A stretch of 64,000 nt of DNA from Salinimonas marina (lineage in GTDB: Bacteria > Pseudomonadota > Gammaproteobacteria > Enterobacterales > Alteromonadaceae), in NCBI RefSeq assembly GCF_015644725.1, contig NZ_CP064795.1:990501-1054500 (forward strand), given 5' to 3'. Shown piece after piece: positions 1-64,000 of the stretch. A program made the position numbers and the translations under genes. The stretch's first letter is position 1, and each line of letters starts with the position of its first letter. The notes beneath the pieces were generated by a model. It ran no database searches and had not been told where the DNA came from. It was given only the letters and a program-made list of their open reading frames with translations.

Positions 1-1
1 G

Positions 2-970
2 CTGTTATTTGAGCTGATGTCCTCTCCTGCATTCTGCGTCAAACCGGATTTGGTTCATTCACATGCCGAAAAAGCCGCTGACAAACTAAATAATTTGATT
101 AGAGCATTAGGAGTGCCCCATGTTGTTACGTTTCATGGGTTACCTCCCGCGGATGTGACTCAACTGACAATTAAGGGAAGGCAACAATTTGCAAACACAG
201 TCGATCTTGTGTTTGTAAATACAGAATTTGCTAAGCAGCATTACATATCTTTAGGCGGTCCTGAAGACAAAGTCCAGGTGGTGCCCCAGGGAGTAGATCT
301 AACGCAATGGCACTATCAGCCCGTTTCGCCTCCAACCTCAACTGAGCCACTTCAGCTTCTTACTGTTGGTCGTCTGTCTGAGGAAAAAGGCCATAAGTAT
401 GTTATTAATGCGCTGTGCTTGCTCTCAAAATATGGTGTAAATGTGCAGTATCATATCGTTGGAAGAGGTCCTGAAGGCGCTAGGCTAGAAAAACAAGTGA
501 AGGAATTGGGACTAGAAAAAAATGTAGTATTTCATGGAATTCTTAAAGGCGAAGAATTGCGTCAACGCTACGTACAGTCACACATTTTTATATTGCCCAG
601 TATTAAAGGCAATGGAAAAGCAGAAGAAACACAGGGAGTAGTAATTCAGGAAGCTCAGGCTAGTGGTGTTTTGGTAATTGGCACGAATACAGGTGGTATT
701 CCAGAATGTTTGGATAATGGAACGTCTGGGTTCGTCGTGCCTGACAAAAATGCTTATGCGATCGCTGAAATGGTAACTCACCTTTTCTCTAGAAAGTCAG
801 AGTGGCCCCTTATTCAGGCGAAAGCTAGAAAATGGGTTGAAACTTACTACTGTGCAGATAAAATTGGCCAGAAAATGAACCAGTATTACAGGCTGGCCAT
901 TCAAAATTACAATCAATCAGTAGCGGAGCAACTGGTTGAAAGTAATAGCTTATTAGCCGATGACAATTAA
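2..970 (+). CDS. Glycosyltransferase family 4, 5' end cut off by the window
   Basis: GT-B glycosyltransferase that would add a sugar from a nucleotide donor to an EPS lipid intermediate at the cytoplasmic membrane. The linker and donor-binding half are clear: VGRLSEEKGHKYVINAL, then FILPSIKGNGKAEETQGVV and the E-rich donor site IQEAQASGV...GGIPE typical of GT4. The reading frame is open to the first bases, so the ATG at 17 is probably internal and the true start lies upstream. The next gene rightward is beyond an IS remnant, so the operon may once have continued. Donor and acceptor cannot be read from sequence. Confidence 0.85.
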   Translation: MLFELMSSPAFCVKPDLVHSHAEKAADKLNNLIRALGVPHVVTFHGLPPADVTQLTIKGRQQFANTVDLVFVNTEFAKQHYISLGGPEDKVQVVPQGVDLTQWHYQPVSPPTSTEPLQLLTVGRLSEEKGHKYVINALCLLSKYGVNVQYHIVGRGPEGARLEKQVKELGLEKNVVFHGILKGEELRQRYVQSHIFILPSIKGNGKAEETQGVVIQEAQASGVLVIGTNTGGIPECLDNGTSGFVVPDKNAYAIAEMVTHLFSRKSEWPLIQAKARKWVETYYCADKIGQKMNQYYRLAIQNYNQSVAEQLVESNSLLADDN

Positions 971-1124
971 AGTTCTTCATTATTCTGGTTGGGTAGGAAA
1001 GTAAAGCTCGTAAAAAATCATAAAATCTGTTTGCAGATTAATAGGTCATTCAAACAGTTTTTAAACAGCGCAGCTATAAATATCAGCCTTGTGCCCATTC
1101 TCTTAGCTTCTTAGTTAATGTGAT

Positions 1125-2137
1125 GGGTTCCACCCCGTTTTCACGGACGGATTAGTATAGACGTAAAATTGCTGTCTAAATTGCCAGACTACGTCAGTCC
1201 TTGCTACATCCTGTGTTCGGTATTATTGATCGTTAATGCGTTCACGTTTTGGTCTATCGAGGAAGCCTTAACAGGTGATATTGTCTGCACAGTGGCCTAC
1301 AGCACTCATGCTACTTGTTAAATTTTTTGCGTTTGAGTAGTTTCTGATAAACGCCGCCGGTACATTGCGTCCCATGATCTCGATTATGGCAGCGACCCAC
1401 TTGGTCTCCGGCTGCAGTGCCATAAAGTCGCGTTCAAAATGGTTGGCGAGCCCAACAGGACGCATTGTCTTTCGTTTTGCGCCTCAGTGTTTTCTGCGCG
1501 GCCCGCCATAAAGCCGATTTTCTAGCATTAATCGAGCAATACAATTCAAGCTGGCTTTAATACCTTCACTGTGCAGATCTTCATATCTTCTTGGTGCGCC
1601 GATGATACCGCCGCTGTCTGCGTGAATTTTACGCATTCGCTCGAGTGCTTGTGTATTGATGATGTCGCGCACACTAGGCTTACGCTTCTTCCACGCATGA
1701 TAACCGCGCGGGGTTGACGAACAAGCATCGACACATACTGCGAACAGCAAAGCTTATTCTACAACGCGATATGGCCTGATACCTTGCGGTAATTCTTTGG
1801 CGAAGAACGTTGCCGCTTCTCGCAAAAAATAGCGCTCCTTTCTTACCTTGGCAAGTTCGCGCTTGAGCGTGGCAAACTCTTAATCGCGAGGGGTACCCTG
1901 GCCTTGAAACGTCTCGCGTCTGGCTTGTTCGGCATCACGCTTCCAGCTATTTAAATTGTTTGGATGAACTTCAATATCCAATGCTATCTGGCGACAACTC
2001 ACACCCGGTTACTGGGTCAGTAATACGGCTTCGCGTTTAAACTCGAATAAATACTTTCTTCGTTTGGTCATAAACATTCTTTTTAGACACAGTATTTCTT
2101 TTTATGGATGTTTCCGTAAAATATGGGTAGACCCCCT
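1125..2137 (-). mobile_element. Decayed IS3-family insertion sequence
   Basis: Imperfect inverted ends are visible: GGGTTCCACCCCGTTTTCAC at 1125-1144 against GGGTCTACCCATATTTTACG read on the minus strand at about 2135-2116. Between them lie minus-strand remnants of both IS3 open reading frames. Length near 1.0 kb fits a slightly deleted IS3 element. No target duplication was recognised. The element separates the partial glycosyltransferase from the next transcription unit. Confidence 0.75.
1268..2075 (-). pseudogene. IS3-family transposase orfA/orfB remnants
   Basis: On the minus strand 1484-1750 encodes the OrfB N-terminal region (GYHAWKKRKPSVRD, then IGAPRRYEDLHSEGIKAS and RLMLENRLYGGPRRKH), and 1268-1465 encodes the start of the rve integrase domain (NHFERDFMALQPETKWVA). 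OrfA fragments (a HTH followed by a basic coiled coil) lie at about 1780-2075 and are broken by stops. No frame spans the DDE catalytic core, so the transposase is inactive. Confidence 0.75.
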
Positions 2138-2433
2138 GGGGTAGTTTTACTGTAAAGGTATCGGGTATCCTCCTGAGAAATCCATTAATAGCCTTAGTAT
2201 TTAGGTTAAGTTCCTTGTTCAGGCATTTAAAAATGTTTTTCATGATAGAAAGTCATATGACAAGTAAGCTAAAGTAAGATCCGGAAGAATCAAATAGTTT
2301 TTCAAACCTTTTCTGCGGTATTTTTTCAGATGGGCTCATTCAATAAAAGTGGTAATTCCGATTTTGCCTGTGAAAGACTGAACCTAAACCGCCTGGTGCG
2401 AGTAGAGTAGAGGCCGATCAGAAATGAAGACTG

Positions 2434-2649
2434 GTGAGTGTAAGTGAGCATGTAAATAATCACCCTTCTTTGGCGCAAATGCATGCTACCCTCAATGGTA
2501 ATCGTATAAATAAACGACTAATGGTAGCTGTTTGGGTTGATGCGGCTATCAAAATGTATTCAACGGGTAATTTTATGAAGACAAAGAAACTTGAAGTAAA
2601 ATCCTGGTTAGAAGAAACACCGCTGTTTAATAAAGCTACTGATTTATGA
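2434..2649 (+). CDS. Small hypothetical protein translationally coupled to a sulfotransferase
   Basis: A 71-residue frame from GTG 2434 whose TGA overlaps the ATG of the following sulfotransferase by 4 bases (ATGA). The product has no signal peptide, membrane segment or family I recognise; it is basic in the middle (RINKRLMVAVWVDAAIKM). The overlap favours a real leading gene of the 2434-4579 operon, but it could also be the tail of a gene lost when the neighbouring IS decayed. The start codon is uncertain because no strong ribosome site precedes it. Confidence 0.35.
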   Translation: MSVSEHVNNHPSLAQMHATLNGNRINKRLMVAVWVDAAIKMYSTGNFMKTKKLEVKSWLEETPLFNKATDL

Positions 2650-3635
2650 GTCAGTTTAAGAGCTGGTTTTCTAAAACGCACAGTGTTCCCTTATTTCAAA
2701 AAGAGCAGTCACGAAAACATATTCAGGTGCCCATATGGAAGCTAGCCATTAAGGGAAAGTCTCACTCGATCCTCAGGCCGAAGGCCTTCAAGCGGGTAAA
2801 TAGTTTTGTTCAATTTTTAAGTTTTCCCCGTTCAGGGCACTCACTTATCGGCTCGCTGCTCGATGCTCATCCCAATGCAATCGTGTCTCATGAATTAGAT
2901 GCCATGGGGCTGATTCACAAAGGGCTATCCAAAAACATTATTTATGGGCTCATTGAGAATAATTCTAACGCATTTACCCGGCACGGACGTTTTTGGAATG
3001 GCTTTTCTTATGAGGTGAAAAATCAGCTGCATGGCGACTCGGATTGCCTGACTGTGATAGGGGATAAAAAGGGCGACTGGGCGGTTCGGTGGTTTGATAA
3101 AGATCCCCAATTAATAACAAAATTACGCCAGACCACAGACGATAAAATCCGGTGGATACTGGTGACGCGCAATCCGCTGGATAACATTGCCACATTATCG
3201 CTTCGTAAAAACCGAACCTATGATGAAGTTCGCATCCAACATAAGTCTGGCGATACCTTTGCCGCTGAACTAAAAAATAAGCAGGAATCCGGAACCATCG
3301 CTGCCAGTGTCCGGGACGATATGATTGCCGATTACCGTCTTCTTTGTAATACCATTTCGAACATGCAACACCAGTTGGCAGACGAAGAAGTGCTACATGT
3401 TATTTATGAAGATTTTTGTGCAGATCCCGACAAAGGGTTGAGCAGACTTTGTGATTTTCTGAATATTGAACCGTCGGCCGACTATCTTCGAAATTGCTCG
3501 GCAAAAATCACTAAGAGCCTGCACAAAAGCCGGCAACGCGTAGAGTGGTCACAAACCCAGGTGGATGAGGTCAGGGATATCGCCCAAAACCATGAATTTC
3601 TTAATTGTTATCTAAACGATATGGACATCAAATGA
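2646..3635 (+). CDS. Sulfotransferase family protein
   Basis: PAPS-dependent sulfotransferase that would sulfate a sugar or lipid acceptor, most likely in the EPS. The 5'-phosphosulfate-binding loop is FLSFPRSGHSLIGSLLDAHP (around residues 57-76) and the 3'-phosphate-binding segment is VTRNPLDNIATLSLR (around 175). VIYEDFCADPDKGLSRLCDFLNI resembles the C-terminal part of Sulfotransfer_1/3 folds. At 329 residues it is of usual length. Its ATG overlaps the preceding stop and its own TGA overlaps the ATG of the next gene, so three genes are coupled. It is one of three sulfotransferases in the locus. Confidence 0.8.
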   Translation: MSQFKSWFSKTHSVPLFQKEQSRKHIQVPIWKLAIKGKSHSILRPKAFKRVNSFVQFLSFPRSGHSLIGSLLDAHPNAIVSHELDAMGLIHKGLSKNIIYGLIENNSNAFTRHGRFWNGFSYEVKNQLHGDSDCLTVIGDKKGDWAVRWFDKDPQLITKLRQTTDDKIRWILVTRNPLDNIATLSLRKNRTYDEVRIQHKSGDTFAAELKNKQESGTIAASVRDDMIADYRLLCNTISNMQHQLADEEVLHVIYEDFCADPDKGLSRLCDFLNIEPSADYLRNCSAKITKSLHKSRQRVEWSQTQVDEVRDIAQNHEFLNCYLNDMDIK

Positions 3636-4579
3636 CTGAAATCAAACTGATAACATGTGTGGGTGTTGAACACGATTTAGCCCTTCTTCCGCATTTTTTA
3701 CAGTATTACCAGGGGCTGGGAATTTCAGCCGGAAATATACATGCTGTGCTTCACGCATCTGAAGATAATACCGCTGAAATGGACAAGGCAGTTGCACTGC
3801 TGAGTGATTATGGTATCAGACCGCAGGAGAGGTGGATTGCGCCCTATACCAGCAAATCGATGTGGGACAAACGGCGCGAAATTCAAAAAAAAGTAGCAAA
3901 AGCAGATGACTGGATCATTAGCGCAGACGTGGACGAGTTTCATGAGTTTCCGGTCGATTTAAAGGAATTTCTGGTCTATTGCGACAAAAAAAAGCTTAAC
4001 TGTATTCAGGGTGTTTTTGTTGATCGTCTTGCCCATGATGGAAAACTTACGCCGGTAGCGCCAGATACCCCAATTTGGGAGCAGTATCCTATCCAGGCTG
4101 ATGTAATGTGTACCATCAGACAATACGAACAAGGCAATTGGGCGGCGGGCACGGTAAATGTGATGGCGTGTAAAGGCAGTGTGCTTCCTTCATTAGGGGG
4201 GCATAGCGCCTTAGCCGGCGAGACGCCGGTTAACTATCTTTTTGGAAGGCATCTGGGAAAATTACCAGGTATTGGCAGAGCTCAGGTGCGTTTTGCCGTC
4301 CCGCTGCGCGTTCACCATTTCAAATGGACCGACAGACTCACTGCCAGCCTGAAAAAAAGACTATCTACACCCGGCGTCAGTGAAAGGGGGAAAATGTACG
4401 GGGAAGCTTTGCTCAATCACATTGATGGACCAGGCCGGATTCTGGTGGAAAAAATGCCTGTAAGAACGCCTGGTTTTTTTGAACGGCTACCCTGGAAATA
4501 CCAACTTAATGCCTTTTCACAACGTCTTCTCAGGATTCGTATTTCCAATAAACTAAAAAAAATCGTGAGCAAGCAATAA
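3632..4579 (+). CDS. Glycosyltransferase (GT2/GT92-like)
   Basis: Start placed at ATG 3632, which overlaps the sulfotransferase stop (ATGA). The N-terminus ITCVGVEHDLALLPHFLQYY matches glycosyltransferases that begin with a contact-acceptor segment, and WIISADVDEFHEFP carries the DxD-type metal and nucleotide-sugar site. A C-terminal histidine motif (LRVHHFKWT) resembles those of GT92-like enzymes. It probably acts at the inner face of the membrane in EPS assembly. Subfamily and donor are unknown. Confidence 0.7.
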   Translation: MTEIKLITCVGVEHDLALLPHFLQYYQGLGISAGNIHAVLHASEDNTAEMDKAVALLSDYGIRPQERWIAPYTSKSMWDKRREIQKKVAKADDWIISADVDEFHEFPVDLKEFLVYCDKKKLNCIQGVFVDRLAHDGKLTPVAPDTPIWEQYPIQADVMCTIRQYEQGNWAAGTVNVMACKGSVLPSLGGHSALAGETPVNYLFGRHLGKLPGIGRAQVRFAVPLRVHHFKWTDRLTASLKKRLSTPGVSERGKMYGEALLNHIDGPGRILVEKMPVRTPGFFERLPWKYQLNAFSQRLLRIRISNKLKKIVSKQ

Positions 4580-4838
4580 GGTGTGAGAATGAATCCTCTT
4601 CGTCGAATCATAGAGACATGCTGCAGACATTGGGGCTGCTTACTGGCTCAAGTGCACATTAAGAGGGCTATGGGGAGTAGAAAAGCAGTGTATGACTGTG
4701 TCACTAAGTAAACAGGCGTTCAACCTGAAGTGACGTTGCCATTGGCTTTTAGAAAATGCTATCAAAGGAAAACAAGGACTATTGATGAGCAATGAGTCTT
4801 GTTTATCTAACAATCAATAACGCGCTAAACAAACAGGC

Positions 4839-6035
4839 ATGATAATGACAATGGACGATAAAAATAACAGCTGGGAAAGAATTCAATTAACCCGGGGTAG
4901 TGATACAGGAAATTATCATTCCCATGCCTATTATGATATACCGGTCTTTGATTCGCAAAGCCGGCTACTTGCCGGGCACCGCGTTTCGTTTCAAGAGCGA
5001 AGCCCAGCTCCTGAAGACAAGATTGATATAGGATATATGGATCTACAGGGAGATAGATCCTGGATCAAAGTGGGTGAGAGCACAGCATGGAGTTGGCAGC
5101 AAGGGGCCATGAGTCAATGGCTTCCACAAACCAGAATCCTGATTTGGAACGACCGGGAAAATGATAAATTTGTTTCAAGACACTATTCTGTGGACAGTGG
5201 TGAAACAAAAACCTTCCCCCATCCGGTATACGCCGTAGCGCCCGACGGTAAATTTTTTCTGTCTTTAAATATGTCCAGACTTAACTATGTGCGCCCCGGT
5301 TATGGTTACGCCGGCGGAACAGGTCACCAGATGGATTCGTTAAAACCTAAGCAAGATGGCGTCTGGAAAATTGATGCAAATACAGGTCAGGAAAAGCTTT
5401 TGTTGTCGCTACACGACGCGGCGAATTTTCTTCTCAAGCGCCTGCCGTTACGACTCCGCCTCAGTAATTTTATAAGGCGCTATGTCTTCTGGTTCAATCA
5501 CGTAAAAATCAGTCCGGATGGCAAACGGTTTACCATAAAACTTCGGTTTCGCTCAAAAGACTTGTCGAGAAACTGGAATGATAGTATGGGTTGCAGCCTG
5601 ACATGCGGTACTGACGGAAGTGACCTGAGGTTACTGGAACATGCCACATCACATGTGATTTGGCTGGATGAAAAAAGGTTATATTTTTGGAAAAAAGGCG
5701 GACTGTATCTTTACGAAGATGCACAAGAAGGTGGAAAACGATTAAAGCAAATTGCGCCTGATCTGATTAATCATAATGTTCATATGCGCCACTTTCCTGA
5801 CAATCCCGAACAGTTCATTTTTGATACACCGTATAGAGAAACCATCGATCTGTTTACCTATAACGAAGCGGATGCCGATAGTGTGAAAATTGCGACATTT
5901 CATAACCACAAACCAAAACAAGGCGAGTTCCGGTGCGACCTGCATCCGTGCCCCGGCCCTGACGGCAAAAGTATAGTGGTTACTTCCTTGGATGATGGCG
6001 GCCGACAGATCTACTTGCTAAGAAAACGTGACTGA
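4839..6035 (+). CDS. TolB-like beta-propeller protein of unknown function
   Basis: 398 residues with repeated blade-like segments, such as VAPDGKFFLSLNMSR, KISPDGKRFTIKLRFRSKD, HVIWLDEKRLYFWKKGGLYL and CPGPDGKSIVVTSLDDGGRQIYLL. The PDGK...S pattern recurs as in WD40-like/TolB propellers. No signal peptide is seen, so it is probably cytoplasmic. ATGs at 4839, 4845 and 4851 are all in frame; none has a strong ribosome site. It stands alone after a 259-bp gap and is followed by a hairpin. It may bind an oligosaccharide or act as a polysaccharide-modifying enzyme, but there is no direct evidence. Confidence 0.6.
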   Translation: MIMTMDDKNNSWERIQLTRGSDTGNYHSHAYYDIPVFDSQSRLLAGHRVSFQERSPAPEDKIDIGYMDLQGDRSWIKVGESTAWSWQQGAMSQWLPQTRILIWNDRENDKFVSRHYSVDSGETKTFPHPVYAVAPDGKFFLSLNMSRLNYVRPGYGYAGGTGHQMDSLKPKQDGVWKIDANTGQEKLLLSLHDAANFLLKRLPLRLRLSNFIRRYVFWFNHVKISPDGKRFTIKLRFRSKDLSRNWNDSMGCSLTCGTDGSDLRLLEHATSHVIWLDEKRLYFWKKGGLYLYEDAQEGGKRLKQIAPDLINHNVHMRHFPDNPEQFIFDTPYRETIDLFTYNEADADSVKIATFHNHKPKQGEFRCDLHPCPGPDGKSIVVTSLDDGGRQIYLLRKRD

Positions 6036-6111
6036 TGATAATCCAAAAAGAAAAAGTTCGGATTAGGAGCATCTGGGCAAACATCTAAGATTTCCCGAAC
6101 GATGCAAAATA

Positions 6112-6135
6112 GACGTCGCAGTTAGCTGCAACGTC
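6112..6135 (+). terminator. Possible terminator after the propeller gene
   Basis: GACGTCGCAG-TTAG-CTGCAACGTC forms a hairpin with one mismatch. A loose T-rich stretch follows (TTTGTGCTGTTTTT). It sits 77 bp after the gene, so the assignment is tentative. Confidence 0.4.
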
Positions 6136-6288
6136 TTTGTGCTGTTTTTACAAGAGCAGGGGAGGTTACTTTATCGCCGAATTCACTAATTACCTTGCCA
6201 AATGATCCGAGTATTCAAAAAGCTTTGATTTTGTGAGCTATTTAAAACACAGCTTGACGCTTTCGCCCAAAGTAGACAAATCTTGCAT

Positions 6289-7299
6289 TTAGCCATTGGG
6301 AATAAGCCCGTACTTATTCAACAATCCATCGACGGCTTCCACAGTATAGCCTTTTTTATGATTAAGCTTGGCCAATGGCACCTGCGCCAACTCCGCCATA
6401 TCTGGGAGCTCAGCACCATCGAGATGGCCATCTAGCAATCGTTGGAATACATGGGGGCCGCGGGCTGAAACCTGTGGGGTCTGACTCCACAAACCGTGCA
6501 AATAAGGACTGCGTTGAAGCAGCCAGTCGAAGGTGTGGTGTGACCAAAAATAGGACTGAGGCCGTTTACCCGATAGCACATAACTTTCGCTCCAGCGTTG
6601 CCACGCCTTCGTTAGCGTGGCCTCAGGCGCGGAGGCGATGAACCAGTTTGCCAGTGATCGCACAGGTTGAGGACGAGCGAAAGCGAACATGCCGCTGGCA
6701 TATGCACAACCAATCCAGTCATCAAGGGGACGCAGGCAAAGCGTTGTGGCATCGGTCCAAATGCCGCCGTAGCGGACCAGTAGACGTAACCGTATGATGT
6801 TGGCCATATGATTAAGACTGGTCCCAGGAGGAAACTTCGGTAACTCAATCCATCTAGACAGGCTGCGTTCATCCAGCACCTCCACCTGCCAGCCTGGATT
6901 CAGGTCACGCCAACTATTGATGCATCGGGTGACAAGTGGGGGAGCCTGCGACTCGCTCTGTAGCCATAATATCCAGAGTCTCCGTGGCGGCCATCCAGTG
7001 GTAGAGTCTGACCGCAACTGCGACCAGTCGTCAGAAAATGTATCCAGTCCAAGCTTGCGCTGATTAGCTTTATCGCGTCGATGTTGCTGACCGACAAAGC
7101 GGCGATGGCGCCATTTCTCTATTGGGGTTGTACGGGGGATGCCTTCAGGGTCTATCATTGGGCGAAGTCTTCTCGGTTTGAGGCTATGGAACAAGTAGAA
7201 TGGCTGAGTCCGTTTTGCCACTTGGTGCTGCCAAGTGGAATTTGCGGTTTTTACCCAAAGCGTTCGTATAATTTGAAAGGCAGTAGCAGTCAGAACCAC
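6289..7299 (-). CDS. Capsular-polysaccharide-synthesis-type glycosyltransferase (GT32-like)
   Basis: The centre matches Caps_synth/Gly_transf_sug enzymes: LWILWLQSESQAPPLVTRCI, WQVEVLDERSLSRWIELP, then HMANIIRLRLLVRYGGIWTDATTLC, where the YGGIWTDAT segment carries the DxD-equivalent metal site. The GTG at 7299 is the earliest start after an in-frame stop; a shorter form from an internal ATG is possible. Its GC content is visibly higher (about 55% in sampled stretches) than the adjoining genes, so it may have been acquired separately. It faces left like the next two genes and would transfer a hexose during EPS assembly. Confidence 0.7.
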   Translation of the reverse strand: MVLTATAFQIIRTLWVKTANSTWQHQVAKRTQPFYLFHSLKPRRLRPMIDPEGIPRTTPIEKWRHRRFVGQQHRRDKANQRKLGLDTFSDDWSQLRSDSTTGWPPRRLWILWLQSESQAPPLVTRCINSWRDLNPGWQVEVLDERSLSRWIELPKFPPGTSLNHMANIIRLRLLVRYGGIWTDATTLCLRPLDDWIGCAYASGMFAFARPQPVRSLANWFIASAPEATLTKAWQRWSESYVLSGKRPQSYFWSHHTFDWLLQRSPYLHGLWSQTPQVSARGPHVFQRLLDGHLDGAELPDMAELAQVPLAKLNHKKGYTVEAVDGLLNKYGLIPNG

Positions 7300-7348
7300 A
7301 CAAGCGGTAAGAAGCTAAACCAAGTGTATTAAACATCACCATAACCAT

Positions 7349-8293
7349 TCACCTGAACATCGAAGGAACAATTCTTGAAACAGGGATTTTTGCAAAATCG
7401 GCAGGCAAGGGCGTCTTCCTCTCACTAATATGGGTGTAAGATATATAAAACTGCCTGGGATTCTTTTTATAATCAACAAAACAGTGCTGTAATGTTTTTT
7501 TCCAGGTCATAAAGTGCAAATACATAATCTCCCCGCCTTTATCGCCTTCCTCAAATAATTTGCCATCATGCCAACGCCAATGATTCAAGACTTTTGGAAC
7601 ATAAGATGGTTTCTTCTTACGAGTTTCTTTAAAATTCAGCAAATAGTCAGGCCAGTAAACACGAAGGCCTGCCCCGTCTGCCTGGTCTTTTTTTATCACT
7701 TCTGTCATCCCGACTTCATCAAAATAGAAGCTGGTGGGACTTAAAAAGGCTTTTTGGTATATGGGATGAGACAGGTATAGCTTGTTGATTTTCTCAACGT
7801 TTCTATACAGCGTAAAGTGACCTGAGATAGCACCTTTACGGGCAGAAATTACATCATGATTGTTTAATATGTCGTCGGTGATAAAGCTACGAATATCGCC
7901 GAAAATTACGTCGATGTCGCAGTGTCCCCAAAAGTCATAGTCTTTAAGTTCTTCGCCGAAAATTTTACCAAATAATGGCCGGATGTCATTTAGCTTGTAA
8001 GGACGTTGCATATCTATGTTCAGACCTGTGACATCGCTGGCCGTCTTACTCAATGCCTGCAAAGTGCTTTTTACAAAAATAACATTATCAGGTGCTTCAC
8101 GAGGAATATCACAATCTGTAGGGATAAGCCATGTTATATCAGGGTTGGCTTTACACGATAGTAAAAAGGCAGGAAGCCAGACAGGCCACTTTCCATAGTA
8201 AGGGTTAATCAACAATATCTTGTTTTTGACAGACAAAATAACTCCAGCAGACCTCGCCATCCTATGGCAAAGCATTATGGCTATAGGCTTCAA
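7349..8293 (-). CDS. DUF6625-like glycosyltransferase-type protein
   Basis: LLINPYYGKWPVWLPAFLLSC followed by ITWLIPTDC is the N-terminal signature I associate with DUF6625 proteins found in polysaccharide loci. DFWGHCDIDVIFGD supplies a DxD motif around residues 122-132, consistent with a GT-A fold. LNHWRWHDGKLFEEG lies in the C-terminal part. The 20-odd residues before KNKILLINPYYG look like an over-extended start, so translation may begin further in. It sits between two other glycosyltransferase-like genes on the same strand. Confidence 0.6.
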   Translation of the reverse strand: MKPIAIMLCHRMARSAGVILSVKNKILLINPYYGKWPVWLPAFLLSCKANPDITWLIPTDCDIPREAPDNVIFVKSTLQALSKTASDVTGLNIDMQRPYKLNDIRPLFGKIFGEELKDYDFWGHCDIDVIFGDIRSFITDDILNNHDVISARKGAISGHFTLYRNVEKINKLYLSHPIYQKAFLSPTSFYFDEVGMTEVIKKDQADGAGLRVYWPDYLLNFKETRKKKPSYVPKVLNHWRWHDGKLFEEGDKGGEIMYLHFMTWKKTLQHCFVDYKKNPRQFYISYTHISERKTPLPADFAKIPVSRIVPSMFR

Positions 8294-8539
8294 TACTTGA
8301 ACTATTGTACCGGGAAATACAGTAATTAAGATTTATCCTTACAGCGTGATTTAGACAGGGCATAAAGCTTTTTCAGTATAATGCCAATATACTATACGTA
8401 AATCGAATTAGTAGGTTTATCCCATACGCAAAAATATCTATAATCTTATCGGGTGTATGGTTTCAGTGGTTCCTACATGTACAAAATGGTATCTACTGCC
8501 CTACAAGATTTAGGGACTACCAAGTATTTCAAGAAGGCA

Positions 8540-9385
8540 TCAGTTTCTTCCAATTGCCTTTTTGATATTTTTTTTCATTCTGAACCACTTACGCTTTTTG
8601 TATTCCTGAAAAGGTTTTACAGGATGATAAAGCATGTTTTTTTCGAAACCGGCAAACAGTTTAGGTGGCATATAGATAAACGTGCCCGGACCCATGCCCA
8701 TGACCTCTGGCGAGCTGGTATAACACTTCGTAATGCTGTTTAGGTCAGTTATTGCCAACTTGTTATAGCGTAATACTGACGGCCAACTGATTTCATGATG
8801 ACCGCTCCACCCGTTAGCGTAAGCCTTAATAAGTATATGTGCTGCCTTTTTTGATATTCTGAAGAAAGGTAAAAAAACTGATTTATCGGACATGCTAGCT
8901 TCTACCGGTGAAACATAACTGTTTTGTGGCCACCACTCAGGACCATAGCCTCGATAATTGGTCGCCAGTAACGCATCGTTATGATGTTCGAATTTCCTGA
9001 TAAGCGATGACATGTCACCCGTGTAGCGTACGTCATCTTCACAAAACCAGAAATAATCATAGTCCTGGTTCTGGTTAACAAACAGCAGGTGCGCAAGATC
9101 AAGATTGCCAGGCATAATCGCCCAGTTTTCCATTGCAAATTTAGGCGCACAACCTGTAAAAACGGTGTTTAAAGAGCGTCTGTTGTAGACTACATGTCTG
9201 ATGCCATCATCTATTTCATCGTTGGCTTCACCCGTATCATCATAGGTGAGTACACAAAAATCGCCATTACCATCAAACTGACGGGCTAAATTTTTGGCAT
9301 TCTTATCAATAGCACGTGAAAATAAGACAAAACAGACTTTTGAATTCTGATGTTGCTCTGATGATTTGTTAGCTGTATCACTCAT
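8540..9385 (-). CDS. Glycosyltransferase-like protein with an EDD motif
   Basis: 281 residues starting with CFVLFSRAIDKNAKNLA and containing YDYFWFCEDDVRYTGDMSSLI. This acidic EDD site is typical of GT-A enzymes related to DUF3405/GT25-like proteins. HHEISWPSVLRYNKLAI follows, as in those families. No membrane segment. It is the third of three leftward glycosyltransferase-like genes; 246 bp of AT-rich sequence without a visible gene separates it from the DUF6625-like gene. The family call is from memory and moderate. Confidence 0.55.
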   Translation of the reverse strand: MSDTANKSSEQHQNSKVCFVLFSRAIDKNAKNLARQFDGNGDFCVLTYDDTGEANDEIDDGIRHVVYNRRSLNTVFTGCAPKFAMENWAIMPGNLDLAHLLFVNQNQDYDYFWFCEDDVRYTGDMSSLIRKFEHHNDALLATNYRGYGPEWWPQNSYVSPVEASMSDKSVFLPFFRISKKAAHILIKAYANGWSGHHEISWPSVLRYNKLAITDLNSITKCYTSSPEVMGMGPGTFIYMPPKLFAGFEKNMLYHPVKPFQEYKKRKWFRMKKNIKKAIGRN

Positions 9386-9508
9386 GTGTGTAATAATGTC
9401 TTTTCTTAAGTTTTTTTTATCTACCGCCGGTCGCTGATAGGCCCATACGAAGTATCAATGATCCGGGGTAAACAAGTGACTCTTACGCTTTTGTCAGCTA
9501 CCTATTAA

Positions 9509-11317
9509 TTAAACGGTCTCTTGTGAACCATCTACCAGCTCTTTGAAGTAATCGGACTCTACAAGCAACTGCTGATAATTACCCTGATGCTCAATCTGGC
9601 CATTTGCGAACAGATAGATTCTGTCACATTTTTCGACCGTACTAAGTCGATGGGCAATCATAATTACTAACATTTCATCTGTTAGGTTATTGATCTCTGA
9701 TAAAATCTTACGTTCGGTGATATTGTCCAGGGCACTGGTGGCTTCATCAAGAATGAGTATGGAAGGTTGTTTATACAGCGCTCGGGCAATAGCCAAACGC
9801 TGGCGTTGGCCTCCGCTGAGAATTTCTCCATCTTCGCCCACATTAGTCTCATAGCCATCAGCAAGGGTTTGTATGAACTCATGCAGATTGGCTTTCTTTG
9901 CCACTGCCACTACGCGTTCCTGATCAATTTCATTTTTGGGTATGCCAAAACAGATATTGCTGGTAACAGTATCATCTACAATAAAAACCGACTGAGGCAC
10001 GTACCCAATCTTATTTTGCCAGGCTCGCAACCGACTGTGAGTCAGTGGGGTACCATCAATCTCTATTGTGCCTGTAGTAGGAGTAATGAGCCCGGCAACC
10101 AGATTCGCCACGGTGGTCTTTCCGGCACCTGACCCGCCGACAAAAGCAATTAGCGTGTTTACTTCCAGGGTCATATTGAGGCCAGAGATTACGTCATTAT
10201 CGCTATTGGGATAACGATAGTTTACTGACTGCAAATGCATGCGCTGGAAATTATTAAACGTTACAGAGGTATCCTGTTTTTGCGTAATATGTCGGGCACG
10301 CTCTGAAGCAGTGTTAAAAGAGGTCCACACCTCATCTACCACGCTGGCATTCCCTTTAATGGATGTAATGGCCTTATAAATTGTTTGAGCTGCAGGGAGC
10401 AGTTTGTATCCGGCCATGGCATAGAAGCTCAGGGTGGTTACAATCTGCTGTTGCGGGGTCCCGGATGTAATCAGATAAACACCCAAAACAATTATGGCGC
10501 TAAATACTACGGTTTCGACAATGTAGCGGGGCAGTTCACCCGAAAGCCGAATAAAAGCCTGCGCCGCCAGGCCCCGACGGGTGTTTTTATCAACTTCGCG
10601 TTCATACCAGGGTTCTGCGCCCAGCAGCTTTATTTCCCGAATACCTCGGATTGATTCTTTGAGCATTTTAAGCTTATTACGGGCAACTTCAGACACTGCC
10701 TTACCCGATTCAACCGCACGTCGCCTAATGGCGAAATAAATAATCACATAAACCGAGGTGACAATTAGCGCAGCAATCAGTGCCAGTAAAGGATCCACCA
10801 CAATCAGACCAATGACGATAAATAGCGTGAGCATCACTTGTGAAACAGCCTGCATAAACGGCTGAAACACCATATACACCATGCGGGGAACCTGATTAGA
10901 AATCGTGGTGATGAGGTAACTGGAATTCTTTTCTAAAAAGAAAATATACTGATTTTTCATATATGCGGAATAAAGCTTACGTTGCAAGCCGCTACCAATA
11001 TCGATGGTAAACTTGATTGATAACCACAGGACGGCTGATGCCACCGCGTTGGATATGAATATGATTGCGCAGACACAAATGGAATAAATCAGTAAAAACT
11101 GCAGGTAACTGTCGGCCCCGGTAAAGTCGTAAGCCATACTAAAATACTTATTGGTTTCTAAGTAGTTAGGGTCAGAAAGGAGAGTAATGTAAGGTGCCAG
11201 AAAGCCAATACTTCCCATTTGCAGCGCAGCGGAAAAAATAAAACAAACCTGAAGAATAAGAAACTTAATTTTTTGCGTTCGATTAAGTAGCTGTCGAATA
11301 TGGTTAACGGGCAACAT
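9509..11317 (-). CDS. ABC exporter, fused membrane and ATPase domains (MsbA type)
   Basis: 602 residues: about six membrane helices in the first 320 (for example LILQVCFIFSAALQMGSIGF and VMLTLFIVIGLIVVDPLLAL), then an ATPase with Walker A GGSGAGKTT, Q-loop IGYVPQSVFI, signature LSGGQRQRLAIARAL, Walker B ILILDEATSALD and H-loop IAHRLST. It would flip or export a lipid-linked glycan or peptide as a homodimer. No peptidase C39 domain is present. In this setting a lipid-linked sugar intermediate is the most likely cargo, which is an inference from context. Confidence 0.9.
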   Translation of the reverse strand: MLPVNHIRQLLNRTQKIKFLILQVCFIFSAALQMGSIGFLAPYITLLSDPNYLETNKYFSMAYDFTGADSYLQFLLIYSICVCAIIFISNAVASAVLWLSIKFTIDIGSGLQRKLYSAYMKNQYIFFLEKNSSYLITTISNQVPRMVYMVFQPFMQAVSQVMLTLFIVIGLIVVDPLLALIAALIVTSVYVIIYFAIRRRAVESGKAVSEVARNKLKMLKESIRGIREIKLLGAEPWYEREVDKNTRRGLAAQAFIRLSGELPRYIVETVVFSAIIVLGVYLITSGTPQQQIVTTLSFYAMAGYKLLPAAQTIYKAITSIKGNASVVDEVWTSFNTASERARHITQKQDTSVTFNNFQRMHLQSVNYRYPNSDNDVISGLNMTLEVNTLIAFVGGSGAGKTTVANLVAGLITPTTGTIEIDGTPLTHSRLRAWQNKIGYVPQSVFIVDDTVTSNICFGIPKNEIDQERVVAVAKKANLHEFIQTLADGYETNVGEDGEILSGGQRQRLAIARALYKQPSILILDEATSALDNITERKILSEINNLTDEMLVIMIAHRLSTVEKCDRIYLFANGQIEHQGNYQQLLVESDYFKELVDGSQETV

Positions 11318-11514
11318 CTATTGTTCTCTTTAATCAATTATACCGAAGCGGTATTAACTTTCGTACTTGAGACGAGCGTGTGACAAAAAGGAGTCTTTTG
11401 AAATAGATAAGTATTACAGGTAAGCGCTCATTTATCTGCAAGACGCATGAATAAAGGGTATTACTTCAAATATCTTCCATTGATGTTTTACAACTAATAG
11501 CGCCTGATTTTGCA

Positions 11515-11630
11515 CCTTGTAGCGTCGCCACGAATGCTTGCATTCAATCGCAGCCCAGGTAAGTGAAGCTGCCGTGGACCCGGCCTCCGCTAACGTAGTC
11601 AGACGGAGAAATGCAGCCCGGGTAATTATA
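11515..11630. repeat. REP-like GC-rich block
   Basis: Two imperfect copies of a GCAGCCCAGGTAAG / GCAGCCCGGGTAAT motif (about 11551 and 11613) bracket a segment with a CTCCG...CGGAG stem. Blocks of this kind often recur between genes in gammaproteobacteria. Only one block occurs here, so its repeat status rests on its look. Confidence 0.3.
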
Positions 11631-11734
11631 TTTATCTGCGCAAAATAGCAGGTAATACATTCGTTGTAGACTGGAAGTTGTACTTAGTAAAACAATGATT
11701 TAGATCACAAAAAATAGTCTCTCTGTCCTATTGG

Positions 11735-11989
11735 GTGGCTAATCCTGAAGGTATGCGTTATTCAAATGCCCCTCGGGTAGATTCAACTGACACATCTTGT
11801 CTGTTATCGGTTTCTATTTTTGATGCAGGTCATGTTATCAATCAAACCGTGCCCAACGATAGACGAAACATTCTGATTGGGGTGGGGATAGACGAATCGC
11901 ATCTTGATCAAAAAAAGTGGAAAGCATCAGTTGTCTCTAAAAAGTTTATAAAGACACGGTTATTAGTGCCTTCACAAGCAAAACTGTAG
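11735..11989 (+). CDS. Doubtful 84-residue hypothetical protein
   Basis: Open frame from GTG 11735 or ATG 11753. The product (MRYSNAPRVDSTDTSC at its N-terminus) matches nothing I know. No convincing ribosome site, no signal peptide. It may be a gene fragment or chance. Confidence 0.2.
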   Translation: MANPEGMRYSNAPRVDSTDTSCLLSVSIFDAGHVINQTVPNDRRNILIGVGIDESHLDQKKWKASVVSKKFIKTRLLVPSQAKL

Positions 11990-12006
11990 CAGAGATAACC
12001 CAGCAA

Positions 12007-12996
12007 CTAACTACGCCCGAAATTGCTGAGTTTTGCTTTGAACTTCAAAGGCGTGTCACTGATATCATTATGCACTCCAATACGTAGCAAGGAGTGAGGC
12101 GAAAGATTTTTTAGTGTGTTGATACCACGCATGGTGGTCACTGCAGCATCGTAATGCTGGCTTACCAGCTGATGCGCCTCTTTTGAAAAGTCACCATTGG
12201 GGAAACAAAAGGTGGTTACCTTTGTACCTGTTTTTTGTTCAAGAATGTCTTTGGCTTCCACCACTTCTTCAACTAACTGGGCACCAGACAAGCTTTCTTT
12301 TAAGCGGTAATGCCGGCGGGTATGGCAGCCCACTTCCACCTGCATGTTATGCTTGGCATCTAACAATTGTTCTAAAGAAATCATTTCTACCGGCACATTG
12401 GTGGCTGCCGGTATCGGCTTTAAGGCCTGGTAGATCTCGTGATCGGAATGCTGTTTGAGTTTATCGATAACCTCAGCAGCCGCATCGCGACTCATCGGTA
12501 CCTTAATATCTTCACCTGTGAGCTTTAACAACGCCTGCCATTCGGGGGTAATAGTCGCCTCCGGGCTGAGCAGCAGGGTTAATACTTTATTTGGCCAGAA
12601 GGGGGCGGGCTGGCCTAAAAAATCGGTCACCACATATAAGGTACTGGGAAAGCCGAATTGCTTTAGCACCGGAAATGCATATTCATAGTTATCCAGCCAG
12701 CCATCATCAAAGGTAATGGCTATAGTCAGTGGTGCTTTTGCGCTTTCAGGTTGGGCCAGCCAGTCTGACACTGTCATCACGGGTAAATTTTCGTCTTTCA
12801 GGGTTTGCATATGCATGGCAAAGGTGGTTTCGGAAACCACCATGCCGGGCTCTTCACGCTGGTAGCGGGCATCGGTGACCGGCAGCACGCGATGGTACAT
12901 CAGTACAATCAGCTTTTTGTCGCCACGCTTTACCAGCGACCAACCCAGGGTGCCCGCGGTAGCCGCAATGATGTTTTTAATTAATTGTTTGATCAC
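12007..12996 (-). CDS. Polysaccharide deacetylase family protein
   Basis: NodB-homology carbohydrate esterase (CE4). LIVLMYHRVLP opens the domain; TIAITFDDGWLDNYEYAFPVL is the metal-binding Asp-Asp motif; HTRRHYRL supplies the second metal histidines; FCFPNGDF is the later conserved motif. It would remove N-acetyl groups from the EPS or a precursor, probably facing the periplasm because an N-terminal segment (LIKNIIAATAGTLGWSLV) could anchor it. It starts with GTG (12996) and lies 9 bp after the ATP-grasp gene, so the two form an operon. Confidence 0.85.
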   Translation of the reverse strand: MIKQLIKNIIAATAGTLGWSLVKRGDKKLIVLMYHRVLPVTDARYQREEPGMVVSETTFAMHMQTLKDENLPVMTVSDWLAQPESAKAPLTIAITFDDGWLDNYEYAFPVLKQFGFPSTLYVVTDFLGQPAPFWPNKVLTLLLSPEATITPEWQALLKLTGEDIKVPMSRDAAAEVIDKLKQHSDHEIYQALKPIPAATNVPVEMISLEQLLDAKHNMQVEVGCHTRRHYRLKESLSGAQLVEEVVEAKDILEQKTGTKVTTFCFPNGDFSKEAHQLVSQHYDAAVTTMRGINTLKNLSPHSLLRIGVHNDISDTPLKFKAKLSNFGRS

Positions 12997-13005
12997 AACG
13001 TGTTC

Positions 13006-14163
13006 CTACCGATAATGCTTCAGTTCGAACCAGAACGGCCCCATATCATCGAGCCGGTTAACCTCATGCTTGCGGTTGCTGAAATTAGGTTTTAAAAACT
13101 GCCCTATGGCGGCCAGTTTTTGGCCCCAGGATGATTTCGAATCTTTAAGCTGCAGATACAGATTATCCAGATCGCCCAGTAGCCAGCGCAACTGCACCCC
13201 TTCGGTAAAGCCGGCAAGCGGTGTTACCTGCTGATATTCGCCGTCAAACAACAGGGCAGGGAAATTAACCCCCGCATCAATCGATAATTGCAAAGAGCCC
13301 CATAAGCGGGTGTTAATTTCCATCAGATAAGGTGTGCCATCGCTGGCTACCTTAAACTCTACCATTGCGGCGCCATGCCAGTTGACATTGTCCAGTAATG
13401 CTTTGGCGTGCTGTTTCATCAGCGGATTCACCGGGGCGCTTTCGCTCAGCACACTGACGCCACCAGAAGGGGGTTTTTCACGTAAGCGTTTGTGGGCAAA
13501 GAAGGCTTTGGCTTCACCATTTTGGTAATAGCAAAAAATCCCCGCGCCCTGACCATCAATATATTGCTGCACCATAAACGGATAATGAAGCAGGTACTCT
13601 TTGTGGTTAAGCAGCTCCTCCATTTGCTGCTGAGTATCAACAATATGAACCTGGGTTTCCAGCCACTGATTATTCACCAGCACTTTCGACAGCGCAGGTT
13701 TTAGTACACAGGGAAACGTGACCTGCTGCCAGTCTATATCTGCCGGTGATTCGCAATACTGTGAAAAGGGCACAGGCACATTTAAACGCTGGGCCAGTTG
13801 GGTAAGCGCGGTTTTGTTGCTCAGATCCAACAGGGTTTTGAAATCGCTGAATGGCAACTTGCAGGGCGGTAAGCTATCGCGATGCTCTACCAGAGTGCGG
13901 CTGGTGACCTCTGTCACCGGCAACAAAAAGTCTATCTCATACTTTCTTACGGTAGAGTTAACCCACTTTAAGAATTCAGCCGTATCAGCACTCGGATCCG
14001 GCCCCTGCAGATATTTGGTGGTGTATCTGGAACACCCCGCCAGGGCGCTTTCGGTGCTATCAGTTGTGTAAACAATAATATCTTTGCGCTTACCCAGGGC
14101 ACGGGTGGCAGCCAGCGCACTGCGCTGAGCGGCATCAAAAATAAGAACGGCTGTTTTTTCCAT
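13006..14163 (-). CDS. ATP-grasp enzyme
   Basis: Start placed at ATG 14163 (MEKTAVLIFDAAQRSALAAT); the ten upstream in-frame residues look untranslated. ATP-grasp features are FPCVLKPALSKVLV (ATP lysine), VQQYIDGQGAGIFCYY and the metal-binding MVEFKVASDGTPYLMEINTRLWGSLQLS. Such proteins ligate a carboxylate to an amine and are common in EPS gene clusters, where they may add amino acids to sugars. Substrate unknown. It is divergent from the glycosyltransferase at 14267 across about 100 bp that must hold both promoters. Confidence 0.8.
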   Translation of the reverse strand: MEKTAVLIFDAAQRSALAATRALGKRKDIIVYTTDSTESALAGCSRYTTKYLQGPDPSADTAEFLKWVNSTVRKYEIDFLLPVTEVTSRTLVEHRDSLPPCKLPFSDFKTLLDLSNKTALTQLAQRLNVPVPFSQYCESPADIDWQQVTFPCVLKPALSKVLVNNQWLETQVHIVDTQQQMEELLNHKEYLLHYPFMVQQYIDGQGAGIFCYYQNGEAKAFFAHKRLREKPPSGGVSVLSESAPVNPLMKQHAKALLDNVNWHGAAMVEFKVASDGTPYLMEINTRLWGSLQLSIDAGVNFPALLFDGEYQQVTPLAGFTEGVQLRWLLGDLDNLYLQLKDSKSSWGQKLAAIGQFLKPNFSNRKHEVNRLDDMGPFWFELKHYR

Positions 14164-14266
14164 GGCGTTACAACATTGTCCAGTATGCAGCAAGGATATT
14201 GCTTGTTATCCTTGTCTTAGTAGTAAAACATTAGGAAGTTTGTCGGCTAACGCCTTACACTCCATT

Positions 14267-15406
14267 ATGACTTATAAAATATTACATCTAATCGACACAA
14301 CCGGCCCGGGTGGGGCGGAAGATGTGTTTATTACATTAGCCGATAAAATTCGCAGTCCACATACCGACTCTATTGCAGTGATACGAGGTGAAGGCTATGT
14401 TGCCAACACTTTACGTAAACGCGGTATCGAACCGATCATAATAGACTCAAAAGGCAGTTTTAATGTTGGTTTTATCCGGCAGCTTTGTCAGCTAATAAAA
14501 AAGCATAACATCGGGTTGATACAATCACACCTTTTAGGCTCAAATGTGTATGCCAGTATTGTTGGATTAATTACCCGAACCCCGGTAATAGCAACCTATC
14601 ACGGCATGGTTGATGTGTCGCCTAATGAACGCTTTAAAAAGCTCAAACTGTGGTTTATGCGAAATGGAATAGCCCGATTCGTGGCAGTTAGCCGTTCATT
14701 GCAGGAAAAAATTCAGGAACACCAGTTGCTGGTACCTGAACGTACACAGGTTATTTACAATGGCATTGATGTTGCGCTGTACACACCAAATCGAAGCACT
14801 CGCCTGAAACAAAAGTTGGCTTTGCCTGCTGATACGTATTTATTGGGGGCGTTAGGCAATATCCGCAAATCAAAACGGTACGATCTACTGGTTGACGCCG
14901 TAGCAAAAGCTAACAAAAAAGGCTTAAATTTTGCAGTAGTCATCGCCGGCGATCCCAAGGCCTCGTTAAAAGCAAAGCTGGATGAGCAAATGCAGACCGC
15001 CGGTGTTAATAACATTCATTTTATTGGCTTTATTGACGATACTGCCGAATATTTACAAAATCTGGACGGATTTATTTTATCCTCGGATGCCGAAGGATTT
15101 TCTATCAGTACCATAGAAGCTATGGCCAGCGGGCTGCCGGTTATCGCCACCCGTTGTGGCGGCCCGGAAGAAATTATTGAAAATCGGAACCAGGCCACGC
15201 TGGTGGACATAGACGCCACCGCTCTTGCCGAAGCGATTGAAAATAACGTAATGAACAATAAACCCGGCTTTGTGAACACTGACGCGATTGACCGGGTTAG
15301 TCGGGCATTTTCCCAACACGCGATGGTTGCAGCTTACGCCAAGCTATACAAATCGGCAGACCGCCAATACCCTGGATATGAAGCAGATATGGAGCCCAGC
15401 GTTTGA
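14267..15406 (+). CDS. Glycosyltransferase family 4
   Basis: Start chosen at ATG 14267 (MTYKILHLIDTTGPGGAEDVF), where the family N-terminus begins; 35 upstream in-frame residues are Cys-rich and unlike the family. The glycine-rich acceptor loop GPGGAED, the donor-side LLGALGNIRKSKRYDLLVDA and the nucleotide-sugar site SSDAEGFSISTIEAMASGLPVIATRCGGPEE are typical of GT4. It leads a rightward operon (glycosyltransferase, phosphatase, ligase, glycosyltransferase, beta-helix). Its stop overlaps the next start by 4 bases (TTGA). Confidence 0.9.
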   Translation: MTYKILHLIDTTGPGGAEDVFITLADKIRSPHTDSIAVIRGEGYVANTLRKRGIEPIIIDSKGSFNVGFIRQLCQLIKKHNIGLIQSHLLGSNVYASIVGLITRTPVIATYHGMVDVSPNERFKKLKLWFMRNGIARFVAVSRSLQEKIQEHQLLVPERTQVIYNGIDVALYTPNRSTRLKQKLALPADTYLLGALGNIRKSKRYDLLVDAVAKANKKGLNFAVVIAGDPKASLKAKLDEQMQTAGVNNIHFIGFIDDTAEYLQNLDGFILSSDAEGFSISTIEAMASGLPVIATRCGGPEEIIENRNQATLVDIDATALAEAIENNVMNNKPGFVNTDAIDRVSRAFSQHAMVAAYAKLYKSADRQYPGYEADMEPSV

Positions 15407-15953
15407 ACTACAATAAATTTATAGCTGATACCTACGGCTCAAAACGCGGTCTGGCGCGGTATATAAAATTCAACACCAAACGACTTTTGGGGGCTTATCG
15501 CGCGGCTGATCATAAGAAAGTAAGCCATATAAAACGGCTTATATTTATTTGCAGCGGCAACATATGCCGCAGCCCCTTTGGAGAAGCCGTAAGTATGAAA
15601 GCAGGCTTTCCCGCTATCTCATTCGGACTGCATTGTCGGGGGGGGATCCGGCATTTGCAAAAACGCTCGATTATGCCCAGCGCCATGGTTACAACCTTGA
15701 GCGCCATCGTTCAGCCCGTATGGCCGATTATCAGCCTCAGCCTGATGATTTGTTGATTGTCATGGAGCCAGCCCACTTAGATGAGTTGAACAGATTATAC
15801 CCGGCACAGGACAAGATACTGATTGGCCGGTTTGCAGACAATCCCACGGTGTATCTGCACGACCCCTTTAACACCAATCAAATATTCTTCGACAGATGCA
15901 TGCAGCAAATCGAAGAAGCAACATTGTCTTTAATAAATACAATAAAGAAGTAG
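15403..15953 (+). CDS. Low-molecular-weight protein-tyrosine phosphatase, split by a frameshift
   Basis: The P-loop FICSGNICRSPFGEA (CX5RS) and the general-acid loop HDPFNT are both present but in different frames. The switch is at a run of eight G (15638-15645): nine G would give CRGGDPAFAKTLDYAQRHGYNLERHRSARM and a continuous product of about 183 residues. Wzb-type phosphatases of this family dephosphorylate Wzc-like tyrosine kinases and control EPS chain length. About 45 extra N-terminal residues precede the phosphatase core. The TTG start overlaps the previous stop. The shift is probably a sequencing under-call; a phase-variable G run is the alternative. Confidence 0.8.
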
Positions 15954-15959
15954 AAGAAT

Positions 15960-17240
15960 ATGAAAACCCAGGCAGCGGAGCTTAAGGACACCGACTTTGT
16001 CTTTTTTAAAGTCAAAAATCTATGGACGTATTTTATATCCGAGTCTTTGGCGTTTAAAAGTATTTGTGCGTATCTATTTATTGAGTATGCCCGGCCTCAA
16101 GAAATATTCCCTATTATTGATATTCTGCCCTGGGCGCAGGTTTTTCTTGGCCTGAGCTTTCTAGGTCTTTTTGCTGATAAAAAGGCCAGAATGAAATTCT
16201 CGGGAATGCATTTTTTACTTTTACTGTTTACCCTGGTCATTCACCTGTCTATTGCAGGCGCATACGAACCGAAATGGGGTATGGAGTACTATGTTATATT
16301 CATTCAGTGGGTAATAATATTTTTTCTAATTGCTTCAATTATTACCACTAAGGAAAGGTTTTATATATTTTTCCTTGTCTTTTTTGTCTGTAGTTTGAAA
16401 ATTGCCTTTGGAACCGCCAGAAACTTTGCTTTTCGAGGCTTTGGCTTTACTAGTTGGGGGTTAAAGGGGCCGTCCGGATACTTTGAAAATTCAGGCGAGT
16501 TGGCAGTGCTGATGCTGATTCTGTTTCCTATAAGTTATTACTTTTATCGAAGTTATAAAAAAGATGTCCGTGTTTGGGAAAAGTACATTCTTATCGCTGC
16601 CGTAATCTGTCCTATACTAACCATTTTAGGCAGCAGTAGCCGAGGTGCACAGATCGCGTTGGTAGCCCAGTTACTGGTGATGTTTTGGCGACAGGTCTTT
16701 AAGCCAAAAGTCTTTGTATCAATAGCGGTATTAGCCTGGTTAGGGTGGCAGGTTCTACCTGCTGAACAAAAGCTCAGGTTTACCGAAATAGGGGAAGATA
16801 AATCCTCTATTCAGCGTACGTTATACTGGGAAAATGGTTGGGAAATGATGAAAGATCACCCGGTCTTGGGGGTCGGCTATTTCAACTTCAGGCCCTATTT
16901 TCAGGACCACTACCCTGAAGATGTCCTCTATGAGTATGCGCAGCTGCCGCACAACATTTTTATTCAGGTAGGAACTGATGCGGGATTTCTCGGGTTGGGT
17001 ACCTATATGCTTATTATCGTAATGGCGTTAACCCGACGACTTCCGGTGAAATTAGGTTCTACCAGAGAAATCGAACCCTACTATTTAGCCGCATGGCAAG
17101 GGCTCAAGATTGGCGTTATAGGGTTTGTCATAGCAGGGCAATTTGTAACCATCGGCTATTATCCCTTTCTTTGGATTTCAATAGCACTCCAAACGGCACT
17201 TAAATTTGCCATTCAGGAAAATCTCAACAGGAAAGCATAA
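15960..17240 (+). CDS. O-antigen ligase / polymerase-like membrane protein
   Basis: 426 residues with about ten hydrophobic helices and the Wzy_C-type periplasmic loop ENGWEMMKDHPVLGVGYFNFRP...LPHNIFIQVGTDAGFLGLG, the signature of the WaaL/Wzy superfamily. The N-terminus (YLFIEYARPQEIFPIIDILPW) recalls exosortase-associated ligases, which also start with a short helix followed by a P-rich segment. It would either polymerise the EPS repeat unit or transfer glycan to protein or lipid. It lies 6 bp after the phosphatase in the same operon. Confidence 0.8.
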   Translation: MKTQAAELKDTDFVFFKVKNLWTYFISESLAFKSICAYLFIEYARPQEIFPIIDILPWAQVFLGLSFLGLFADKKARMKFSGMHFLLLLFTLVIHLSIAGAYEPKWGMEYYVIFIQWVIIFFLIASIITTKERFYIFFLVFFVCSLKIAFGTARNFAFRGFGFTSWGLKGPSGYFENSGELAVLMLILFPISYYFYRSYKKDVRVWEKYILIAAVICPILTILGSSSRGAQIALVAQLLVMFWRQVFKPKVFVSIAVLAWLGWQVLPAEQKLRFTEIGEDKSSIQRTLYWENGWEMMKDHPVLGVGYFNFRPYFQDHYPEDVLYEYAQLPHNIFIQVGTDAGFLGLGTYMLIIVMALTRRLPVKLGSTREIEPYYLAAWQGLKIGVIGFVIAGQFVTIGYYPFLWISIALQTALKFAIQENLNRKA

Positions 17241-17248
17241 CCACTCAT

Positions 17249-18208
17249 ATGAACTCACAAGCAGTAGATTCTAAGAAAGCCTGGATCACCTGGGAACGGC
17301 AACCAAGAAATCGCTCTATGGCGGCACTACTTGAGGCCGATTATATCGAGTTGAGTACGACTAAAAAAGGTTTCTCACGATATGTGGAATGTATCAAACG
17401 CACCTTTAAAGTTTTACGTAATGGGCATTACGATGTCGTTTTTGCACAAAATCCCTCCTTAATTTTAGTTGCTGTGGCAGTGTTTCTTAAATTATTTTTT
17501 GGTTTCAAGCTCATTATTGATGCCCATAATGCTGGGGTTCGACCCAAAGAGGGACGTAGCGTAGCGCTAAATAAAGTAAACCTTTTTCTTCTGAAACGAG
17601 CTGATGCAGTTATCGTCACCAATGAGCAGCTAAAGTGTTACCTTGAAAATCATAATGTAAATGCTGTGGTATTCACCGATCCTTTACCCAGCCTTGCTAA
17701 ACCAAAGTCTCTTGGACTGAATAACTTTGTTTTTGTTATATGTTCATGGTCAGAAGATGAGCCTATTCGCGAGTATATACAAGTCGCGAAACAGCGAGAC
17801 GATCTAAATTTTGTGTTTTCCGGAAACTACAAAAAATATTTCAGTGACACTGAACTTGCTTCTTTACCTGAGAACATCAAGTTGCCGGGGTTCGTTGCTG
17901 AAGATGAATATGCAGGTTTAGTTGTTGATGCAAAGGTCGTTTTAGACCTGACTACACGCGATGACTGCCTGGTATGTGGCGCTTATGAAGCAATATCAGC
18001 CAACAAAAAAGTTATTCTTTCCGATACTAAGGTCAATAAAGACCTGTTTGGTGACGCAGCATTCTATACTAAAAACAATAGTACCGATCTGAATATGGCG
18101 ATCGACACAGCCTTGCGTACCGATATTGATGCGCATATCAAACAATTTAAATCGGACTATAATGCAACTCAGGTCAATGCAAAACAAAATGTGTTCGCCA
18201 CACTTTAA
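17249..18208 (+). CDS. Glycosyltransferase, GT-B fold
   Basis: Begins 8 bp after the ligase-like gene. AWITWERQPRNRSMAALLEADY opens a short N-terminal Rossmann half; VVFAQNPSLILVAVAVFLKLFFGFKLIIDAHNAG is the acceptor-side segment with a membrane-associating stretch, and CGAYEAISANKKVILSDT is the donor-side E(x)7E-like motif. 319 residues is short for GT4 but complete at both ends. It probably adds one sugar of the EPS repeat on the cytoplasmic face. Confidence 0.75.
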   Translation: MNSQAVDSKKAWITWERQPRNRSMAALLEADYIELSTTKKGFSRYVECIKRTFKVLRNGHYDVVFAQNPSLILVAVAVFLKLFFGFKLIIDAHNAGVRPKEGRSVALNKVNLFLLKRADAVIVTNEQLKCYLENHNVNAVVFTDPLPSLAKPKSLGLNNFVFVICSWSEDEPIREYIQVAKQRDDLNFVFSGNYKKYFSDTELASLPENIKLPGFVAEDEYAGLVVDAKVVLDLTTRDDCLVCGAYEAISANKKVILSDTKVNKDLFGDAAFYTKNNSTDLNMAIDTALRTDIDAHIKQFKSDYNATQVNAKQNVFATL

Positions 18209-18251
18209 ACTCATATATAGCCGAATTTATGCATATTCGTAAGGTGCAGTT

Positions 18252-19751
18252 ATGCAATACATTAACAGAATAATAGCCACAGTCCTGGCCATACTGATTT
18301 TTCATCCCTCCTTTGCGGCTGAAAGCAGTAAAAATGGATGGACCTACGAAGCAAAGATGCCAATGCATGTGGTATATCCTCGTCCAGATTGCGAAACCCG
18401 GGAAGTCGCGAGGCACCGTTGGGCGCATACGGATATGACATACCGTATCCCTATTGGTGTGCAGGGAGGGGCCTGGCCGTTTACCTATAAGTTGATTGAA
18501 GGGCCAGAGGGTGCAGTTATTGGGCAAACTGAAACGGAAGATAACTATGGTATTGTCTCATGGGATCCGGGAACAGCATCGCCTTCTGAGGTGACATTTC
18601 GCGTCAGGGTGAAAGACAAAGTAGGCAACAATACCGATATCACCTGGTCAGTGAGGGTAGATAACGACAAGTTCTTATTTATCCAGGATGGTTACGACGG
18701 GCCAAAGGTCGGAAGCATCAACCAACCTTTAGAAGATATCGCTGATTGGTACAAAGGTGATAGAGATAACGCAGATTATCACAACAGGATTGTGGTCTTT
18801 CGCGATGGAAATTATCAATTAATTGGCGGTGAAGATACGAAATTCAATGTCAGACTCAATGCTGATACCAAGACACCAAGCTTAATTGGGTTCCCTGGAG
18901 AAAAAGCTGTTATAGATGCCTCTAAAGCTAAGGTCTTAACTGAGAATGACCGGATGACAGATTTGTTTATAGCCGATCTTCATTGGAAAGATTCCAGACA
19001 GGATGTGAATAATGCTCACTTCTTCTGGGCAGTGGGTAATGTAACCCGAGCTACTTGGTGGAATAACAGCTTTTCCAATCATGGAATGGGCAAGAAAGGC
19101 AACGACAACCCTGCCGGTGTCTTTATTTCAGACCGAAGTCATCATAAGAAAAACATTTTGTATAAAGACAATAAGCATGATGGCTTTATGAATGGACGTG
19201 GAAATGGTTCATATGTAGATATCTACTACTCTAGCTATGTTTTAATCGAAGGTAATTATGCATCAAATAGTGATAATGCCTGCGGGTTCTGGGCCAAGGG
19301 GACAACCAGCTTTGTAACTATCAGAGACAATCATGCTTATGACAATATAGGCAGCGGCGGCATCTGTGTAGGTTATGGAAGAGAATCCCCTGAAATCCCC
19401 CATGACCATGAAATTGCCTGGAATAGAATTGTCATAAAAGAAGGTAATAAGCGTGGTACCGCGTTAAGATTCTCAGGTCAAAAATCTTGGGACGGAAAGC
19501 ACTACAACTCATACATCTATAGAAATACCTTTATTAATGGATCCGCTTGGGTTCGATTCGAAGGGAAAAATAAATATTTTGTCGATGGTAATGTTGTCGT
19601 AAATAATAATCCCCGTCATTGGGATACCAGGCTCATGAAAACTTATCAAAACAATATGACCGGAACGCAGTCTGACTATATTGTGGATAAGAATGGTGAT
19701 TTGACAGGATTTGCGAGGGAATCTAAAGGACAAGTAGGCTATCAGAGGTAA
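18252..19751 (+). CDS. Secreted parallel beta-helix protein, possible polysaccharide lyase or epimerase
   Basis: Signal peptide MQYINRIIATVLAILIFHPSFAAE with cleavage after FAA. Residues about 75-140 form an Ig/cadherin-like domain (SWDPGTASPSEVTFRVRVKD). The rest has the repeating pattern of a right-handed beta-helix, with turns such as NILYKDNKHDGFMNGRG, YVLIEGNYASNSDNACGFW and FVTIRDNHAYDNIGSGGI. Proteins like this in EPS clusters cut or epimerise the polymer in the periplasm. No catalytic set could be assigned. It ends the 14267-19751 operon before a strong bidirectional hairpin. Confidence 0.7.
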   Translation: MQYINRIIATVLAILIFHPSFAAESSKNGWTYEAKMPMHVVYPRPDCETREVARHRWAHTDMTYRIPIGVQGGAWPFTYKLIEGPEGAVIGQTETEDNYGIVSWDPGTASPSEVTFRVRVKDKVGNNTDITWSVRVDNDKFLFIQDGYDGPKVGSINQPLEDIADWYKGDRDNADYHNRIVVFRDGNYQLIGGEDTKFNVRLNADTKTPSLIGFPGEKAVIDASKAKVLTENDRMTDLFIADLHWKDSRQDVNNAHFFWAVGNVTRATWWNNSFSNHGMGKKGNDNPAGVFISDRSHHKKNILYKDNKHDGFMNGRGNGSYVDIYYSSYVLIEGNYASNSDNACGFWAKGTTSFVTIRDNHAYDNIGSGGICVGYGRESPEIPHDHEIAWNRIVIKEGNKRGTALRFSGQKSWDGKHYNSYIYRNTFINGSAWVRFEGKNKYFVDGNVVVNNNPRHWDTRLMKTYQNNMTGTQSDYIVDKNGDLTGFARESKGQVGYQR

Positions 19752-19766
19752 GTTTTCTAATGTTTT

Positions 19767-19802
19767 AAGCTGAAAATGATTGTTTTTATCTTTTTCAGCT
19801 TA
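19767..19802. terminator. Bidirectional terminator between convergent genes
   Basis: AAGCTGAAA at 19767 pairs with TTTTCAGCTT at the right arm over a T-rich loop. It lies between the beta-helix gene and the leftward sulfotransferase, where a shared terminator is expected. Confidence 0.6.
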
Positions 19803-19810
19803 TCCTAATT

Positions 19811-20767
19811 TCACTTCTCAAGTTCTTCGGAGGTTCTTTTAGAAAAGAAATATATTTTTGTTACGTTATTTTTTAGAGTTATGTGGCAACGAAATACAAT
19901 ATATCTGATAAAGTTCTTAAGGTTGTATTTCTGTCTGTTTTTAGGATAGTTTAGTCTGGATATAAAGTTACCACAGCCAAAAGTAAAGTTTTCAAGAAAG
20001 TCTTCCTCCAATTCTCTCCAGCGCTCAATTGGAGTTGTATTAGATTCTTTACCTATCCGCCCAAAAGCACTGTTGGATTGCTTTGGGTCTAATGCTTTTT
20101 CAATGTCAAAATATTCTTTTCGGGTATCTAAAAAATCAGAGATTCGCTCAACGTATATATTCGGTTTTTGTAGAAAGTCCTCATAGCGTAAAATGAATAC
20201 GTTCTTTTTGTTTTTTATACTAGTTTTATTCGTTAGCTTCCAACTCAACAAAGCATAGTGCATCTTGTCTGCTTTTGAATTGAAAGGTGGAGGTGGGTTT
20301 ACCCAGCCAAGTTTTTCCTGAGAAATCGTGACATCTCTTCCATCCCTTATCATCCATATAAACTTTGCGTTTGGATGCTCACTTAGTATTGAATGTATAT
20401 GTTTTACGTTAGCGGGAGTGCTATCTACAATAAACTTTTTATCAGCTTTATAAGCCATTTCCCGTAGGTATTCGATAAGTAAATTAGCATAGCTTTTTAC
20501 TCTATCAAGCAGTTTCTTAAATTCCTTTTCATTTAGATTTGATCTTTTAAATTGCCGAGACTCAAACCAGTCTTTTAAAAATAAGTCTTTATTTTTTTTT
20601 GAGTTGAATATATCTCCATACTTCTTACGGCAAACAGTCATAATTAGTGTTTCAGCTCGGTAGTCATAGAAATCCTGATTAGTAAATAATAATTTACCAA
20701 TCATAGTGGTACCTGACCTTGCAGAGCCGACGATGAATACGGGTTGAAATTCCTTCTTATCTTCCAT
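19811..20767 (-). CDS. Sulfotransferase family protein
   Basis: PVFIVGSARSGTTMIGKLLF is the PAPS phosphosulfate loop at the N-terminus and FIWMIRDGRDVTISQEKLGW the 3'-phosphate site; FILRYEDFLQKPNIYVERIS follows as in Sulfotransfer_3 proteins. 318 residues, no membrane segment, AT-rich relative to the surrounding core. It faces the acyltransferase operon-wise (31 bp apart). It would sulfate an EPS sugar in the cytoplasm or at the membrane. Confidence 0.85.
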   Translation of the reverse strand: MEDKKEFQPVFIVGSARSGTTMIGKLLFTNQDFYDYRAETLIMTVCRKKYGDIFNSKKNKDLFLKDWFESRQFKRSNLNEKEFKKLLDRVKSYANLLIEYLREMAYKADKKFIVDSTPANVKHIHSILSEHPNAKFIWMIRDGRDVTISQEKLGWVNPPPPFNSKADKMHYALLSWKLTNKTSIKNKKNVFILRYEDFLQKPNIYVERISDFLDTRKEYFDIEKALDPKQSNSAFGRIGKESNTTPIERWRELEEDFLENFTFGCGNFISRLNYPKNRQKYNLKNFIRYIVFRCHITLKNNVTKIYFFSKRTSEELEK

Positions 20768-20798
20768 AAACTTTCCAGTAGCTTAAAAATACAAGTTT

Positions 20799-21836
20799 TT
20801 AAATTTTTTCTCTCATGGTTATTCGAGCTCTATAAATCATGAAAGGTTTTTCAATAACCTTATAAGACAAAAACGCCAAGATTAACGTAGTAATAGACCC
20901 GGCTGTTAAACTAAATAAATAATTATCAAAAAATTTAAATCCCACTCCAAGCCCGATAGGGTGGTATAAATACATCGGGTAAGATATTTTTGCCAAACTA
21001 GTTATAAGGTGGCCGTTTACAAAATTGAATATTCTATATTCTGAGATTTTCATTATTGAGAGCATGGAGACAACAGCCAGTATGCCTTCAAGGCTATAAC
21101 CTATAGTATAGCGTAATTCAGGAATGTCCTGCATGCTATTTGACGCATATACTGATACCACTAGAAGTAGCGGCCAAATGTATACGGGGGCGGTGAGCTT
21201 ATTGTAAGGAAGTTTTTGTATATAAAAGGCGGCCAAGGAGCCTATCAATAATGAGTCTAGTCTTGTGTCCAAAGCATTGTAGAGCCAGGAAGTCTTGTGT
21301 TCTATATTTATTAATTCTGAGAAAATCAGAAATCTCCAGAACATACAGAGTGCAATAATTAGCAGAATGATAGGTATCGGTTTTCGAATTTTGAATGCAA
21401 GGTATATAAAAACTGGATAGACCAGGTAGAACTGTTCCATGGTTGACAACGTCCAGAGGTGTGCAACCATTCCAGAGCCATGACCAAATAACGCGTTATA
21501 GTAATTTACCGAGTGAAAAAGTGTAAATATTAGAAGGTTACTTTCCCAGCGTTCACCAAGGATAATAACGTCTAAAGTGTACGCTAATGCTATAAAGGCA
21601 TAGTAAGCTGGAGCGATTCTGAGGAAACGACTCCGCCAGAAGCGCTTTAAGTCTAAATTATTGGTGCCTTTATATTCGCGTATCAAAGTTTGTGTGATCA
21701 AAAACCCTGACAAAGCTAACAAAAAAGGGACCCCAACGCCTCTAAATAGCTCTAACCCAGAATGGCTAAGAATTATGAAATAAACGGCAAGTACTCGAAC
21801 TAGGTCCAGGCCTGGAAGTCGGTGAGATTGCGACAT
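20799..21836 (-). CDS. Acyltransferase family 3 membrane protein (OafA/YrhL-like)
   Basis: RLPGLDLVRVLAVYFIILSHS opens the family, with the conserved histidine after the first helix; RFWRSRFLRIAPAYYAF is the typical R-x10-R region and about ten helices follow. 345 residues is the usual length without a C-terminal SGNH domain. It would move acetyl or a similar group across the membrane onto EPS sugars. It lies directly upstream of the sulfotransferase, so the two decoration genes are probably co-transcribed. Confidence 0.85.
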   Translation of the reverse strand: MSQSHRLPGLDLVRVLAVYFIILSHSGLELFRGVGVPFLLALSGFLITQTLIREYKGTNNLDLKRFWRSRFLRIAPAYYAFIALAYTLDVIILGERWESNLLIFTLFHSVNYYNALFGHGSGMVAHLWTLSTMEQFYLVYPVFIYLAFKIRKPIPIILLIIALCMFWRFLIFSELINIEHKTSWLYNALDTRLDSLLIGSLAAFYIQKLPYNKLTAPVYIWPLLLVVSVYASNSMQDIPELRYTIGYSLEGILAVVSMLSIMKISEYRIFNFVNGHLITSLAKISYPMYLYHPIGLGVGFKFFDNYLFSLTAGSITTLILAFLSYKVIEKPFMIYRARITMREKI

Positions 21837-22016
21837 ACTTACTTATCTCTGAGTTTGTTAGTCGGTACGTTATAAGGATTTTTCTTTATTTGCTAGGGCC
21901 TGTAGCTTTAATATCGACCAGAGCGTACCTAAGTGAATGAGAGGGAATAGTACACAGGCTAACAAAAGTTGTTTTAGATTTATACACGAAAATAGTTAGG
22001 TGCGGATTCAACCTGG

Positions 22017-23031
22017 AAGTGCACCATTCACTAAATTTACCCATGTCTCTGGCTATTTAAACCCGAGGCTTTTCCAAGGGCTTGAATTCAGGACATGCTC
22101 AGCCTCAGCAATCTGCTTGGCGGGCACCGTTCGTAAGTCTATACTTTTCGGATGCACTGCCTCAGCAGCCCGTGAAGTTTCGTTTAACCCTCGCGCCCAA
22201 GCGGAATATGGTTTAGCGCAATACACATCCGCTTTCAGCTTTTTCGCAACCACGTCGTGGCCACAGAAATGGTTTCAGTTATCCGCCTTTATTGTGCGGG
22301 CATGACCGCGGTGGCGCCATAACATCCCAACCATCGCCTGCACAACATCTTCGGCATTTTTAGCAGGCATTTTTCGTGTCAGATAAAGTTTAAAAGTTTA
22401 TTTTGCGCTCATCTAGACTAACGATGGCAGCCGTACCGTTCTTGCCTAATATGCTATCGGCTTCCCCGCCACCAAACCGCTTTTTCTCATTAATAATGGC
22501 TGGGCTGCGTTAAATTCCAACTCGGATCGGAAAAATGATGCGCTTCGCACAGCTGCCTTTGCGGTATTTTCGACGACTATGTCGCAACTGTTTATGCACC
22601 TTGCCACCACACAACTTATCGCCCTGTATATAGCCATAAATCCATTCTTGGTTGACGCAATGCCTTATGGGTTTAACTACACCAGCATTTTCCTCAGAAC
22701 TCCCTTGGCTCAACCCGAATTTAACGAACGCGCTAGTCAGCACTGATACACAATTTTTTGCTGCCCGACATCGTCGTTTAGCTGTCTAAGCGTGAGAGGC
22801 TTTAGGCAGATAGTGATTGTCATTTATTCTATTACGCTGGACTTCTCGGCTAATGTCGCTGTGACTAACCTTCAGCCTCTTTCCAACCGCCCGATAGTTG
22901 AAACCCTCGCGTAAGTTGGCTTCGAGCAACTGCTTGTAACTAATGGTAATACTCTTCTTTACTGGCGATTACAGAGTGCCCCCAACAGGCTGTTCATCTC
23001 TTCTCACCGTTTAACCATGAGTGGTGCACTT
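22017..23031 (-). mobile_element. Decayed IS30-family insertion sequence
   Basis: Inverted ends match at 13 of 15 bases: AAGTGCACCATTCAC at 22017-22031 and the complement at 23017-23031. On the minus strand, remnants of an IS30 transposase can be followed: KQLLEANLREGFNYRAVGKR (HTH), VNQEWIYGYIQGDKLCGGK then KQLRHSRRKYRKGS, and near the end VYCAKPYSAWARGLNE with LNSSPWKSLGFK. Frames are broken several times, so it is inactive. Confidence 0.8.
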
Positions 23032-23089
23032 ATTATCTGAATTCAAGATGCAATATCGATAGATTTATAAAGTAAGGAATCTTTTTGCT

Positions 23090-23995
23090 TTATAAATAAT
23101 TAAATCTATGCAGATTTTTTTTCATAACTTTACTAATGGCGGATATTGTATTTTCAGAGAGTTCCTGTTTCCACGAGAGATCTTCAACAATATCAAAGTT
23201 AAAGTCTTTTCTCATACGATTTCCTAGTATATGAGAAGTTGAGTTGTCTTCCTCGAATTTTTTTGAGGAAGATAGTTTTAAGAATTTTGAAATTTCTAAA
23301 CCGACACGGTGTTTATTGTTGCACAAATCCTCATACCGTATGGTTAGGGTATTAACATTACTAAATTTATTGGCGAGATTGTCTACAAGTTGAATGTAAT
23401 CATTCCATTCCTGCGCTGCAAAATTTAGATCTTTTTCGGTCAGTTTTCTGTTTTTCTTATAGGAATTGCAAAAAGCTCTTCCATCTCTTACTAGGTGGAT
23501 TAAATTTAATTTTTCATTTCTGAAATGGTTAGCGAAGATTTGAGTCCTTCTTATTGATTTTGTTCCATCAACATATACGTTAGCGTCACTGTAGTTTAAG
23601 GCATTTTCCATGAAATTAAATTGATAATTTATGTAACTATTTAATCTATTTTTGATGTTTGTGTGAGTAATAATTTTACGACGTAGAAATGATTCCAGCA
23701 ATGGAGAGGAAAGATAACGATTTACTAATATATTATTATGTAGTCTAGGTTTCACCACCGCATTGTTATAGTCCCAATTTCTAGGAAACGTTTCATCTTC
23801 TTTTATATATATAGTGTTTTTGTAGAAGTCACAAGTGTCAATATATGCTCCGCAAGAGCAAATATTACGCCGTTTGTCTTTATCACGTAGTGGAAAAGTT
23901 TCGCCGTTACATATAATCTCTGGATGAGAATCTAAAAAAAAGGCGAAAAGTGTAGCGCCAGAATACCAGTTGGATAATAGCATAGTAGGAATCAT
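23090..23995 (-). CDS. Sulfotransferase-like protein, AT-rich
   Basis: 301 residues. LLSNWYSGATLFAFFLDSHPEIICNGETFP is a modified phosphosulfate-binding loop (the usual RSGTT is WYSGAT), LIHLVRDGRAFCNSYKK is the 3'-phosphate site and TIRYEDLCNNKHRVGLEIS follows. The motif NICSCGAYIDTC near residue 45 is a Cys cluster seen in some members. Its base composition is clearly lower in GC than the glycosyltransferase genes, and it adjoins the IS30 remnant, so it looks transferred. It is the third sulfotransferase of the locus. Confidence 0.75.
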   Translation of the reverse strand: MIPTMLLSNWYSGATLFAFFLDSHPEIICNGETFPLRDKDKRRNICSCGAYIDTCDFYKNTIYIKEDETFPRNWDYNNAVVKPRLHNNILVNRYLSSPLLESFLRRKIITHTNIKNRLNSYINYQFNFMENALNYSDANVYVDGTKSIRRTQIFANHFRNEKLNLIHLVRDGRAFCNSYKKNRKLTEKDLNFAAQEWNDYIQLVDNLANKFSNVNTLTIRYEDLCNNKHRVGLEISKFLKLSSSKKFEEDNSTSHILGNRMRKDFNFDIVEDLSWKQELSENTISAISKVMKKNLHRFNYL

Positions 23996-24318
23996 CGAAT
24001 ATCCCTTTTTGACGATTGAAATTAAGTTATATCAAAAAAAGGCGTTCGAGTGAATAAAACTTGAAGAAAATGTAGGTTTTAGACATTTTTTTGTCTATAT
24101 CAATCAATAAATTCGATTTTATAGTTTTGGGGGCAAGTCGAGATCGATTTAAAGAATATTATCAAAAAGAACGAAAGTTATGGCGATATTTCTTAAGGTA
24201 TCCGCGGGGATCCCGATTTCCTTTTTATCATTTCTCATACTTTGATTAAGTGGTATTAGAAAATTTGCAATAAAATTTAGGGGGCCGTAACCAAAAATCT
24301 GGTCACGGCTTAGTAAAG
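23996..24318. other. Gene-free AT-rich gap
   Basis: The 323 bp before the PrsT gene's 3' end hold only AT-rich sequence and the hairpin at 24284-24309. No other feature was seen. Confidence 0.6.
24284..24309 (-). terminator. Terminator of the PrsT gene
   Basis: Read on the minus strand, GCCGTGACC pairs with GGTTACGGC across AGATTTTT, 10 bp after the stop codon; a CCCCC then AAATTTT follows. The stem is strong though the T run is short. Confidence 0.6.
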
Positions 24319-26904
24319 CTACATCTTCGCTTCTATCTCTTTCTTAGTATTCAATAGCGCTTTCTGATTGGGCTTAAGCTCCAGCGCCTTCTTAATCCAG
24401 GTGTACGCATCGTCTTGCTGGCCTTGTTGATTTAATAACCAGGAGAGGTTATTCATCGCTTGCCAGTTTTTAGGGTTTGCCTCTACCACCATACGATATT
24501 GCTTGATAGATTCAGCTTGTTTATCTGCCCGAGCCAGTTCGCTTGCATACATTTCACGGGTGCTTCCGGAATCAGAGTTTTCAGCTAAATACTCTTCCAG
24601 CAGGTCAAACCCTTGCTGCTGCTGACCTTGCTTTTTAAGCCCCTGATAGAGGGCCTGTACAGTGCGACTATTGGGTGAAGCTTCATAAGCACTACGTAAA
24701 CTTGCAGTGGCATTACCGGTGTCGTTATTCGCCAGCGCGACCTTGCCTTTTATTAACTGGGCGGCGGGCGTTTGTGCCTGCTGGTCGCTTAACTTATCCA
24801 GTAGCGTTTGCGCTTGACCAGGCTGCTTTTTAGTCAGGTAAATATCGGCGGCCAGTAATATGGCACGGTCGCTTACCGGAGTGTCATTATTTAAAAGCGG
24901 CTGTAGGGTGCGAAGCGCCGTATCGTTAGCGCCTTGCATTGTCTGGGTCCGCGCCAGCATGTAATGGACTGCCGGGGTCGACATTTCACTTTCAATCAGT
25001 TTATTTAACCGATATTCCGCTTTTTCATATTGCTGGGTTTGTAAAAATGAGCGCGCCAGTAAAAACTCAGCCTTTGGCTTGGTTTGAGGCGGAAAGTTTG
25101 CATTTTTACCAATCTCAATGGCTTCTTCAAAATCCCCGGTAAGTACATATGTATACATTTTAGTGTATTGCTGGACGTCTTCAGCAGTGGTTACCTGTTG
25201 TACCAGGTCGTCGGTTTTACCTTGGGGATCTTCACTATTCTGTGCTGCCAGAAATGCGCCTTTTAATGCCTGTTCATCGTTGGGCGCCTTTTGAAGTACA
25301 TCAGCAAACAGGGTATAGGCCTGGTCAAACTGTTGCTGTTCCATGGTGCGCACTGCTTCATGGTTTAACGCAGCAATATTGTCTTTATCGAGCTGTCTGA
25401 CCTTTTGATAGATCTCGTCAAGGGCGTCATAATTGCCCTGGTATTTTTCAAACTCGGCAGCAATCAAATAATTAGCAACATTGTCAGGCTCTTCAGACTG
25501 CCATTGCTGTAATTGAGCCCTGGCCGCTTCTTCACCTTCTTCGTTGGCTTTAAGGGTCAGCAAGATCAGCTTGGCCTGTTTGGTGTTGCCTTCTGCTTCC
25601 TGGGTCAAAATGCGGTTGGAAGATTCACGAACCATCTCCAGACCCGACTGGTCACCTGAAATCAGCTTAAATAAGCCGACTTCCTGGCGCTGTTGTTCGG
25701 TTTTGATATTATTGCCATCCAACTGCGACAATATTTGGTTGGCGCCTTTGGAAAAACCGTCACGAATCAGGCTCATGCTGGTAATCACCGACAGCTCGGC
25801 ATTGTCGTTTACCATTTCAGGGCTGCGATTGAAAATTTCCAGCGCATCGCTGCTGGCACCGGTTTCCAGCTTGGCCGCTATGTACAGTTGCTTGGCCGGG
25901 TGATTGGCGGGAACCCGGGTGACAATGTGTTCCAGATTCGCAATCGCCTGCTCGTAGTTTTGTAATTTGAAGTGCGCCATGCCGGCTATATACGAGGTAA
26001 GGGGGCTTTGCATACCGGCGTTTTGCGCTTTCTCGATATGGTTTGAGGCTTTTTCAAAGTCTTCTTTAGCTAAGGCGACAATGGCGGCCAGTTGATTAGC
26101 CATGGCCTGATTCGGAAAACGCCCCAAAATCTCATTGATATACTGGGTGGCTTCATCGAAGCGTTTCAGTCGAATAAGAGATTCAGCGATATTGAAGTTC
26201 AGCCGCAAAAAAGCAGGCTTATCTTCCAGCAGCTGTTGAAAATTCGTCAGAGCAGATTCCGTTGCTCCCATACCATACTGAATTTCTGCAATTAACGTGC
26301 GGGTCACCCAGTCGGTAGACTGCTTATTTTCAACCTCAGCCAAGGCGGCTTCGTCGGCGGTATCCGGGTTTACGACAAATTGATCGACCAGGCTTAGCAA
26401 GTTTGCATCCCGCTCACTCAACTGAGACTTTTCCAGCCCATCGATAATTGTCTGAGCTTCTTGTTTGTCGGCCTGGCGACCCAATACCAATGCTTCAATA
26501 ATCTGCACAAAAGCGGAAGGCTGAAAACCTTCACGACTTTCCAGTTGCTCAATGGTTTGCAACGTGGCGTCATTATTGGCGTAGGCATAGGTGGCGCTGA
26601 TATAACTGTCAGCAAATTTTACAGGTTCCGCCCCCGCCTCCATCGCCTTATCAAAGGAGCTCACAGCATTTTCCATGCTCCCCATCTTGTAATAAGCCTG
26701 AGCTAACAACAACCGGGCTTCTGCATTGTCAGGCGACGCCTGAATGGTCTGTTTGAGCTCAATTAACGCTTGCTGATATTCATTGTTTTCAATAGAAGTG
26801 CGCGCCTGCGACAACTGTTCTTCAATAGACTGTTCGGCACAGCCTGTCATAATGGCCAGAGGCAGGGCAGCAATAAGCAATTTCTTGGTAAATATTCGTT
26901 TCAT
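24319..26904 (-). CDS. prsT: PEP-CTERM-system TPR-repeat lipoprotein PrsT
   Basis: Start at ATG 26904 (MKRIFTKKLLIAALPLAIMTGC), giving an 861-residue protein with a lipoprotein signal ending in MTGC. The rest is tetratricopeptide repeats throughout (for example ALIELKQTIQASPDNAEARLLLAQAYYKMG and YRMVVEANPKNWQAMNNLSWLLNQQGQ). Length, lipobox and location beside PEP-CTERM genes match the PrsT family, the TPR lipoprotein of exosortase loci. It is probably tethered to the outer or inner membrane and scaffolds EPS or PEP-CTERM protein export. A single-gene unit with its own terminator. Confidence 0.9.
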   Translation of the reverse strand: MKRIFTKKLLIAALPLAIMTGCAEQSIEEQLSQARTSIENNEYQQALIELKQTIQASPDNAEARLLLAQAYYKMGSMENAVSSFDKAMEAGAEPVKFADSYISATYAYANNDATLQTIEQLESREGFQPSAFVQIIEALVLGRQADKQEAQTIIDGLEKSQLSERDANLLSLVDQFVVNPDTADEAALAEVENKQSTDWVTRTLIAEIQYGMGATESALTNFQQLLEDKPAFLRLNFNIAESLIRLKRFDEATQYINEILGRFPNQAMANQLAAIVALAKEDFEKASNHIEKAQNAGMQSPLTSYIAGMAHFKLQNYEQAIANLEHIVTRVPANHPAKQLYIAAKLETGASSDALEIFNRSPEMVNDNAELSVITSMSLIRDGFSKGANQILSQLDGNNIKTEQQRQEVGLFKLISGDQSGLEMVRESSNRILTQEAEGNTKQAKLILLTLKANEEGEEAARAQLQQWQSEEPDNVANYLIAAEFEKYQGNYDALDEIYQKVRQLDKDNIAALNHEAVRTMEQQQFDQAYTLFADVLQKAPNDEQALKGAFLAAQNSEDPQGKTDDLVQQVTTAEDVQQYTKMYTYVLTGDFEEAIEIGKNANFPPQTKPKAEFLLARSFLQTQQYEKAEYRLNKLIESEMSTPAVHYMLARTQTMQGANDTALRTLQPLLNNDTPVSDRAILLAADIYLTKKQPGQAQTLLDKLSDQQAQTPAAQLIKGKVALANNDTGNATASLRSAYEASPNSRTVQALYQGLKKQGQQQQGFDLLEEYLAENSDSGSTREMYASELARADKQAESIKQYRMVVEANPKNWQAMNNLSWLLNQQGQQDDAYTWIKKALELKPNQKALLNTKKEIEAKM

Positions 26905-27166
26905 AATTTTGCAGTTCAAACTAGTTGGTATGTTCACAGTAAGCAATCTGAAGGTAAAGTCAAAGGCTATACGCTCACTTTGAAGTATTGATCAGTATAA
27001 AAGCTTCGTAGCTTACCATTAGTTGCGATGAAAACGGTATGGAAGGTATTGCCATTGAAGGTCTATGGCTTTGTCCTGCAGAGTGAAGTCGTTCAATTAG
27101 TTAATTAACGTGCTTCGTTGGGCGCACCTATTGTATATTGTCTTTTTTCATTAAGGAGCGAAGTTT

Positions 27167-28273
27167 TTGCAAGCTTCTACACCCACTAGAATACACGGCC
27201 TGGATACAGCGAGAGCTTTTCTAATGGCTCTAGGCGCCTTTTATCACGCTGCGCTAATCTATAGTGAAAACAGAGCTTGGCGGGTAGCATCTTCAGAAAA
27301 TTCTGGCCTGTTAAAGTTCATTGCCACGACAATACATGAATTCAGAATGGAAGCTTTTTTCCTGGTATCAGGTTTTTTCTTTGTGCTCTTATTCGACAAG
27401 ATGCAAAGAGGATTTCTTGGAGAAAGACTTCAACGAGTCGTGATTCCCTTGATCGCTTTTGGGCTGACTCTTAATGTTTTGATGAACTATTTCAGTGAAA
27501 ACATAAACATAGACTGGAATGTTGTCAGCTATTTCTTAACAGGACACTGGCTAGGACATTTGTGGTTTTTAGGTAATCTTTCGGTCTATTTCGTTGTATT
27601 CTATGCTTTTCTTAAAGCATTCTCGATACCGAACAATATTGAAAAGAAACTAATCATAGTTAGTTTTTTTCTTGTTACCCCTATAGTCTCATTGCTTCTG
27701 GCATCGCCAGTATCGGATTTTTACCCTAAACAATTACTTTTCATTACTGTAGCCAAACTGGCTTTACATGCCCCATACTTTTTTATGGGTATGATTATGT
27801 ATCGAAACAAAGAAATTTTTCTTTCTTTATTTTCGAAGAAAGGCATTGGTATAGCAGTTTTAGCTGTACTTGCCATCAAGTTGGTAAAACGTGAACTGGC
27901 GCTTTCCGGGGTTGAGTATAATATCACTTCACTGTTTGATGAGTTCAGTAAGCCTTTCTTAATATATATAGTGTTGGGTATTTTTATGGTCTTTATGAAT
28001 AAAAGCAATAAAGCCATTAAATCGATGTCTGACGCCAGCTATACCATCTATTTGCTACATCAGCCTATAATAGTATTGCTTTATAGCTGGCTTATGTATA
28101 TGAATATTAACCTGTATATATATACCGAGTATGCTGTGTTAGTTAGTGTAAGCCTATTTCTACCGTATGTTATTCATACATATATCGTGAATAACTTCAG
28201 CTTTGCGCGTTTGCTGTTTAATGGCGTAATTCCTAAAAGCGCCCACTACAAACGTAAACTTGGTGCAATTTGA
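27167..28273 (+). CDS. Acyltransferase 3 membrane protein (OpgC/MdoC-like)
   Basis: TTG start at 27167, well supported by AAGGAG at 27153-27158 eight bases upstream. RIHGLDTARAFLMALGAFYHAALIY is the OpgC-type first helix with its histidine; GHLWFLGNLSVYFVVF and SDASYTIYLLHQPIIVLLYSW are later conserved segments. About ten helices, 368 residues. It would transfer acyl or succinyl groups to periplasmic glycan or EPS. It is divergent from PrsT across 260 bp. Confidence 0.85.
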   Translation: MQASTPTRIHGLDTARAFLMALGAFYHAALIYSENRAWRVASSENSGLLKFIATTIHEFRMEAFFLVSGFFFVLLFDKMQRGFLGERLQRVVIPLIAFGLTLNVLMNYFSENINIDWNVVSYFLTGHWLGHLWFLGNLSVYFVVFYAFLKAFSIPNNIEKKLIIVSFFLVTPIVSLLLASPVSDFYPKQLLFITVAKLALHAPYFFMGMIMYRNKEIFLSLFSKKGIGIAVLAVLAIKLVKRELALSGVEYNITSLFDEFSKPFLIYIVLGIFMVFMNKSNKAIKSMSDASYTIYLLHQPIIVLLYSWLMYMNINLYIYTEYAVLVSVSLFLPYVIHTYIVNNFSFARLLFNGVIPKSAHYKRKLGAI

Positions 28274-28364
28274 TGTACACAGGTTTCTTGCTTAAACCGA
28301 GTTGAAGCAGACTACAGCGTTACGTTCGGCGACTGGTCTTGGGATAAGTTAGCTCATATTTCGC

Positions 28365-29099
28365 TTAAAACGCCCGATGTGTTTCATCGGGCGTTTGGTA
28401 TTTGAGGGCCAGATGGGGCCGCCTTTCATTAAAGCTTGCCACTGACACCGTAACTATCTTTCTTGCATCCTCTAAATCACTCGACCTGCTAAGCAAGTGC
28501 TCGTTTTTAAAAATAGTAAATTAAAGAGATGGTCTCCACCAATATCAATCTGGCCGCACGCTAGCAAATAGTGAAGTTTTCGTACGCTGATACGTAGCTG
28601 CAGCATCCGCTCCTGGCCGACGAACCTGACAACAATATATTCATGCGCTTCGGGCTTGATACACGAGCACTATGTTGATAGTAGGCTTGACGAGAGACGC
28701 TCAGGAAGCGACAGGCTCGCGCGACAAACATTCCCTTTATCGCTTTTTTACCACGCTGACGCCTAGTCACTTTCGAGTACATTAATCACAGCTTCGAAGG
28801 AATCAGCCTCCATTTTGCTCTCTGCCAATTCTTTTTTTAATACTGTGATTCGCTGTTCAGGAGTGAGTTCTGGTTTGGGATTATCCATCGTATAGCCTCA
28901 ATTAAGTAACAGGGGAGACCGATTTTTTCAATCTAACCGACCATGCTTACGAAGCTAAACTAAAACCGTAGAACGGCCTTGGACCCCATAGTGTTCCTGC
29001 GCCTGCTTATAGTGAATTCTCCTTTTCCATCTGGTCGACAACGGCTAATTTAAAAGCGAGGGAATAATCGCGTTGAGATCTCTTTGTATCTATTTTCAT
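28365..29099 (-). pseudogene. IS3-family transposase remnant
   Basis: Three pieces of one element lie in order on the minus strand. At 29099-29007 is the OrfA start (RDYSLAFKLAVVDQMEKEN), continuing after a frame change as QAQEHYGVQGRSTVLV then LRKHG. At about 28890-28770 are the OrfA end and the OrfB start (VARACRFLSVSRQAYYQH). At about 28440-28365 is the OrfB end FNERRPHLALKYQTPDETHR. The catalytic middle is deleted. Remnants fill most of the 28274-29158 gap; nothing else is seen there. Confidence 0.8.
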
Positions 29100-29158
29100 T
29101 ACACTCTCCACAATAAGTTTGAAAAGTGTCAACGCTATTTAGGATGAGACACAGACAT

Positions 29159-29188
29159 AAAAAAAGCGACCCGGAGGTCGCTTTTTTT
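29159..29188 (-). terminator. Terminator of PEP-CTERM gene 1
   Basis: AAGCGACC-CGGA-GGTCGCTT with a run of seven T after it on the minus strand, 22 bp after the stop. The CGACC...GGTCG stem recurs after most genes of this array. Confidence 0.9.
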
Positions 29189-29209
29189 AAAACTATAAGC
29201 TGCGTATTA

Positions 29210-29965
29210 TTACGACTTACGACGGCTGCTTGCGCCAAGGCCCAACAGACCCAGAGACAATACCGCAATAGTTGAAGGTTCTGGAACATCAAATACTGCG
29301 CTTACATCGCCAGTTACTTGTTGCTCACCTTCAAGAGGAATGTTATCGAAATCACCATCTACACGAACATTCATGTAGAACGGAGTAGGAGATACAAAAT
29401 AAGTATCGCCATCTTCAGTCAGTTCAAAGTCACGGAACATAAAGTCAAACACACCGCCGAAGCCGTATAGCAGACCAACATTCTGTGCAATAGTTTCGCT
29501 AGCACCTAACAGCATATCATCTGAAGTGTTTGCCAAATCTAACGTACCCACATCATTCGCGATGGTGTCTTGATTTTTGTCAAGATACAGCATGAATGAA
29601 CCTGTTTCGGCAGACAAAGAAGCCTGTGCACCACCTGGTCCTGGGATAGTTACATCGCCGGCAGCAGTGAAAGTTGCATACAAGTTGTAGTTAGAGCCGA
29701 TTACCGAACCGATTTGAGAGCTGTTCGCAGTACCGTCGCTACCGAATAACTGATTCATAGAAGCAAACGCTGAAACTGTGAAGCCATCGTTATCATCAAA
29801 GTTGATGATTTCAGTGTAACCGCCATTCAGTTTGTCTGCCTGAACGATTTCACCGCCATATGGAGTTTCATCGATCTCGAAGTCAAGGAAGTCAGCGTGG
29901 CTGGCAAAAGAAGCCGAAAGGCCAACCGTTAGCGCGATAGATTTTACCAATGTTTTAATTTTCAT
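29210..29965 (-). CDS. PEP-CTERM sorting-domain protein, array copy 1
   Basis: 251 residues from ATG 29965 (ribosome site GGAGA just upstream). Signal peptide MKIKTLVKSIALTVGLSASF...SHA, then ADFLDFEIDETPYGGE, the shared core (VQADKLNGGYTEI, SQIGSVIGSNYNLYATF, GFGGVFDFMFRDFEL, SPTPFYMNVRVDGDFD) and the C-terminal sorting signal VPEPSTIAVLSLGLLGLGAS followed by SRRKS: Pro-Glu-Pro box, membrane helix, basic tail. An exosortase would cleave this at the membrane. The mature part has no cysteine. The core recalls, from memory, the flocculation-associated PepA family. It is the most distal gene of nine and has its own promoter and terminator. Confidence 0.92.
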   Translation of the reverse strand: MKIKTLVKSIALTVGLSASFASHADFLDFEIDETPYGGEIVQADKLNGGYTEIINFDDNDGFTVSAFASMNQLFGSDGTANSSQIGSVIGSNYNLYATFTAAGDVTIPGPGGAQASLSAETGSFMLYLDKNQDTIANDVGTLDLANTSDDMLLGASETIAQNVGLLYGFGGVFDFMFRDFELTEDGDTYFVSPTPFYMNVRVDGDFDNIPLEGEQQVTGDVSAVFDVPEPSTIAVLSLGLLGLGASSRRKS

Positions 29966-30018
29966 ACTTTCTCCATATTCCAATTGGAAGAGTTTGACGT
30001 AAACTCTGCTCGTCACTA

Positions 30019-30114
30019 TGCACTTGCAATACCAACTTTATAGGTGGTTGAATCATTCCGATTTTCACGAAACTCAAAAAAAACTGTCCCCGAATGTGTA
30101 AATTACTCTGACAC
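30019..30114 (-). promoter_or_regulatory. Sigma-54 promoter and upstream palindrome of array copy 1
   Basis: Minus strand TGGTATTGCAAGTGCA (30034-30019) fits the -24/-12 pattern TGGYAY-N5-NTGCA with exact spacing. The shared palindrome GTGTAAATTACTCTGACAC is at 30096-30114 on the plus strand, its centre 73 bp upstream of the -24 GG. An activator bound there would contact sigma-54 polymerase. Confidence 0.8.
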
Positions 30115-30401
30115 TAATTTGTTTAATAAATGACCTAAAAGGTGTATCTGGCCGCTTTTTGTCCCCGCCGGCATTTGCTGGTTTTAGTTTGCTTCTGACT
30201 AAATGGGCTGAGTGGCGGATGTTGTGGCACTTTTTTCTGAGCAATTCGTACTGTTTGGTATGCAGAATCATAAAAGGTATTGTAAAAAATACCATTTGAG
30301 TCGGCTTTAACCGAGCTTGAAGCTGCCAGAGGAAAGAATTTTCCTGAGTTAGAATGGGTAGAATGTCGGGAGGGTACCTGATTGTCAGGCACTTAGAATA
30401 G
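30115..30401. other. Spacer between array copies 1 and 2
   Basis: Apart from the promoter and palindrome of copy 1 at its left end and the terminator of copy 2 at its right end, no gene or structured element was seen. It contains one plus-strand and one minus-strand chance frame without family resemblance. Confidence 0.5.
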
Positions 30402-30428
30402 AAAAGCGACCCAGAGGGCCGCTTTTAA
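30402..30428 (-). terminator. Terminator of PEP-CTERM gene 2
   Basis: AAAAGCG-ACCCAGAGGGC-CGCTTTT: a less perfect version of the array terminator, followed by a T-rich stretch on the minus strand. Confidence 0.7.
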
Positions 30429-30450
30429 AATTGCTGATTCTAACTGATCT

Positions 30451-31203
30451 TTATGATTTACGACGACTGGTGGCACCGAGCCCTAACAAACCCAAAGACA
30501 AAATTGCAATGGTAGAAGGCTCAGGAATGAATACCGCACTCACATCACCGGTGATAGTTTGCTCACCTTCCAGTGGGATAGTATCAAAGTCTCCATCAAC
30601 ATTTACGTACATGTAAAATGGGGTGGGCGAAACAAAATAGGTATCGCCATCGCCGGTTAATTCAAAGTCTTTGAAAATAAAGTCAAATACCCCACCAAAG
30701 CCAAACAGTAGGCCTACATTGGAACCGATAGAAGTGCTTGAGCCTAGTTCCAGGTCATCCCCGGTATTGGCTAGATCCAGCGTGGCCACATCATTTGGGG
30801 TGGTATCCTGATTCGCATCGAGCCATAGGGTGAAAGAACCAGAGTTTGCCGATAGCGAAGAGTCGGAACCCTGCTCTCCAGGAGTCATTACGGTACCTGC
30901 AGCGGTAAAGGTCGCGTATAGGTTATAATTGGCCCCGATGACGGAACCAATCTGGGAGCTATTGGCCGAACCGTCATTGCCAAATAGTTGATTCATAGAA
31001 GCAAATGCGGAAACAGTGAAGCCACCTTCGCCATCAAAGTTGATGATTTCAGTATAACCGCCGTTCAGTTTATCAGCGGTGATAACTTCACCACCGTAAG
31101 GGGTTTCATCGACCTGGAAATCCAGGAAATCAGCATGGCTGGCAAAAGAAGCAGCAAGACCCGCCGTTAAAGCTAGAGTTTTTACTATAGAAGTGATTTT
31201 CAT
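30451..31203 (-). CDS. PEP-CTERM sorting-domain protein, array copy 2
   Basis: 250 residues from ATG 31203, chosen because GGAGA lies five bases upstream, whereas the ATG at 31209 would overlap that site. Signal peptide ends ASFASHA-DFLDFQVDETPYGGE. The core matches its neighbours with ENQ-to-SLWLDANQDTTPND changes and FGFGGVFDFIFKDFELTGDG. Sorting signal IPEPSTIAILSLGLLGLGAT plus SRRKS. Predicted to be secreted and anchored, then processed by an exosortase. Monocistronic: own sigma-54 promoter and terminator. Confidence 0.92.
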   Translation of the reverse strand: MKITSIVKTLALTAGLAASFASHADFLDFQVDETPYGGEVITADKLNGGYTEIINFDGEGGFTVSAFASMNQLFGNDGSANSSQIGSVIGANYNLYATFTAAGTVMTPGEQGSDSSLSANSGSFTLWLDANQDTTPNDVATLDLANTGDDLELGSSTSIGSNVGLLFGFGGVFDFIFKDFELTGDGDTYFVSPTPFYMYVNVDGDFDTIPLEGEQTITGDVSAVFIPEPSTIAILSLGLLGLGATSRRKS

Positions 31204-31258
31204 CGCCATCTCCATATATCTATTTAAGTCGACTTCCAAGAAGCCGTATTAAAGATGT

Positions 31259-31342
31259 TGCATTAGCGGTGCCATTATTTAAGTGGTTAAATTTTAACCG
31301 CTTTATTTTTGAGAAATTCACGAGTGTAAAGAAATTTGACAC
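31259..31342 (-). promoter_or_regulatory. Sigma-54 promoter and upstream palindrome of array copy 2
   Basis: TGGCACCGCTAATGCA on the minus strand (31274-31259) is a near-consensus -24/-12 element. GTGTAAAGAAATTTGACAC at 31324-31342 is the shared palindrome, centred 61 bp upstream of the -24 GG. Confidence 0.88.
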
Positions 31343-31530
31343 TTTGAGAGGAAGGAGCCCATTGGCAAGCTCTGTAACACAGCGTCAGTACGGCGTTATC
31401 AAGCGTCTGAGGAGTAGGTAAGAAAAGTTTCAGGCTATATTTTTATCTCGTGTTATAGATTGGATGGCCTGGATAAATGCTGTATGGATGTATCTTCTTA
31501 GTTTTGTCTGTTTTGTTTATGACAAAAGCA
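31343..31530. other. Spacer between array copies 2 and 3
   Basis: No gene seen between the palindrome of copy 2 and the terminator hairpin of copy 3. Confidence 0.5.
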
Positions 31531-31550
31531 AGGTGACTTCCCTGTCACCT
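31531..31550 (-). terminator. Terminator of PEP-CTERM gene 3
   Basis: AGGTGAC-TTCCCT-GTCACCT, followed by TGCTTTTGTC on the minus strand. This stem differs from the CGACC stem of most other copies, and its T run is weaker. Confidence 0.6.
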
Positions 31551-31582
31551 ATGTTGCTATAGTTTACCAAAAGCAGAGCCGA

Positions 31583-32335
31583 TTAAGATTTACGGCGTTT
31601 GGTAGCGCCTAACCCTAGTAAGCCGAGCGAAAGTACTGCTAATGTGGCTGGCTCTGGAACAAATACTGCACTTACATCACCGGTCAATATCTGATTGCCT
31701 TCTAAATCAAGCTCATCAAAATCACCATCTACGGTTACCATCATATAAAATGGAGTAGGTGACACAAAGTACTCTTCGCCATCCTCGGTTAATTCGAATT
31801 CATTGAACATAAAGTCGAACACCCCGCCAAATGGATACAGCAGACCAATATTCTGAGCAATTGAGCTACTGCCGCCCAGTTCTATATCATCACCTGTACC
31901 ACTTAAGGTCAAAGAAGCCAGGTCTGTGTAGGTCGTATCCTGGTCATCATCAAGATAAAGGGTAAAAGAGCCTGAGTCGGCTGACAGTGAAGCAATTGAT
32001 CCCATTACACCCGGACTCGTTACGGTACCGCTAGCGGTGAAGGTTGCATAAAGATTATAGTTAGCACCAATAACCGAACCAATTTGAGAGCTGTTGGCGG
32101 TACCATCATTACCAAATAGCTGGTTCATTGAGGCAAATGCAGCAACGGTAAAGTTGCCTTCATCATCAAATTCGATATATTCAACGTAGCCACCGTTCAA
32201 TTTATCGGCGGTAACAACATCACCATCATAAGGCGTTTCATCAACCTCAAAGTCCATAAAACTGGCGTGACTGGCAAATGCAGCTGCAATGCCTGCGGAT
32301 AGAGCTAAAGATTTTATAAGCGTATTAAATTTCAT
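31583..32335 (-). CDS. PEP-CTERM sorting-domain protein, array copy 3 (acidic variant)
   Basis: 250 residues from ATG 32335 with GGAGA upstream. Signal peptide MKFNTLIKSLALSAGIAAAF then SHA. The mature part starts SFMDFEVDETPYDGDV and is more acidic than other copies (YIEFDDEGNFTV, LYLDDDQDTTYTD, NEFELTEDGEEYF, VDGDFDELDLEGNQ). Sorting signal VPEPATLAVLSLGLLGLGAT plus KRRKS. The acidic shift suggests a different partner or salt-exposed role, which is inference. Own promoter and terminator. Confidence 0.92.
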   Translation of the reverse strand: MKFNTLIKSLALSAGIAAAFASHASFMDFEVDETPYDGDVVTADKLNGGYVEYIEFDDEGNFTVAAFASMNQLFGNDGTANSSQIGSVIGANYNLYATFTASGTVTSPGVMGSIASLSADSGSFTLYLDDDQDTTYTDLASLTLSGTGDDIELGGSSSIAQNIGLLYPFGGVFDFMFNEFELTEDGEEYFVSPTPFYMMVTVDGDFDELDLEGNQILTGDVSAVFVPEPATLAVLSLGLLGLGATKRRKS

Positions 32336-32390
32336 GACCATCTCCGTATTCCAGTGTGGGGAGCATTAGATATGTGCTCACTAATACTAT

Positions 32391-32474
32391 TGCATTAGAA
32401 GTGCCAACCTGTAAGTGAATGATTTATAGTCTGTTTAAAAATCAACCAGGTATTTGTGTAAAAAAAGCAGACGT
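32391..32474 (-). promoter_or_regulatory. Sigma-54 promoter and degenerate palindrome of array copy 3
   Basis: TGGCACTTCTAATGCA on the minus strand (32406-32391) is a consensus -24/-12 element. At 32456-32474 GTGTAAAAAAAGCAGACGT keeps the left half of the shared palindrome but its right half is degenerate. Centre 61 bp from the -24 GG. Confidence 0.82.
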
Positions 32475-32844
32475 CTGACCCCGTTTTTTTATTAGAAAAA
32501 TAGACTAAAGGCTAAAGTCAATTATTAGCGTCCTGGAACATCCGCAGGCTTCGACAAACCGCAAAAATTGAATTGATGCTGAATAAGAAACCGCGTTAGA
32601 TGATATTTGGCGAAAGGTTTGCTGCCCGAGGGTAATAACAACAGATACAGGAGAGTGCAACGTGAGCCTGGATTAAAAAGTGAGTCTGGTTAATAAAGAT
32701 AATGCTTGTTTATAGCGCCATGCATAACCAAGACAGGGGCAACATCACCAGCCGATGTGAATAGCTCACCCTATGGGACCTCTTGTTGTTGAGCGCTTTG
32801 ACAACAACTGCAGGTTAAAAGCTTTATTTGTAGCTTGTACAAAA
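32475..32844. other. Spacer between array copies 3 and 4
   Basis: The longest spacer of the array, about 370 bp. I see no gene, IS end or repeat in it. Confidence 0.5.
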
Positions 32845-32866
32845 AAGGCGACCCGAAGGTCGCCTT
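32845..32866 (-). terminator. Terminator of PEP-CTERM gene 4
   Basis: AAGGCGACC-CGAA-GGTCGCCTT, followed by TTTTTTG on the minus strand. Confidence 0.9.
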
Positions 32867-32889
32867 AATATTCATTTGCTGACGTAAAA

Positions 32890-33645
32890 TTATGCTTTAC
32901 GACGGCTGCTGGCACCAAGACCTAATAGGCCTAAAGCCAAAACCGCTATGGTTGAAGGCTCTGGTACCTCAAATACTGCACTTACGTCACCAGTAACCAG
33001 CTGATCACCTTGCAGTGGAATATTATCAAAATCGCCGTCTACACGAACGTTCATGTAGAAAGGCGTTGGAGAAACAAAATAAGTATCGCCGTCTGCTGTC
33101 AGTTCAAAGTCACGGAACAAAAAGTCAAACACACCACCGAAGCCATACAACAAGCCTACGTTTTGCGCCAGGTTATCACTTGAACCCAACAGTTTATCAT
33201 CTGAAGTATTGGACAAAACTGACGGCGCACCAACATCAGCAGTGGTATCCTGGTTTTCGTCCAGATACAAAGAGAATGAACCCGAGTCTGCCGACAACGA
33301 CGAATTAGCACCTTGCTCTCCAGGCGTCATCACAGATCCAGTTGCTGAGAATGTGGCATAAAGGTTGTAGTTTGCACCGATTACAGAACCAATCTGAGAG
33401 CTATTAGCAGAGCCGTCGTTACCAAAAAGCTGATTCATAGACGCGAACGCAGTGGCGGTAAAGTTACCAGCGCCATCAAAACTTAACAATTCGAAATAAC
33501 CGCCGTTTAGTTTATCAGCAGTGATCACTTCGCCACCGTATGGGGTTTCATCGATCTGGAAGTCCAGAAAGTCGGCTTGGCTAGAAAAAGATGCTGCGAT
33601 ACCAGCAGTTAATGCTAAAGATTTTACTAATGTTTTAAGTTTCAA
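32890..33645 (-). CDS. PEP-CTERM sorting-domain protein, array copy 4, TTG start
   Basis: 251 residues. By alignment with copies 5 and 7 the start is TTG at 33645: those have GGAGTACGGAATATGAAACTT where this copy has GGGGTACGGAACTTGAAACTT, so both the ribosome site and the ATG are changed. Signal peptide then SSQADFLDFQIDETPYGGE; core as in neighbours, with GGYFELLSFDGAGNF and DENQDTTADVGAPSV unique to it. Sorting signal VPEPSTIAVLALGLLGLGAS plus SRRKA. Expected to be translated more weakly than its neighbours. Confidence 0.9.
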   Translation of the reverse strand: MKLKTLVKSLALTAGIAASFSSQADFLDFQIDETPYGGEVITADKLNGGYFELLSFDGAGNFTATAFASMNQLFGNDGSANSSQIGSVIGANYNLYATFSATGSVMTPGEQGANSSLSADSGSFSLYLDENQDTTADVGAPSVLSNTSDDKLLGSSDNLAQNVGLLYGFGGVFDFLFRDFELTADGDTYFVSPTPFYMNVRVDGDFDNIPLQGDQLVTGDVSAVFEVPEPSTIAVLALGLLGLGASSRRKA

Positions 33646-33702
33646 GTTCCGTACCCCAATTTCGAATAAGTATGAAGCTTCAGTAAGCCTCTGGCATGAC
33701 AT

Positions 33703-33786
33703 TGCAATTGGCGAGCCATATTGCAACTTCTTGAATTTGTTAAAAATCAACGTAAGGTTTAGGTGGTGTGTAAATTTTGTTGACAC
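33703..33786 (-). promoter_or_regulatory. Sigma-54 promoter and upstream palindrome of array copy 4
   Basis: TGGCTCGCCAATTGCA on the minus strand (33718-33703) fits the -24/-12 consensus. GTGTAAATTTTGTTGACAC at 33768-33786 is the best palindrome of the set, centred 61 bp upstream of the -24 GG. Confidence 0.88.
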
Positions 33787-34029
33787 TTTAGTAGTGGGTG
33801 TACGCGTTGTTATAAACCACAGGAAGGTACTCTGATTGTCAGTAAACCGGCCCTGCAAATTTTTGGCTTTCCGGATATGGGGATTACTTGTAGCGAAATA
33901 GAAAGGAACATCGCTTCTTAATATTATTAAGTATTTAGCGGTCGTACGATGGTGACTTTGTTACTGCTAAGCGGAAAAGAATCGTTTTTCGCTTGCTAAT
34001 TCTGTTTAAGAAACTAATTTGTGATATAC

Positions 34030-34060
34030 AAAAAAGACGACCCGAAGGTCGCCTTTTTTA
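34030..34060 (-). terminator. Terminator of PEP-CTERM gene 5
   Basis: AAAGACGACC-CGAA-GGTCGCCTTT with flanking A and T runs, 18 bp after the stop on the minus strand; matches the terminator of copy 7 closely. Confidence 0.9.
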
Positions 34061-34078
34061 TTTATAGCGGGCGTAAAA

Positions 34079-34834
34079 TTAAGATTTACGACGGCTGGTA
34101 GCGCCAAGACCTAACAGGCCTAAAGACAGTACCGCAATAGTTGATGGCTCTGGTACATCAAATACCGCACTGACATCACCCGTTACTTGTTGCTGGCCTT
34201 CCAGAGGAATGGTGTCAAAATCACCGTCTACACGAACACTCATGTAGAAAGGCGTAGGAGATACAAAGTAGGTATCGCCCTGTGCAGTCAGTTCGAAGTC
34301 ACGGAACATGAAATCAAACACCCCACCGAAGCCATACAACAGACCGACATTTTGTGCCAGGTTGTCACTTGAACCTAACAGCATGTCATCTGAGGTGTTA
34401 GCCAAATCTAATGTGGCTACGTCGTTCGCCGTGGTGTCCTGATTGGCATCAAGGAACAAAGAGAACGAACCAGACTCTGCTGACAATGATGAGTTAGAAC
34501 CCATTGCGCCCGGAGTCATTACGGTACCGGTAGCAGAGAATGTGGCATACAGGTTGTAGTTAGCACCGATAACAGAACCAATCTGTGAGCTGTTGGCTGT
34601 GCCGTCGTTACCAAAAAGTTGGTTCATTGACGCAAATGCAGTAGCAGTGAAGTTACCGGCATCGTCAAAGTTAATGATTTCAGTGTAACCGCCATTCAGT
34701 TTATCAGCAGTGATCACTTCACCACCATAAGGAGTTTCATCAATCTGAAAATCCAGAAAATCAGCGTGGCTAGAAAAAGATGCTGCGATACCCGCGGTCA
34801 GTGCTAAAGATTTTACTAATGTTTTAAGTTTCAT
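34079..34834 (-). CDS. PEP-CTERM sorting-domain protein, array copy 5
   Basis: 251 residues from ATG 34834 with GGAG eight bases upstream. Signal peptide MKLKTLVKSLALTAGIAASF then SSHA. Core has DFQIDETPYGGEVITADKL, SQIGSVIGANYNLYATFSAT, LGSSDNLAQNVGLLYGFGG and SPTPFYMSVRVDGDFD; sorting signal VPEPSTIAVLSLGLLGLGAT plus SRRKS. It is nearly identical to copy 7, differing at only about five residues (AQGD against EDGD, EGQQQV against EGEQTV). Similarity extends into both flanks, so one is a recent copy of the other. Confidence 0.93.
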   Translation of the reverse strand: MKLKTLVKSLALTAGIAASFSSHADFLDFQIDETPYGGEVITADKLNGGYTEIINFDDAGNFTATAFASMNQLFGNDGTANSSQIGSVIGANYNLYATFSATGTVMTPGAMGSNSSLSAESGSFSLFLDANQDTTANDVATLDLANTSDDMLLGSSDNLAQNVGLLYGFGGVFDFMFRDFELTAQGDTYFVSPTPFYMSVRVDGDFDTIPLEGQQQVTGDVSAVFDVPEPSTIAVLSLGLLGLGATSRRKS

Positions 34835-34894
34835 ATTCCGTACTCCATATTCCAATTAAGAGTGAAGCTTCAGTAAGCCTCTGACCTAAGATAT

Positions 34895-34978
34895 TGCAGC
34901 AAGCGTGCCAACATATAAATCATTGATATACGGTTAAATTAAGATCTGATCTAAATGCCGTGTTAAATTTGTCGACAG
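34895..34978 (-). promoter_or_regulatory. Sigma-54 promoter and upstream palindrome of array copy 5
   Basis: TGGCACGCTTGCTGCA on the minus strand (34910-34895) is a consensus -24/-12 element. GTGTTAAATTTGTCGACAG at 34960-34978 is the palindrome with one insertion-like change; centre 61 bp upstream of the -24 GG. Confidence 0.86.
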
Positions 34979-35287
34979 ATTCAGGGTCAAAGTTATTTGG
35001 TTATGTAAAACCCTGTATTTATACACTTTAATGCGTGGAGATGAGTGGATAAGTCGTGGGGGCTGACATCTTTGGCGTGCAATAACCTTGCAAAAAGAAT
35101 TGAACAAGGATTACGTTAAAGCGTAAGAACGATGCTGGGTGATGTTGGGTAAAAGGGAGCTGCGGGGAAACAACAGTAGGCGAGTGTAAATCTGTAGCTG
35201 GCCAGGCTGGTTTAAGCACTATCTACTTAGGAAGGTTTGAACAAAAATCTATCTGGACGGTCGTATTTGCTCGTCTTTTGTCTCTGC
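34979..35287. other. Spacer between array copies 5 and 6
   Basis: About 310 bp without a recognisable gene. The first 40 bp, next to the copy 5 palindrome, are shared with the equivalent place upstream of copy 7. Confidence 0.5.
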
Positions 35288-35317
35288 AAAAAAAGGCGAC
35301 CCGATGGTCGCCTTTTT
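35288..35317 (-). terminator. Terminator of PEP-CTERM gene 6
   Basis: AAAGGCGACC-CGAT-GGTCGCCTTT with T run on the minus strand, 19 bp after the stop. Confidence 0.9.
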
Positions 35318-35336
35318 CAATTGTGCGCGTGTAAAA

Positions 35337-36098
35337 TTATGCTTTACGACGGCTGGTCGCGCCAAGGCCAAGAAGACCTAACGCCAGTACTGCGATAGTT
35401 GAGGGCTCTGGTACATCGGCAACAAATACGGCGCTAAGGTCACCGGTTACCTGTTGCTGGCCAGCCAGAGGGATGGTGTCGAAATCACCATCGATATTAA
35501 CGGTCATATAAAAAGGCGTTGGAGATACAAAATAAGTATCGCCGTCAGCGGTTAGTGTGAAGTCATTAAAAATGAAATCAAACACACCACCAAAACCGTA
35601 CAACAAGCCTACATTTTCAGCCAAAGAGGTGCTGAAACCCAGCATTCTATCATCTGCAGTATTTGCTAAGGTCAACGACGCGACATCAGTAGCCACGGTA
35701 TCGCGGTTCTGATCAAGATAGAGTGAGAAAGAACCACTATCAGCAGACAACGAAGCGTTTGAGCCCATGACACCAGGGGTCATTACCGTCCCTGTCGCCG
35801 TGAATGTTGCGTACAGATTATACTGAGCGCCAAGCAAAGAACCAATCTGAGAGCCGTTGGCGGTACCATCGTTGCCAAACAATTGGTTCATCGAGGCAAA
35901 TGCTGAAGCAGTGAAATTACCTGCATCATCAAAAGTAAGAATTTCGGTATAGCCGCCATTTAGTTTATCCGCAGTCACGACTTCACCACCGTACGGGGTT
36001 TCGTCAACTGAAAAATCTAAAAAGTCAGCGTGGCTAGCAAAAGAAGCAGCAAGACCAGCAGTAAGCGCTAAAGATTTTACTAACGATTTAATTTTCAT
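35337..36098 (-). CDS. PEP-CTERM sorting-domain protein, array copy 6
   Basis: 253 residues from ATG 36098. The ribosome site is weaker than in neighbours (GGAAAAA well upstream, no GGAG). Signal peptide MKIKSLVKSLALTAGLAASF then SHA; the mature part begins DFLDFSVDETPYGGEVVTADK. SQIGSLLGAQYNLYATFTAT and DQNRDTVATDVASLTLAN distinguish it. Sorting signal VPEPSTIAVLALGLLGLGAT plus SRRKA, preceded by an extra ADV. Own terminator and sigma-54 promoter of the long-spacing class. Confidence 0.92.
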   Translation of the reverse strand: MKIKSLVKSLALTAGLAASFASHADFLDFSVDETPYGGEVVTADKLNGGYTEILTFDDAGNFTASAFASMNQLFGNDGTANGSQIGSLLGAQYNLYATFTATGTVMTPGVMGSNASLSADSGSFSLYLDQNRDTVATDVASLTLANTADDRMLGFSTSLAENVGLLYGFGGVFDFIFNDFTLTADGDTYFVSPTPFYMTVNIDGDFDTIPLAGQQQVTGDLSAVFVADVPEPSTIAVLALGLLGLGATSRRKA

Positions 36099-36152
36099 AA
36101 AGGGTATTTTTCCAATTAAGGTAAGGGGCTTCCATAAGCCGCTCAAGTTATT

Positions 36153-36247
36153 AGCACTTTATATGCCAAAATTTAACCTGTTGAATTTTGAGCTGATATA
36201 GCTCGACGCAATATTGAGGCCATAACAAGTGTAAAGAAACATGACAG
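36153..36247 (-). promoter_or_regulatory. Sigma-54 promoter and upstream palindrome of array copy 6
   Basis: TGGCATATAAAGTGCT on the minus strand (36168-36153) matches -24/-12 with exact spacing. GTGTAAAGAAACATGACAG at 36229-36247 is the palindrome, centred 72 bp upstream of the -24 GG. Confidence 0.82.
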
Positions 36248-36422
36248 TTTCAAGGTTACTTTTGCTGAAGAAAGGCCAATACTTCAAACACACTTTGTTT
36301 TTGCGGACCAGGCTTTTAAAGCGGTTGGTATTGCATAGCAAGAAATTCAGTGCTTTCTGTTTATAAAATAGTGTTGCTGATAGCGGAGATAAAGTGGGGG
36401 GCAAGGTGATACAAAAGGTAAT

Positions 36423-36453
36423 AAAAAAAGACGACCCGAAGGTCGCCTTTTTT
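36423..36453 (-). terminator. Terminator of PEP-CTERM gene 7
   Basis: AAAGACGACC-CGAA-GGTCGCCTTT with flanking A and T runs; same stem as after copy 5. Confidence 0.9.
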
Positions 36454-36472
36454 ATTTATAGCGGGCGTAAAG

Positions 36473-37228
36473 TTAAGATTTACGACGGCTGGTAGCGCCA
36501 AGACCTAACAGGCCTAAAGACAGTACCGCAATGGTTGATGGCTCTGGTACATCAAATACCGCACTGACATCACCCGTTACTGTTTGCTCACCTTCCAGAG
36601 GAATGGTGTCAAAATCACCGTCTACACGAACACTCATGTAGAAAGGCGTAGGTGATACAAAGTAGGTATCGCCATCTTCTGTCAGTTCGAAGTCACGGAA
36701 CATGAAATCAAACACCCCACCGAAGCCATACAACAGACCGACATTTTGTGCAAGGTTGTCACTTGAACCTAACAGCATGTCGTCTGAGGTGTTAGCCAGG
36801 TCTAATGTGGCTACGTCGTTCGCCGTGGTGTCCTGATTGGCATCAAGGAACAAAGAGAACGAACCAGACTCTGCTGACAATGATGAGTTAGAACCCATTG
36901 CGCCCGGCGTCATTACGGTACCGGTAGCAGAGAATGTGGCATACAGGTTGTAGTTAGCACCGATAACAGAACCAATCTGTGAGCTGTTGGCTGTGCCGTC
37001 GTTACCAAAAAGCTGGTTCATTGACGCAAATGCAGTAGCAGTGAAGTTACCGGCATCGTCAAAGTTAATGATTTCAGTGTAACCGCCATTCAGTTTATCA
37101 GCAGTAATTACTTCACCACCATAAGGAGTTTCATCAATCTGAAAATCCAGAAAATCAGCGTGGCTAGAAAAAGAAGCTGCGATACCCGCGGTAAGTGCTA
37201 AAGATTTTACTAATGTTTTAAGTTTCAT
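36473..37228 (-). CDS. PEP-CTERM sorting-domain protein, array copy 7
   Basis: 251 residues from ATG 37228 with GGAG eight bases upstream. Almost a duplicate of copy 5: identical signal peptide and core, with EDGDTYF and PLEGEQTVTGD instead of AQGDTYF and PLEGQQQVTGD. Sorting signal VPEPSTIAVLSLGLLGLGAT plus SRRKS. The shared tract runs from the terminator through the gene, the promoter and the upstream palindrome, close to 1 kb. Selection for dosage or recent gene conversion could explain it. Confidence 0.93.
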   Translation of the reverse strand: MKLKTLVKSLALTAGIAASFSSHADFLDFQIDETPYGGEVITADKLNGGYTEIINFDDAGNFTATAFASMNQLFGNDGTANSSQIGSVIGANYNLYATFSATGTVMTPGAMGSNSSLSAESGSFSLFLDANQDTTANDVATLDLANTSDDMLLGSSDNLAQNVGLLYGFGGVFDFMFRDFELTEDGDTYFVSPTPFYMSVRVDGDFDTIPLEGEQTVTGDVSAVFDVPEPSTIAVLSLGLLGLGATSRRKS

Positions 37229-37288
37229 ATTCCGTACTCCATATTCCAATTAAGAGTGAAGCTTCAGTAAGCCTCTGACCTAAGACAT

Positions 37289-37372
37289 TGCAGCAAGCGT
37301 GCCAAAATGTAAGTCACTGATATCTGGTAAAATTGAGATGTGATCTAAATGCCGTGTAAAGTTTGTCGACAG
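37289..37372 (-). promoter_or_regulatory. Sigma-54 promoter and upstream palindrome of array copy 7
   Basis: TGGCACGCTTGCTGCA on the minus strand (37304-37289), identical to copy 5. GTGTAAAGTTTGTCGACAG at 37354-37372 is the palindrome, centred 61 bp upstream of the -24 GG. Confidence 0.88.
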
Positions 37373-37653
37373 ATTCAGGGTCAAAGTTATTTAAATAAGT
37401 AAAATCCTGTATTTAATAGCGTTAAATGATAGTGAGTACTTCCTGCCCCGTGGTATTAACAGTCTAAATGGGTCGTGAAAAGCACATAGGCCAGGTTTAA
37501 AAAAGGCAGAATGGATAGGGTCGAGAACTGACAAATACCGCCACGGGGGATTTCACAGACCTGACAACGCAGGCTATCGAAGGATAGAGTCAGCGGGCAC
37601 AAAGGTGGGTTGTATTAAATAGAATAGTCGCAGAGACTGCGTTGTATACAGAC
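37373..37653. other. Spacer between array copies 7 and 8
   Basis: About 280 bp with no recognisable gene; the first 40 bp match the equivalent place upstream of copy 5. Confidence 0.5.
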
Positions 37654-37683
37654 AAAAAAGACGACCCAAAGGTCGCCTTTTTT
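37654..37683 (-). terminator. Terminator of PEP-CTERM gene 8
   Basis: AAAGACGACC-CAAA-GGTCGCCTTT with T run on the minus strand. Confidence 0.9.
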
Positions 37684-37705
37684 CATTTATATGGCTGGCG
37701 TAAAA

Positions 37706-38464
37706 TTAAGATTTACGGCGACTGGTAGCGCCAAGCCCTAACAGGCCTAAAGAAAGTATCGCAATAGTTGAAGGCTCTGGGACCTCAAAAACTGCGCTGA
37801 CAGAGCCAGTTACCTTTACAGGACCTAGTGCAGGCTCAAACTCCCCAATTGAACCATCCACACGAATATTCATGTAAAAAGGCGTTGGTGATACAAAATA
37901 GGTATCACCATCTTCAACCAGCTCAAAGTCACGGAACATAAAATCGAACAACCCAATAAAGCCAAAATGTAGCGCAAAATTCTGAGCCAGGTTGTCGCTT
38001 GAACCTAACAATTTGTCGTCGGAGGTATTCGCCAGATCTAGTGTTGCAACATCGTTAGCGTGGGTATCCTGATTTTCATCAAGATACAAAGAAAAAGAAC
38101 CCGATTTAGCTGATAATGATAAGCCAGCATCGCTATTGCCCAGAGACCTCACGGTTCCGTTTGCACTGAATGTGGCATAAAGGCTGTAGTTTGCCCCAAG
38201 CACAGAACCAATCTGAGAACCGTTAGCCGTGCCATTGTTACCAAATAATTGGTTCATAGAAGCAAACGCTGTGGTCGTAAAATTACCTGCGCTATCAAAG
38301 TTAATGATTTCAGTGTAACCACCATTTAGCTTATCGGCAGTAATTACTTCACCACCGTAAGGGGTTTCATCAAGCTGAAAATCCAGAAAGTCGGCGTGGC
38401 TTGCCCATGACGTTGTGATTCCAGCAGCTAGCGTCAATGATTTTATTATTGTTGTTAGTTTCAT
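37706..38464 (-). CDS. PEP-CTERM sorting-domain protein, array copy 8
   Basis: 252 residues from ATG 38464 with GGAGA upstream. Signal peptide MKLTTIIKSLTLAAGITTSW then ASHA. N-terminal half is like other copies (DFLDFQLDETPYGGEVITAD, SQIGSVLGANYSLYATFSAN), but the second half is altered: NFALHFGFIGLFDFMFRDFE replaces NVGLLYGFGGVFDF and RVDGSIGEFEPALGPVKVTG replaces the DGDFD segment. Sorting signal VPEPSTIAILSLGLLGLGAT plus SRRKS is intact. It may have diverged in binding surface. Confidence 0.9.
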   Translation of the reverse strand: MKLTTIIKSLTLAAGITTSWASHADFLDFQLDETPYGGEVITADKLNGGYTEIINFDSAGNFTTTAFASMNQLFGNNGTANGSQIGSVLGANYSLYATFSANGTVRSLGNSDAGLSLSAKSGSFSLYLDENQDTHANDVATLDLANTSDDKLLGSSDNLAQNFALHFGFIGLFDFMFRDFELVEDGDTYFVSPTPFYMNIRVDGSIGEFEPALGPVKVTGSVSAVFEVPEPSTIAILSLGLLGLGATSRRKS

Positions 38465-38514
38465 AGTTATCTCCACAGTCCATTTGAAGTACTTCTAAAT
38501 TGAGTTACGTCTTA

Positions 38515-38599
38515 AGCACAAAGAGTGCCATTTTTTAAGGCTCTGTTTTATAACGAATATTTTATGAGGGGTGCACGAAGGTGTAAAGCACTCTGACAC
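38515..38599 (-). promoter_or_regulatory. Sigma-54 promoter and upstream palindrome of array copy 8
   Basis: TGGCACTCTTTGTGCT on the minus strand (38530-38515) fits -24/-12. GTGTAAAGCACTCTGACAC at 38581-38599 is the palindrome, centred 62 bp upstream of the -24 GG. Confidence 0.87.
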
Positions 38600-38685
38600 T
38601 AATTAGTTTGTTTATTGCTCTATAGCACTTTAGTGTTACTTGTTGGGCAGGATGTTGCTGACGGCAGGCGGTGTAAACTAATGCA

Positions 38686-38713
38686 AAAAAAAACGGCCCG
38701 AGGGCCGTTTTTT
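38686..38713 (-). terminator. Terminator of PEP-CTERM gene 9
   Basis: AAAACGGCCC-GA-GGGCCGTTTT with flanking A and T runs. The stem sequence differs from the CGACC type but the layout is the same. Confidence 0.9.
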
Positions 38714-38737
38714 ATAAAAGCGTATTTTTGGCTTAAA

Positions 38738-39505
38738 TCAGGATTTACGACGGCTGGTAGCGCCCAGTCCTAGTAGCCCTAAAGCCAGAACAGCCAGCGT
38801 TGACGGCTCAGGAACAAATACCGCGCTAACATCACCAGTGACACGTTGTGAACCGGTTACCGCAAACGTATCAAAATCGCCATCGGCAATAACAAAATTG
38901 TAAAAAGGATTCGGCGCAACAAAAAAGCTTTGTCCATCGGCGGTCAGAGTAAAATCACCCCAGGTGAAGTCGAAAACACCCCCCCACTCATATTGCAGAC
39001 CGTAGTTTTCCATCAGCATGTTGCTTGTTCCTAGCAAAAGATCGCCTGCGGTACCTACAGTGGTAAAGTTGATGGGATCATCATCAGCGATGTTTACGCC
39101 GAAATTGTTGTCTTGATCGAGGAATAATGAAAATGAACCCTCAGCACCGGTGAGTGAGGAGTTTGAGCCTTGTTCCCCTGGCACTGACACTGTACCTGTG
39201 GCAGAAAATAATGCATATAGCTTATACTCAGAGCCGATGACCGAGCCAATTTGTGACGAATTTTGTGTACCGTCGCTTCCAAATAGCTGCGCAAAGGTCA
39301 CCGCCGCCTGGGCCGAAAAATTACCTTCACCATCAAACATCAGAGTTTCTGTATAGCCACCATTTAACTTATCGGCAGTGACTACCTGTCCACCGTCGAA
39401 GCGTGTTTCGTCAATGTTAAAATCCATAAATCCGGCATGGCATGCAAAAGAAGCAACCAGAGCGGTGGAAAGGGCAAAAGGTTTTACCAGAGCAGTCAGT
39501 TTCAT
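38738..39505 (-). CDS. PEP-CTERM sorting-domain protein, array copy 9 (most divergent)
   Basis: 255 residues from ATG 39505 (AAGGAAA upstream). Signal peptide MKLTALVKPFALSTALVASF then ACHA, and the mature part GFMDFNIDETRFDGGQVVTA. It replaces the FASMNQLFG motif by VTFAQLFG, has LDQDNNFGVNIADDDPIN in the calcium-like acidic loop and LQYEWGGVFDFTWGDFTLTA and FVAPNPFYNFV later. Sorting signal VPEPSTLAVLALGLLGLGAT plus SRRKS. Being first on the transcribed side and most different, it may be the oldest copy or an outgroup member. Confidence 0.9.
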   Translation of the reverse strand: MKLTALVKPFALSTALVASFACHAGFMDFNIDETRFDGGQVVTADKLNGGYTETLMFDGEGNFSAQAAVTFAQLFGSDGTQNSSQIGSVIGSEYKLYALFSATGTVSVPGEQGSNSSLTGAEGSFSLFLDQDNNFGVNIADDDPINFTTVGTAGDLLLGTSNMLMENYGLQYEWGGVFDFTWGDFTLTADGQSFFVAPNPFYNFVIADGDFDTFAVTGSQRVTGDVSAVFVPEPSTLAVLALGLLGLGATSRRKS

Positions 39506-39565
39506 CGTGCTGTTTCCTTGTTCAAAGAACTTGAAGAAAGTGTGCATAATTGCGGACAAAAGCTC

Positions 39566-39661
39566 AGCATAAATCGCGCCACCTTTACAAGTGGTTGTTT
39601 TTCGCTCTTTTTGTTGTTTCCTTGTGCAAAATAAGAATTAGTTTGTAAATTAACCTGACAC
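39566..39661 (-). promoter_or_regulatory. Sigma-54 promoter and upstream palindrome of array copy 9
   Basis: TGGCGCGATTTATGCT on the minus strand (39581-39566) keeps the invariant GG and GC at the right spacing. TTGTAAATTAACCTGACAC at 39643-39661 is the palindrome with one altered base pair, centred 73 bp upstream of the -24 GG and 7 bp from the stop of the ThiF-like gene. Confidence 0.75.
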
Positions 39662-39668
39662 TTTTTTG

Positions 39669-40601
39669 TTAGTCGTCGCTGACAATACGCTTTGCCATTT
39701 TGAATTTTAAGCGCTGTACCAATCCCCGATTGCCTTTGGGGCAGTGAGTACGGGTTAGCTTGTTGCGGTACGCATCAAAATGCAGACCATGAGGAGCACA
39801 CTCTACCTTGCCCCGGTTAAGCAATATTTTAAGCGCGTAAGTCTGGGCCATGCCGGCACACAGATTTACCGCCATCGGTGTCGAAGGGCCACGTTGATCT
39901 TTAAAGCTCACCGCGGTTTCATCCACCAGATAATTACGCTGTAACATAGCGGGCGACAAGCCGATTAAAAACTGAATCAGCTGTTCTTCTTCTGTTTGTT
40001 TGTCTTCAAACCGAAAATACTCTTCAAAAGTCATCTGACCCGGCATAAAGCATAACAGGGCGCTACCCATGCCCAGCGGGGCAGCAGTGACTACCGGAAT
40101 GCCCTTGTCATAGCATTTTTGAAACACCAGCTTTCTTGCTTTTAAGGCAAAAAAATCAAGACTGTCGACGTATAAGTCGACGTCTTCCAGAAACTCGTCC
40201 ACATTGTCGTGGTGTACGCCGTCGCCAAATTCCCGTAAAGCCATTTCCGGGTTAATGTCGTGCAGCATCGACGACATTACTTCCATTTTGTTTTTGCCTA
40301 CTGTGGATAAAAACGCACCGGCCTGCCGATTAAAGTTGTGCACATCGTACTCATCAAAATCGGATAAATTCACTTTTCCAATACCAAGGCGCGCCAGGGT
40401 CAGGGCATGTAAGCTGCCTACGCCACCACATCCGGCAATGGCCACTCGCTTGCTGCGTAACTCTGCCTGTTCCTGCTCTGTGACCCAGCCAATATTGCGT
40501 GAGAATGCTACATCGTAATCAAACACGTCTGAATCTCTTTGTTTAAAACCGTTTGCGATATTATAAAGGGGATACCCCCTTTTAGCGAGTTTCGTTTTCA
40601 C
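39669..40601 (-). CDS. ThiF/MoeB/E1-like adenylyltransferase
   Basis: Nucleotide-binding motif VAIAGCGGVGSLHALTLARLGIG, then LSDFDEYDVHNFNRQ (ATP and Mg site) and YVDSLDFFALKARKLV match the ThiF/E1 fold, which adenylates a C-terminal carboxylate of a ubiquitin-like or other acceptor. No partner ubiquitin-like or sulfur-carrier gene is adjacent. ATG 40601 opens the frame, but GTG 40526 (before FDYDVAFSRNIGW) is a plausible later start. It is divergent from the protease gene. In the PEP-CTERM locus its substrate is unknown. Confidence 0.75.
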   Translation of the reverse strand: MKTKLAKRGYPLYNIANGFKQRDSDVFDYDVAFSRNIGWVTEQEQAELRSKRVAIAGCGGVGSLHALTLARLGIGKVNLSDFDEYDVHNFNRQAGAFLSTVGKNKMEVMSSMLHDINPEMALREFGDGVHHDNVDEFLEDVDLYVDSLDFFALKARKLVFQKCYDKGIPVVTAAPLGMGSALLCFMPGQMTFEEYFRFEDKQTEEEQLIQFLIGLSPAMLQRNYLVDETAVSFKDQRGPSTPMAVNLCAGMAQTYALKILLNRGKVECAPHGLHFDAYRNKLTRTHCPKGNRGLVQRLKFKMAKRIVSDD

Positions 40602-40714
40602 GGTTAGGTATGTAATTAGCTGTCATTCATGCATACTATAGTACCAGATAGCAACTTAATCTTGCGCATCTTTAAATATGTCGGGATGAGCAAAATAAAC
40701 AAGGAGTGTTGGCG

Positions 40715-41485
40715 ATGTTTTTTAAAGTGCTATCAGTACTGGCGGTCAGCCTGTTACTGATGAGGCCGCCTGTTTTCGCGGCTGATTTGCCGGAACAGGT
40801 TAAAAAAATAAAACCCGCCATTGTAGGGGTAGGGCGGGTTGCGCCACTGGCCACCGTCAGTCACCAGCTAACCGGCACCGGTTTTGTGATTGGTGACGGG
40901 CAGTATGTGGTCACTAACGACCATGTCGCGAATGCCAAAGTGCCTAAGGATTTGAAATATCGCCGGGCGATTTTTTATGGACAGGGGCGCCGTGGCAAAA
41001 TTATAGAAGTCCTCGAGGTTTACGAAGATCCTGAGCATGACTTGGCCATTCTGAAGATTGCTGAAAAATTACCGGCGGTGACATTGGCCGCGACCACGCA
41101 AATAGATGATGGCAAAACGGTGGCGACAACCGGGTATCCCATGGGCGGGATACTGGGATTATATGCAGCTACCCATCAGGGTATTATTGCGGCGTTTACC
41201 CCCAGCATCACTGCAGCAAAAAATAGTCAGCAAATTTCTGAACGATTCTTGCAAGGATTGCGTAATCGCTTCATGGTATATCAGCTGGATATTGTTGCTT
41301 ACCCGGGTAACAGTGGTAGTCCGGTGTATCTGGCAGAAACCGGCGAAGTTTTTGCCGTTATCAACAAAGTCTTTGTTAAGCAAACCAAGGAGTCGGCTAT
41401 TAGCAACCCAAGTGGCATTACTTATGCTATACCGGTTGAACACGTTTATGCGTTAGCCAAAAAACATAATATTCCTTTAGGGTAA
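40715..41485 (+). CDS. Secreted trypsin-like serine protease
   Basis: ATG 40715 with AAGGAG at 40701-40706, eight bases upstream. Signal peptide MFFKVLSVLAVSLLLMRPPVFA. Catalytic triad visible: His in YVVTNDHVANA, Asp in EDPEHDLAILKIAEKL, Ser in VAYPGNSGSPVYLAETG. 256 residues, no PDZ domain, so shorter than DegP/DegS. It would act in the periplasm, possibly on PEP-CTERM proteins or EPS assembly factors; the link rests on position. Alone between divergent ThiF and the sugar-nucleotide genes. Confidence 0.85.
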   Translation: MFFKVLSVLAVSLLLMRPPVFAADLPEQVKKIKPAIVGVGRVAPLATVSHQLTGTGFVIGDGQYVVTNDHVANAKVPKDLKYRRAIFYGQGRRGKIIEVLEVYEDPEHDLAILKIAEKLPAVTLAATTQIDDGKTVATTGYPMGGILGLYAATHQGIIAAFTPSITAAKNSQQISERFLQGLRNRFMVYQLDIVAYPGNSGSPVYLAETGEVFAVINKVFVKQTKESAISNPSGITYAIPVEHVYALAKKHNIPLG

Positions 41486-41569
41486 ATCCTATACTCTTTA
41501 GCTTGATAATATCGTTTCCTTGCATAATAAAGTATGCAAACATCATTAAAAAATGAGCGTAGTATTTGT

Positions 41570-42843
41570 ATGTCAGTAGAATTTAAAAAGATTGGAGTCA
41601 TAGGCTTAGGCTATGTGGGCTTACCCCTTGCTGTGGCTTTTGGAAAATACCGACCCACGGTGGGTTTTGATATTAACACCCGCCGGGTAGAAGAGCTTCA
41701 AAATGGCTCTGATCACACCCTGGAAGTTTCCTCGCAGGAATTGCAGCTGGCCAGCCAACTGTCTTTCACTGCCGACAAACATGCATTGTCCGACTGTGAC
41801 GTTATTATTGTAACCGTGCCCACCCCATTGATCGCAATAAACAGCCGGATATGACGCCGCTGCATAAAGCCAGCGAGATGATTGGCGAGGTCATAAGCGC
41901 TAACAGTGTGGTGATATATGAGTCTACGGTATACCCAGGCGCTACTGAAGAATATTGTATTCCGCTTATCGAGAAGATGTCAGGCCTGACCTACAACCAG
42001 GATTTTTATGCCGGCTATAGCCCTGAGCGCATTAACCCCGGGGACAAAACCCACCGGTTGGAGTCGATTGTTAAAGTAACCTCAGGCAGCACCCCTGAGA
42101 TTGCCGATAAAGTGGACGCGCTGTATCAGGAAATTATCAAGGCGGGTACACATAAAGCCTCGTCCATCAAAGTGGCCGAAGCGGCCAAGGTTATTGAAAA
42201 TACCCAACGGGATTTGAACATTGCACTGATCAATGAATTAGCCATGATTTTTGAAAAAGCCGGCATTGATACTGAAGAAGTATTAGAAGCGGCGGGCAGC
42301 AAGTGGAACTTCCTGCCATTTCGACCCGGGCTGGTGGGCGGACACTGTATTGGTGTCGACCCGTATTATCTTACCCATAAAGCCGAAGAGTTAGGCCACC
42401 ACCCAGACGTTATTCTGGCTGGGCGCCGCATCAACGATAAAATGGGTGAGTATGTGGTCTCCCGCTTAGTAAAAACCATGCTTAAAAAGCAAATTATGGT
42501 GAATGGTGGCAATATTTTGCTGTTAGGGATCACATTTAAGGAAAATTGTCCGGACATACGCAATACTAAAGTGGTGGATATTGCCTCGGAGCTTAATGAG
42601 TACAATGTGAATCTGGACATTTACGACCCATGGGCAAGCCCAGAGGAAGTACGCAGCGAGTATGGTCTGGAACTGGTTGATGCTCCTGTTCAAGGTAAAT
42701 ACGATGCGGTGATCGCCGCCGTGGGTCACCAGCAGTTCAAATCGCTGTCGAAAGAAGATTTACGCGCCCTGTGCAAAGACAACAGCGTGATCTTCGATCT
42801 GAAATACATGTTTGATAAATCAAGCGTAGATATACGCTTATAA
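41570..42843 (+). CDS. UDP-sugar 6-dehydrogenase (TviB/VipA-type), split by a frameshift
   Basis: Oxidises a UDP-hexosamine or UDP-hexose to the uronic acid for EPS synthesis. N-terminal Rossmann motif [20 protein letters not shown], then [16 protein letters not shown], the central [20 protein letters not shown] and [20 protein letters not shown] with the catalytic Cys, and the C-terminal [19 protein letters not shown]. The frame breaks at a CCCC run (41823-41826): a fifth C gives [20 protein letters not shown] and a 424-residue product, the normal length. Probably a sequencing artefact. ATG 41570 is chosen over 41534 because MSVEFKKIG is the family start. Confidence 0.85.
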
Positions 42844-42855
42844 GGAATTTGTAAA

Positions 42856-43871
42856 ATGAAAGTGCTTGTTACCGGAGCGGCAGGTTTTATCGGCTCGCAT
42901 GTCTCAATGTATTTGCTTGAGCGTGGCGATGAAGTGGTAGGCCTGGACAACCTGAATGACTATTACGACCCGACACTGAAAGAAGCGCGTCTGGAGCGTA
43001 TTAAAGCGTTGCCCAGCGCCGACAAATTCCGCTTTGTTAAAATGGCCGTGGAAGATCGGGATGGTATGGAAACCCTGTTTGCCGAAGAAAAGTTCGACAA
43101 GGTGGTTCACCTCGCGGCGCAGGCAGGGGTTCGTTATTCTATCGAAAACCCCCATGCTTATATTGACTCCAACATCGTTGGCTTTATGAACATTCTGGAA
43201 GGATGTCGTCATAATAAGGTTAAACACCTGGTGTATGCATCATCAAGTTCGGTGTATGGCGCTAACGAAAGCATGCCGTTTGCGGTGGAAGACAATGTCG
43301 ATCATCCGATGTCCCTGTATGCCGCCAGCAAGAAAGCGAATGAGCTTATGGCTCACACTTACAGCAATCTGTATAACCTGCCTACTACCGGTTTACGCTT
43401 TTTTACTGTGTATGGTCCGTGGGACGGCCTGATATGGCGTTGTTCCTGTTCACCAAAGCGATATTGGAAGACGAGCCTATCAAGGTGTTCAACCATGGCA
43501 ACCATCGTCGGGATTTCACCTATATCGACGACATTGTGGAAGGTATTATCCGCACCCTGGATACCACTGCGGCAATTGACCCCAACTGGACCGGTGAAAA
43601 CCCGAACCCAGGCTCTAGCAAGGTGCCGTGGAAAGTGTACAACATTGGCGCGCAAACGCCGGTGCATCTGATGACCTACATCGAAACATTGGAAAACGCG
43701 CTGGGCAAAAAGGCCGAAAAAGAATTACTGCCATTGCAGCCTGGCGATGTGCCGGATACCTACGCAGATGTAGAAGCGCTGGTCAACGATACCGGCTATC
43801 GTCCGACCACCACTATTGAAACCGGTATCAGTAACTTTGTGGCCTGGTATAAAGATTATTACAAGGTGTAA
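42856..43871 (+). CDS. NAD-dependent sugar epimerase (UDP-glucuronate 4-epimerase-like), split by a frameshift
   Basis: Extended SDR fold: [16 protein letters not shown] (NAD loop), [33 protein letters not shown] and the catalytic [14 protein letters not shown] with [10 protein letters not shown] (YxxxK). The substrate is likely UDP-glucuronate or a related uronic acid, fitting the dehydrogenase 12 bp upstream. After FTVYGPW the frame shifts at GGG 43421-43423; a fourth G gives [19 protein letters not shown] and a 338-residue protein of normal length. A terminator follows. Confidence 0.85.
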
Positions 43872-43900
43872 AGCTAAATAGGCATTACTGATATTTAAAA

Positions 43901-43923
43901 GCGCACTTCGGTGCGTTTTTTTA
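43901..43923 (+). terminator. Terminator of the sugar-nucleotide operon
   Basis: GCGCAC-TTCG-GTGCG followed by seven T, 30 bp after the epimerase stop. Confidence 0.92.
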
Positions 43924-44350
43924 TGCGCCCTTGTTTTGTGAGAATGCCAACCTTGGGGTGGCTACTTCCGGGTCCAGCTCACAGTAAATTGCAGTGAATT
44001 AAAAAGCTTTAAAAGAAGCGGGTCCCATCACCGAACGTGATACCAGGCTGTTAGTGTCGACATCTTTTTGGAGACTCCTACATCAGGAGGCATTTTCTGC
44101 ACCTGTGGGCCCCACTGGCTTGTTAACCATCAAGCGCTCATTACTGCTATCGGCAGGATAGCCTTTGTAGGCAACCCGCGAGGGTTTTCTCAGCGCACAT
44201 AAAGCGGTTTTAACAAGGCGGGTGGTAAACCCGGGTAGGCATCTCGGGAGGTAGGCTGCATTCGAACAGGTTAAAAGCAGCATCGTTCTGTTTTGTCAGT
44301 TTTTGACAGGATTGCTGTGGGGAAATATATAGGGTAGCGGTAATGTGGCG
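43924..44350. other. Gap between convergent genes, no gene recognised
   Basis: 427 bp. One minus-strand frame (44083-44283) gives KPSRVAYKGYPADSSNERLM, which could be a worn transposase scrap but cannot be assigned. TGGCGC-TAA-GGCGCCA at 44346-44360 is a short palindrome at the 3' end of the acyltransferase gene. Confidence 0.4.
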
Positions 44351-45238
44351 CTAAGGCGCCACCTGCTTTAAAGGCTCACACAGATGCTTCAATTCCCGCT
44401 CATAGAATGCTTCGGTGGCGGGCAGCTGGTCGCGAATGTTGTCTCTTATGGCATCCAGCATAACGGCAAAGCCCGGCTTCATACTGCTGATTAGCAATTC
44501 GCGATTGATATAATATGGCGCGCGCTTGCCATGATAATCCACCACCGGGCCTATTTGCTCAAACTTAATGCCTACAAAGCTCATACTGCGCGCCAGCCTG
44601 GGTTCCATCATCACAAAAGCATGCGATATATTGGCCTCAATGGCCGTCGCCGCGGCAGCAAAATATAAGCCTATGGCGATAAATGGAAAGCAGCGTAACT
44701 CGGTTTCGGAATACGCTTGCTGGTTAATCACACCGGTGGCCGCACCTGCAAACCTATCCATTTGTCGGCGCCGAAACTGGGCGGGGACGGCTAAGCGTGA
44801 AATTTCGCAGATTTCCTTGCGGTCAAAATTGCGCGGGTTCAGATCCTGCCGGGTAATAGAATTAAGACAATACTTTTCTATTGGGAGTTGCTCGTGGTCC
44901 TGCAACGGGCGAACAATTCTGACGGTGCCGGCTAATTCGTTGCTATTCAGATGGCGAATTAAGCAGTGACGGGAAAACTGATCAAACTCATCAATTTCGA
45001 GACCATCAGCAGCTATTGGCTCAAATTTGAGCTCCTCACAATATACTTTGTGACGAATTCTGAAAACTTCATCACGTAGTTCATGTGAGCTGGCCAGTTC
45101 GGGAGTTAAATAAGTACTGAAGTGTGACGAAATATAGTGTGCTTCTCGCAGTTGCTGATAACCTTTAAATAGCTTACCCAGCTTAGATTTGCTTACCCGC
45201 CGGGTAAGGTTACTCATCATTGTTTTTTTATTAGTCAT
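44351..45238 (-). CDS. PEP-CTERM/exosortase-system-associated acyltransferase (GNAT, FeeM-like)
   Basis: 295 residues from ATG 45238. ELRDEVFRIRHKVYCEELKFEP is the diagnostic N-terminal segment of this family and of N-acyl amino-acid/acyl-homoserine-lactone synthase-like enzymes, followed by RHCLIRHLNSNELAGTVRIV, EICEISRLAVPAQFRRR and FPFIAIGLYFAAAATAIEAN. It probably transfers an acyl chain from acyl-ACP to a small amine or lipid used by the exosortase system; the true substrate is unknown. It stands alone, preceded by a structured leader. No clear ribosome site precedes any start. Confidence 0.85.
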   Translation of the reverse strand: MTNKKTMMSNLTRRVSKSKLGKLFKGYQQLREAHYISSHFSTYLTPELASSHELRDEVFRIRHKVYCEELKFEPIAADGLEIDEFDQFSRHCLIRHLNSNELAGTVRIVRPLQDHEQLPIEKYCLNSITRQDLNPRNFDRKEICEISRLAVPAQFRRRQMDRFAGAATGVINQQAYSETELRCFPFIAIGLYFAAAATAIEANISHAFVMMEPRLARSMSFVGIKFEQIGPVVDYHGKRAPYYINRELLISSMKPGFAVMLDAIRDNIRDQLPATEAFYERELKHLCEPLKQVAP

Positions 45239-45271
45239 AACCACAGCTACTGAAGTTGATTTCTACCACAC

Positions 45272-45338
45272 CCATGCATTCCTTGCATGGCACCTCTCAG
45301 ACTTTTGCCGTACCCAGCAGGTACGTATTTAAGTCTGG
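45272..45338 (-). promoter_or_regulatory. Candidate structured mRNA leader of the acyltransferase gene
   Basis: On the minus strand, CAGACTT at 45337-45331 pairs with AAGTCTG at 45304-45298, enclosing CGTACC-TGCTG-GGTACG (45325-45309) with internal loops AAATA and GCAAA. Twenty bases on, CCATGCA-AGGAA-TGCATGG (45290-45272) forms a second hairpin with a purine loop AGGAA. It lies 34 bp before the start. I do not recognise the class. Confidence 0.45.
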
Positions 45339-45538
45339 ACCCAGTATGCTCAAATTCCAAGCAGACTTCATTACACTATAGGCTATTATACGTATTCATA
45401 TTCATACCAGTGTCGAAGTGATGTGGTACGCAGGGTGTTGATACTATAATAAAAGATGCTGTTTACAGCCAGCCAGGGTCCAAATGAGTATCGAGATGTT
45501 ATTTGTGAGCATTTAATAGGTTTTCAGACAAACACCTA

Positions 45539-45568
45539 AAAAAGGCTGAGTAAAAATCATCAGCCTTG
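45539..45568 (-). terminator. Terminator of malate synthase gene
   Basis: On the minus strand AAGGCTGA pairs with TCAGCCTT and six T follow, 24 bp after the stop. Confidence 0.9.
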
Positions 45569-45592
45569 TGTTAATCAGCAGCTATTGCTGGT

Positions 45593-47808
45593 TTACCGGG
45601 GGTGTTGTTGCAGCTCCTGCTTCATTTGCCGGCGCCGGGCATGAAGTAACGGTTCGGTGTACCCGCTGGGCTGGGTTGTGCCTTCAAATATGAGATCCCG
45701 GGCAGTGTCGTATCCTAAGGTAACCCCATCGTCGGTGGTCATAGGAATGTACTGCGGGTCATCTTTATTCTGTTCATCCACAAGTTCGGCCATGCGTTGT
45801 AAGCTTTGCTCAACCTGTTGCGGGCTCACCACCTTGTGTACCAGCCAGTTAGCAATATGCTGAGAAGAGATACGCAGTGTCGCGCGATCTTCCATCAGCC
45901 CGGTATTATCAATATCCGGTACTTTCGAGCAGCCAATGCCCTGATGCACCCACCGCACCACATAACCCAGAATACCCTGCACATTATTGTCCAGCTCCCG
46001 CTGCACTTCCGGCTCAGAAAGCGTTTCTCCAGGCTTTAATAAAGGCAGGGTGAGCATATCAGGTAAATAATTCTGATGATGTTGGCGTAGGGCAGGGTGT
46101 AATGCCAGCACGTCCACCTGATGATAATGCAAAGCATGTAGCGTCGCCGCTGTTGGTGAGGGGACCCACGCGGTATTGGCGCCTGCCTGCAGATGGGCAA
46201 TTTTGGTTTGCATCATCGCCTGCATATTATCGGGTACTGGCCACATGCCTTTACCTATCTGGGCTTTTCCGGAAAGCCCGCACGCAAGCCCGGTAGCAAC
46301 ATTGGCTTTTTCATAAGCGGCGATCCAGGGGCGATTTTTTAGTTCCCCTTTAGGCGCAAAAGGCCCAGCGTACATGGAGGTATGAATTTCATCCCCGGTA
46401 CGATCTAAAAAACCAGTATTAATAAATACAACACGGCTGGAAGCCTCAGCAATACAGGCTTTCAGGTTCAGGCTGGTGCGTCGTTCTTCATCCATAATGC
46501 CCATTTTTAAAGTATCAGCCGGTAAGCCGATGGCACGCTCCACCTCACTAAATAGGGTATTCGTGAACGCGACCTCGTCAGGCCCGTGCATTTTGGGTTT
46601 GACAATATACACACTGCCATGGCGGGAATTACGTTGGGGTCGGGTGCTGTAGATGTCATGCAGGGCGATGGTGGCGGTGATCATTGCATCCATTAAACCT
46701 TCATAAACCGGTTTGTTGTCCAGCAACATGGCATCGTTTTGCATCAGGTGACCCACATTTCTGATAAACATCAGGCTGCGGCCTGGGATGGTTATTGCCG
46801 AATCTGTGGCGGCGCTCTTATACTCACGGTCGGGATTCATGCGGCGGATATGGGTCTTACCCTGTTTTTTAACCTCCACACGTAAATCACCGCGCATTAG
46901 TCCCAGCCAGTTTTGATACACCAGGGTTTTGTCCTGTGCATCCACCGCGGCCACCGAGTCTTCACAATCCATGATTGTGGTCAGCGCTGATTCAACCAGG
47001 ATGTCGTTAAGGCCGGCCCGATCAGCTTTGCCTATAGGCGCTTCACGGTCAATCTGCAGCTCAACATGTAGCCCATGATGTTCGAGTAGCACTGCTGTGG
47101 GCGCGTCAGCTGACCCCTGATACCCTTTAAAAGCCGCAGGCGCCTGCAATGTGGTGGTGCGATTTTCACGAAGCTCAACCTGTAACTGCCCGGCATTCAC
47201 GGTGTAAGCACAAACATCAGCGTGAGAGCCTGAGACTAAAGGCAGGGTATCGTTCAGCCAGCGTTTGGTTTTTCCAATCACCGCCTGGCCGCGCTGAGGG
47301 TTATAGTTCTTGCCAGGTGCCAGGTCGCCGTCCGTGTCAATGACATCGGTGCCGTAGCAGGCGTCATACAGACTACCCCAGCGGGCATTCACGGCATTTA
47401 AGGCGTAACGGGCATTATTAATAGGCACCACCAGTTGCGGGCCCGCTTTTCTGGCAATTTCTTCATCGACTTTGTCCGTCGTTATGCTGACGTCATCGGG
47501 GCGGGAACCAGATAGCCGATATCTTCTAAGAATGCCTGATGGCGGGCAGGATCTGCCGAACTTGCGCCTTCCTGCCGATACCAGGTATCAAGACGCTGCT
47601 GTAATTCTTCTCGGGTGTGGAGCAACGATTGATTCTGCGGAGTCAGTTTAACCAGCATGGCTTCAAACGCAGACCAGAACTGTTCAGCATCAAGATGGGT
47701 GCCTGGCAGCACCTGCTTATTAATAAAATCATGTAGCACCGAGGCAATATTAAGACGTCCCTGGGCAATATAGTTTTGCATAACTCTCTCCACATCTTTG
47801 TTTTCCAA
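45593..47808 (-). CDS. glcB: Malate synthase G, split by a frameshift
   Basis: Condenses glyoxylate with acetyl-CoA to malate in the glyoxylate shunt. The N-terminal 108 residues (47482-47808) and the rest (from about 47480) are in different frames, switching at GGGG 47498-47501; one more base gives [20 protein letters not shown] and a 738-residue protein. Catalytic-domain motifs include [47 protein letters not shown] and [17 protein letters not shown]. Probably a sequencing error, since a real break would abolish the enzyme. Downstream of and on the same strand as the LysR and isocitrate lyase genes. Confidence 0.9.
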
Positions 47809-47887
47809 GGCGATAAAATCAGCCTATTTGTTTCAGTGTAGAGCCTAATTTAATGTTTTATTAATTTATGGCTGCTATGTTTGTCAT

Positions 47888-48846
47888 TTATCCTGTGAAT
47901 GGGTCTTGCTGGTTCATTTGTTCTGCTACTTCACTGATTAGCCTGCGCAACCAGATATGTCCTGCATCATGATGTAGCAATGCGCTCCAGGCCATCTTCA
48001 ACGCAATCGGCGGAATGTCAAAAGGGGGGCTTTCAGGACCACCTGAGGATCCTCATTGAACAAACGCGCGGCTTTGGTGGGTAACGTCGCGATAAGATTT
48101 TGGGTTTTAGCCATCTGCAGAGCTGCATGGTAATGCCGGGTAAATACCCGGATATCCCGCTGCTTTCCTAACTTGGTGAGTTCGGCATCTACCCAGCCAA
48201 GCTTTTGCACCTCATTGGGGTCAATACCGACGCCCACGCCAAAACCGGTTTTACTCACCCAGATATGGCGCGACTCCAGATAGCCGGCTAAGTCCCAGTT
48301 GGTGGCTAAAGGATGATCCGCGCTCAGCACACAGCTAAAGGTGTCGTACCAGATGACCTTTTGATGAAAAGACAGCGGCAACTCTTCAAACCGATTGATG
48401 GCCATGTCCACCTTGCCCTGTTCAACATCGTGAAAGGTCACATCACTGGGGGTGATAAGATCCAGGGTGATATTGGGCGCCTGTACCGCCAGTTCGCTTA
48501 ACAAGCCTAACAGCAGTGTGCTTTCTGCATAATCACTGGTCATAATTCGAAAGGTACGGCGACTGGAGGCGGGGTCAAAATCCGTCTCTGGCTGAATTGA
48601 GCTTTCCAGCCGGCTAAGTACATCACGAATCACCGGCTGCAGCTCTAACGCCCGTTTGGTGGGAGTCATGCCATCACTGGTGCGCACCAGCAACGGATCT
48701 TTAAATAAATCGCGAAGTCGTTTCAAACCGTTGCTCATTGCTGGCTGAGTAATGCTCAGCTGATTGGCTGCCCGGGTTACGCTTCCTTCGCGTAGCAATA
48801 CATCCAGATACACCAGCAAATTTAAATCGACTTTGGCTATATTCAT
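47888..48846 (-). CDS. LysR-family regulator between glyoxylate shunt genes, split by a frameshift
   Basis: ATG 48846. HTH LLVYLDVLLREGSVTRAANQLSITQPAMSNGLKRLRDLF, followed by the substrate-binding domain (RTFRIMTSDYAESTLLLGLL). The frame ends early at 47998 because of a run of six G (48024-48029); a seventh restores APPFDIPPIALKMAWSALLHHD and the normal C-terminus HIWLRRLISEVAEQ ending at 47888. Its position between isocitrate lyase and malate synthase suggests that it controls acetate or fatty-acid use, which is inference. Confidence 0.85.
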
Positions 48847-48984
48847 AGTAACAACATCTTGTTCGGGGTGATGGGATAACAGCAGTATAAATACAATACG
48901 AGTCTGTGTCAGAAGTGTTTGTGCTTGTAACATATGGAAAAATTACTTCGCAATCTGGCGCAGGCGCTGGGCTGACCTACCCAA

Positions 48985-49012
48985 TAACAAAGCCCCTTAA
49001 CGGGGCCTTGTT
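48985..49012 (-). terminator. Terminator of isocitrate lyase gene
   Basis: Minus strand AAGGCCCCG-TTAA-GGGGCTTTGTT, 38 bp after the stop. Confidence 0.85.
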
Positions 49013-49049
49013 ATGAGTTGGCGTAATGTGGAGGTATCACAAGAGTCAA

Positions 49050-50645
49050 TCAGACATCAAACTGGTTCATGGTGTTGTCATCACCTGATGCTTTGAGTGC
49101 CGCCTCGCCTGAGAAATACTCTTTGTGGGTGTCACCTAAATCTGAGCCGGCCATCGCCTGATGTTTAACACAGGCCAGACCTTCACGGATTTCTTTGCGC
49201 TGAACACCTTTTACGTAAGCCAGCATACCCTCTTCACCAAAATAGCCTTTGGCCAGATTGTCTGTGGACAACGCCGTGGTGTGATAAGTCGGCAGCGTAA
49301 TCAAATGGTGAAAGATTCCGGCTTCACGAGCTGCATCCTGCTGGAAGCTCTGAATTCTCTGGTCCGCTTCCAATGCCAGCTCGGTTTCGTCGTATTGCGC
49401 TGACATTAATTTTGCCCGGTCGTAGTGACTGACATCCTGGCCTTGCTGCTGCCATGCATCAAATACCTGCTGGCGGAAGTTCAGCGTCCAGTTAAACGAT
49501 GGTGAGTTGTTGTAGACCAGCTTTGCATCGGGAACCACTTCACGAATGGCATTCACCATTTCGGCTATTTGCCCGACATGGGGTTTTTCAGTTTCTATCC
49601 ATAGCAAATCGGCGCCATGCTGCAGTGAGGTAATACAGTCAAGCACCACCCGGTCCACCCCGGTATCGGCTTTAAAGCGAAACAGGCCATTAGGCAGACG
49701 CACCGGCTTAACCAGCTTATTGTTTTGCTTAAGGGTCAGGTCACCTTCTTCTAACTCGTCGATGCTGGTAACTTCCTGCGTATCTAAAAACGCATTGTAT
49801 TTTGCGGCCAGATCGCCAGGCTGAGTCGATACGGGGATCTTTTGGGTCAGCCCTGCACCCAGTGAATCGGTACGTGCGACAATCACCCCATCATCTACAC
49901 CCAGCTCTAAAAAGGCATAACGCACGGCGTTGATTTTTGCCAGAAAGTCTTCGTGGGGCACTGTAACTTTACCGTCCTGGTGGCCACATTGTTTGGCATC
50001 AGACACCTGGTTCTCTATCTGAATACAACAGGCCCCGGCTTCGATCATTTTTTTGGCCAGCAAATAGGTGGCTTCTTCGTTGCCAAATCCGGCATCGATA
50101 TCGGCAATAATCGGAACCACGTGAGTTTCAAAGTTGTCAATTTGCTGCTCAATCGCCGTGGTGTCCTGCCCTTGGGCCCGGGCCTCATCAAGCTGTTTGA
50201 ACAACTTGCCCAGCTCCTGGGCATCGGCCTGACGTAAAAAGGTATACAGTTCTTCAATCAGACTCGCGACCGATGTTTTTTCGTGCATGGACTGGTCGGG
50301 CAGGGGGCCGAACTCAGAGCGCAAGGCCGCTACCATCCAACCTGAAAGATACAGATAGCTCTTGCTGGTGGTACCCTGATGCTTTTTAACCGCCAGCATT
50401 TTCTGTTGTCCTACAAAACCATGCCAGCAGCCTAATGACTGGGTGTACTGAGCCGGGTCAGCGTCATATTCCGCCATATCTTTACGCATGATGGCGGCGG
50501 TGTAGCGAGCAATATCAAGTCCGGTTTTGAAACGATTCTGAGCTTTCATGCGTGCTGCAAAATCAGGGTTAATGCCTTCCCACGTGCCTTTATGGGTGGA
50601 TTTTAGCGTAGCGATTGCATCAATATCTTGCTGAAACTGAGACAT
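49050..50645 (-). CDS. aceA: Isocitrate lyase, long form
   Basis: Cleaves isocitrate to glyoxylate and succinate. ATG 50645 has GGGAGC upstream; earlier in-frame residues lack homology. 531 residues, the long class found in Pseudomonas and Alteromonas rather than the 430-residue E. coli type. Motifs: VPIIADIDAGFGNEEATYLLAKKMIEAGACCIQIENQ, the catalytic KQCGHQDGKVTVPHEDFLAK and IVARTDSLGAG. It has its own terminator. Together with malate synthase G this gives a full shunt within 5 kb. Confidence 0.95.
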   Translation of the reverse strand: MSQFQQDIDAIATLKSTHKGTWEGINPDFAARMKAQNRFKTGLDIARYTAAIMRKDMAEYDADPAQYTQSLGCWHGFVGQQKMLAVKKHQGTTSKSYLYLSGWMVAALRSEFGPLPDQSMHEKTSVASLIEELYTFLRQADAQELGKLFKQLDEARAQGQDTTAIEQQIDNFETHVVPIIADIDAGFGNEEATYLLAKKMIEAGACCIQIENQVSDAKQCGHQDGKVTVPHEDFLAKINAVRYAFLELGVDDGVIVARTDSLGAGLTQKIPVSTQPGDLAAKYNAFLDTQEVTSIDELEEGDLTLKQNNKLVKPVRLPNGLFRFKADTGVDRVVLDCITSLQHGADLLWIETEKPHVGQIAEMVNAIREVVPDAKLVYNNSPSFNWTLNFRQQVFDAWQQQGQDVSHYDRAKLMSAQYDETELALEADQRIQSFQQDAAREAGIFHHLITLPTYHTTALSTDNLAKGYFGEEGMLAYVKGVQRKEIREGLACVKHQAMAGSDLGDTHKEYFSGEAALKASGDDNTMNQFDV

Positions 50646-50771
50646 GTTGTGCTCCCTATGTCTTGTTATATAGTCGCTGGAGGGGTTACCCGACAGCTTA
50701 GTTCGTAAGGTCCATTTAACTGTAGCGCCAGAATTGGGATAAAAAAAATATATAAATCGCATACTCTTCAT

Positions 50772-51076
50772 ATATTTCGTGAATGGAGGTGCTATTTAGG
50801 CTGAGTCTATATCTGTTATTCCTGCGCCATGCTCATGCCCTCTGCCGAGGTAAATATTCTTGTATAGGAAGTCAGAGCCCTTGTAATAGACCTTATACAG
50901 AGAGCTTACACGAGCCTTTAGGTACAGCGGGAAAACCCGGAAGGGCTGTAAGCGCTGCGAACGACGCGCCGTTGACGGATAATGCTCGCACTGCTGCATG
51001 CGTACCGGTAAAATAATCTGCCTGGCTGGTTGTCATCAGTGACATTTTTTCGTTTCTATTTTCACAGAGCCTTTTT
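50772..51076. other. Intergenic region upstream of the PepSY gene
   Basis: 305 bp. A plus-strand frame at 50783-51016 shows no family resemblance and is probably chance. Promoters of the divergent isocitrate lyase and PepSY genes must lie here; no clear -35/-10 pair was chosen. Confidence 0.4.
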
Positions 51077-52374
51077 ATGTCTATTTCTGCCCGTGGTTAC
51101 TATGCCACTGTATGGCGCTGACACTTTTACGCCGGACTTTTCTGTATCCCATTGGTATTAATTCTGGCTGTTTCCGGGGCCGTTTATTTGTTCAAGCCAC
51201 AGCTTGAGGGCCTGGCCGAAAGTTCGTTTCATTCAGACTCGGTGCCAGCCGGGCCCCGTCTTTCTGCCAACCAGCAAATTAACCGTGCCTTGGCGGTCTG
51301 GCCAGACAGCCGCCTGGTGCGCTACCGGCTACCGCAATACAACACCGAAGCGGTTCGAATTACTGTACAAGCCAGTCAACACGCCTGGTATGTGTATGTG
51401 AATCCTTATTCCGGCAATATCGTTGGCACCCGGCAGGTGAGTCAGACGCTGGCCGAATGGATGAAAACCCTGCATGGTCAGCTGCATTTAGCAGATAAGG
51501 GGTCACTGGTCATTGAGCTGGCCGCCAGTTGGAGCATTATTCTGATTGTGACTGGTCTGTATTTATGGTGGCCGCGGTCGGGACAGGGCGCCGCGGGTGT
51601 ATGGTACCCCCGGCTGGGGCCGGTGGACGCCGGTTCTGGCTGGATATTCACCGGGTCACGGGCATGTGGATTTCAATACTGGCGTTATTTTTACTGGTAT
51701 CCGGCCTGCCGTGGACAACCGTATGGGGCAGTGGGTTTCAGGCGGCGCGAAGTTATTTTGCCCAAATGCAGGTGGAGCAGGATTGGTCCACCGCCCCCGA
51801 TACTAAGACCGCGCCTGCAAAAAACACAAAGTCAGAGCCCGAGCTGAACCTGAGCCCGGCAATTTATCGGGTAGCAGTAGATGCGGCGTTATCGCCACCG
51901 GTGGCATTGAGCCCGTCAACCTTGCAACCCGGGGCCTGGCGAATCAGTTCGATGGACCCGAATTTACCGGCACGCGCCTCGGTGTGGGTGGACGCCAATG
52001 CCGCGGTCCTCAAACGCAGCGAATTTGCCGACAACCCTGCGCTGGATAAAGTGATTCTGACCGGTATCGCGGCCCACGAAGGCCAGCTATCCGGATTAGC
52101 CAATCAGTTACTGGGATTGCTTGCGGCGCTGGGCCTGATGTTACTGAGTATTTCAGGGTTTGTGATGTGGTATAAACGCAAACCGGGCCGCCAGCTGGGC
52201 GCACCAAAATCCCGTTTTTATGACAAGAGGATAGTAGCGCTGGTGACTGGCCTGACATTGTTGTTGCCCATGGTGCTTTTTTCGATACTAAGCTTGTTAG
52301 TAACAGAATGGCTGATCTTGCGGCGTGTTGAACGACTCCGGCGTTTTTTCGCCCTTTCAGAGCGCAAAACCTAA
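51077..52374 (+). pseudogene. PepSY-associated membrane protein with a stop codon and a frameshift
   Basis: From ATG 51077 the frame reads MSISARGYYATVWR then TGA (51119-51121) then HFYAGLFCIPLVLILAVSGA; relatives have WRWHFYAGLF, so a Trp codon TGG has become TGA. A second lesion at GGGG 51616-51619 shifts the frame; a fifth G gives YPRLGAGGRRFWLDIHRVTG. Intact parts show the four-helix layout, two PepSY regions (AWYVYVNPYSGNIVGTRQVS; the second around ASVWVDANAAVLKRSEF) and LHGQLHLADKGSLVIELAAS. These proteins reduce or take up siderophore iron. The shift fits the window's sequencing pattern; the nonsense codon does not. Confidence 0.75.
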
Positions 52375-52489
52375 CGCCTTCGGGGGGCCAATTATTTAGC
52401 CGTTGTTTTATAACTGCTTATCTAATTTGGTTGGTGCTGACGGTCCGGGTGCATTACACTAATGTCGATTATTATTCACGGATGTCTTC

Positions 52490-53932
52490 ATGTTACGAAA
52501 ACTCACCTTTATTTCAATGGTTGGGATAGCGGCTTTGCAAGGTTGTGCCCAATCAGGCTCTAATCAAACAAGCAACGATGCAAAGCTCACCGCGCCCCAG
52601 GCCCCTAAAAATATTATTATGGTGGTGGCTGATGGTATGGGCCCCGCTTATACTACAGCGTATCGTAATTTCGCTGATGACCCGGCTACGCCGCAGGTAG
52701 AACGGGTAGTGTTCGACAATATTCTGGTTGGTAATGCTTCTACCTATCCCGCGTCGGTATCGGGTTTTGTGACCGACTCGGCGGCCGCAGCCACGGCCCT
52801 GGCTACGGGAGTAAAATCTTACAATGGCGCTATCGGGGTAGATGTAAACAAACTGCCAGTCGAGTCGGTGATGCATCGGGCTAAAATTCGGGGCCTGCGC
52901 ACCGGCTTAGCGGTTACCTCGCAAATTAACCACGCCACCCCAGCTTCTTATGTAGCCCATAATGAGAGTCGGCATAATTATAATGAGATTGCCAACAGCT
53001 ATTTTGATGAAAGACTGGACGGTAAACTTGTTGCTGATGTGATGTTAGGTGGCGGAGTTCAGTATTTTGAGCGCGAAGACCGTGATTTGGTTGCTGAGTT
53101 TATTGATGCTGACTATGAGTATGTTGATACCTACAATAAACTGGCCACTTTACCCACTGGCTCCAATGTTCTAGGATTATTTGCGCCTAAAGGGTTACCT
53201 CCTGCACTGGATGATGTCAGGGCAACACGACTGGCTTATCTGACCGAACATGCCATTAAGCATCTTGAAAATGAGCACGGCTATTTCTTGCTGGTGGAAG
53301 CCAGCCAGGTTGACTGGGCGGGGCACTCCAATGATATTGGCTCGGCGATGGCAGAGATGCACGACCTGGCCGCCACTATGGAGTTGTTGAAGCAGTATGT
53401 AAGCGAGCACCCCGATACCCTGGTGGTATTAACCGCAGATCACAGTACGGGTGGTTTTAGTATTGGTGCGAATGGCGATTATGTGTGGTCTCCCGAATAC
53501 CTGCGCTCGATGAAATCGTCGGCAGAACGCATTGCCCTTAACCTGGTGGATGTGGACCAACCGCTGGCCTATATCAGTCAGCAACTGGGCTTTGCCTTTG
53601 ATGAAAATGATAATAAATTTTTAGAAAAAGTCATCGCGAACAAAGACGTCAAAGCACGTGAAGCCGGACTCAAACAGTTTTTGGATATGAAAACAAACAC
53701 TGGCTGGACCTCCACTGGTCACACCGGCGTTGATGTTGAAGTTTTTGCCTTTGGCGCGGGTAGCCAGGCTTTTGCCGGGCAGCTGGATAATACTGATATT
53801 GCAAAAAAACTTAAGCAGTTTGTAGATGGCACCGCCGCAGCTAAAGGAGCACCGCCAGCGCCGGTAACTCAGCCTGAAGATGAAAATGCTGAACGTCCCT
53901 GCGACTTCAAAGAGGATTGGCGCTGCTTATAA
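52490..53932 (+). CDS. Alkaline phosphatase lipoprotein
   Basis: 480 residues. Lipoprotein signal MLRKLTFISMVGIAALQGC with lipobox LQGC. Catalytic and metal motifs: NIIMVVADGMGPAYTT, the phosphorylated Ser in GFVTDSAAAATALATG, GYFLLVEASQVDWAGH, VVLTADHSTGGFSIG and WTSTGHTGVDVEVFAFG. It would release phosphate from esters on the outer surface or in the periplasm. The C-terminal tail has two cysteines (RPCDFKEDWRC). Single gene ending at a shared terminator. Confidence 0.92.
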   Translation: MLRKLTFISMVGIAALQGCAQSGSNQTSNDAKLTAPQAPKNIIMVVADGMGPAYTTAYRNFADDPATPQVERVVFDNILVGNASTYPASVSGFVTDSAAAATALATGVKSYNGAIGVDVNKLPVESVMHRAKIRGLRTGLAVTSQINHATPASYVAHNESRHNYNEIANSYFDERLDGKLVADVMLGGGVQYFEREDRDLVAEFIDADYEYVDTYNKLATLPTGSNVLGLFAPKGLPPALDDVRATRLAYLTEHAIKHLENEHGYFLLVEASQVDWAGHSNDIGSAMAEMHDLAATMELLKQYVSEHPDTLVVLTADHSTGGFSIGANGDYVWSPEYLRSMKSSAERIALNLVDVDQPLAYISQQLGFAFDENDNKFLEKVIANKDVKAREAGLKQFLDMKTNTGWTSTGHTGVDVEVFAFGAGSQAFAGQLDNTDIAKKLKQFVDGTAAAKGAPPAPVTQPEDENAERPCDFKEDWRCL

Positions 53933-53962
53933 GCTGAACACCAGCTACTAGCGCATACTCAC

Positions 53963-53993
53963 AAAAAAGGCCGGTCAAAGACCGGCCTTTTTG
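53963..53993. terminator. Bidirectional terminator
   Basis: AAAAAAGGCCGGTC-AAA-GACCGGCCTTTTT between convergent genes; A and T runs on both sides serve both strands. Confidence 0.95.
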
Positions 53994-54010
53994 TTATCGT
54001 TGCGATGAAG

Positions 54011-54715
54011 TTAGTTGTTCAAAAAGGTATCAAGATCTTCGCCGGTAATCTTAGAAATCTGGCTGAACAAATACCACAACGCGGTGATCAGCAAAATGGT
54101 GCTGGGGATAACAATGACTGGATAACTAAGTGCGGTCATGCGGCCCAGCTCCTCGGTATAGGCGGTGGTGCCGGGCTCACTGACCAAAATCATTTTGGCC
54201 AGAATATAGTTAAGCGCGGAAGAGACAAAAAACGACGTCGCCACAATGTAGGAACTGTTTGCCACCTTACGGCGAAATTCAGACTGTTTATTTTTCTTGT
54301 CCAGGGCGTTATTTAATGCCGGCCAGTTGATAATATTATCATTGAGAATCAGCATGCGAACCAATGGCTTTTTGGTGTATTGCGTAGCCAGCACCGCCAG
54401 CCCGATTAACGCGGGTATCGCGGCTTCTTTGATCGCAATGTATTCAGCTGGCAGCTTTAAAAGGCTGATACCACCGGTAAGCAACACGCTCACAATACCT
54501 AATACCGAAAAACCATTTATTTTTCCGGACTGTTTTAGATCCCAAAGACCATAGCCAATAGGAAATGCCAGGGCGGCAACGATACTCCAGGCCGGCCCGA
54601 GGTATTCCGGCGCACTGCCATAACTCATTACTACCACTGGAATGATGATATTAAAGGCTAAATTGCCAAAAAAGCCCTGATTCTGTTTTTGTTTTGTTTG
54701 CTCTGCCGAGGCCAT
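54011..54715 (-). CDS. VC0807-like integral membrane protein
   Basis: 234 residues with about six helices. FFGNLAFNIIIPVVVMSYG, PIGYGLWDLKQSGKINGFSVLGIVSVLLTGG and RVANSSYIVATS-type segments (here RKVANSSYIVATSFFVSSALNYILA) match the VC0807 family, distantly like intracellular septation protein A. Function unknown. Transcribed leftward from a separate unit and ends at the shared terminator. Confidence 0.7.
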   Translation of the reverse strand: MASAEQTKQKQNQGFFGNLAFNIIIPVVVMSYGSAPEYLGPAWSIVAALAFPIGYGLWDLKQSGKINGFSVLGIVSVLLTGGISLLKLPAEYIAIKEAAIPALIGLAVLATQYTKKPLVRMLILNDNIINWPALNNALDKKNKQSEFRRKVANSSYIVATSFFVSSALNYILAKMILVSEPGTTAYTEELGRMTALSYPVIVIPSTILLITALWYLFSQISKITGEDLDTFLNN

Positions 54716-54883
54716 GACTACTTCACTTAACTTGTATTAAAAGCATTTTTAGAAAAAAACAATGCGCTGCCAGCGACAGCCCATAGACTTATTATAACAG
54801 TGCATTTTATTACGCACATCCCGTGCCACATAACTAAGTATACTTGCTAAGTACGAAGACCAGTGAGCGGCGGGTGAGAGAAC

Positions 54884-55444
54884 TTAGCTCGTCTGGTTGG
54901 CGCCCCATTTCCAGGCGGCCAGTAAGCCTGAAATGAAACCAAACAAGTGATACTCATAAGAGACAAAATCTTTGCCCGGCAAAATACCAATTAACAGGCC
55001 ACCGTACAGAATGGCAACCAGTACTGAGATAATAATGTAGGGGATGCGCCGGGTCATAAATCCTGCCAGCAATAAAAACCCAAAGTACCCGTATACAATG
55101 CCACTGGCTCCCACGTGAAAAGCAGAACGGCCGAATAGCCAGACACACAAACCCGATAGCAAAAACACCGTAAGGGTAACCCAGCCGAAGGTACGCTTGC
55201 CCCATTGTAGGGTGAGCCACATAAACAGCATTAGCGGCACCAGATTAGTAATCAGGTGCGTGGGCGAGCCATGTACAAAGGGCGCAGTAAAGATGTGCCA
55301 CCAGCCGGGAACAAAGCGCGGCATAATACCCAGTGAGCCTAAGCTACGCATGGTCAGTAAATTGATAATTTCGACCACGACCAGCAGCACTCCGATGATA
55401 ACCAGAAACCGGGCTTGTTGTTTAAGTTTGGGCAATTGAGTCAT
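54884..55444 (-). CDS. Rhomboid-family intramembrane serine protease
   Basis: 186 residues, six helices. The serine motif [16 protein letters not shown] (GASG) and the partner histidine [16 protein letters not shown] form the catalytic dyad; [24 protein letters not shown] is the conserved helix 2 region. It cuts membrane-spanning substrates inside the inner membrane. Its ATG overlaps the stop of the synthase gene by 4 bases (ATGA), so it is the last gene of the yjf-type operon. Substrate unknown. Confidence 0.88.
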
Positions 55445-56604
55445 AAAATGATATGCGGTACAAAACGCGAAAGATCTTGTGTAATCAAAGAGGAATCCTC
55501 TCTGACAGAAATGCCGGCGGGCAGATTGTCCACCAGCCAGCTACCTATAAGCGTATAATTACGGGAAAAACACGGAAGCGGATGAAACGCCTGTAAAATA
55601 AATCCTTCTTCACCGTATGGCCCCGCCGACAGCGGGCGTTCATGGTTATCTTCCAGTAACGAGATGTTCGCACCCTCGCGGGAGTACAGTGGTTTTTTTA
55701 CCCATTTGCCTGGCAGCGAAGCACGGCGATCATCGGCAAAAAAGGCGGGCAGCAGGTTCGGGTGATTCGGAAACATTTTCCAAAGCTGTGGCAGCAGCGC
55801 TTTGTTTGACAGTACCGACTTCCACATGGGTTCAAGCCAGTTAACATCGGCCTGGGGCAAGGCCCCGGCAAATTCTTCACGCAGCATAAACTCCCAGGGA
55901 TAGAGCTTAAAGCAGTCGGTTATAGGTGCGTTATTCAGGTCGGTGAAAACCTGGGTATCCGCCAGGCCTATATCTTCAATAAACACAAAGTCGGTGGTCA
56001 GGCCCGCGGCGGTGGCGCAATCCTGCAGATATTGCACGGTGCCCCGATCTTCCTCGGTGTCCTGACAACAGGCAAAGTGCATTTGGCCTATGTTGTACCA
56101 GCGTGCGATATCGGCAAATCGATGAATCAGTTTTTCCTGCAGCGAATTAAATTGATCAGCACCGCGAAAGAGCACCCCGCGCTCAACCTGTTGTTCTAAC
56201 CACAACCATTGCCAGAATCCGGTTTCATATAAAGAGGTGGGGGTGTCGGCGTTGTTTTCCAGCAGTTTGGCGGGACCGTTTCCGTCATAAACCAAATCAA
56301 GCCGCGAATACAACGAGGGATCACGGTGTTGCCAGGACTGCTGAACCATGTCCCAGCAGTCCTGGGGAATCTGAAAGCGGGTTAACAGCTGTTCGCTGTT
56401 AACGACTTCATCAACCACCGCCAAACACATTTGATGCAGCTCGGCGGTTGGGGTTTCCAAATCGTTTTCGATTTGCGCCAGAGAAAACTGATAATACAAC
56501 GACTCGTCCCAGTAGGGTTCGTTGTACATCGTGTGAAAATGAAAGCCGTACTGAGCAGCCTGCTGTTTCCAGTCAGGCCGCTCGGCTACCGTGTGCCGCA
56601 GCAA
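55441..56604 (-). CDS. yjfC: Glutathionylspermidine-synthase-family ATP-grasp enzyme (YjfC-like)
   Basis: 387 residues. TTG start at 56604 immediately after the stop of the preceding gene; [20 protein letters not shown] corresponds to the E. coli YjfC N-terminus as I recall it. [40 protein letters not shown], the ATP-binding [19 protein letters not shown] and [17 protein letters not shown] are family motifs. It probably ligates an amine to a carboxylate (peptide or glutathione type). Same order as the E. coli yjfIJKLMC cluster. Confidence 0.88.
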
Positions 56605-57218
56605 TCAGCCACCCCAGCCACTGGAACGGGATTTACTGCCCCAACTTGATTTTGCCCTGACCGAACTACCAAAACCTCCCCGGCTCATCGTGCGGGTTAC
56701 TGTAGGTTTGGGTTTAAAGCGTTTGGGGCTCACACGATAATTGCGCTTACGGATATCGCCGTCAAACACATGGCCGTCCGCCGTCACCCAGCGTGAACGA
56801 AACGACGAATAGGGCGAGTACGAAGTGAACAATGGTTGTGAGTAATAACTACGGGGGACAGCAACTGGCTTACCATGTAGCCAGCCATAAAGGGCATAAA
56901 AAATGAACCCGAATCATTAGCAACCTGACGGCACTGGTTCGGGCCAAATTCGTACTCGCAGTCATTTTCAGTAGAAAACTTCGGGCTGGTGCGCGCCGCT
57001 TCTTCAACGGCCTGCTGATAAGCGGCCTGACACTGTTGACGGGCGTCAGGATAGTCCTGATTACAGTCATCTACCGAGGTGTACACTTTGGCCGGTTGAC
57101 GATCGTCGGCGCAGGCGCTTAAAAAGACACTGGCTACGCCCAGCGCCAGCGGTTTTACCGCAAAGCCTTTGCGCATTTGCGACAGGTCAATTCGTTTGGT
57201 GCGTTTTAATGAGGTCAT
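56605..57218 (-). CDS. yjfM: DUF1190 lipoprotein-like protein (YjfM-like), split by a frameshift
   Basis: N-terminal part LALGVASVFLSACADDRQPA has a lipobox-like SAC, then VYTSVDDCNQDYPDARQQCQAAYQQA and FSTENDCEYEFGPNQCRQV with paired cysteines, FMPFMAGYMVSQLLSP, and a Ser/Arg/Gly tail (SRGGFGSSVRAKSSWGSKSR). The frame shifts at GGGGG 56853-56857; one more base gives LLSPRSYYSQPLFTSYSPYS and about 204 residues. Typical of YgiB/YjfM proteins. Function unknown; it always travels with the synthase. Confidence 0.82.
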
Positions 57219-57232
57219 ACTTGCCTTCCTGC

Positions 57233-57649
57233 TTAGTAGGTCATGCAGGCCGCATTAAGCAGACCTACGGCAATCGACATGGCGGCCAGCATGGTGCCTG
57301 CAGAAACTTCATTATTGTCGATACGCTCGGCAATGCGCGGCATAAAGGTGAACCGAAGCAGGGCAAAAGCTAAGGACTGGGCGACAATGGCAACAATACC
57401 CCAGATAGCAAAATCAACTACGCCCAGCGAGTTTGCCGCGGCGCCCGACAGCGCCAGCGCAAAACCTACAATAGCCCCGCCAAAACCGATGGCGGCGGCC
57501 ACATTTTTATCTTCTTTTACCAGTTTCCATTCATCGTGGGGCGTAACCAGGGCGTACACAAATTTAAAAACAAATAAAAATACCACCGAAAGCACGAAAT
57601 ACAGGGCAAAGTTATCCAGCCCTGCCAGTGATGCCATAATCGTGTCCAT
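57233..57649 (-). CDS. yjfL: DUF350 membrane protein (YjfL-like)
   Basis: 138 residues, four helices: NFALYFVLSVVFLFVFKFVYALVT, AAAIGFGGAIVGFALALSGA, LGVVDFAIWGIVAIVAQSLAFAL and GTMLAAMSIAVGLLNAACM. This is two tandem DUF350 units. It sits 11 bp downstream of the DUF2491 gene and 14 bp before the DUF1190 gene in the same operon. Role unknown, membrane stress is suspected because of the PspA partner. Confidence 0.85.
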   Translation of the reverse strand: MDTIMASLAGLDNFALYFVLSVVFLFVFKFVYALVTPHDEWKLVKEDKNVAAAIGFGGAIVGFALALSGAAANSLGVVDFAIWGIVAIVAQSLAFALLRFTFMPRIAERIDNNEVSAGTMLAAMSIAVGLLNAACMTY

Positions 57650-57660
57650 TCAATATTCCT

Positions 57661-58308
57661 CTAGCCGTTGATTGTTAAGTCGGTGGGCTGTACATCAAAA
57701 CCGGTACTGATCACCAGACACCGATCTTTGTTCTGCCCTATTATTTTTTCTTCCCCCACCACCAATAAAGATTCGTAGCGGTCGTTATCCAGTTCGCGTT
57801 CATACAGCATCATAAACTGATCAGTGGTGCTGGTATCGCCATCTTCCTCATAGGTGGTCTCACTCACGGCCACCGGGGGCGAAGTGTCGCCCACAGCATC
57901 CCATACCCGGGTAAAGGTATGACCATTTAATGTATAAGTGGGCTGGGAGATCAGGTTATCCAGACAATGCTGCCATTGTTTGTCATCGCCGATGGTCTGG
58001 GTTTCATAAAAATGCCAGAGTTTTACGTCGGTGATATGATTTTCGGTCAGTCCGCCATCGGTGACCACCTGCAAAAAAGCCTCGTCATCGGTATAAAACC
58101 GTAACATGGTCCCACCTGAGTCCAGATTGGCCTGGCCTACGGCCTGAATCAATTGCGAGCGGGCACAGTTTTGGATGGTAAGTTCAGGCTCGAGCAATTT
58201 AAGCTTAAGGTCAGCCAGTTCAAACGACCCTCCCAGATAAAGCCCCATAATTTCCGGCGCTTTAGGGGCGTCCGGGGTTTTGTCTTTACCAAACCATTTA
58301 CTGAACAT
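57661..58308 (-). CDS. yjfK: DUF2491 protein (YjfK-like)
   Basis: 215 residues from ATG 58308 with AGGAGC upstream. FSKWFGKDKTPDAPKAPEIM at the N-terminus, LGGSFELADLKLKLLEPELT, then HFYETQTIGDDKQWQHCLDN and FTRVWDAVGDTSPPVAVSET place it in DUF2491. Soluble, acidic, no signal. Function unknown; conserved in the yjf cluster next to PspA and DUF350 genes. Confidence 0.83.
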   Translation of the reverse strand: MFSKWFGKDKTPDAPKAPEIMGLYLGGSFELADLKLKLLEPELTIQNCARSQLIQAVGQANLDSGGTMLRFYTDDEAFLQVVTDGGLTENHITDVKLWHFYETQTIGDDKQWQHCLDNLISQPTYTLNGHTFTRVWDAVGDTSPPVAVSETTYEEDGDTSTTDQFMMLYERELDNDRYESLLVVGEEKIIGQNKDRCLVISTGFDVQPTDLTING

Positions 58309-58329
58309 GGGTTGCTCCTGTGAAAAAAT

Positions 58330-59429
58330 TTACTGTGCCAGCCGGGCCCAGTCAATATTGTAGATTCGCGAACTGGCAATATAAAACAGCGTATCGTTGG
58401 GCGATAGCTGTTCATCAAAGTCGGGATTAACGACCATATTCTGATACACCCCGCCTGGCGCGTAACCAATTAAAATCGCATCGTGATGCTGCTTTAGCCC
58501 AATAAACAGCTGGCCCACGGTCAACGCCCCACAATCGGGTGGCAACGCAACCGAAAATTGGGCCTGACCGGCATCCACACTCAGTAAATCGTGGTGCAAC
58601 ATACTTGAACCAGGATCAAAAACCGACTTCGCCAGCATTTCTACCGCCACGCTCGGGGTACATTCTACGTTGGGGCAGTGGGTTTGCAACAAACTCACCA
58701 GTGAGTCATCGGTAAAATAGGCCACCTGATGGGCATCCGGATTACGCTTGGTACAGTACAGGGCCGTCGTCAGGGTCACATCGTCCTGTGGGTTGTCGAT
58801 AAGAATAACCCCGGCATCAGCCACGCACGCCCGATCCATATCAGCATCTTTGTTAAACGACTCAACATGCACAAACTCAATCTGGCCGGGCAGGGGTTGG
58901 TGATATCGGCTTTAACACACAGGACAATATCGGGTTTGTCCGTCAGATCTTTACGTTCTTTCAATAACAAATCGAGCAGTAATAAGGTTTTTTGTTCATT
59001 CCAGCCGATGACCAGAATATGTTTTTGTACCTGCAAGTTCTTCATTCCTGTCAGTCCTTTCTGCCATTGGTCGCTCACCCAGGCCGCGATCCGGCCAATA
59101 ACCATGGCAAAGATACTTAACCCCGCCGGGATCACATACAAGGCTACAATCACCTTGCCAGCACTGGTGACCGGCGACAAATCACCATAGCCTACGGTTG
59201 ACGCGGTGACCGCCAGCCAATACACAAATTCAATCTGTCCGGTCAGCTCGGTTTCGCCGGCTGCCAGCAACAACGCATAGCTGGTAAGCCCGTAAATCAG
59301 CGTCATCACCAAAATGGTGTACCAACGCGACTCGCTGAAATATTTCACCATAAGCTTACGAATGTAGATCCAGGAGCTTACTGGCCGGGTAGTATCCTGA
59401 TTTTTCAAAACACGTTTGTCTCTGTACAC
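58330..59429 (-). CDS. Potassium channel with RCK-like domain, split by a frameshift
   Basis: Two helices around the selectivity filter TASTVGYGDLSP, then an RCK/TrkA-N-like cytosolic domain beginning HILVIGWNEQKTLLLLDLLL. The frame changes at GGGG 58893-58896; one more base gives ITNPLPGQIEFVHVESFNKD and a 366-residue protein. It would form a tetrameric potassium-selective channel in the inner membrane. It is not part of the E. coli yjf cluster, so it is an insertion in this operon, coming after a hairpin terminator/attenuator at 59554-59575. Confidence 0.85.
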
Positions 59430-59553
59430 ATGGAGGGCTTTCCTTTCAGCCAGGCTAAACCGGCTCCGGGGTGAAAACGGTTAAGCTTACTTTACCTAAG
59501 CCCACAATAATGTCATCCCCATCAGACTAAATTATTGTAAAGACTTACAAAAA

Positions 59554-59575
59554 AAGGGCGCTAACAGGCGCCCTT
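59554..59575 (-). terminator. Terminator or attenuator within the yjf-type operon
   Basis: Minus strand AAGGGCGC-CTGTTA-GCGCCCTT followed by TTTTTGT, 19 bp after the PspA stop. It would lower expression of the channel and downstream genes relative to PspA. Confidence 0.85.
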
Positions 59576-59593
59576 AGTAGTATTGCTCACAAA

Positions 59594-60274
59594 TTACTTA
59601 CCCAGAATACGGCTAAGCTCGTCATCAGCAGAGGTGGTGCCACCTTTGATACCGGCACTAGCCAGACGCTTTTCCAGGTCTGAAGAGGACTCTTCACCGG
59701 CCAGCTCTTCGGCTGCTTCAAGCTCAGCATTGCGTAGCTTTTGCTTGTCCTGAATGCGCGATAATGACTCCGTCGCCGTTTTCATTTTGCTATTTGCACC
59801 CATGTGCCGTGAAGACACCGCCACCTGGGCTTTTTGAACGCTTTCAGTGGCTTTCACCATGTCGACCTGTTGCTCCAGGCGACGCAGGTTAGCTTTTGCC
59901 TGTTGAATATTGCCAGCAAGCTGCTTTTCAGATTGTTGAAACTGATCAAGATAGGACTGTTCCTGAGCGCGCTCTTCTTTCAACTCAGATACTTTCTGGG
60001 CACAATCCAGGGCCAGCTGACGGTCGTTGTCGACCGCTTTACGGGCATGAGCTTCGTATTCGGCAATTGAGGCATCAAAACTGTCTATTTTTTGCTGAGA
60101 CAATTTGCGCTTGGCCAGAATTTGCGTGCGGGCATGATCGGACTTACGCAACTCTTCTTTGGCTTCGCGGATTTCCTGTTCCAGAATACGAATCGCCTGA
60201 CTATCGGCAACATTTTGCGCCGCTTCGGTGGCACCGCCTTTTACTGCGGTAATAAGTTTTTTCCAAACAGACAT
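59594..60274 (-). CDS. yjfJ: PspA/IM30 family protein (YjfJ-like)
   Basis: 226 residues, almost wholly coiled coil. MSVWKKLITAVKGGATEAAQ then NVADSQAIRILEQEIREAKEEL are the N-terminal membrane-binding and coiled-coil parts. C-terminal LEKRLASAGIKGGTTSADDELSRILGK. PspA proteins coat and stabilise stressed inner membrane as oligomers. ATG 60274 with CAGGAGCAG upstream, 24 bp after the DUF2170 stop. Confidence 0.9.
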   Translation of the reverse strand: MSVWKKLITAVKGGATEAAQNVADSQAIRILEQEIREAKEELRKSDHARTQILAKRKLSQQKIDSFDASIAEYEAHARKAVDNDRQLALDCAQKVSELKEERAQEQSYLDQFQQSEKQLAGNIQQAKANLRRLEQQVDMVKATESVQKAQVAVSSRHMGANSKMKTATESLSRIQDKQKLRNAELEAAEELAGEESSSDLEKRLASAGIKGGTTSADDELSRILGK

Positions 60275-60298
60275 ATGCTGCTCCTGTAACTGTAATCG

Positions 60299-60688
60299 TT
60301 AGTGAAGATGCGTTTCGTAGGCATCTAAAAAGGATGCGACATTTTGAAACAGTGTCTCAACTTCTATCACCACACTTTCAGCCTTTGACTGGGCACTCAG
60401 GGCCCCAAAGGCGGTGTAGTATTCTTCACCGTTGATGGTGGAGATGCCCACGGTAGTGAGCGGGAAAACCATATGGGTGGAAAGGATTTCATGATCCAGT
60501 GCTGCTTTGTCATTGACCTGACTGGCCGAAAACAACAAACTTTCTACCAGAATTTGCTCGCCCGAAATGGCCAGCCATGCATCGATGCCATCCTGATTGG
60601 CTATCAGTAAACAGCCTTCCTCTTTGGTCACTACATAATCGTCGTGTTCTTTTAACAAAGCTTCAAGCTGTGCCAGATCCCAGCTCAT
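60299..60688 (-). CDS. yjfI: DUF2170 protein (YjfI-like)
   Basis: 129 residues from ATG 60688 with AGGAGA upstream. LAQLEALLKEHDDYVVTKEEGCLL, then ISGEQILVESLLFSASQVND and STHMVFPLTTVGISTINGEEYY match DUF2170. Soluble. It heads the yjfI-J-(channel)-K-L-M-C-rhomboid operon, in the same order as in E. coli apart from the added genes. Confidence 0.85.
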   Translation of the reverse strand: MSWDLAQLEALLKEHDDYVVTKEEGCLLIANQDGIDAWLAISGEQILVESLLFSASQVNDKAALDHEILSTHMVFPLTTVGISTINGEEYYTAFGALSAQSKAESVVIEVETLFQNVASFLDAYETHLH

Positions 60689-60869
60689 AGGGTTTCTCCT
60701 TTAATGTTGATGCGAAATGCGTGACAGCCACTTTACCCACAATTGTGTTGACCGCCAACATTCACACGCTCAGTGTAGACAGACTATAGCTGAATGGTCA
60801 ATAATAAATAATGTTCTAATGTGTAAATAAGTGTGTTTTTGTAAACGATAACTCACAAATGGTGATTAT

Positions 60870-61135
60870 GTGACTACACAGAAAAACTGGCGTTTATTAG
60901 TACAACGCCTGCTAAAAGCGCAAATGAGCGTACGTGGTATGAAATACCAGCAGCTTAGCGAGCGCCTGGCCCAGATAGGCATAGCACAAAGTGCCGACAA
61001 CCTGCGCAATAAAGTGAACAAGGGTATAATGGGGCAGATTTGCTGTTGCAAATACTTATGGTGTTAAATGTGCGTGCGCTGACTATGTCAGATTTACAGG
61101 AAATCCTCGCTGATCTTGAAGACCAAGACGGGTAA
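60870..61135 (+). CDS. DUF6471 small protein, split by a frameshift
   Basis: GTG 60870. NWRLLVQRLLKAQMSVRGMKYQQLSERLAQIG then ADNLRNKVNKGIMG resemble DUF6471, a short HTH-like domain. The frame breaks at GGGG 61031-61034; a fifth G gives GIMGADLLLQILMVLNVRAL and LQEILADLEDQDG, 88 residues. Divergent from the yjf-type operon; possibly a regulator, which is inference. Confidence 0.7.
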
Positions 61136-61225
61136 ACTAGGCGGCCGAATACAATAGCGGTGATGACACAGGTTAGTTCAGTGAAAATGATAGCCTGGCC
61201 AGGTCGGCAAACGCGGGGCAAAAAA

Positions 61226-61249
61226 GAGCCCGGTCAGCATGCCGGGCTC
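61226..61249. terminator. Strong hairpin before queA
   Basis: GAGCCCGG-TCAGCATG-CCGGGCTC with an A run on its left and no T run on the right: intrinsic termination is better for leftward transcription. It may insulate queA from leftward readthrough or end the DUF6471 transcript less efficiently. Confidence 0.6.
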
Positions 61250-61421
61250 CGAAAATAGAATTCGGTCGGAGAACGTCATCTCTATTTACCAATTATCTTA
61301 ACTGATTAAGTAGAGAAGTATATTTATTCGCCGTATTGAACAAAATATAAACGTATTAAGGGTTATACCTGCCGCTGCAGGAGTTCTTTTTCCATCAACA
61401 GGTTAGGTGCTGGTACCGTAA

Positions 61422-62459
61422 ATGAAACTAAGTGATTTTAATTTTTCTTTACCCGAAAAACTGATAGCCAAGTATCCCACAGAGCAGCGCAGCGCCAGTC
61501 GGCTGATGCATCTTGAAGGTAAAACCGGTCAGGTTACGCACCGTATGTTTGCGGACATGCTGGAGCTGGTAGAGCCGGGCGATTTATTAATTTTCAATAA
61601 TACCCGGGTCATCCCCGCCCGCCTGAAAGGCAACAAGGCTACCGGCGGTCAGGTTGAGGTGCTGGTTGAGCGTATTTTGCCCGATGACACGGTGCTGGCT
61701 CATGTGCGCGCCAGCAAAGCGCCAAAACCCGGTGCGCAGCTGACTCTGGAAGAGCATATTCAGGTCACGGTGCTGGGCCGGCAGGAGGCGTTGTTTCACC
61801 TTCGCTTTAATAATGACGACAGTGTACTGAATTTATTAGAAGCGCACGGCCACATGCCATTGCCGCCGTATATCGACCGGCCCGATGAAAACAGTGATAA
61901 AGAACGTTACCAAACCGTTTATAACCAGAAACCCGGCGCCGTGGCCGCGCCCACTGCCGGCCTGCATTTTGATGATGAATTACTGCAAACCCTGCGCGAC
62001 AAGGGTATTGAGCTAGGCTTTGTAACCCTGCATGTGGGCGCCGGTACCTTCCAGCCCGTGCGGGTCGATAATATTCTTGAACATAAGATGCACGCCGAAT
62101 ACGCCGAAGTTGATGAAACCGTGGTGGAGGCCATTAAACGCACGAAAGCCGCGGGTAAGCGGGTTATTGCCGTGGGTACTACCTCGGTACGTTCAATTGA
62201 GTCGGCCGCCAAAGCGGCGGGCGAGGCCGAGTTGATTGCACCATTTTTTGCTGACACCGAAATCTTTATCTACCCGGGTTTTGAATTTGAAGTCATCGAT
62301 GCCATGTTCACCAACTTTCACCTGCCCGAGTCCACCCTGATGATGCTCATCAGTGCATTTGCCGGGCGTGACAACGTGATGAATGCCTATCAGCAGGCTA
62401 TTGCGGCCGAGTACCGGTTTTTCAGTTACGGTGACAGTATGTTCATTGAACGGGCCTGA
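61422..62459 (+). CDS. queA: S-adenosylmethionine:tRNA ribosyltransferase-isomerase
   Basis: 345 residues. Transfers and isomerises ribose from SAM to preQ1 in tRNA, giving epoxyqueuosine. [80 protein letters not shown] and [13 protein letters not shown] are family motifs, with [20 protein letters not shown] near the end. Cytoplasmic. Followed by tgt and yajC, the usual gammaproteobacterial order. Confidence 0.97.
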
Positions 62460-62516
62460 TACCGCCTTTCACAGGCAAAAATATAGCGATTGAGTATATC
62501 GGGACATGATCTGTAG

Positions 62517-63704
<1,188 letters not shown>

Positions 63705-63729
63705 CAACAACGAAAGATAGAGGAATATT

Positions 63730-64000
63730 ATGAGCTTATTCATTTCAAACGCTTACGCACAGTCAGCCGGTGGCCAGGAAGGTGGCGGCTTCGAAATGCT
63801 AATCATGCTGGGCGTGTTTGGTCTGATTTTTTACTTTTTGCTGTATCGTCCACAGGCTAAGCGTGTAAAAGAGCACAAAGCGCTGGTATCGTCGCTGAGT
63901 AAAAATGACGAAGTACTGACACAGGGCGGCCTGGTGGGCCGTATTGAGAAAGTTGTCGAAGATAAAGACTTCATCGAAATTGCCCTGAATGACACCAACA
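63730..64000 (+). CDS. yajC: Preprotein translocase subunit YajC, 3' end cut off
   Basis: ATG 63730 with AGAGGAA upstream. N-terminus MSLFISNAYAQSAGGQEGGG, then the single helix FEMLIMLGVFGLIFYFLLYR, then RPQAKRVKEHKALVSSLSKN and DEVLTQGGLVGRIEKV. YajC joins SecDF at the translocon. The start of secD should lie beyond the window edge. Confidence 0.93.
   Translation, partial: MSLFISNAYAQSAGGQEGGGFEMLIMLGVFGLIFYFLLYRPQAKRVKEHKALVSSLSKNDEVLTQGGLVGRIEKVVEDKDFIEIALNDTN

Follow-up and report, generated by a model that had tools for sequence, protein, structure and literature searches.

Nine tandem pepA-type genes in Salinimonas marina carry sigma-54 promoters with predicted PrsR boxes at helically phased spacing and IHF-like sites

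In Salinimonas marina, nine tandem pepA-type genes very probably belong to the PEP-CTERM regulon of PrsR and sigma-54, in which PrsR would bind an upstream palindrome, an IHF-like protein would bend the intervening DNA, the loop would be kept in helical phase and the genes would be induced together. The genes occupy 29.2–39.6 kb of the window, the 64,000-nucleotide stretch analysed here, and all lie on the minus strand. All of them match NF033554 (floc_PepA) with 160.9–186.4 bits (cut-off 80). The earlier note had assigned all nine promoters to the sigma-54 type, and this was borne out: TGG-N10-GC is exact in 9/9, with T at position 13 in each (Table 1).

Table 1. Coordinates of the genes and promoter elements in the window
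Feature	Position	Strand	Detail
Sigma-54 -24/-12 element 1	30019..30034	-	TGG-N10-GC
Sigma-54 -24/-12 element 2	31259..31274	-	TGG-N10-GC
Sigma-54 -24/-12 element 3	32391..32406	-	TGG-N10-GC
Sigma-54 -24/-12 element 4	33703..33718	-	TGG-N10-GC
Sigma-54 -24/-12 element 5	34895..34910	-	TGG-N10-GC
Sigma-54 -24/-12 element 6	36153..36168	-	TGG-N10-GC
Sigma-54 -24/-12 element 7	37289..37304	-	TGG-N10-GC
Sigma-54 -24/-12 element 8	38515..38530	-	TGG-N10-GC
Sigma-54 -24/-12 element 9	39566..39581	-	TGG-N10-GC
PrsR-box-like imperfect palindrome 1	30096..30114	-	gap 62 to -24
PrsR-box-like palindrome 2	31324..31342	-	gap 50 to -24
PrsR-box-like palindrome 3, one half degenerate	32456..32474	-	gap 50 to -24
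PrsR-box-like palindrome 4	33768..33786	-	gap 50 to -24
PrsR-box-like palindrome 5	34960..34978	-	gap 50 to -24
PrsR-box-like palindrome 6	36229..36247	-	gap 61 to -24
PrsR-box-like palindrome 7	37354..37372	-	gap 50 to -24
PrsR-box-like palindrome 8	38581..38599	-	gap 51 to -24
PrsR-box-like palindrome 9	39643..39661	-	gap 62 to -24
IHF-like site 1, 2 mismatches	30041..30053	-	offset -19 from T of -24
IHF-like site 2, 2 mismatches	31280..31292	-	offset -18 from T of -24
IHF-like site 3, 1 mismatch	32412..32424	-	offset -18 from T of -24
IHF-like site 4, 1 mismatch	33724..33736	-	offset -18 from T of -24
IHF-like site 5, exact	34916..34928	-	offset -18 from T of -24
IHF-like site 6, 1 mismatch	36174..36186	-	offset -18 from T of -24
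IHF-like site 7, exact	37310..37322	-	offset -18 from T of -24
IHF-like site 8, 1 mismatch	38536..38548	-	offset -18 from T of -24
IHF-like site 9, 1 mismatch	39588..39600	-	offset -19 from T of -24
pepA copy 1	29210..29965	-	NF033554 168.6 bits, cut-off 80
pepA copy 2	30451..31203	-	NF033554 174.7 bits
pepA copy 3	31583..32335	-	NF033554 184 bits
pepA copy 4, TTG start	32890..33645	-	NF033554 186.4 bits
pepA copy 5	34079..34834	-	NF033554 177.1 bits
pepA copy 6	35337..36098	-	NF033554 183.3 bits
pepA copy 7, 98% identity with copy 5	36473..37228	-	NF033554 178.1 bits
pepA copy 8	37706..38464	-	NF033554 165.8 bits
pepA copy 9, most divergent, 63% to copy 5	38738..39505	-	NF033554 160.9 bits
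prsT, TPR protein of PrsR/PrsK system	24319..26946	-	TIGR02917 328.2 bits, cut-off 312.2

The 19-bp element that the earlier note placed upstream of each promoter is present at all nine positions. Its claimed form, GTGTAAA-N5-TTGACAC, is how the plus strand reads; in the direction of the genes the element is GTGTCA-N7-TTTACAC. All 14 fixed positions are kept at 31324 and 33768, one is lost at 30096 and 38581, two at 36229, 37354 and 39643, and three at 34960, while the copy at 32456 has more than three mismatches and a good half consisting of TTTACAC only. TGTC-N7-TTNACA is fitted by eight of the nine copies, and by 32456 with its TTTACA half only. With the pattern used for analysis, TGTCA-N6-TTTACA in gene orientation (two mismatches at 34960 and 32456), seven pairs of palindrome and -24/-12 element with at most one mismatch and a gap of 45–89 were found in the window; all lie inside the array, and the claim that no such pair exists elsewhere in the window therefore holds.

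The palindrome alone is not rare, since the window contains 17 matches with up to three mismatches against 6.5 expected. It was rejected as a marker by itself, the genome-wide count at up to two mismatches being 1260 against 995 in the reversed control. The possibility that it is common and unlinked to -24/-12 sites, which would have told against the proposed regulation, thus applies to the palindrome alone but not to the pair, of which the 3.77-Mb genome holds 12 without mismatch and the reversed control none. Every one of the 12 pairs has a PEP-CTERM gene downstream (two being sub-threshold PEP-CTERM matches). A thirteenth pair, with a gap of 73, precedes the PEP-CTERM gene at 3171222. No convincing site was found for 6 of the 20 PEP-CTERM matches in the genome; matches over the cut-off without one are those at 1228717, 524825 and 1356384. 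Five pepA copies of G068 were scored as lacking the motif, but when read by eye four of them contain it, with GT rather than GC at -12, while in the fifth the palindrome runs in the opposite orientation.

The layout of a box and -24/-12 element before PEP-CTERM genes is not new. The available text of Haft et al. 2006 (PMC1569441) already describes the box and its link to the activator PrsR: a 17-nt motif ending in TTTACA, a gap of 62.8 nt on average (32–92) and then -24/-12, upstream of PEP-CTERM genes. The array is alike, with the TTTACA-ending motif and gaps of 50–62 before GG/GC in 9/9, and its genome likewise matches the profiles of PrsR, PrsK and PrsT, the frames of prsR and prsK being broken in the record. 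An array of nine pepA copies, each with a box of its own, is a feature of Salinimonas marina. A comparable promoter is described, in the part of the paper available, for the pepA of Aquincola tertiaricarbonis RN12, which is RpoN1-dependent and has a mapped start, a putative -24 (TGGCAC) and -12, and an enhancer sequence upstream (PMC9850573); that strain differs in having one pepA, with prsT downstream. The earlier note had stated that PepA in flocculating bacteria needs RpoN and PrsK/PrsR. The Aquincola work agrees on RpoN, but the case for prsK/prsR is weaker than stated, as a flocculation-deficient prsK insertion mutant was not restored by plasmid-borne prsK or prsK-prsR (PMC9850573, available text).

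As to the activator, rpoN is present (519.7 bits, cut-off 277), and a search for prsK and prsR, as the earlier note suggested, found both, adjacent and over their family cut-offs. A single PrsR-type gene exceeds the cut-off (675 bits, cut-off 502.6), and the larger piece of PrsK scores 475.5 bits (cut-off 300). Among 295 genomes of the host's family, 213 with PrsR and 82 without, pairs average 5.9 per genome in the former and 0.38 in the latter (controls about 0.2). At least two pairs occur in 198/213 genomes with PrsR against 5/82 without; 15 of the 213 have fewer than two, three of these having none. As both genomes and sites are related, p-values here are not those of independent events. 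The proposal that one PrsR-like enhancer-binding protein controls the set is thus supported by sequence comparison, with PrsR as the best-supported candidate. It is highly improbable that another enhancer-binding protein of this genome is the activator and PrsR merely its phylogenetic companion. Seven more strong matches to the PrsR model exist (256–390 bits), but even the best, at 390 bits, falls under the cut-off; prsR is frameshifted in the record; and the motif predicted for DVUA0057 of Desulfovibrio is shared with a second activator, DVU0110 (PMC4641369, available text), so the box need not be PrsR's alone. Against this, the pairs track PrsR across the 295 genomes, and in the available part of a DAP-chip study Desulfovibrio DVUA0057 enriched predicted PEP-CTERM targets (PMC3333781).

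The broken frames raise a separate question. In the genome record, prsK has two frameshifts and prsR one, within its C-terminal DNA-binding helix-turn-helix; if the latter were real, PrsR could not bind. The activator would then have been lost recently and the array would be silent or under another activator, a reading that gains something from the three breaks, which fall within about 3.4 kb and are missing in 7/7 same-genus relatives compared. We consider it unlikely. Frameshifts also split 3 of the 13 other genes of the window that were compared, which makes the record look indel-prone; beyond each break the sequence is 47–100% identical to the relatives in another frame; and the pepA promoters still keep their elements. 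The breaks are perhaps sequence errors.

The distance between palindrome and promoter is helically phased. Among the matches listed, gaps peak near 51, 62, 73 and 84 bp, the interval being one turn of the helix, and those of the array are 50–51 and 61–62. The gaps come from the first 150 + 150 places among the matches listed, and those in one listing of 150 sites come from a few genera. Against a phase reference (51, period 11) derived from the same data, 94 of the 96 sites that are located outside long frames lie within 2 bp of phase; 88 sites are left when same-length spacers at least 75% identical are removed. It is very unlikely that these gaps reflect inheritance from a few ancestral promoters instead of selection. 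In favour of inheritance, the copies in the array are paralogous, and on the PepA tree the gap classes form clusters that need 5 changes, compared with 17.4 after shuffling (the copy at 36098 was assigned gap 61 by hand, its scored gap of 50 having come from a chance AGG). However, among the matches listed the peaks recur in several genera before different PEP-CTERM genes, with same-length spacers less than 75% identical, and outside coding sequence few pairs are off phase. They number 2/47, in a count in which seven tails were scored by eye as variants (the tail pattern misses variants), the match at L192 was overridden because its frame, within a coding region, is spurious, five sites without a tail and two with an open-ended frame were kept, and loci L129 and L134 were counted once each.

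Within the gap, each of the nine array promoters has an IHF-like site (WATCAR-N4-TTR) at a fixed offset, with 0–2 mismatches (exact in two). The genes ihfA and ihfB are expected in the bacterial class of the host. In 60 further, partly held-out sites, the element was found at -18/-19 or -30 to -33 in 36 (null 1.24; largest count in 200 shuffles, 6) and was absent from these fixed places in 24. These 60 were chosen by hand, 40 from one set of 150 listed sites and 20 from another 150, and the 20, all with gaps of 72–74, are uninformative on phase. The idea of IHF arose from a listing that included some of them, and the offsets had been set from other sites before scoring. That the conserved block is instead an upstream element rich in A+T, with which polymerase or another bending protein such as HU or Fis makes contact, is possible, though doubtful. 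The block is A-rich and its position is fixed to the -24 rather than to the palindrome; nevertheless, it follows WATCAR-N4-TTR with a strong C (in 20 of the 24 sites of the short-gap class), and it is found in either orientation, with offsets that differ, as would be expected of a bending site more than of a polymerase contact.

Elements of this arrangement are known from other sigma-54 systems. In the available text on the Vibrio qrr/LuxO enhancers, 61 putative natural loop lengths likewise cluster about 11 bp apart (PMC4740811); activator and targets are different there, whereas in the PrsR regulon four turns are seen across several genera, together with a fixed IHF-like site. At Desulfovibrio orp2, according to the available text, a functional IHF site at -43 and an activator site at -88 nearly reproduce the geometry of the short-gap class; the orp2 site was tested by mutation, whereas those of the array are known from sequence only (PMC3897727). 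For the PrsR regulon, both gap phasing and the fixed IHF-like site are new as far as the literature searched: we found no earlier report in print of phasing in this regulon, nor of an IHF site at PEP-CTERM promoters or for Alteromonas PepA. Haft et al. 2006 give the gap as mean, SD and range, and the available text does not mention IHF or integration host, with 'helical' in one reference title only (PMC1569441); none of the three terms appears in the available text of the Aquincola paper (PMC9850573).

We propose that PrsR binds the imperfect palindrome and that IHF, or a similar DNA-bending protein, occupies the fixed site between palindrome and promoter. Through the bend in the DNA, PrsR would reach the sigma-54 polymerase and, with ATP, open the closed complex of the enzyme. 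The loop geometry would confine the palindrome to a single face of the helix with respect to the -24 box; evolution would therefore tolerate only whole-turn shifts (about 11 bp). A single phosphorylation signal, passed through PrsK, could then turn on the nine pepA genes at the same time as five further PEP-CTERM genes, every gene having a unit of its own. Beyond this array, it is rather likely that the whole PrsR regulon uses a three-part enhancer comprising the palindrome, an IHF site fixed by the promoter (in two orientations and offsets) and the -24/-12 element, with the palindrome moving by whole turns (51, 62, 73, 84 bp). If so, hundreds of natural promoters would give a measure of the helical repeat in vivo (about 11 bp), and PEP-CTERM target genes could be called from sequence by rule.

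Nine tandem surface-protein genes are thereby placed under one predicted signal. The two-part consensus of 2006 becomes a stricter rule, phase plus IHF-like site, which predicts members of the PEP-CTERM regulon and is testable by simple insertion experiments. The 2006 paper called the PrsK stimulus obscure (PMC1569441, available text), and an array of such size would serve as a strong reporter for finding it.

All nine pepA-type genes of the array (29210-39505, minus strand) scored 160.9-186.4 bits with floc_PepA (NF033554; cut-off 80). The window (G000:C1:990501-1054500) belongs to a genome of a single 3.77-Mb contig, and PepA similarity places it close to Alteromonas lipotrueiana (93%, best segment) and Salinimonas profundi (79%). 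The earlier note described the nine promoters as sigma-54 type with a shared upstream palindrome, and this was confirmed: each has TGG-N10-GC with the 19-bp element in its place upstream. GC-rich hairpins with T runs lie 3' of several copies, which fits single-gene units, and the array region holds 27 terminator-like sites, both strands together, versus 9.6 in shuffles. A tenth pepA, 99% identical to array copies and retaining a gap-50 promoter (50 bp between palindrome and -24 element), is a recent dispersal.

The box itself has been known since 2006. Upstream of PEP-CTERM genes of proteobacteria, in 99 of 167 cases, Haft et al. described a 17-nt motif ending in TTTACA that is followed after 62.8 +/- 10.6 nt (32-92) by a -24/-12 motif; from its phylogenetic profile they named PrsR, PrsK and PrsT (PMC1569441). 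The array element is this same box; nine in a row is a feature of the S. marina array, and the helical phase and IHF-like site described below are additions to the box as presented there.

On its own the palindrome is weak evidence, while its pairing with a -24/-12 element is strong. At 12 places in the genome TGTC-N7-TTNACA is followed at 42-72 bp by TGG-N9-TGC, versus none for the reversed pattern, all of them at the array or a few PEP-CTERM genes. These are eight of the nine array promoters (32456, with CGTC in place of TGTC, is missed), the tenth pepA and three others, one upstream of a PEP-CTERM gene above the Pfam cut-off (3048063) and two upstream of sub-threshold matches (3046122, E 0.037; 2545526, E 0.10). 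Gaps of 66-96 add two pairs: one at 3170462 with a gap of 73, ahead of PEP-CTERM gene 3171222, and one at 3633289 with a gap of 81. With 32456 included, 14 of the 20 PEP-CTERM matches in the genome have a pair, as do 12 of the 15 above the cut-off; genome-wide, no convincing pair was seen at 1228717, 524825 and 1356384, all above the cut-off, or at three weak matches of the same 20. A 73-aa frame that matches PEP-CTERM weakly lies downstream of the pair at 3045912 (L064:5913-5993), and the gene after it encodes a fatty-acid hydroxylase. A candidate unnamed family is represented by a 282-aa protein (L066:5494-6342) that matched nothing in Pfam or NCBIfam at E 0.001; its promoter pair is good (gap 63) and its tail weakly PEP-CTERM-like.

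Array gaps are, in order, 62, 50, 50, 50, 50, 61, 50, 51 and 62 bp, and those of the other five genome pairs 63, 49, 60, 50 and 73. Among the matches listed (150 + 150 places), gaps peak at 51, 62, 73 and 84. A period of 11.5 fits the first 150 best (mean vector length 0.75, versus at most 0.39 in 1000 uniform sets), and one of 11.0 the second (0.55 versus at most 0.34). Outside 250-codon frames, 94 of 96 distinct sites are in phase (at most 2 bp from 51 + 11n), where ~44 are expected. Eleven of 58 single sites fall within frames of at least 300 codons, nine of them off phase, and 45 of the remaining 47 are in phase; off-phase pairs, being mostly inside long frames, thus look like background. 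Downstream of these 47 sites, the gene has a PEP-CTERM tail in 40 (33 found by the pattern and 7 judged by eye to be variants), the frame is open-ended in two, and five are without the tail. Vibrio qrr/LuxO, where 61 putative enhancers are described as clustering ~11 bp apart (PMC4740811), is a precedent for this spacing.

When the short-gap class is aligned on -24, a block 19 to 6 bp upstream is conserved, with C in 20 and a neighbouring A in 22 of 24 sites. It fits WATCAR-N4-TTR, given as the IHF consensus (PMC3897727, PMC7962754), and is termed IHF-like. The forward form, with at most one mismatch, occurs at -18/-19 in 30 of 88 non-redundant sites (on average 0.48, and at most 4, in 200 dinucleotide shuffles) and the reverse form at -30 to -33 in 23 (on average 0.98, at most 5); a match at any position is found in 64, versus 19.7 in shuffles (largest 31). 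With these offsets fixed first, 60 further sites were scored, and 36 had either form (shuffle mean 1.24, largest 6 of 200), chiefly the reverse (29 reverse, 7 forward). All nine array promoters have the forward form (0, 0, 1, 1, 1, 1, 1, 2 and 2 mismatches). Since the block keeps a constant distance to -24 while the palindrome shifts by turns, the extra turn lies between palindrome and block. In Desulfovibrio, orp2 is reported to have a functional IHF site at -43 and the activator at -88 (PMC3897727), a layout close to that of the short-gap class.

Clustered pepA copies are also found in three same-genus genomes (G068, G278, G168) and in A. lipotrueiana (six in stretch L220, two in L219). On a tree with 15 of 40 inner forks open and the bootstrap still unsettled, the copies of these three genomes group by themselves (100/100), separate from the window and A. 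lipotrueiana copies, so the arrays expanded at least twice. Of 44 PepA rows, 14 have gaps of 50-51, and each of these belongs to the window genome or to A. lipotrueiana; the tree requires at least two changes for them. One stretch of G068 (L186; G068:C1:1312000-1331500) holds nine PepA-like copies with a TPR gene resembling prsT among them; at -12, four of the copies read GT rather than GC.

A single PrsR scores above the cut-off in the genome (675.3 bits; next activator 389.6), with PrsK directly upstream, PrsT inside the window and rpoN present. PrsR occurs in 213 of 295 genomes sampled from the family. Those with it average 5.88 pairs versus 0.17 for the reversed control, 198 having at least two and three none under the pattern used (G035, G076, G105). 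The 82 without it average 0.38 versus 0.21, and five have at least two pairs, one of these being 59% complete. Fisher's p for co-occurrence is 7e-49, only descriptive because the genomes are related. The proposal of one PrsR-like enhancer-binding protein for the set is thus supported, as pairs follow PrsR across the family; from sequence, we infer binding, looping and co-induction.

Coordinates of frameshifted genes, the dispersed pepA and example terminator-like hairpins (G000, S. marina genome; bare positions refer to the window)
Feature	Position	Remark
Tenth pepA	G000:C1:3444172-3444915 (L065:6170-6946)	Far from array
prsK and prsR frameshifts	L063:9635-13057 (G000:C1:805634-809056)	
Split window gene	15391-15950	
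Split window gene	41549-42840	
Split window gene	42850-43868	
Hairpin with T run	32866-32845	Minus strand
Hairpin with T run	36453-36424	Minus strand
Hairpin with T run	38713-38688	Minus strand

Both prsK and prsR, which the earlier note proposed seeking, were found with their frames broken in the record, prsR within its C-terminal helix-turn-helix and prsK twice, giving three frames; this counts against the PrsR reading. Both genes are open in all seven same-genus relatives compared. When 13 other genes of the window were compared with same-genus proteins, three likewise proved to be split by frameshifts, which suggests an indel-prone record and makes sequence error the likely source of the prsR and prsK breaks. 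Were the breaks real, the array would just have lost its activator.
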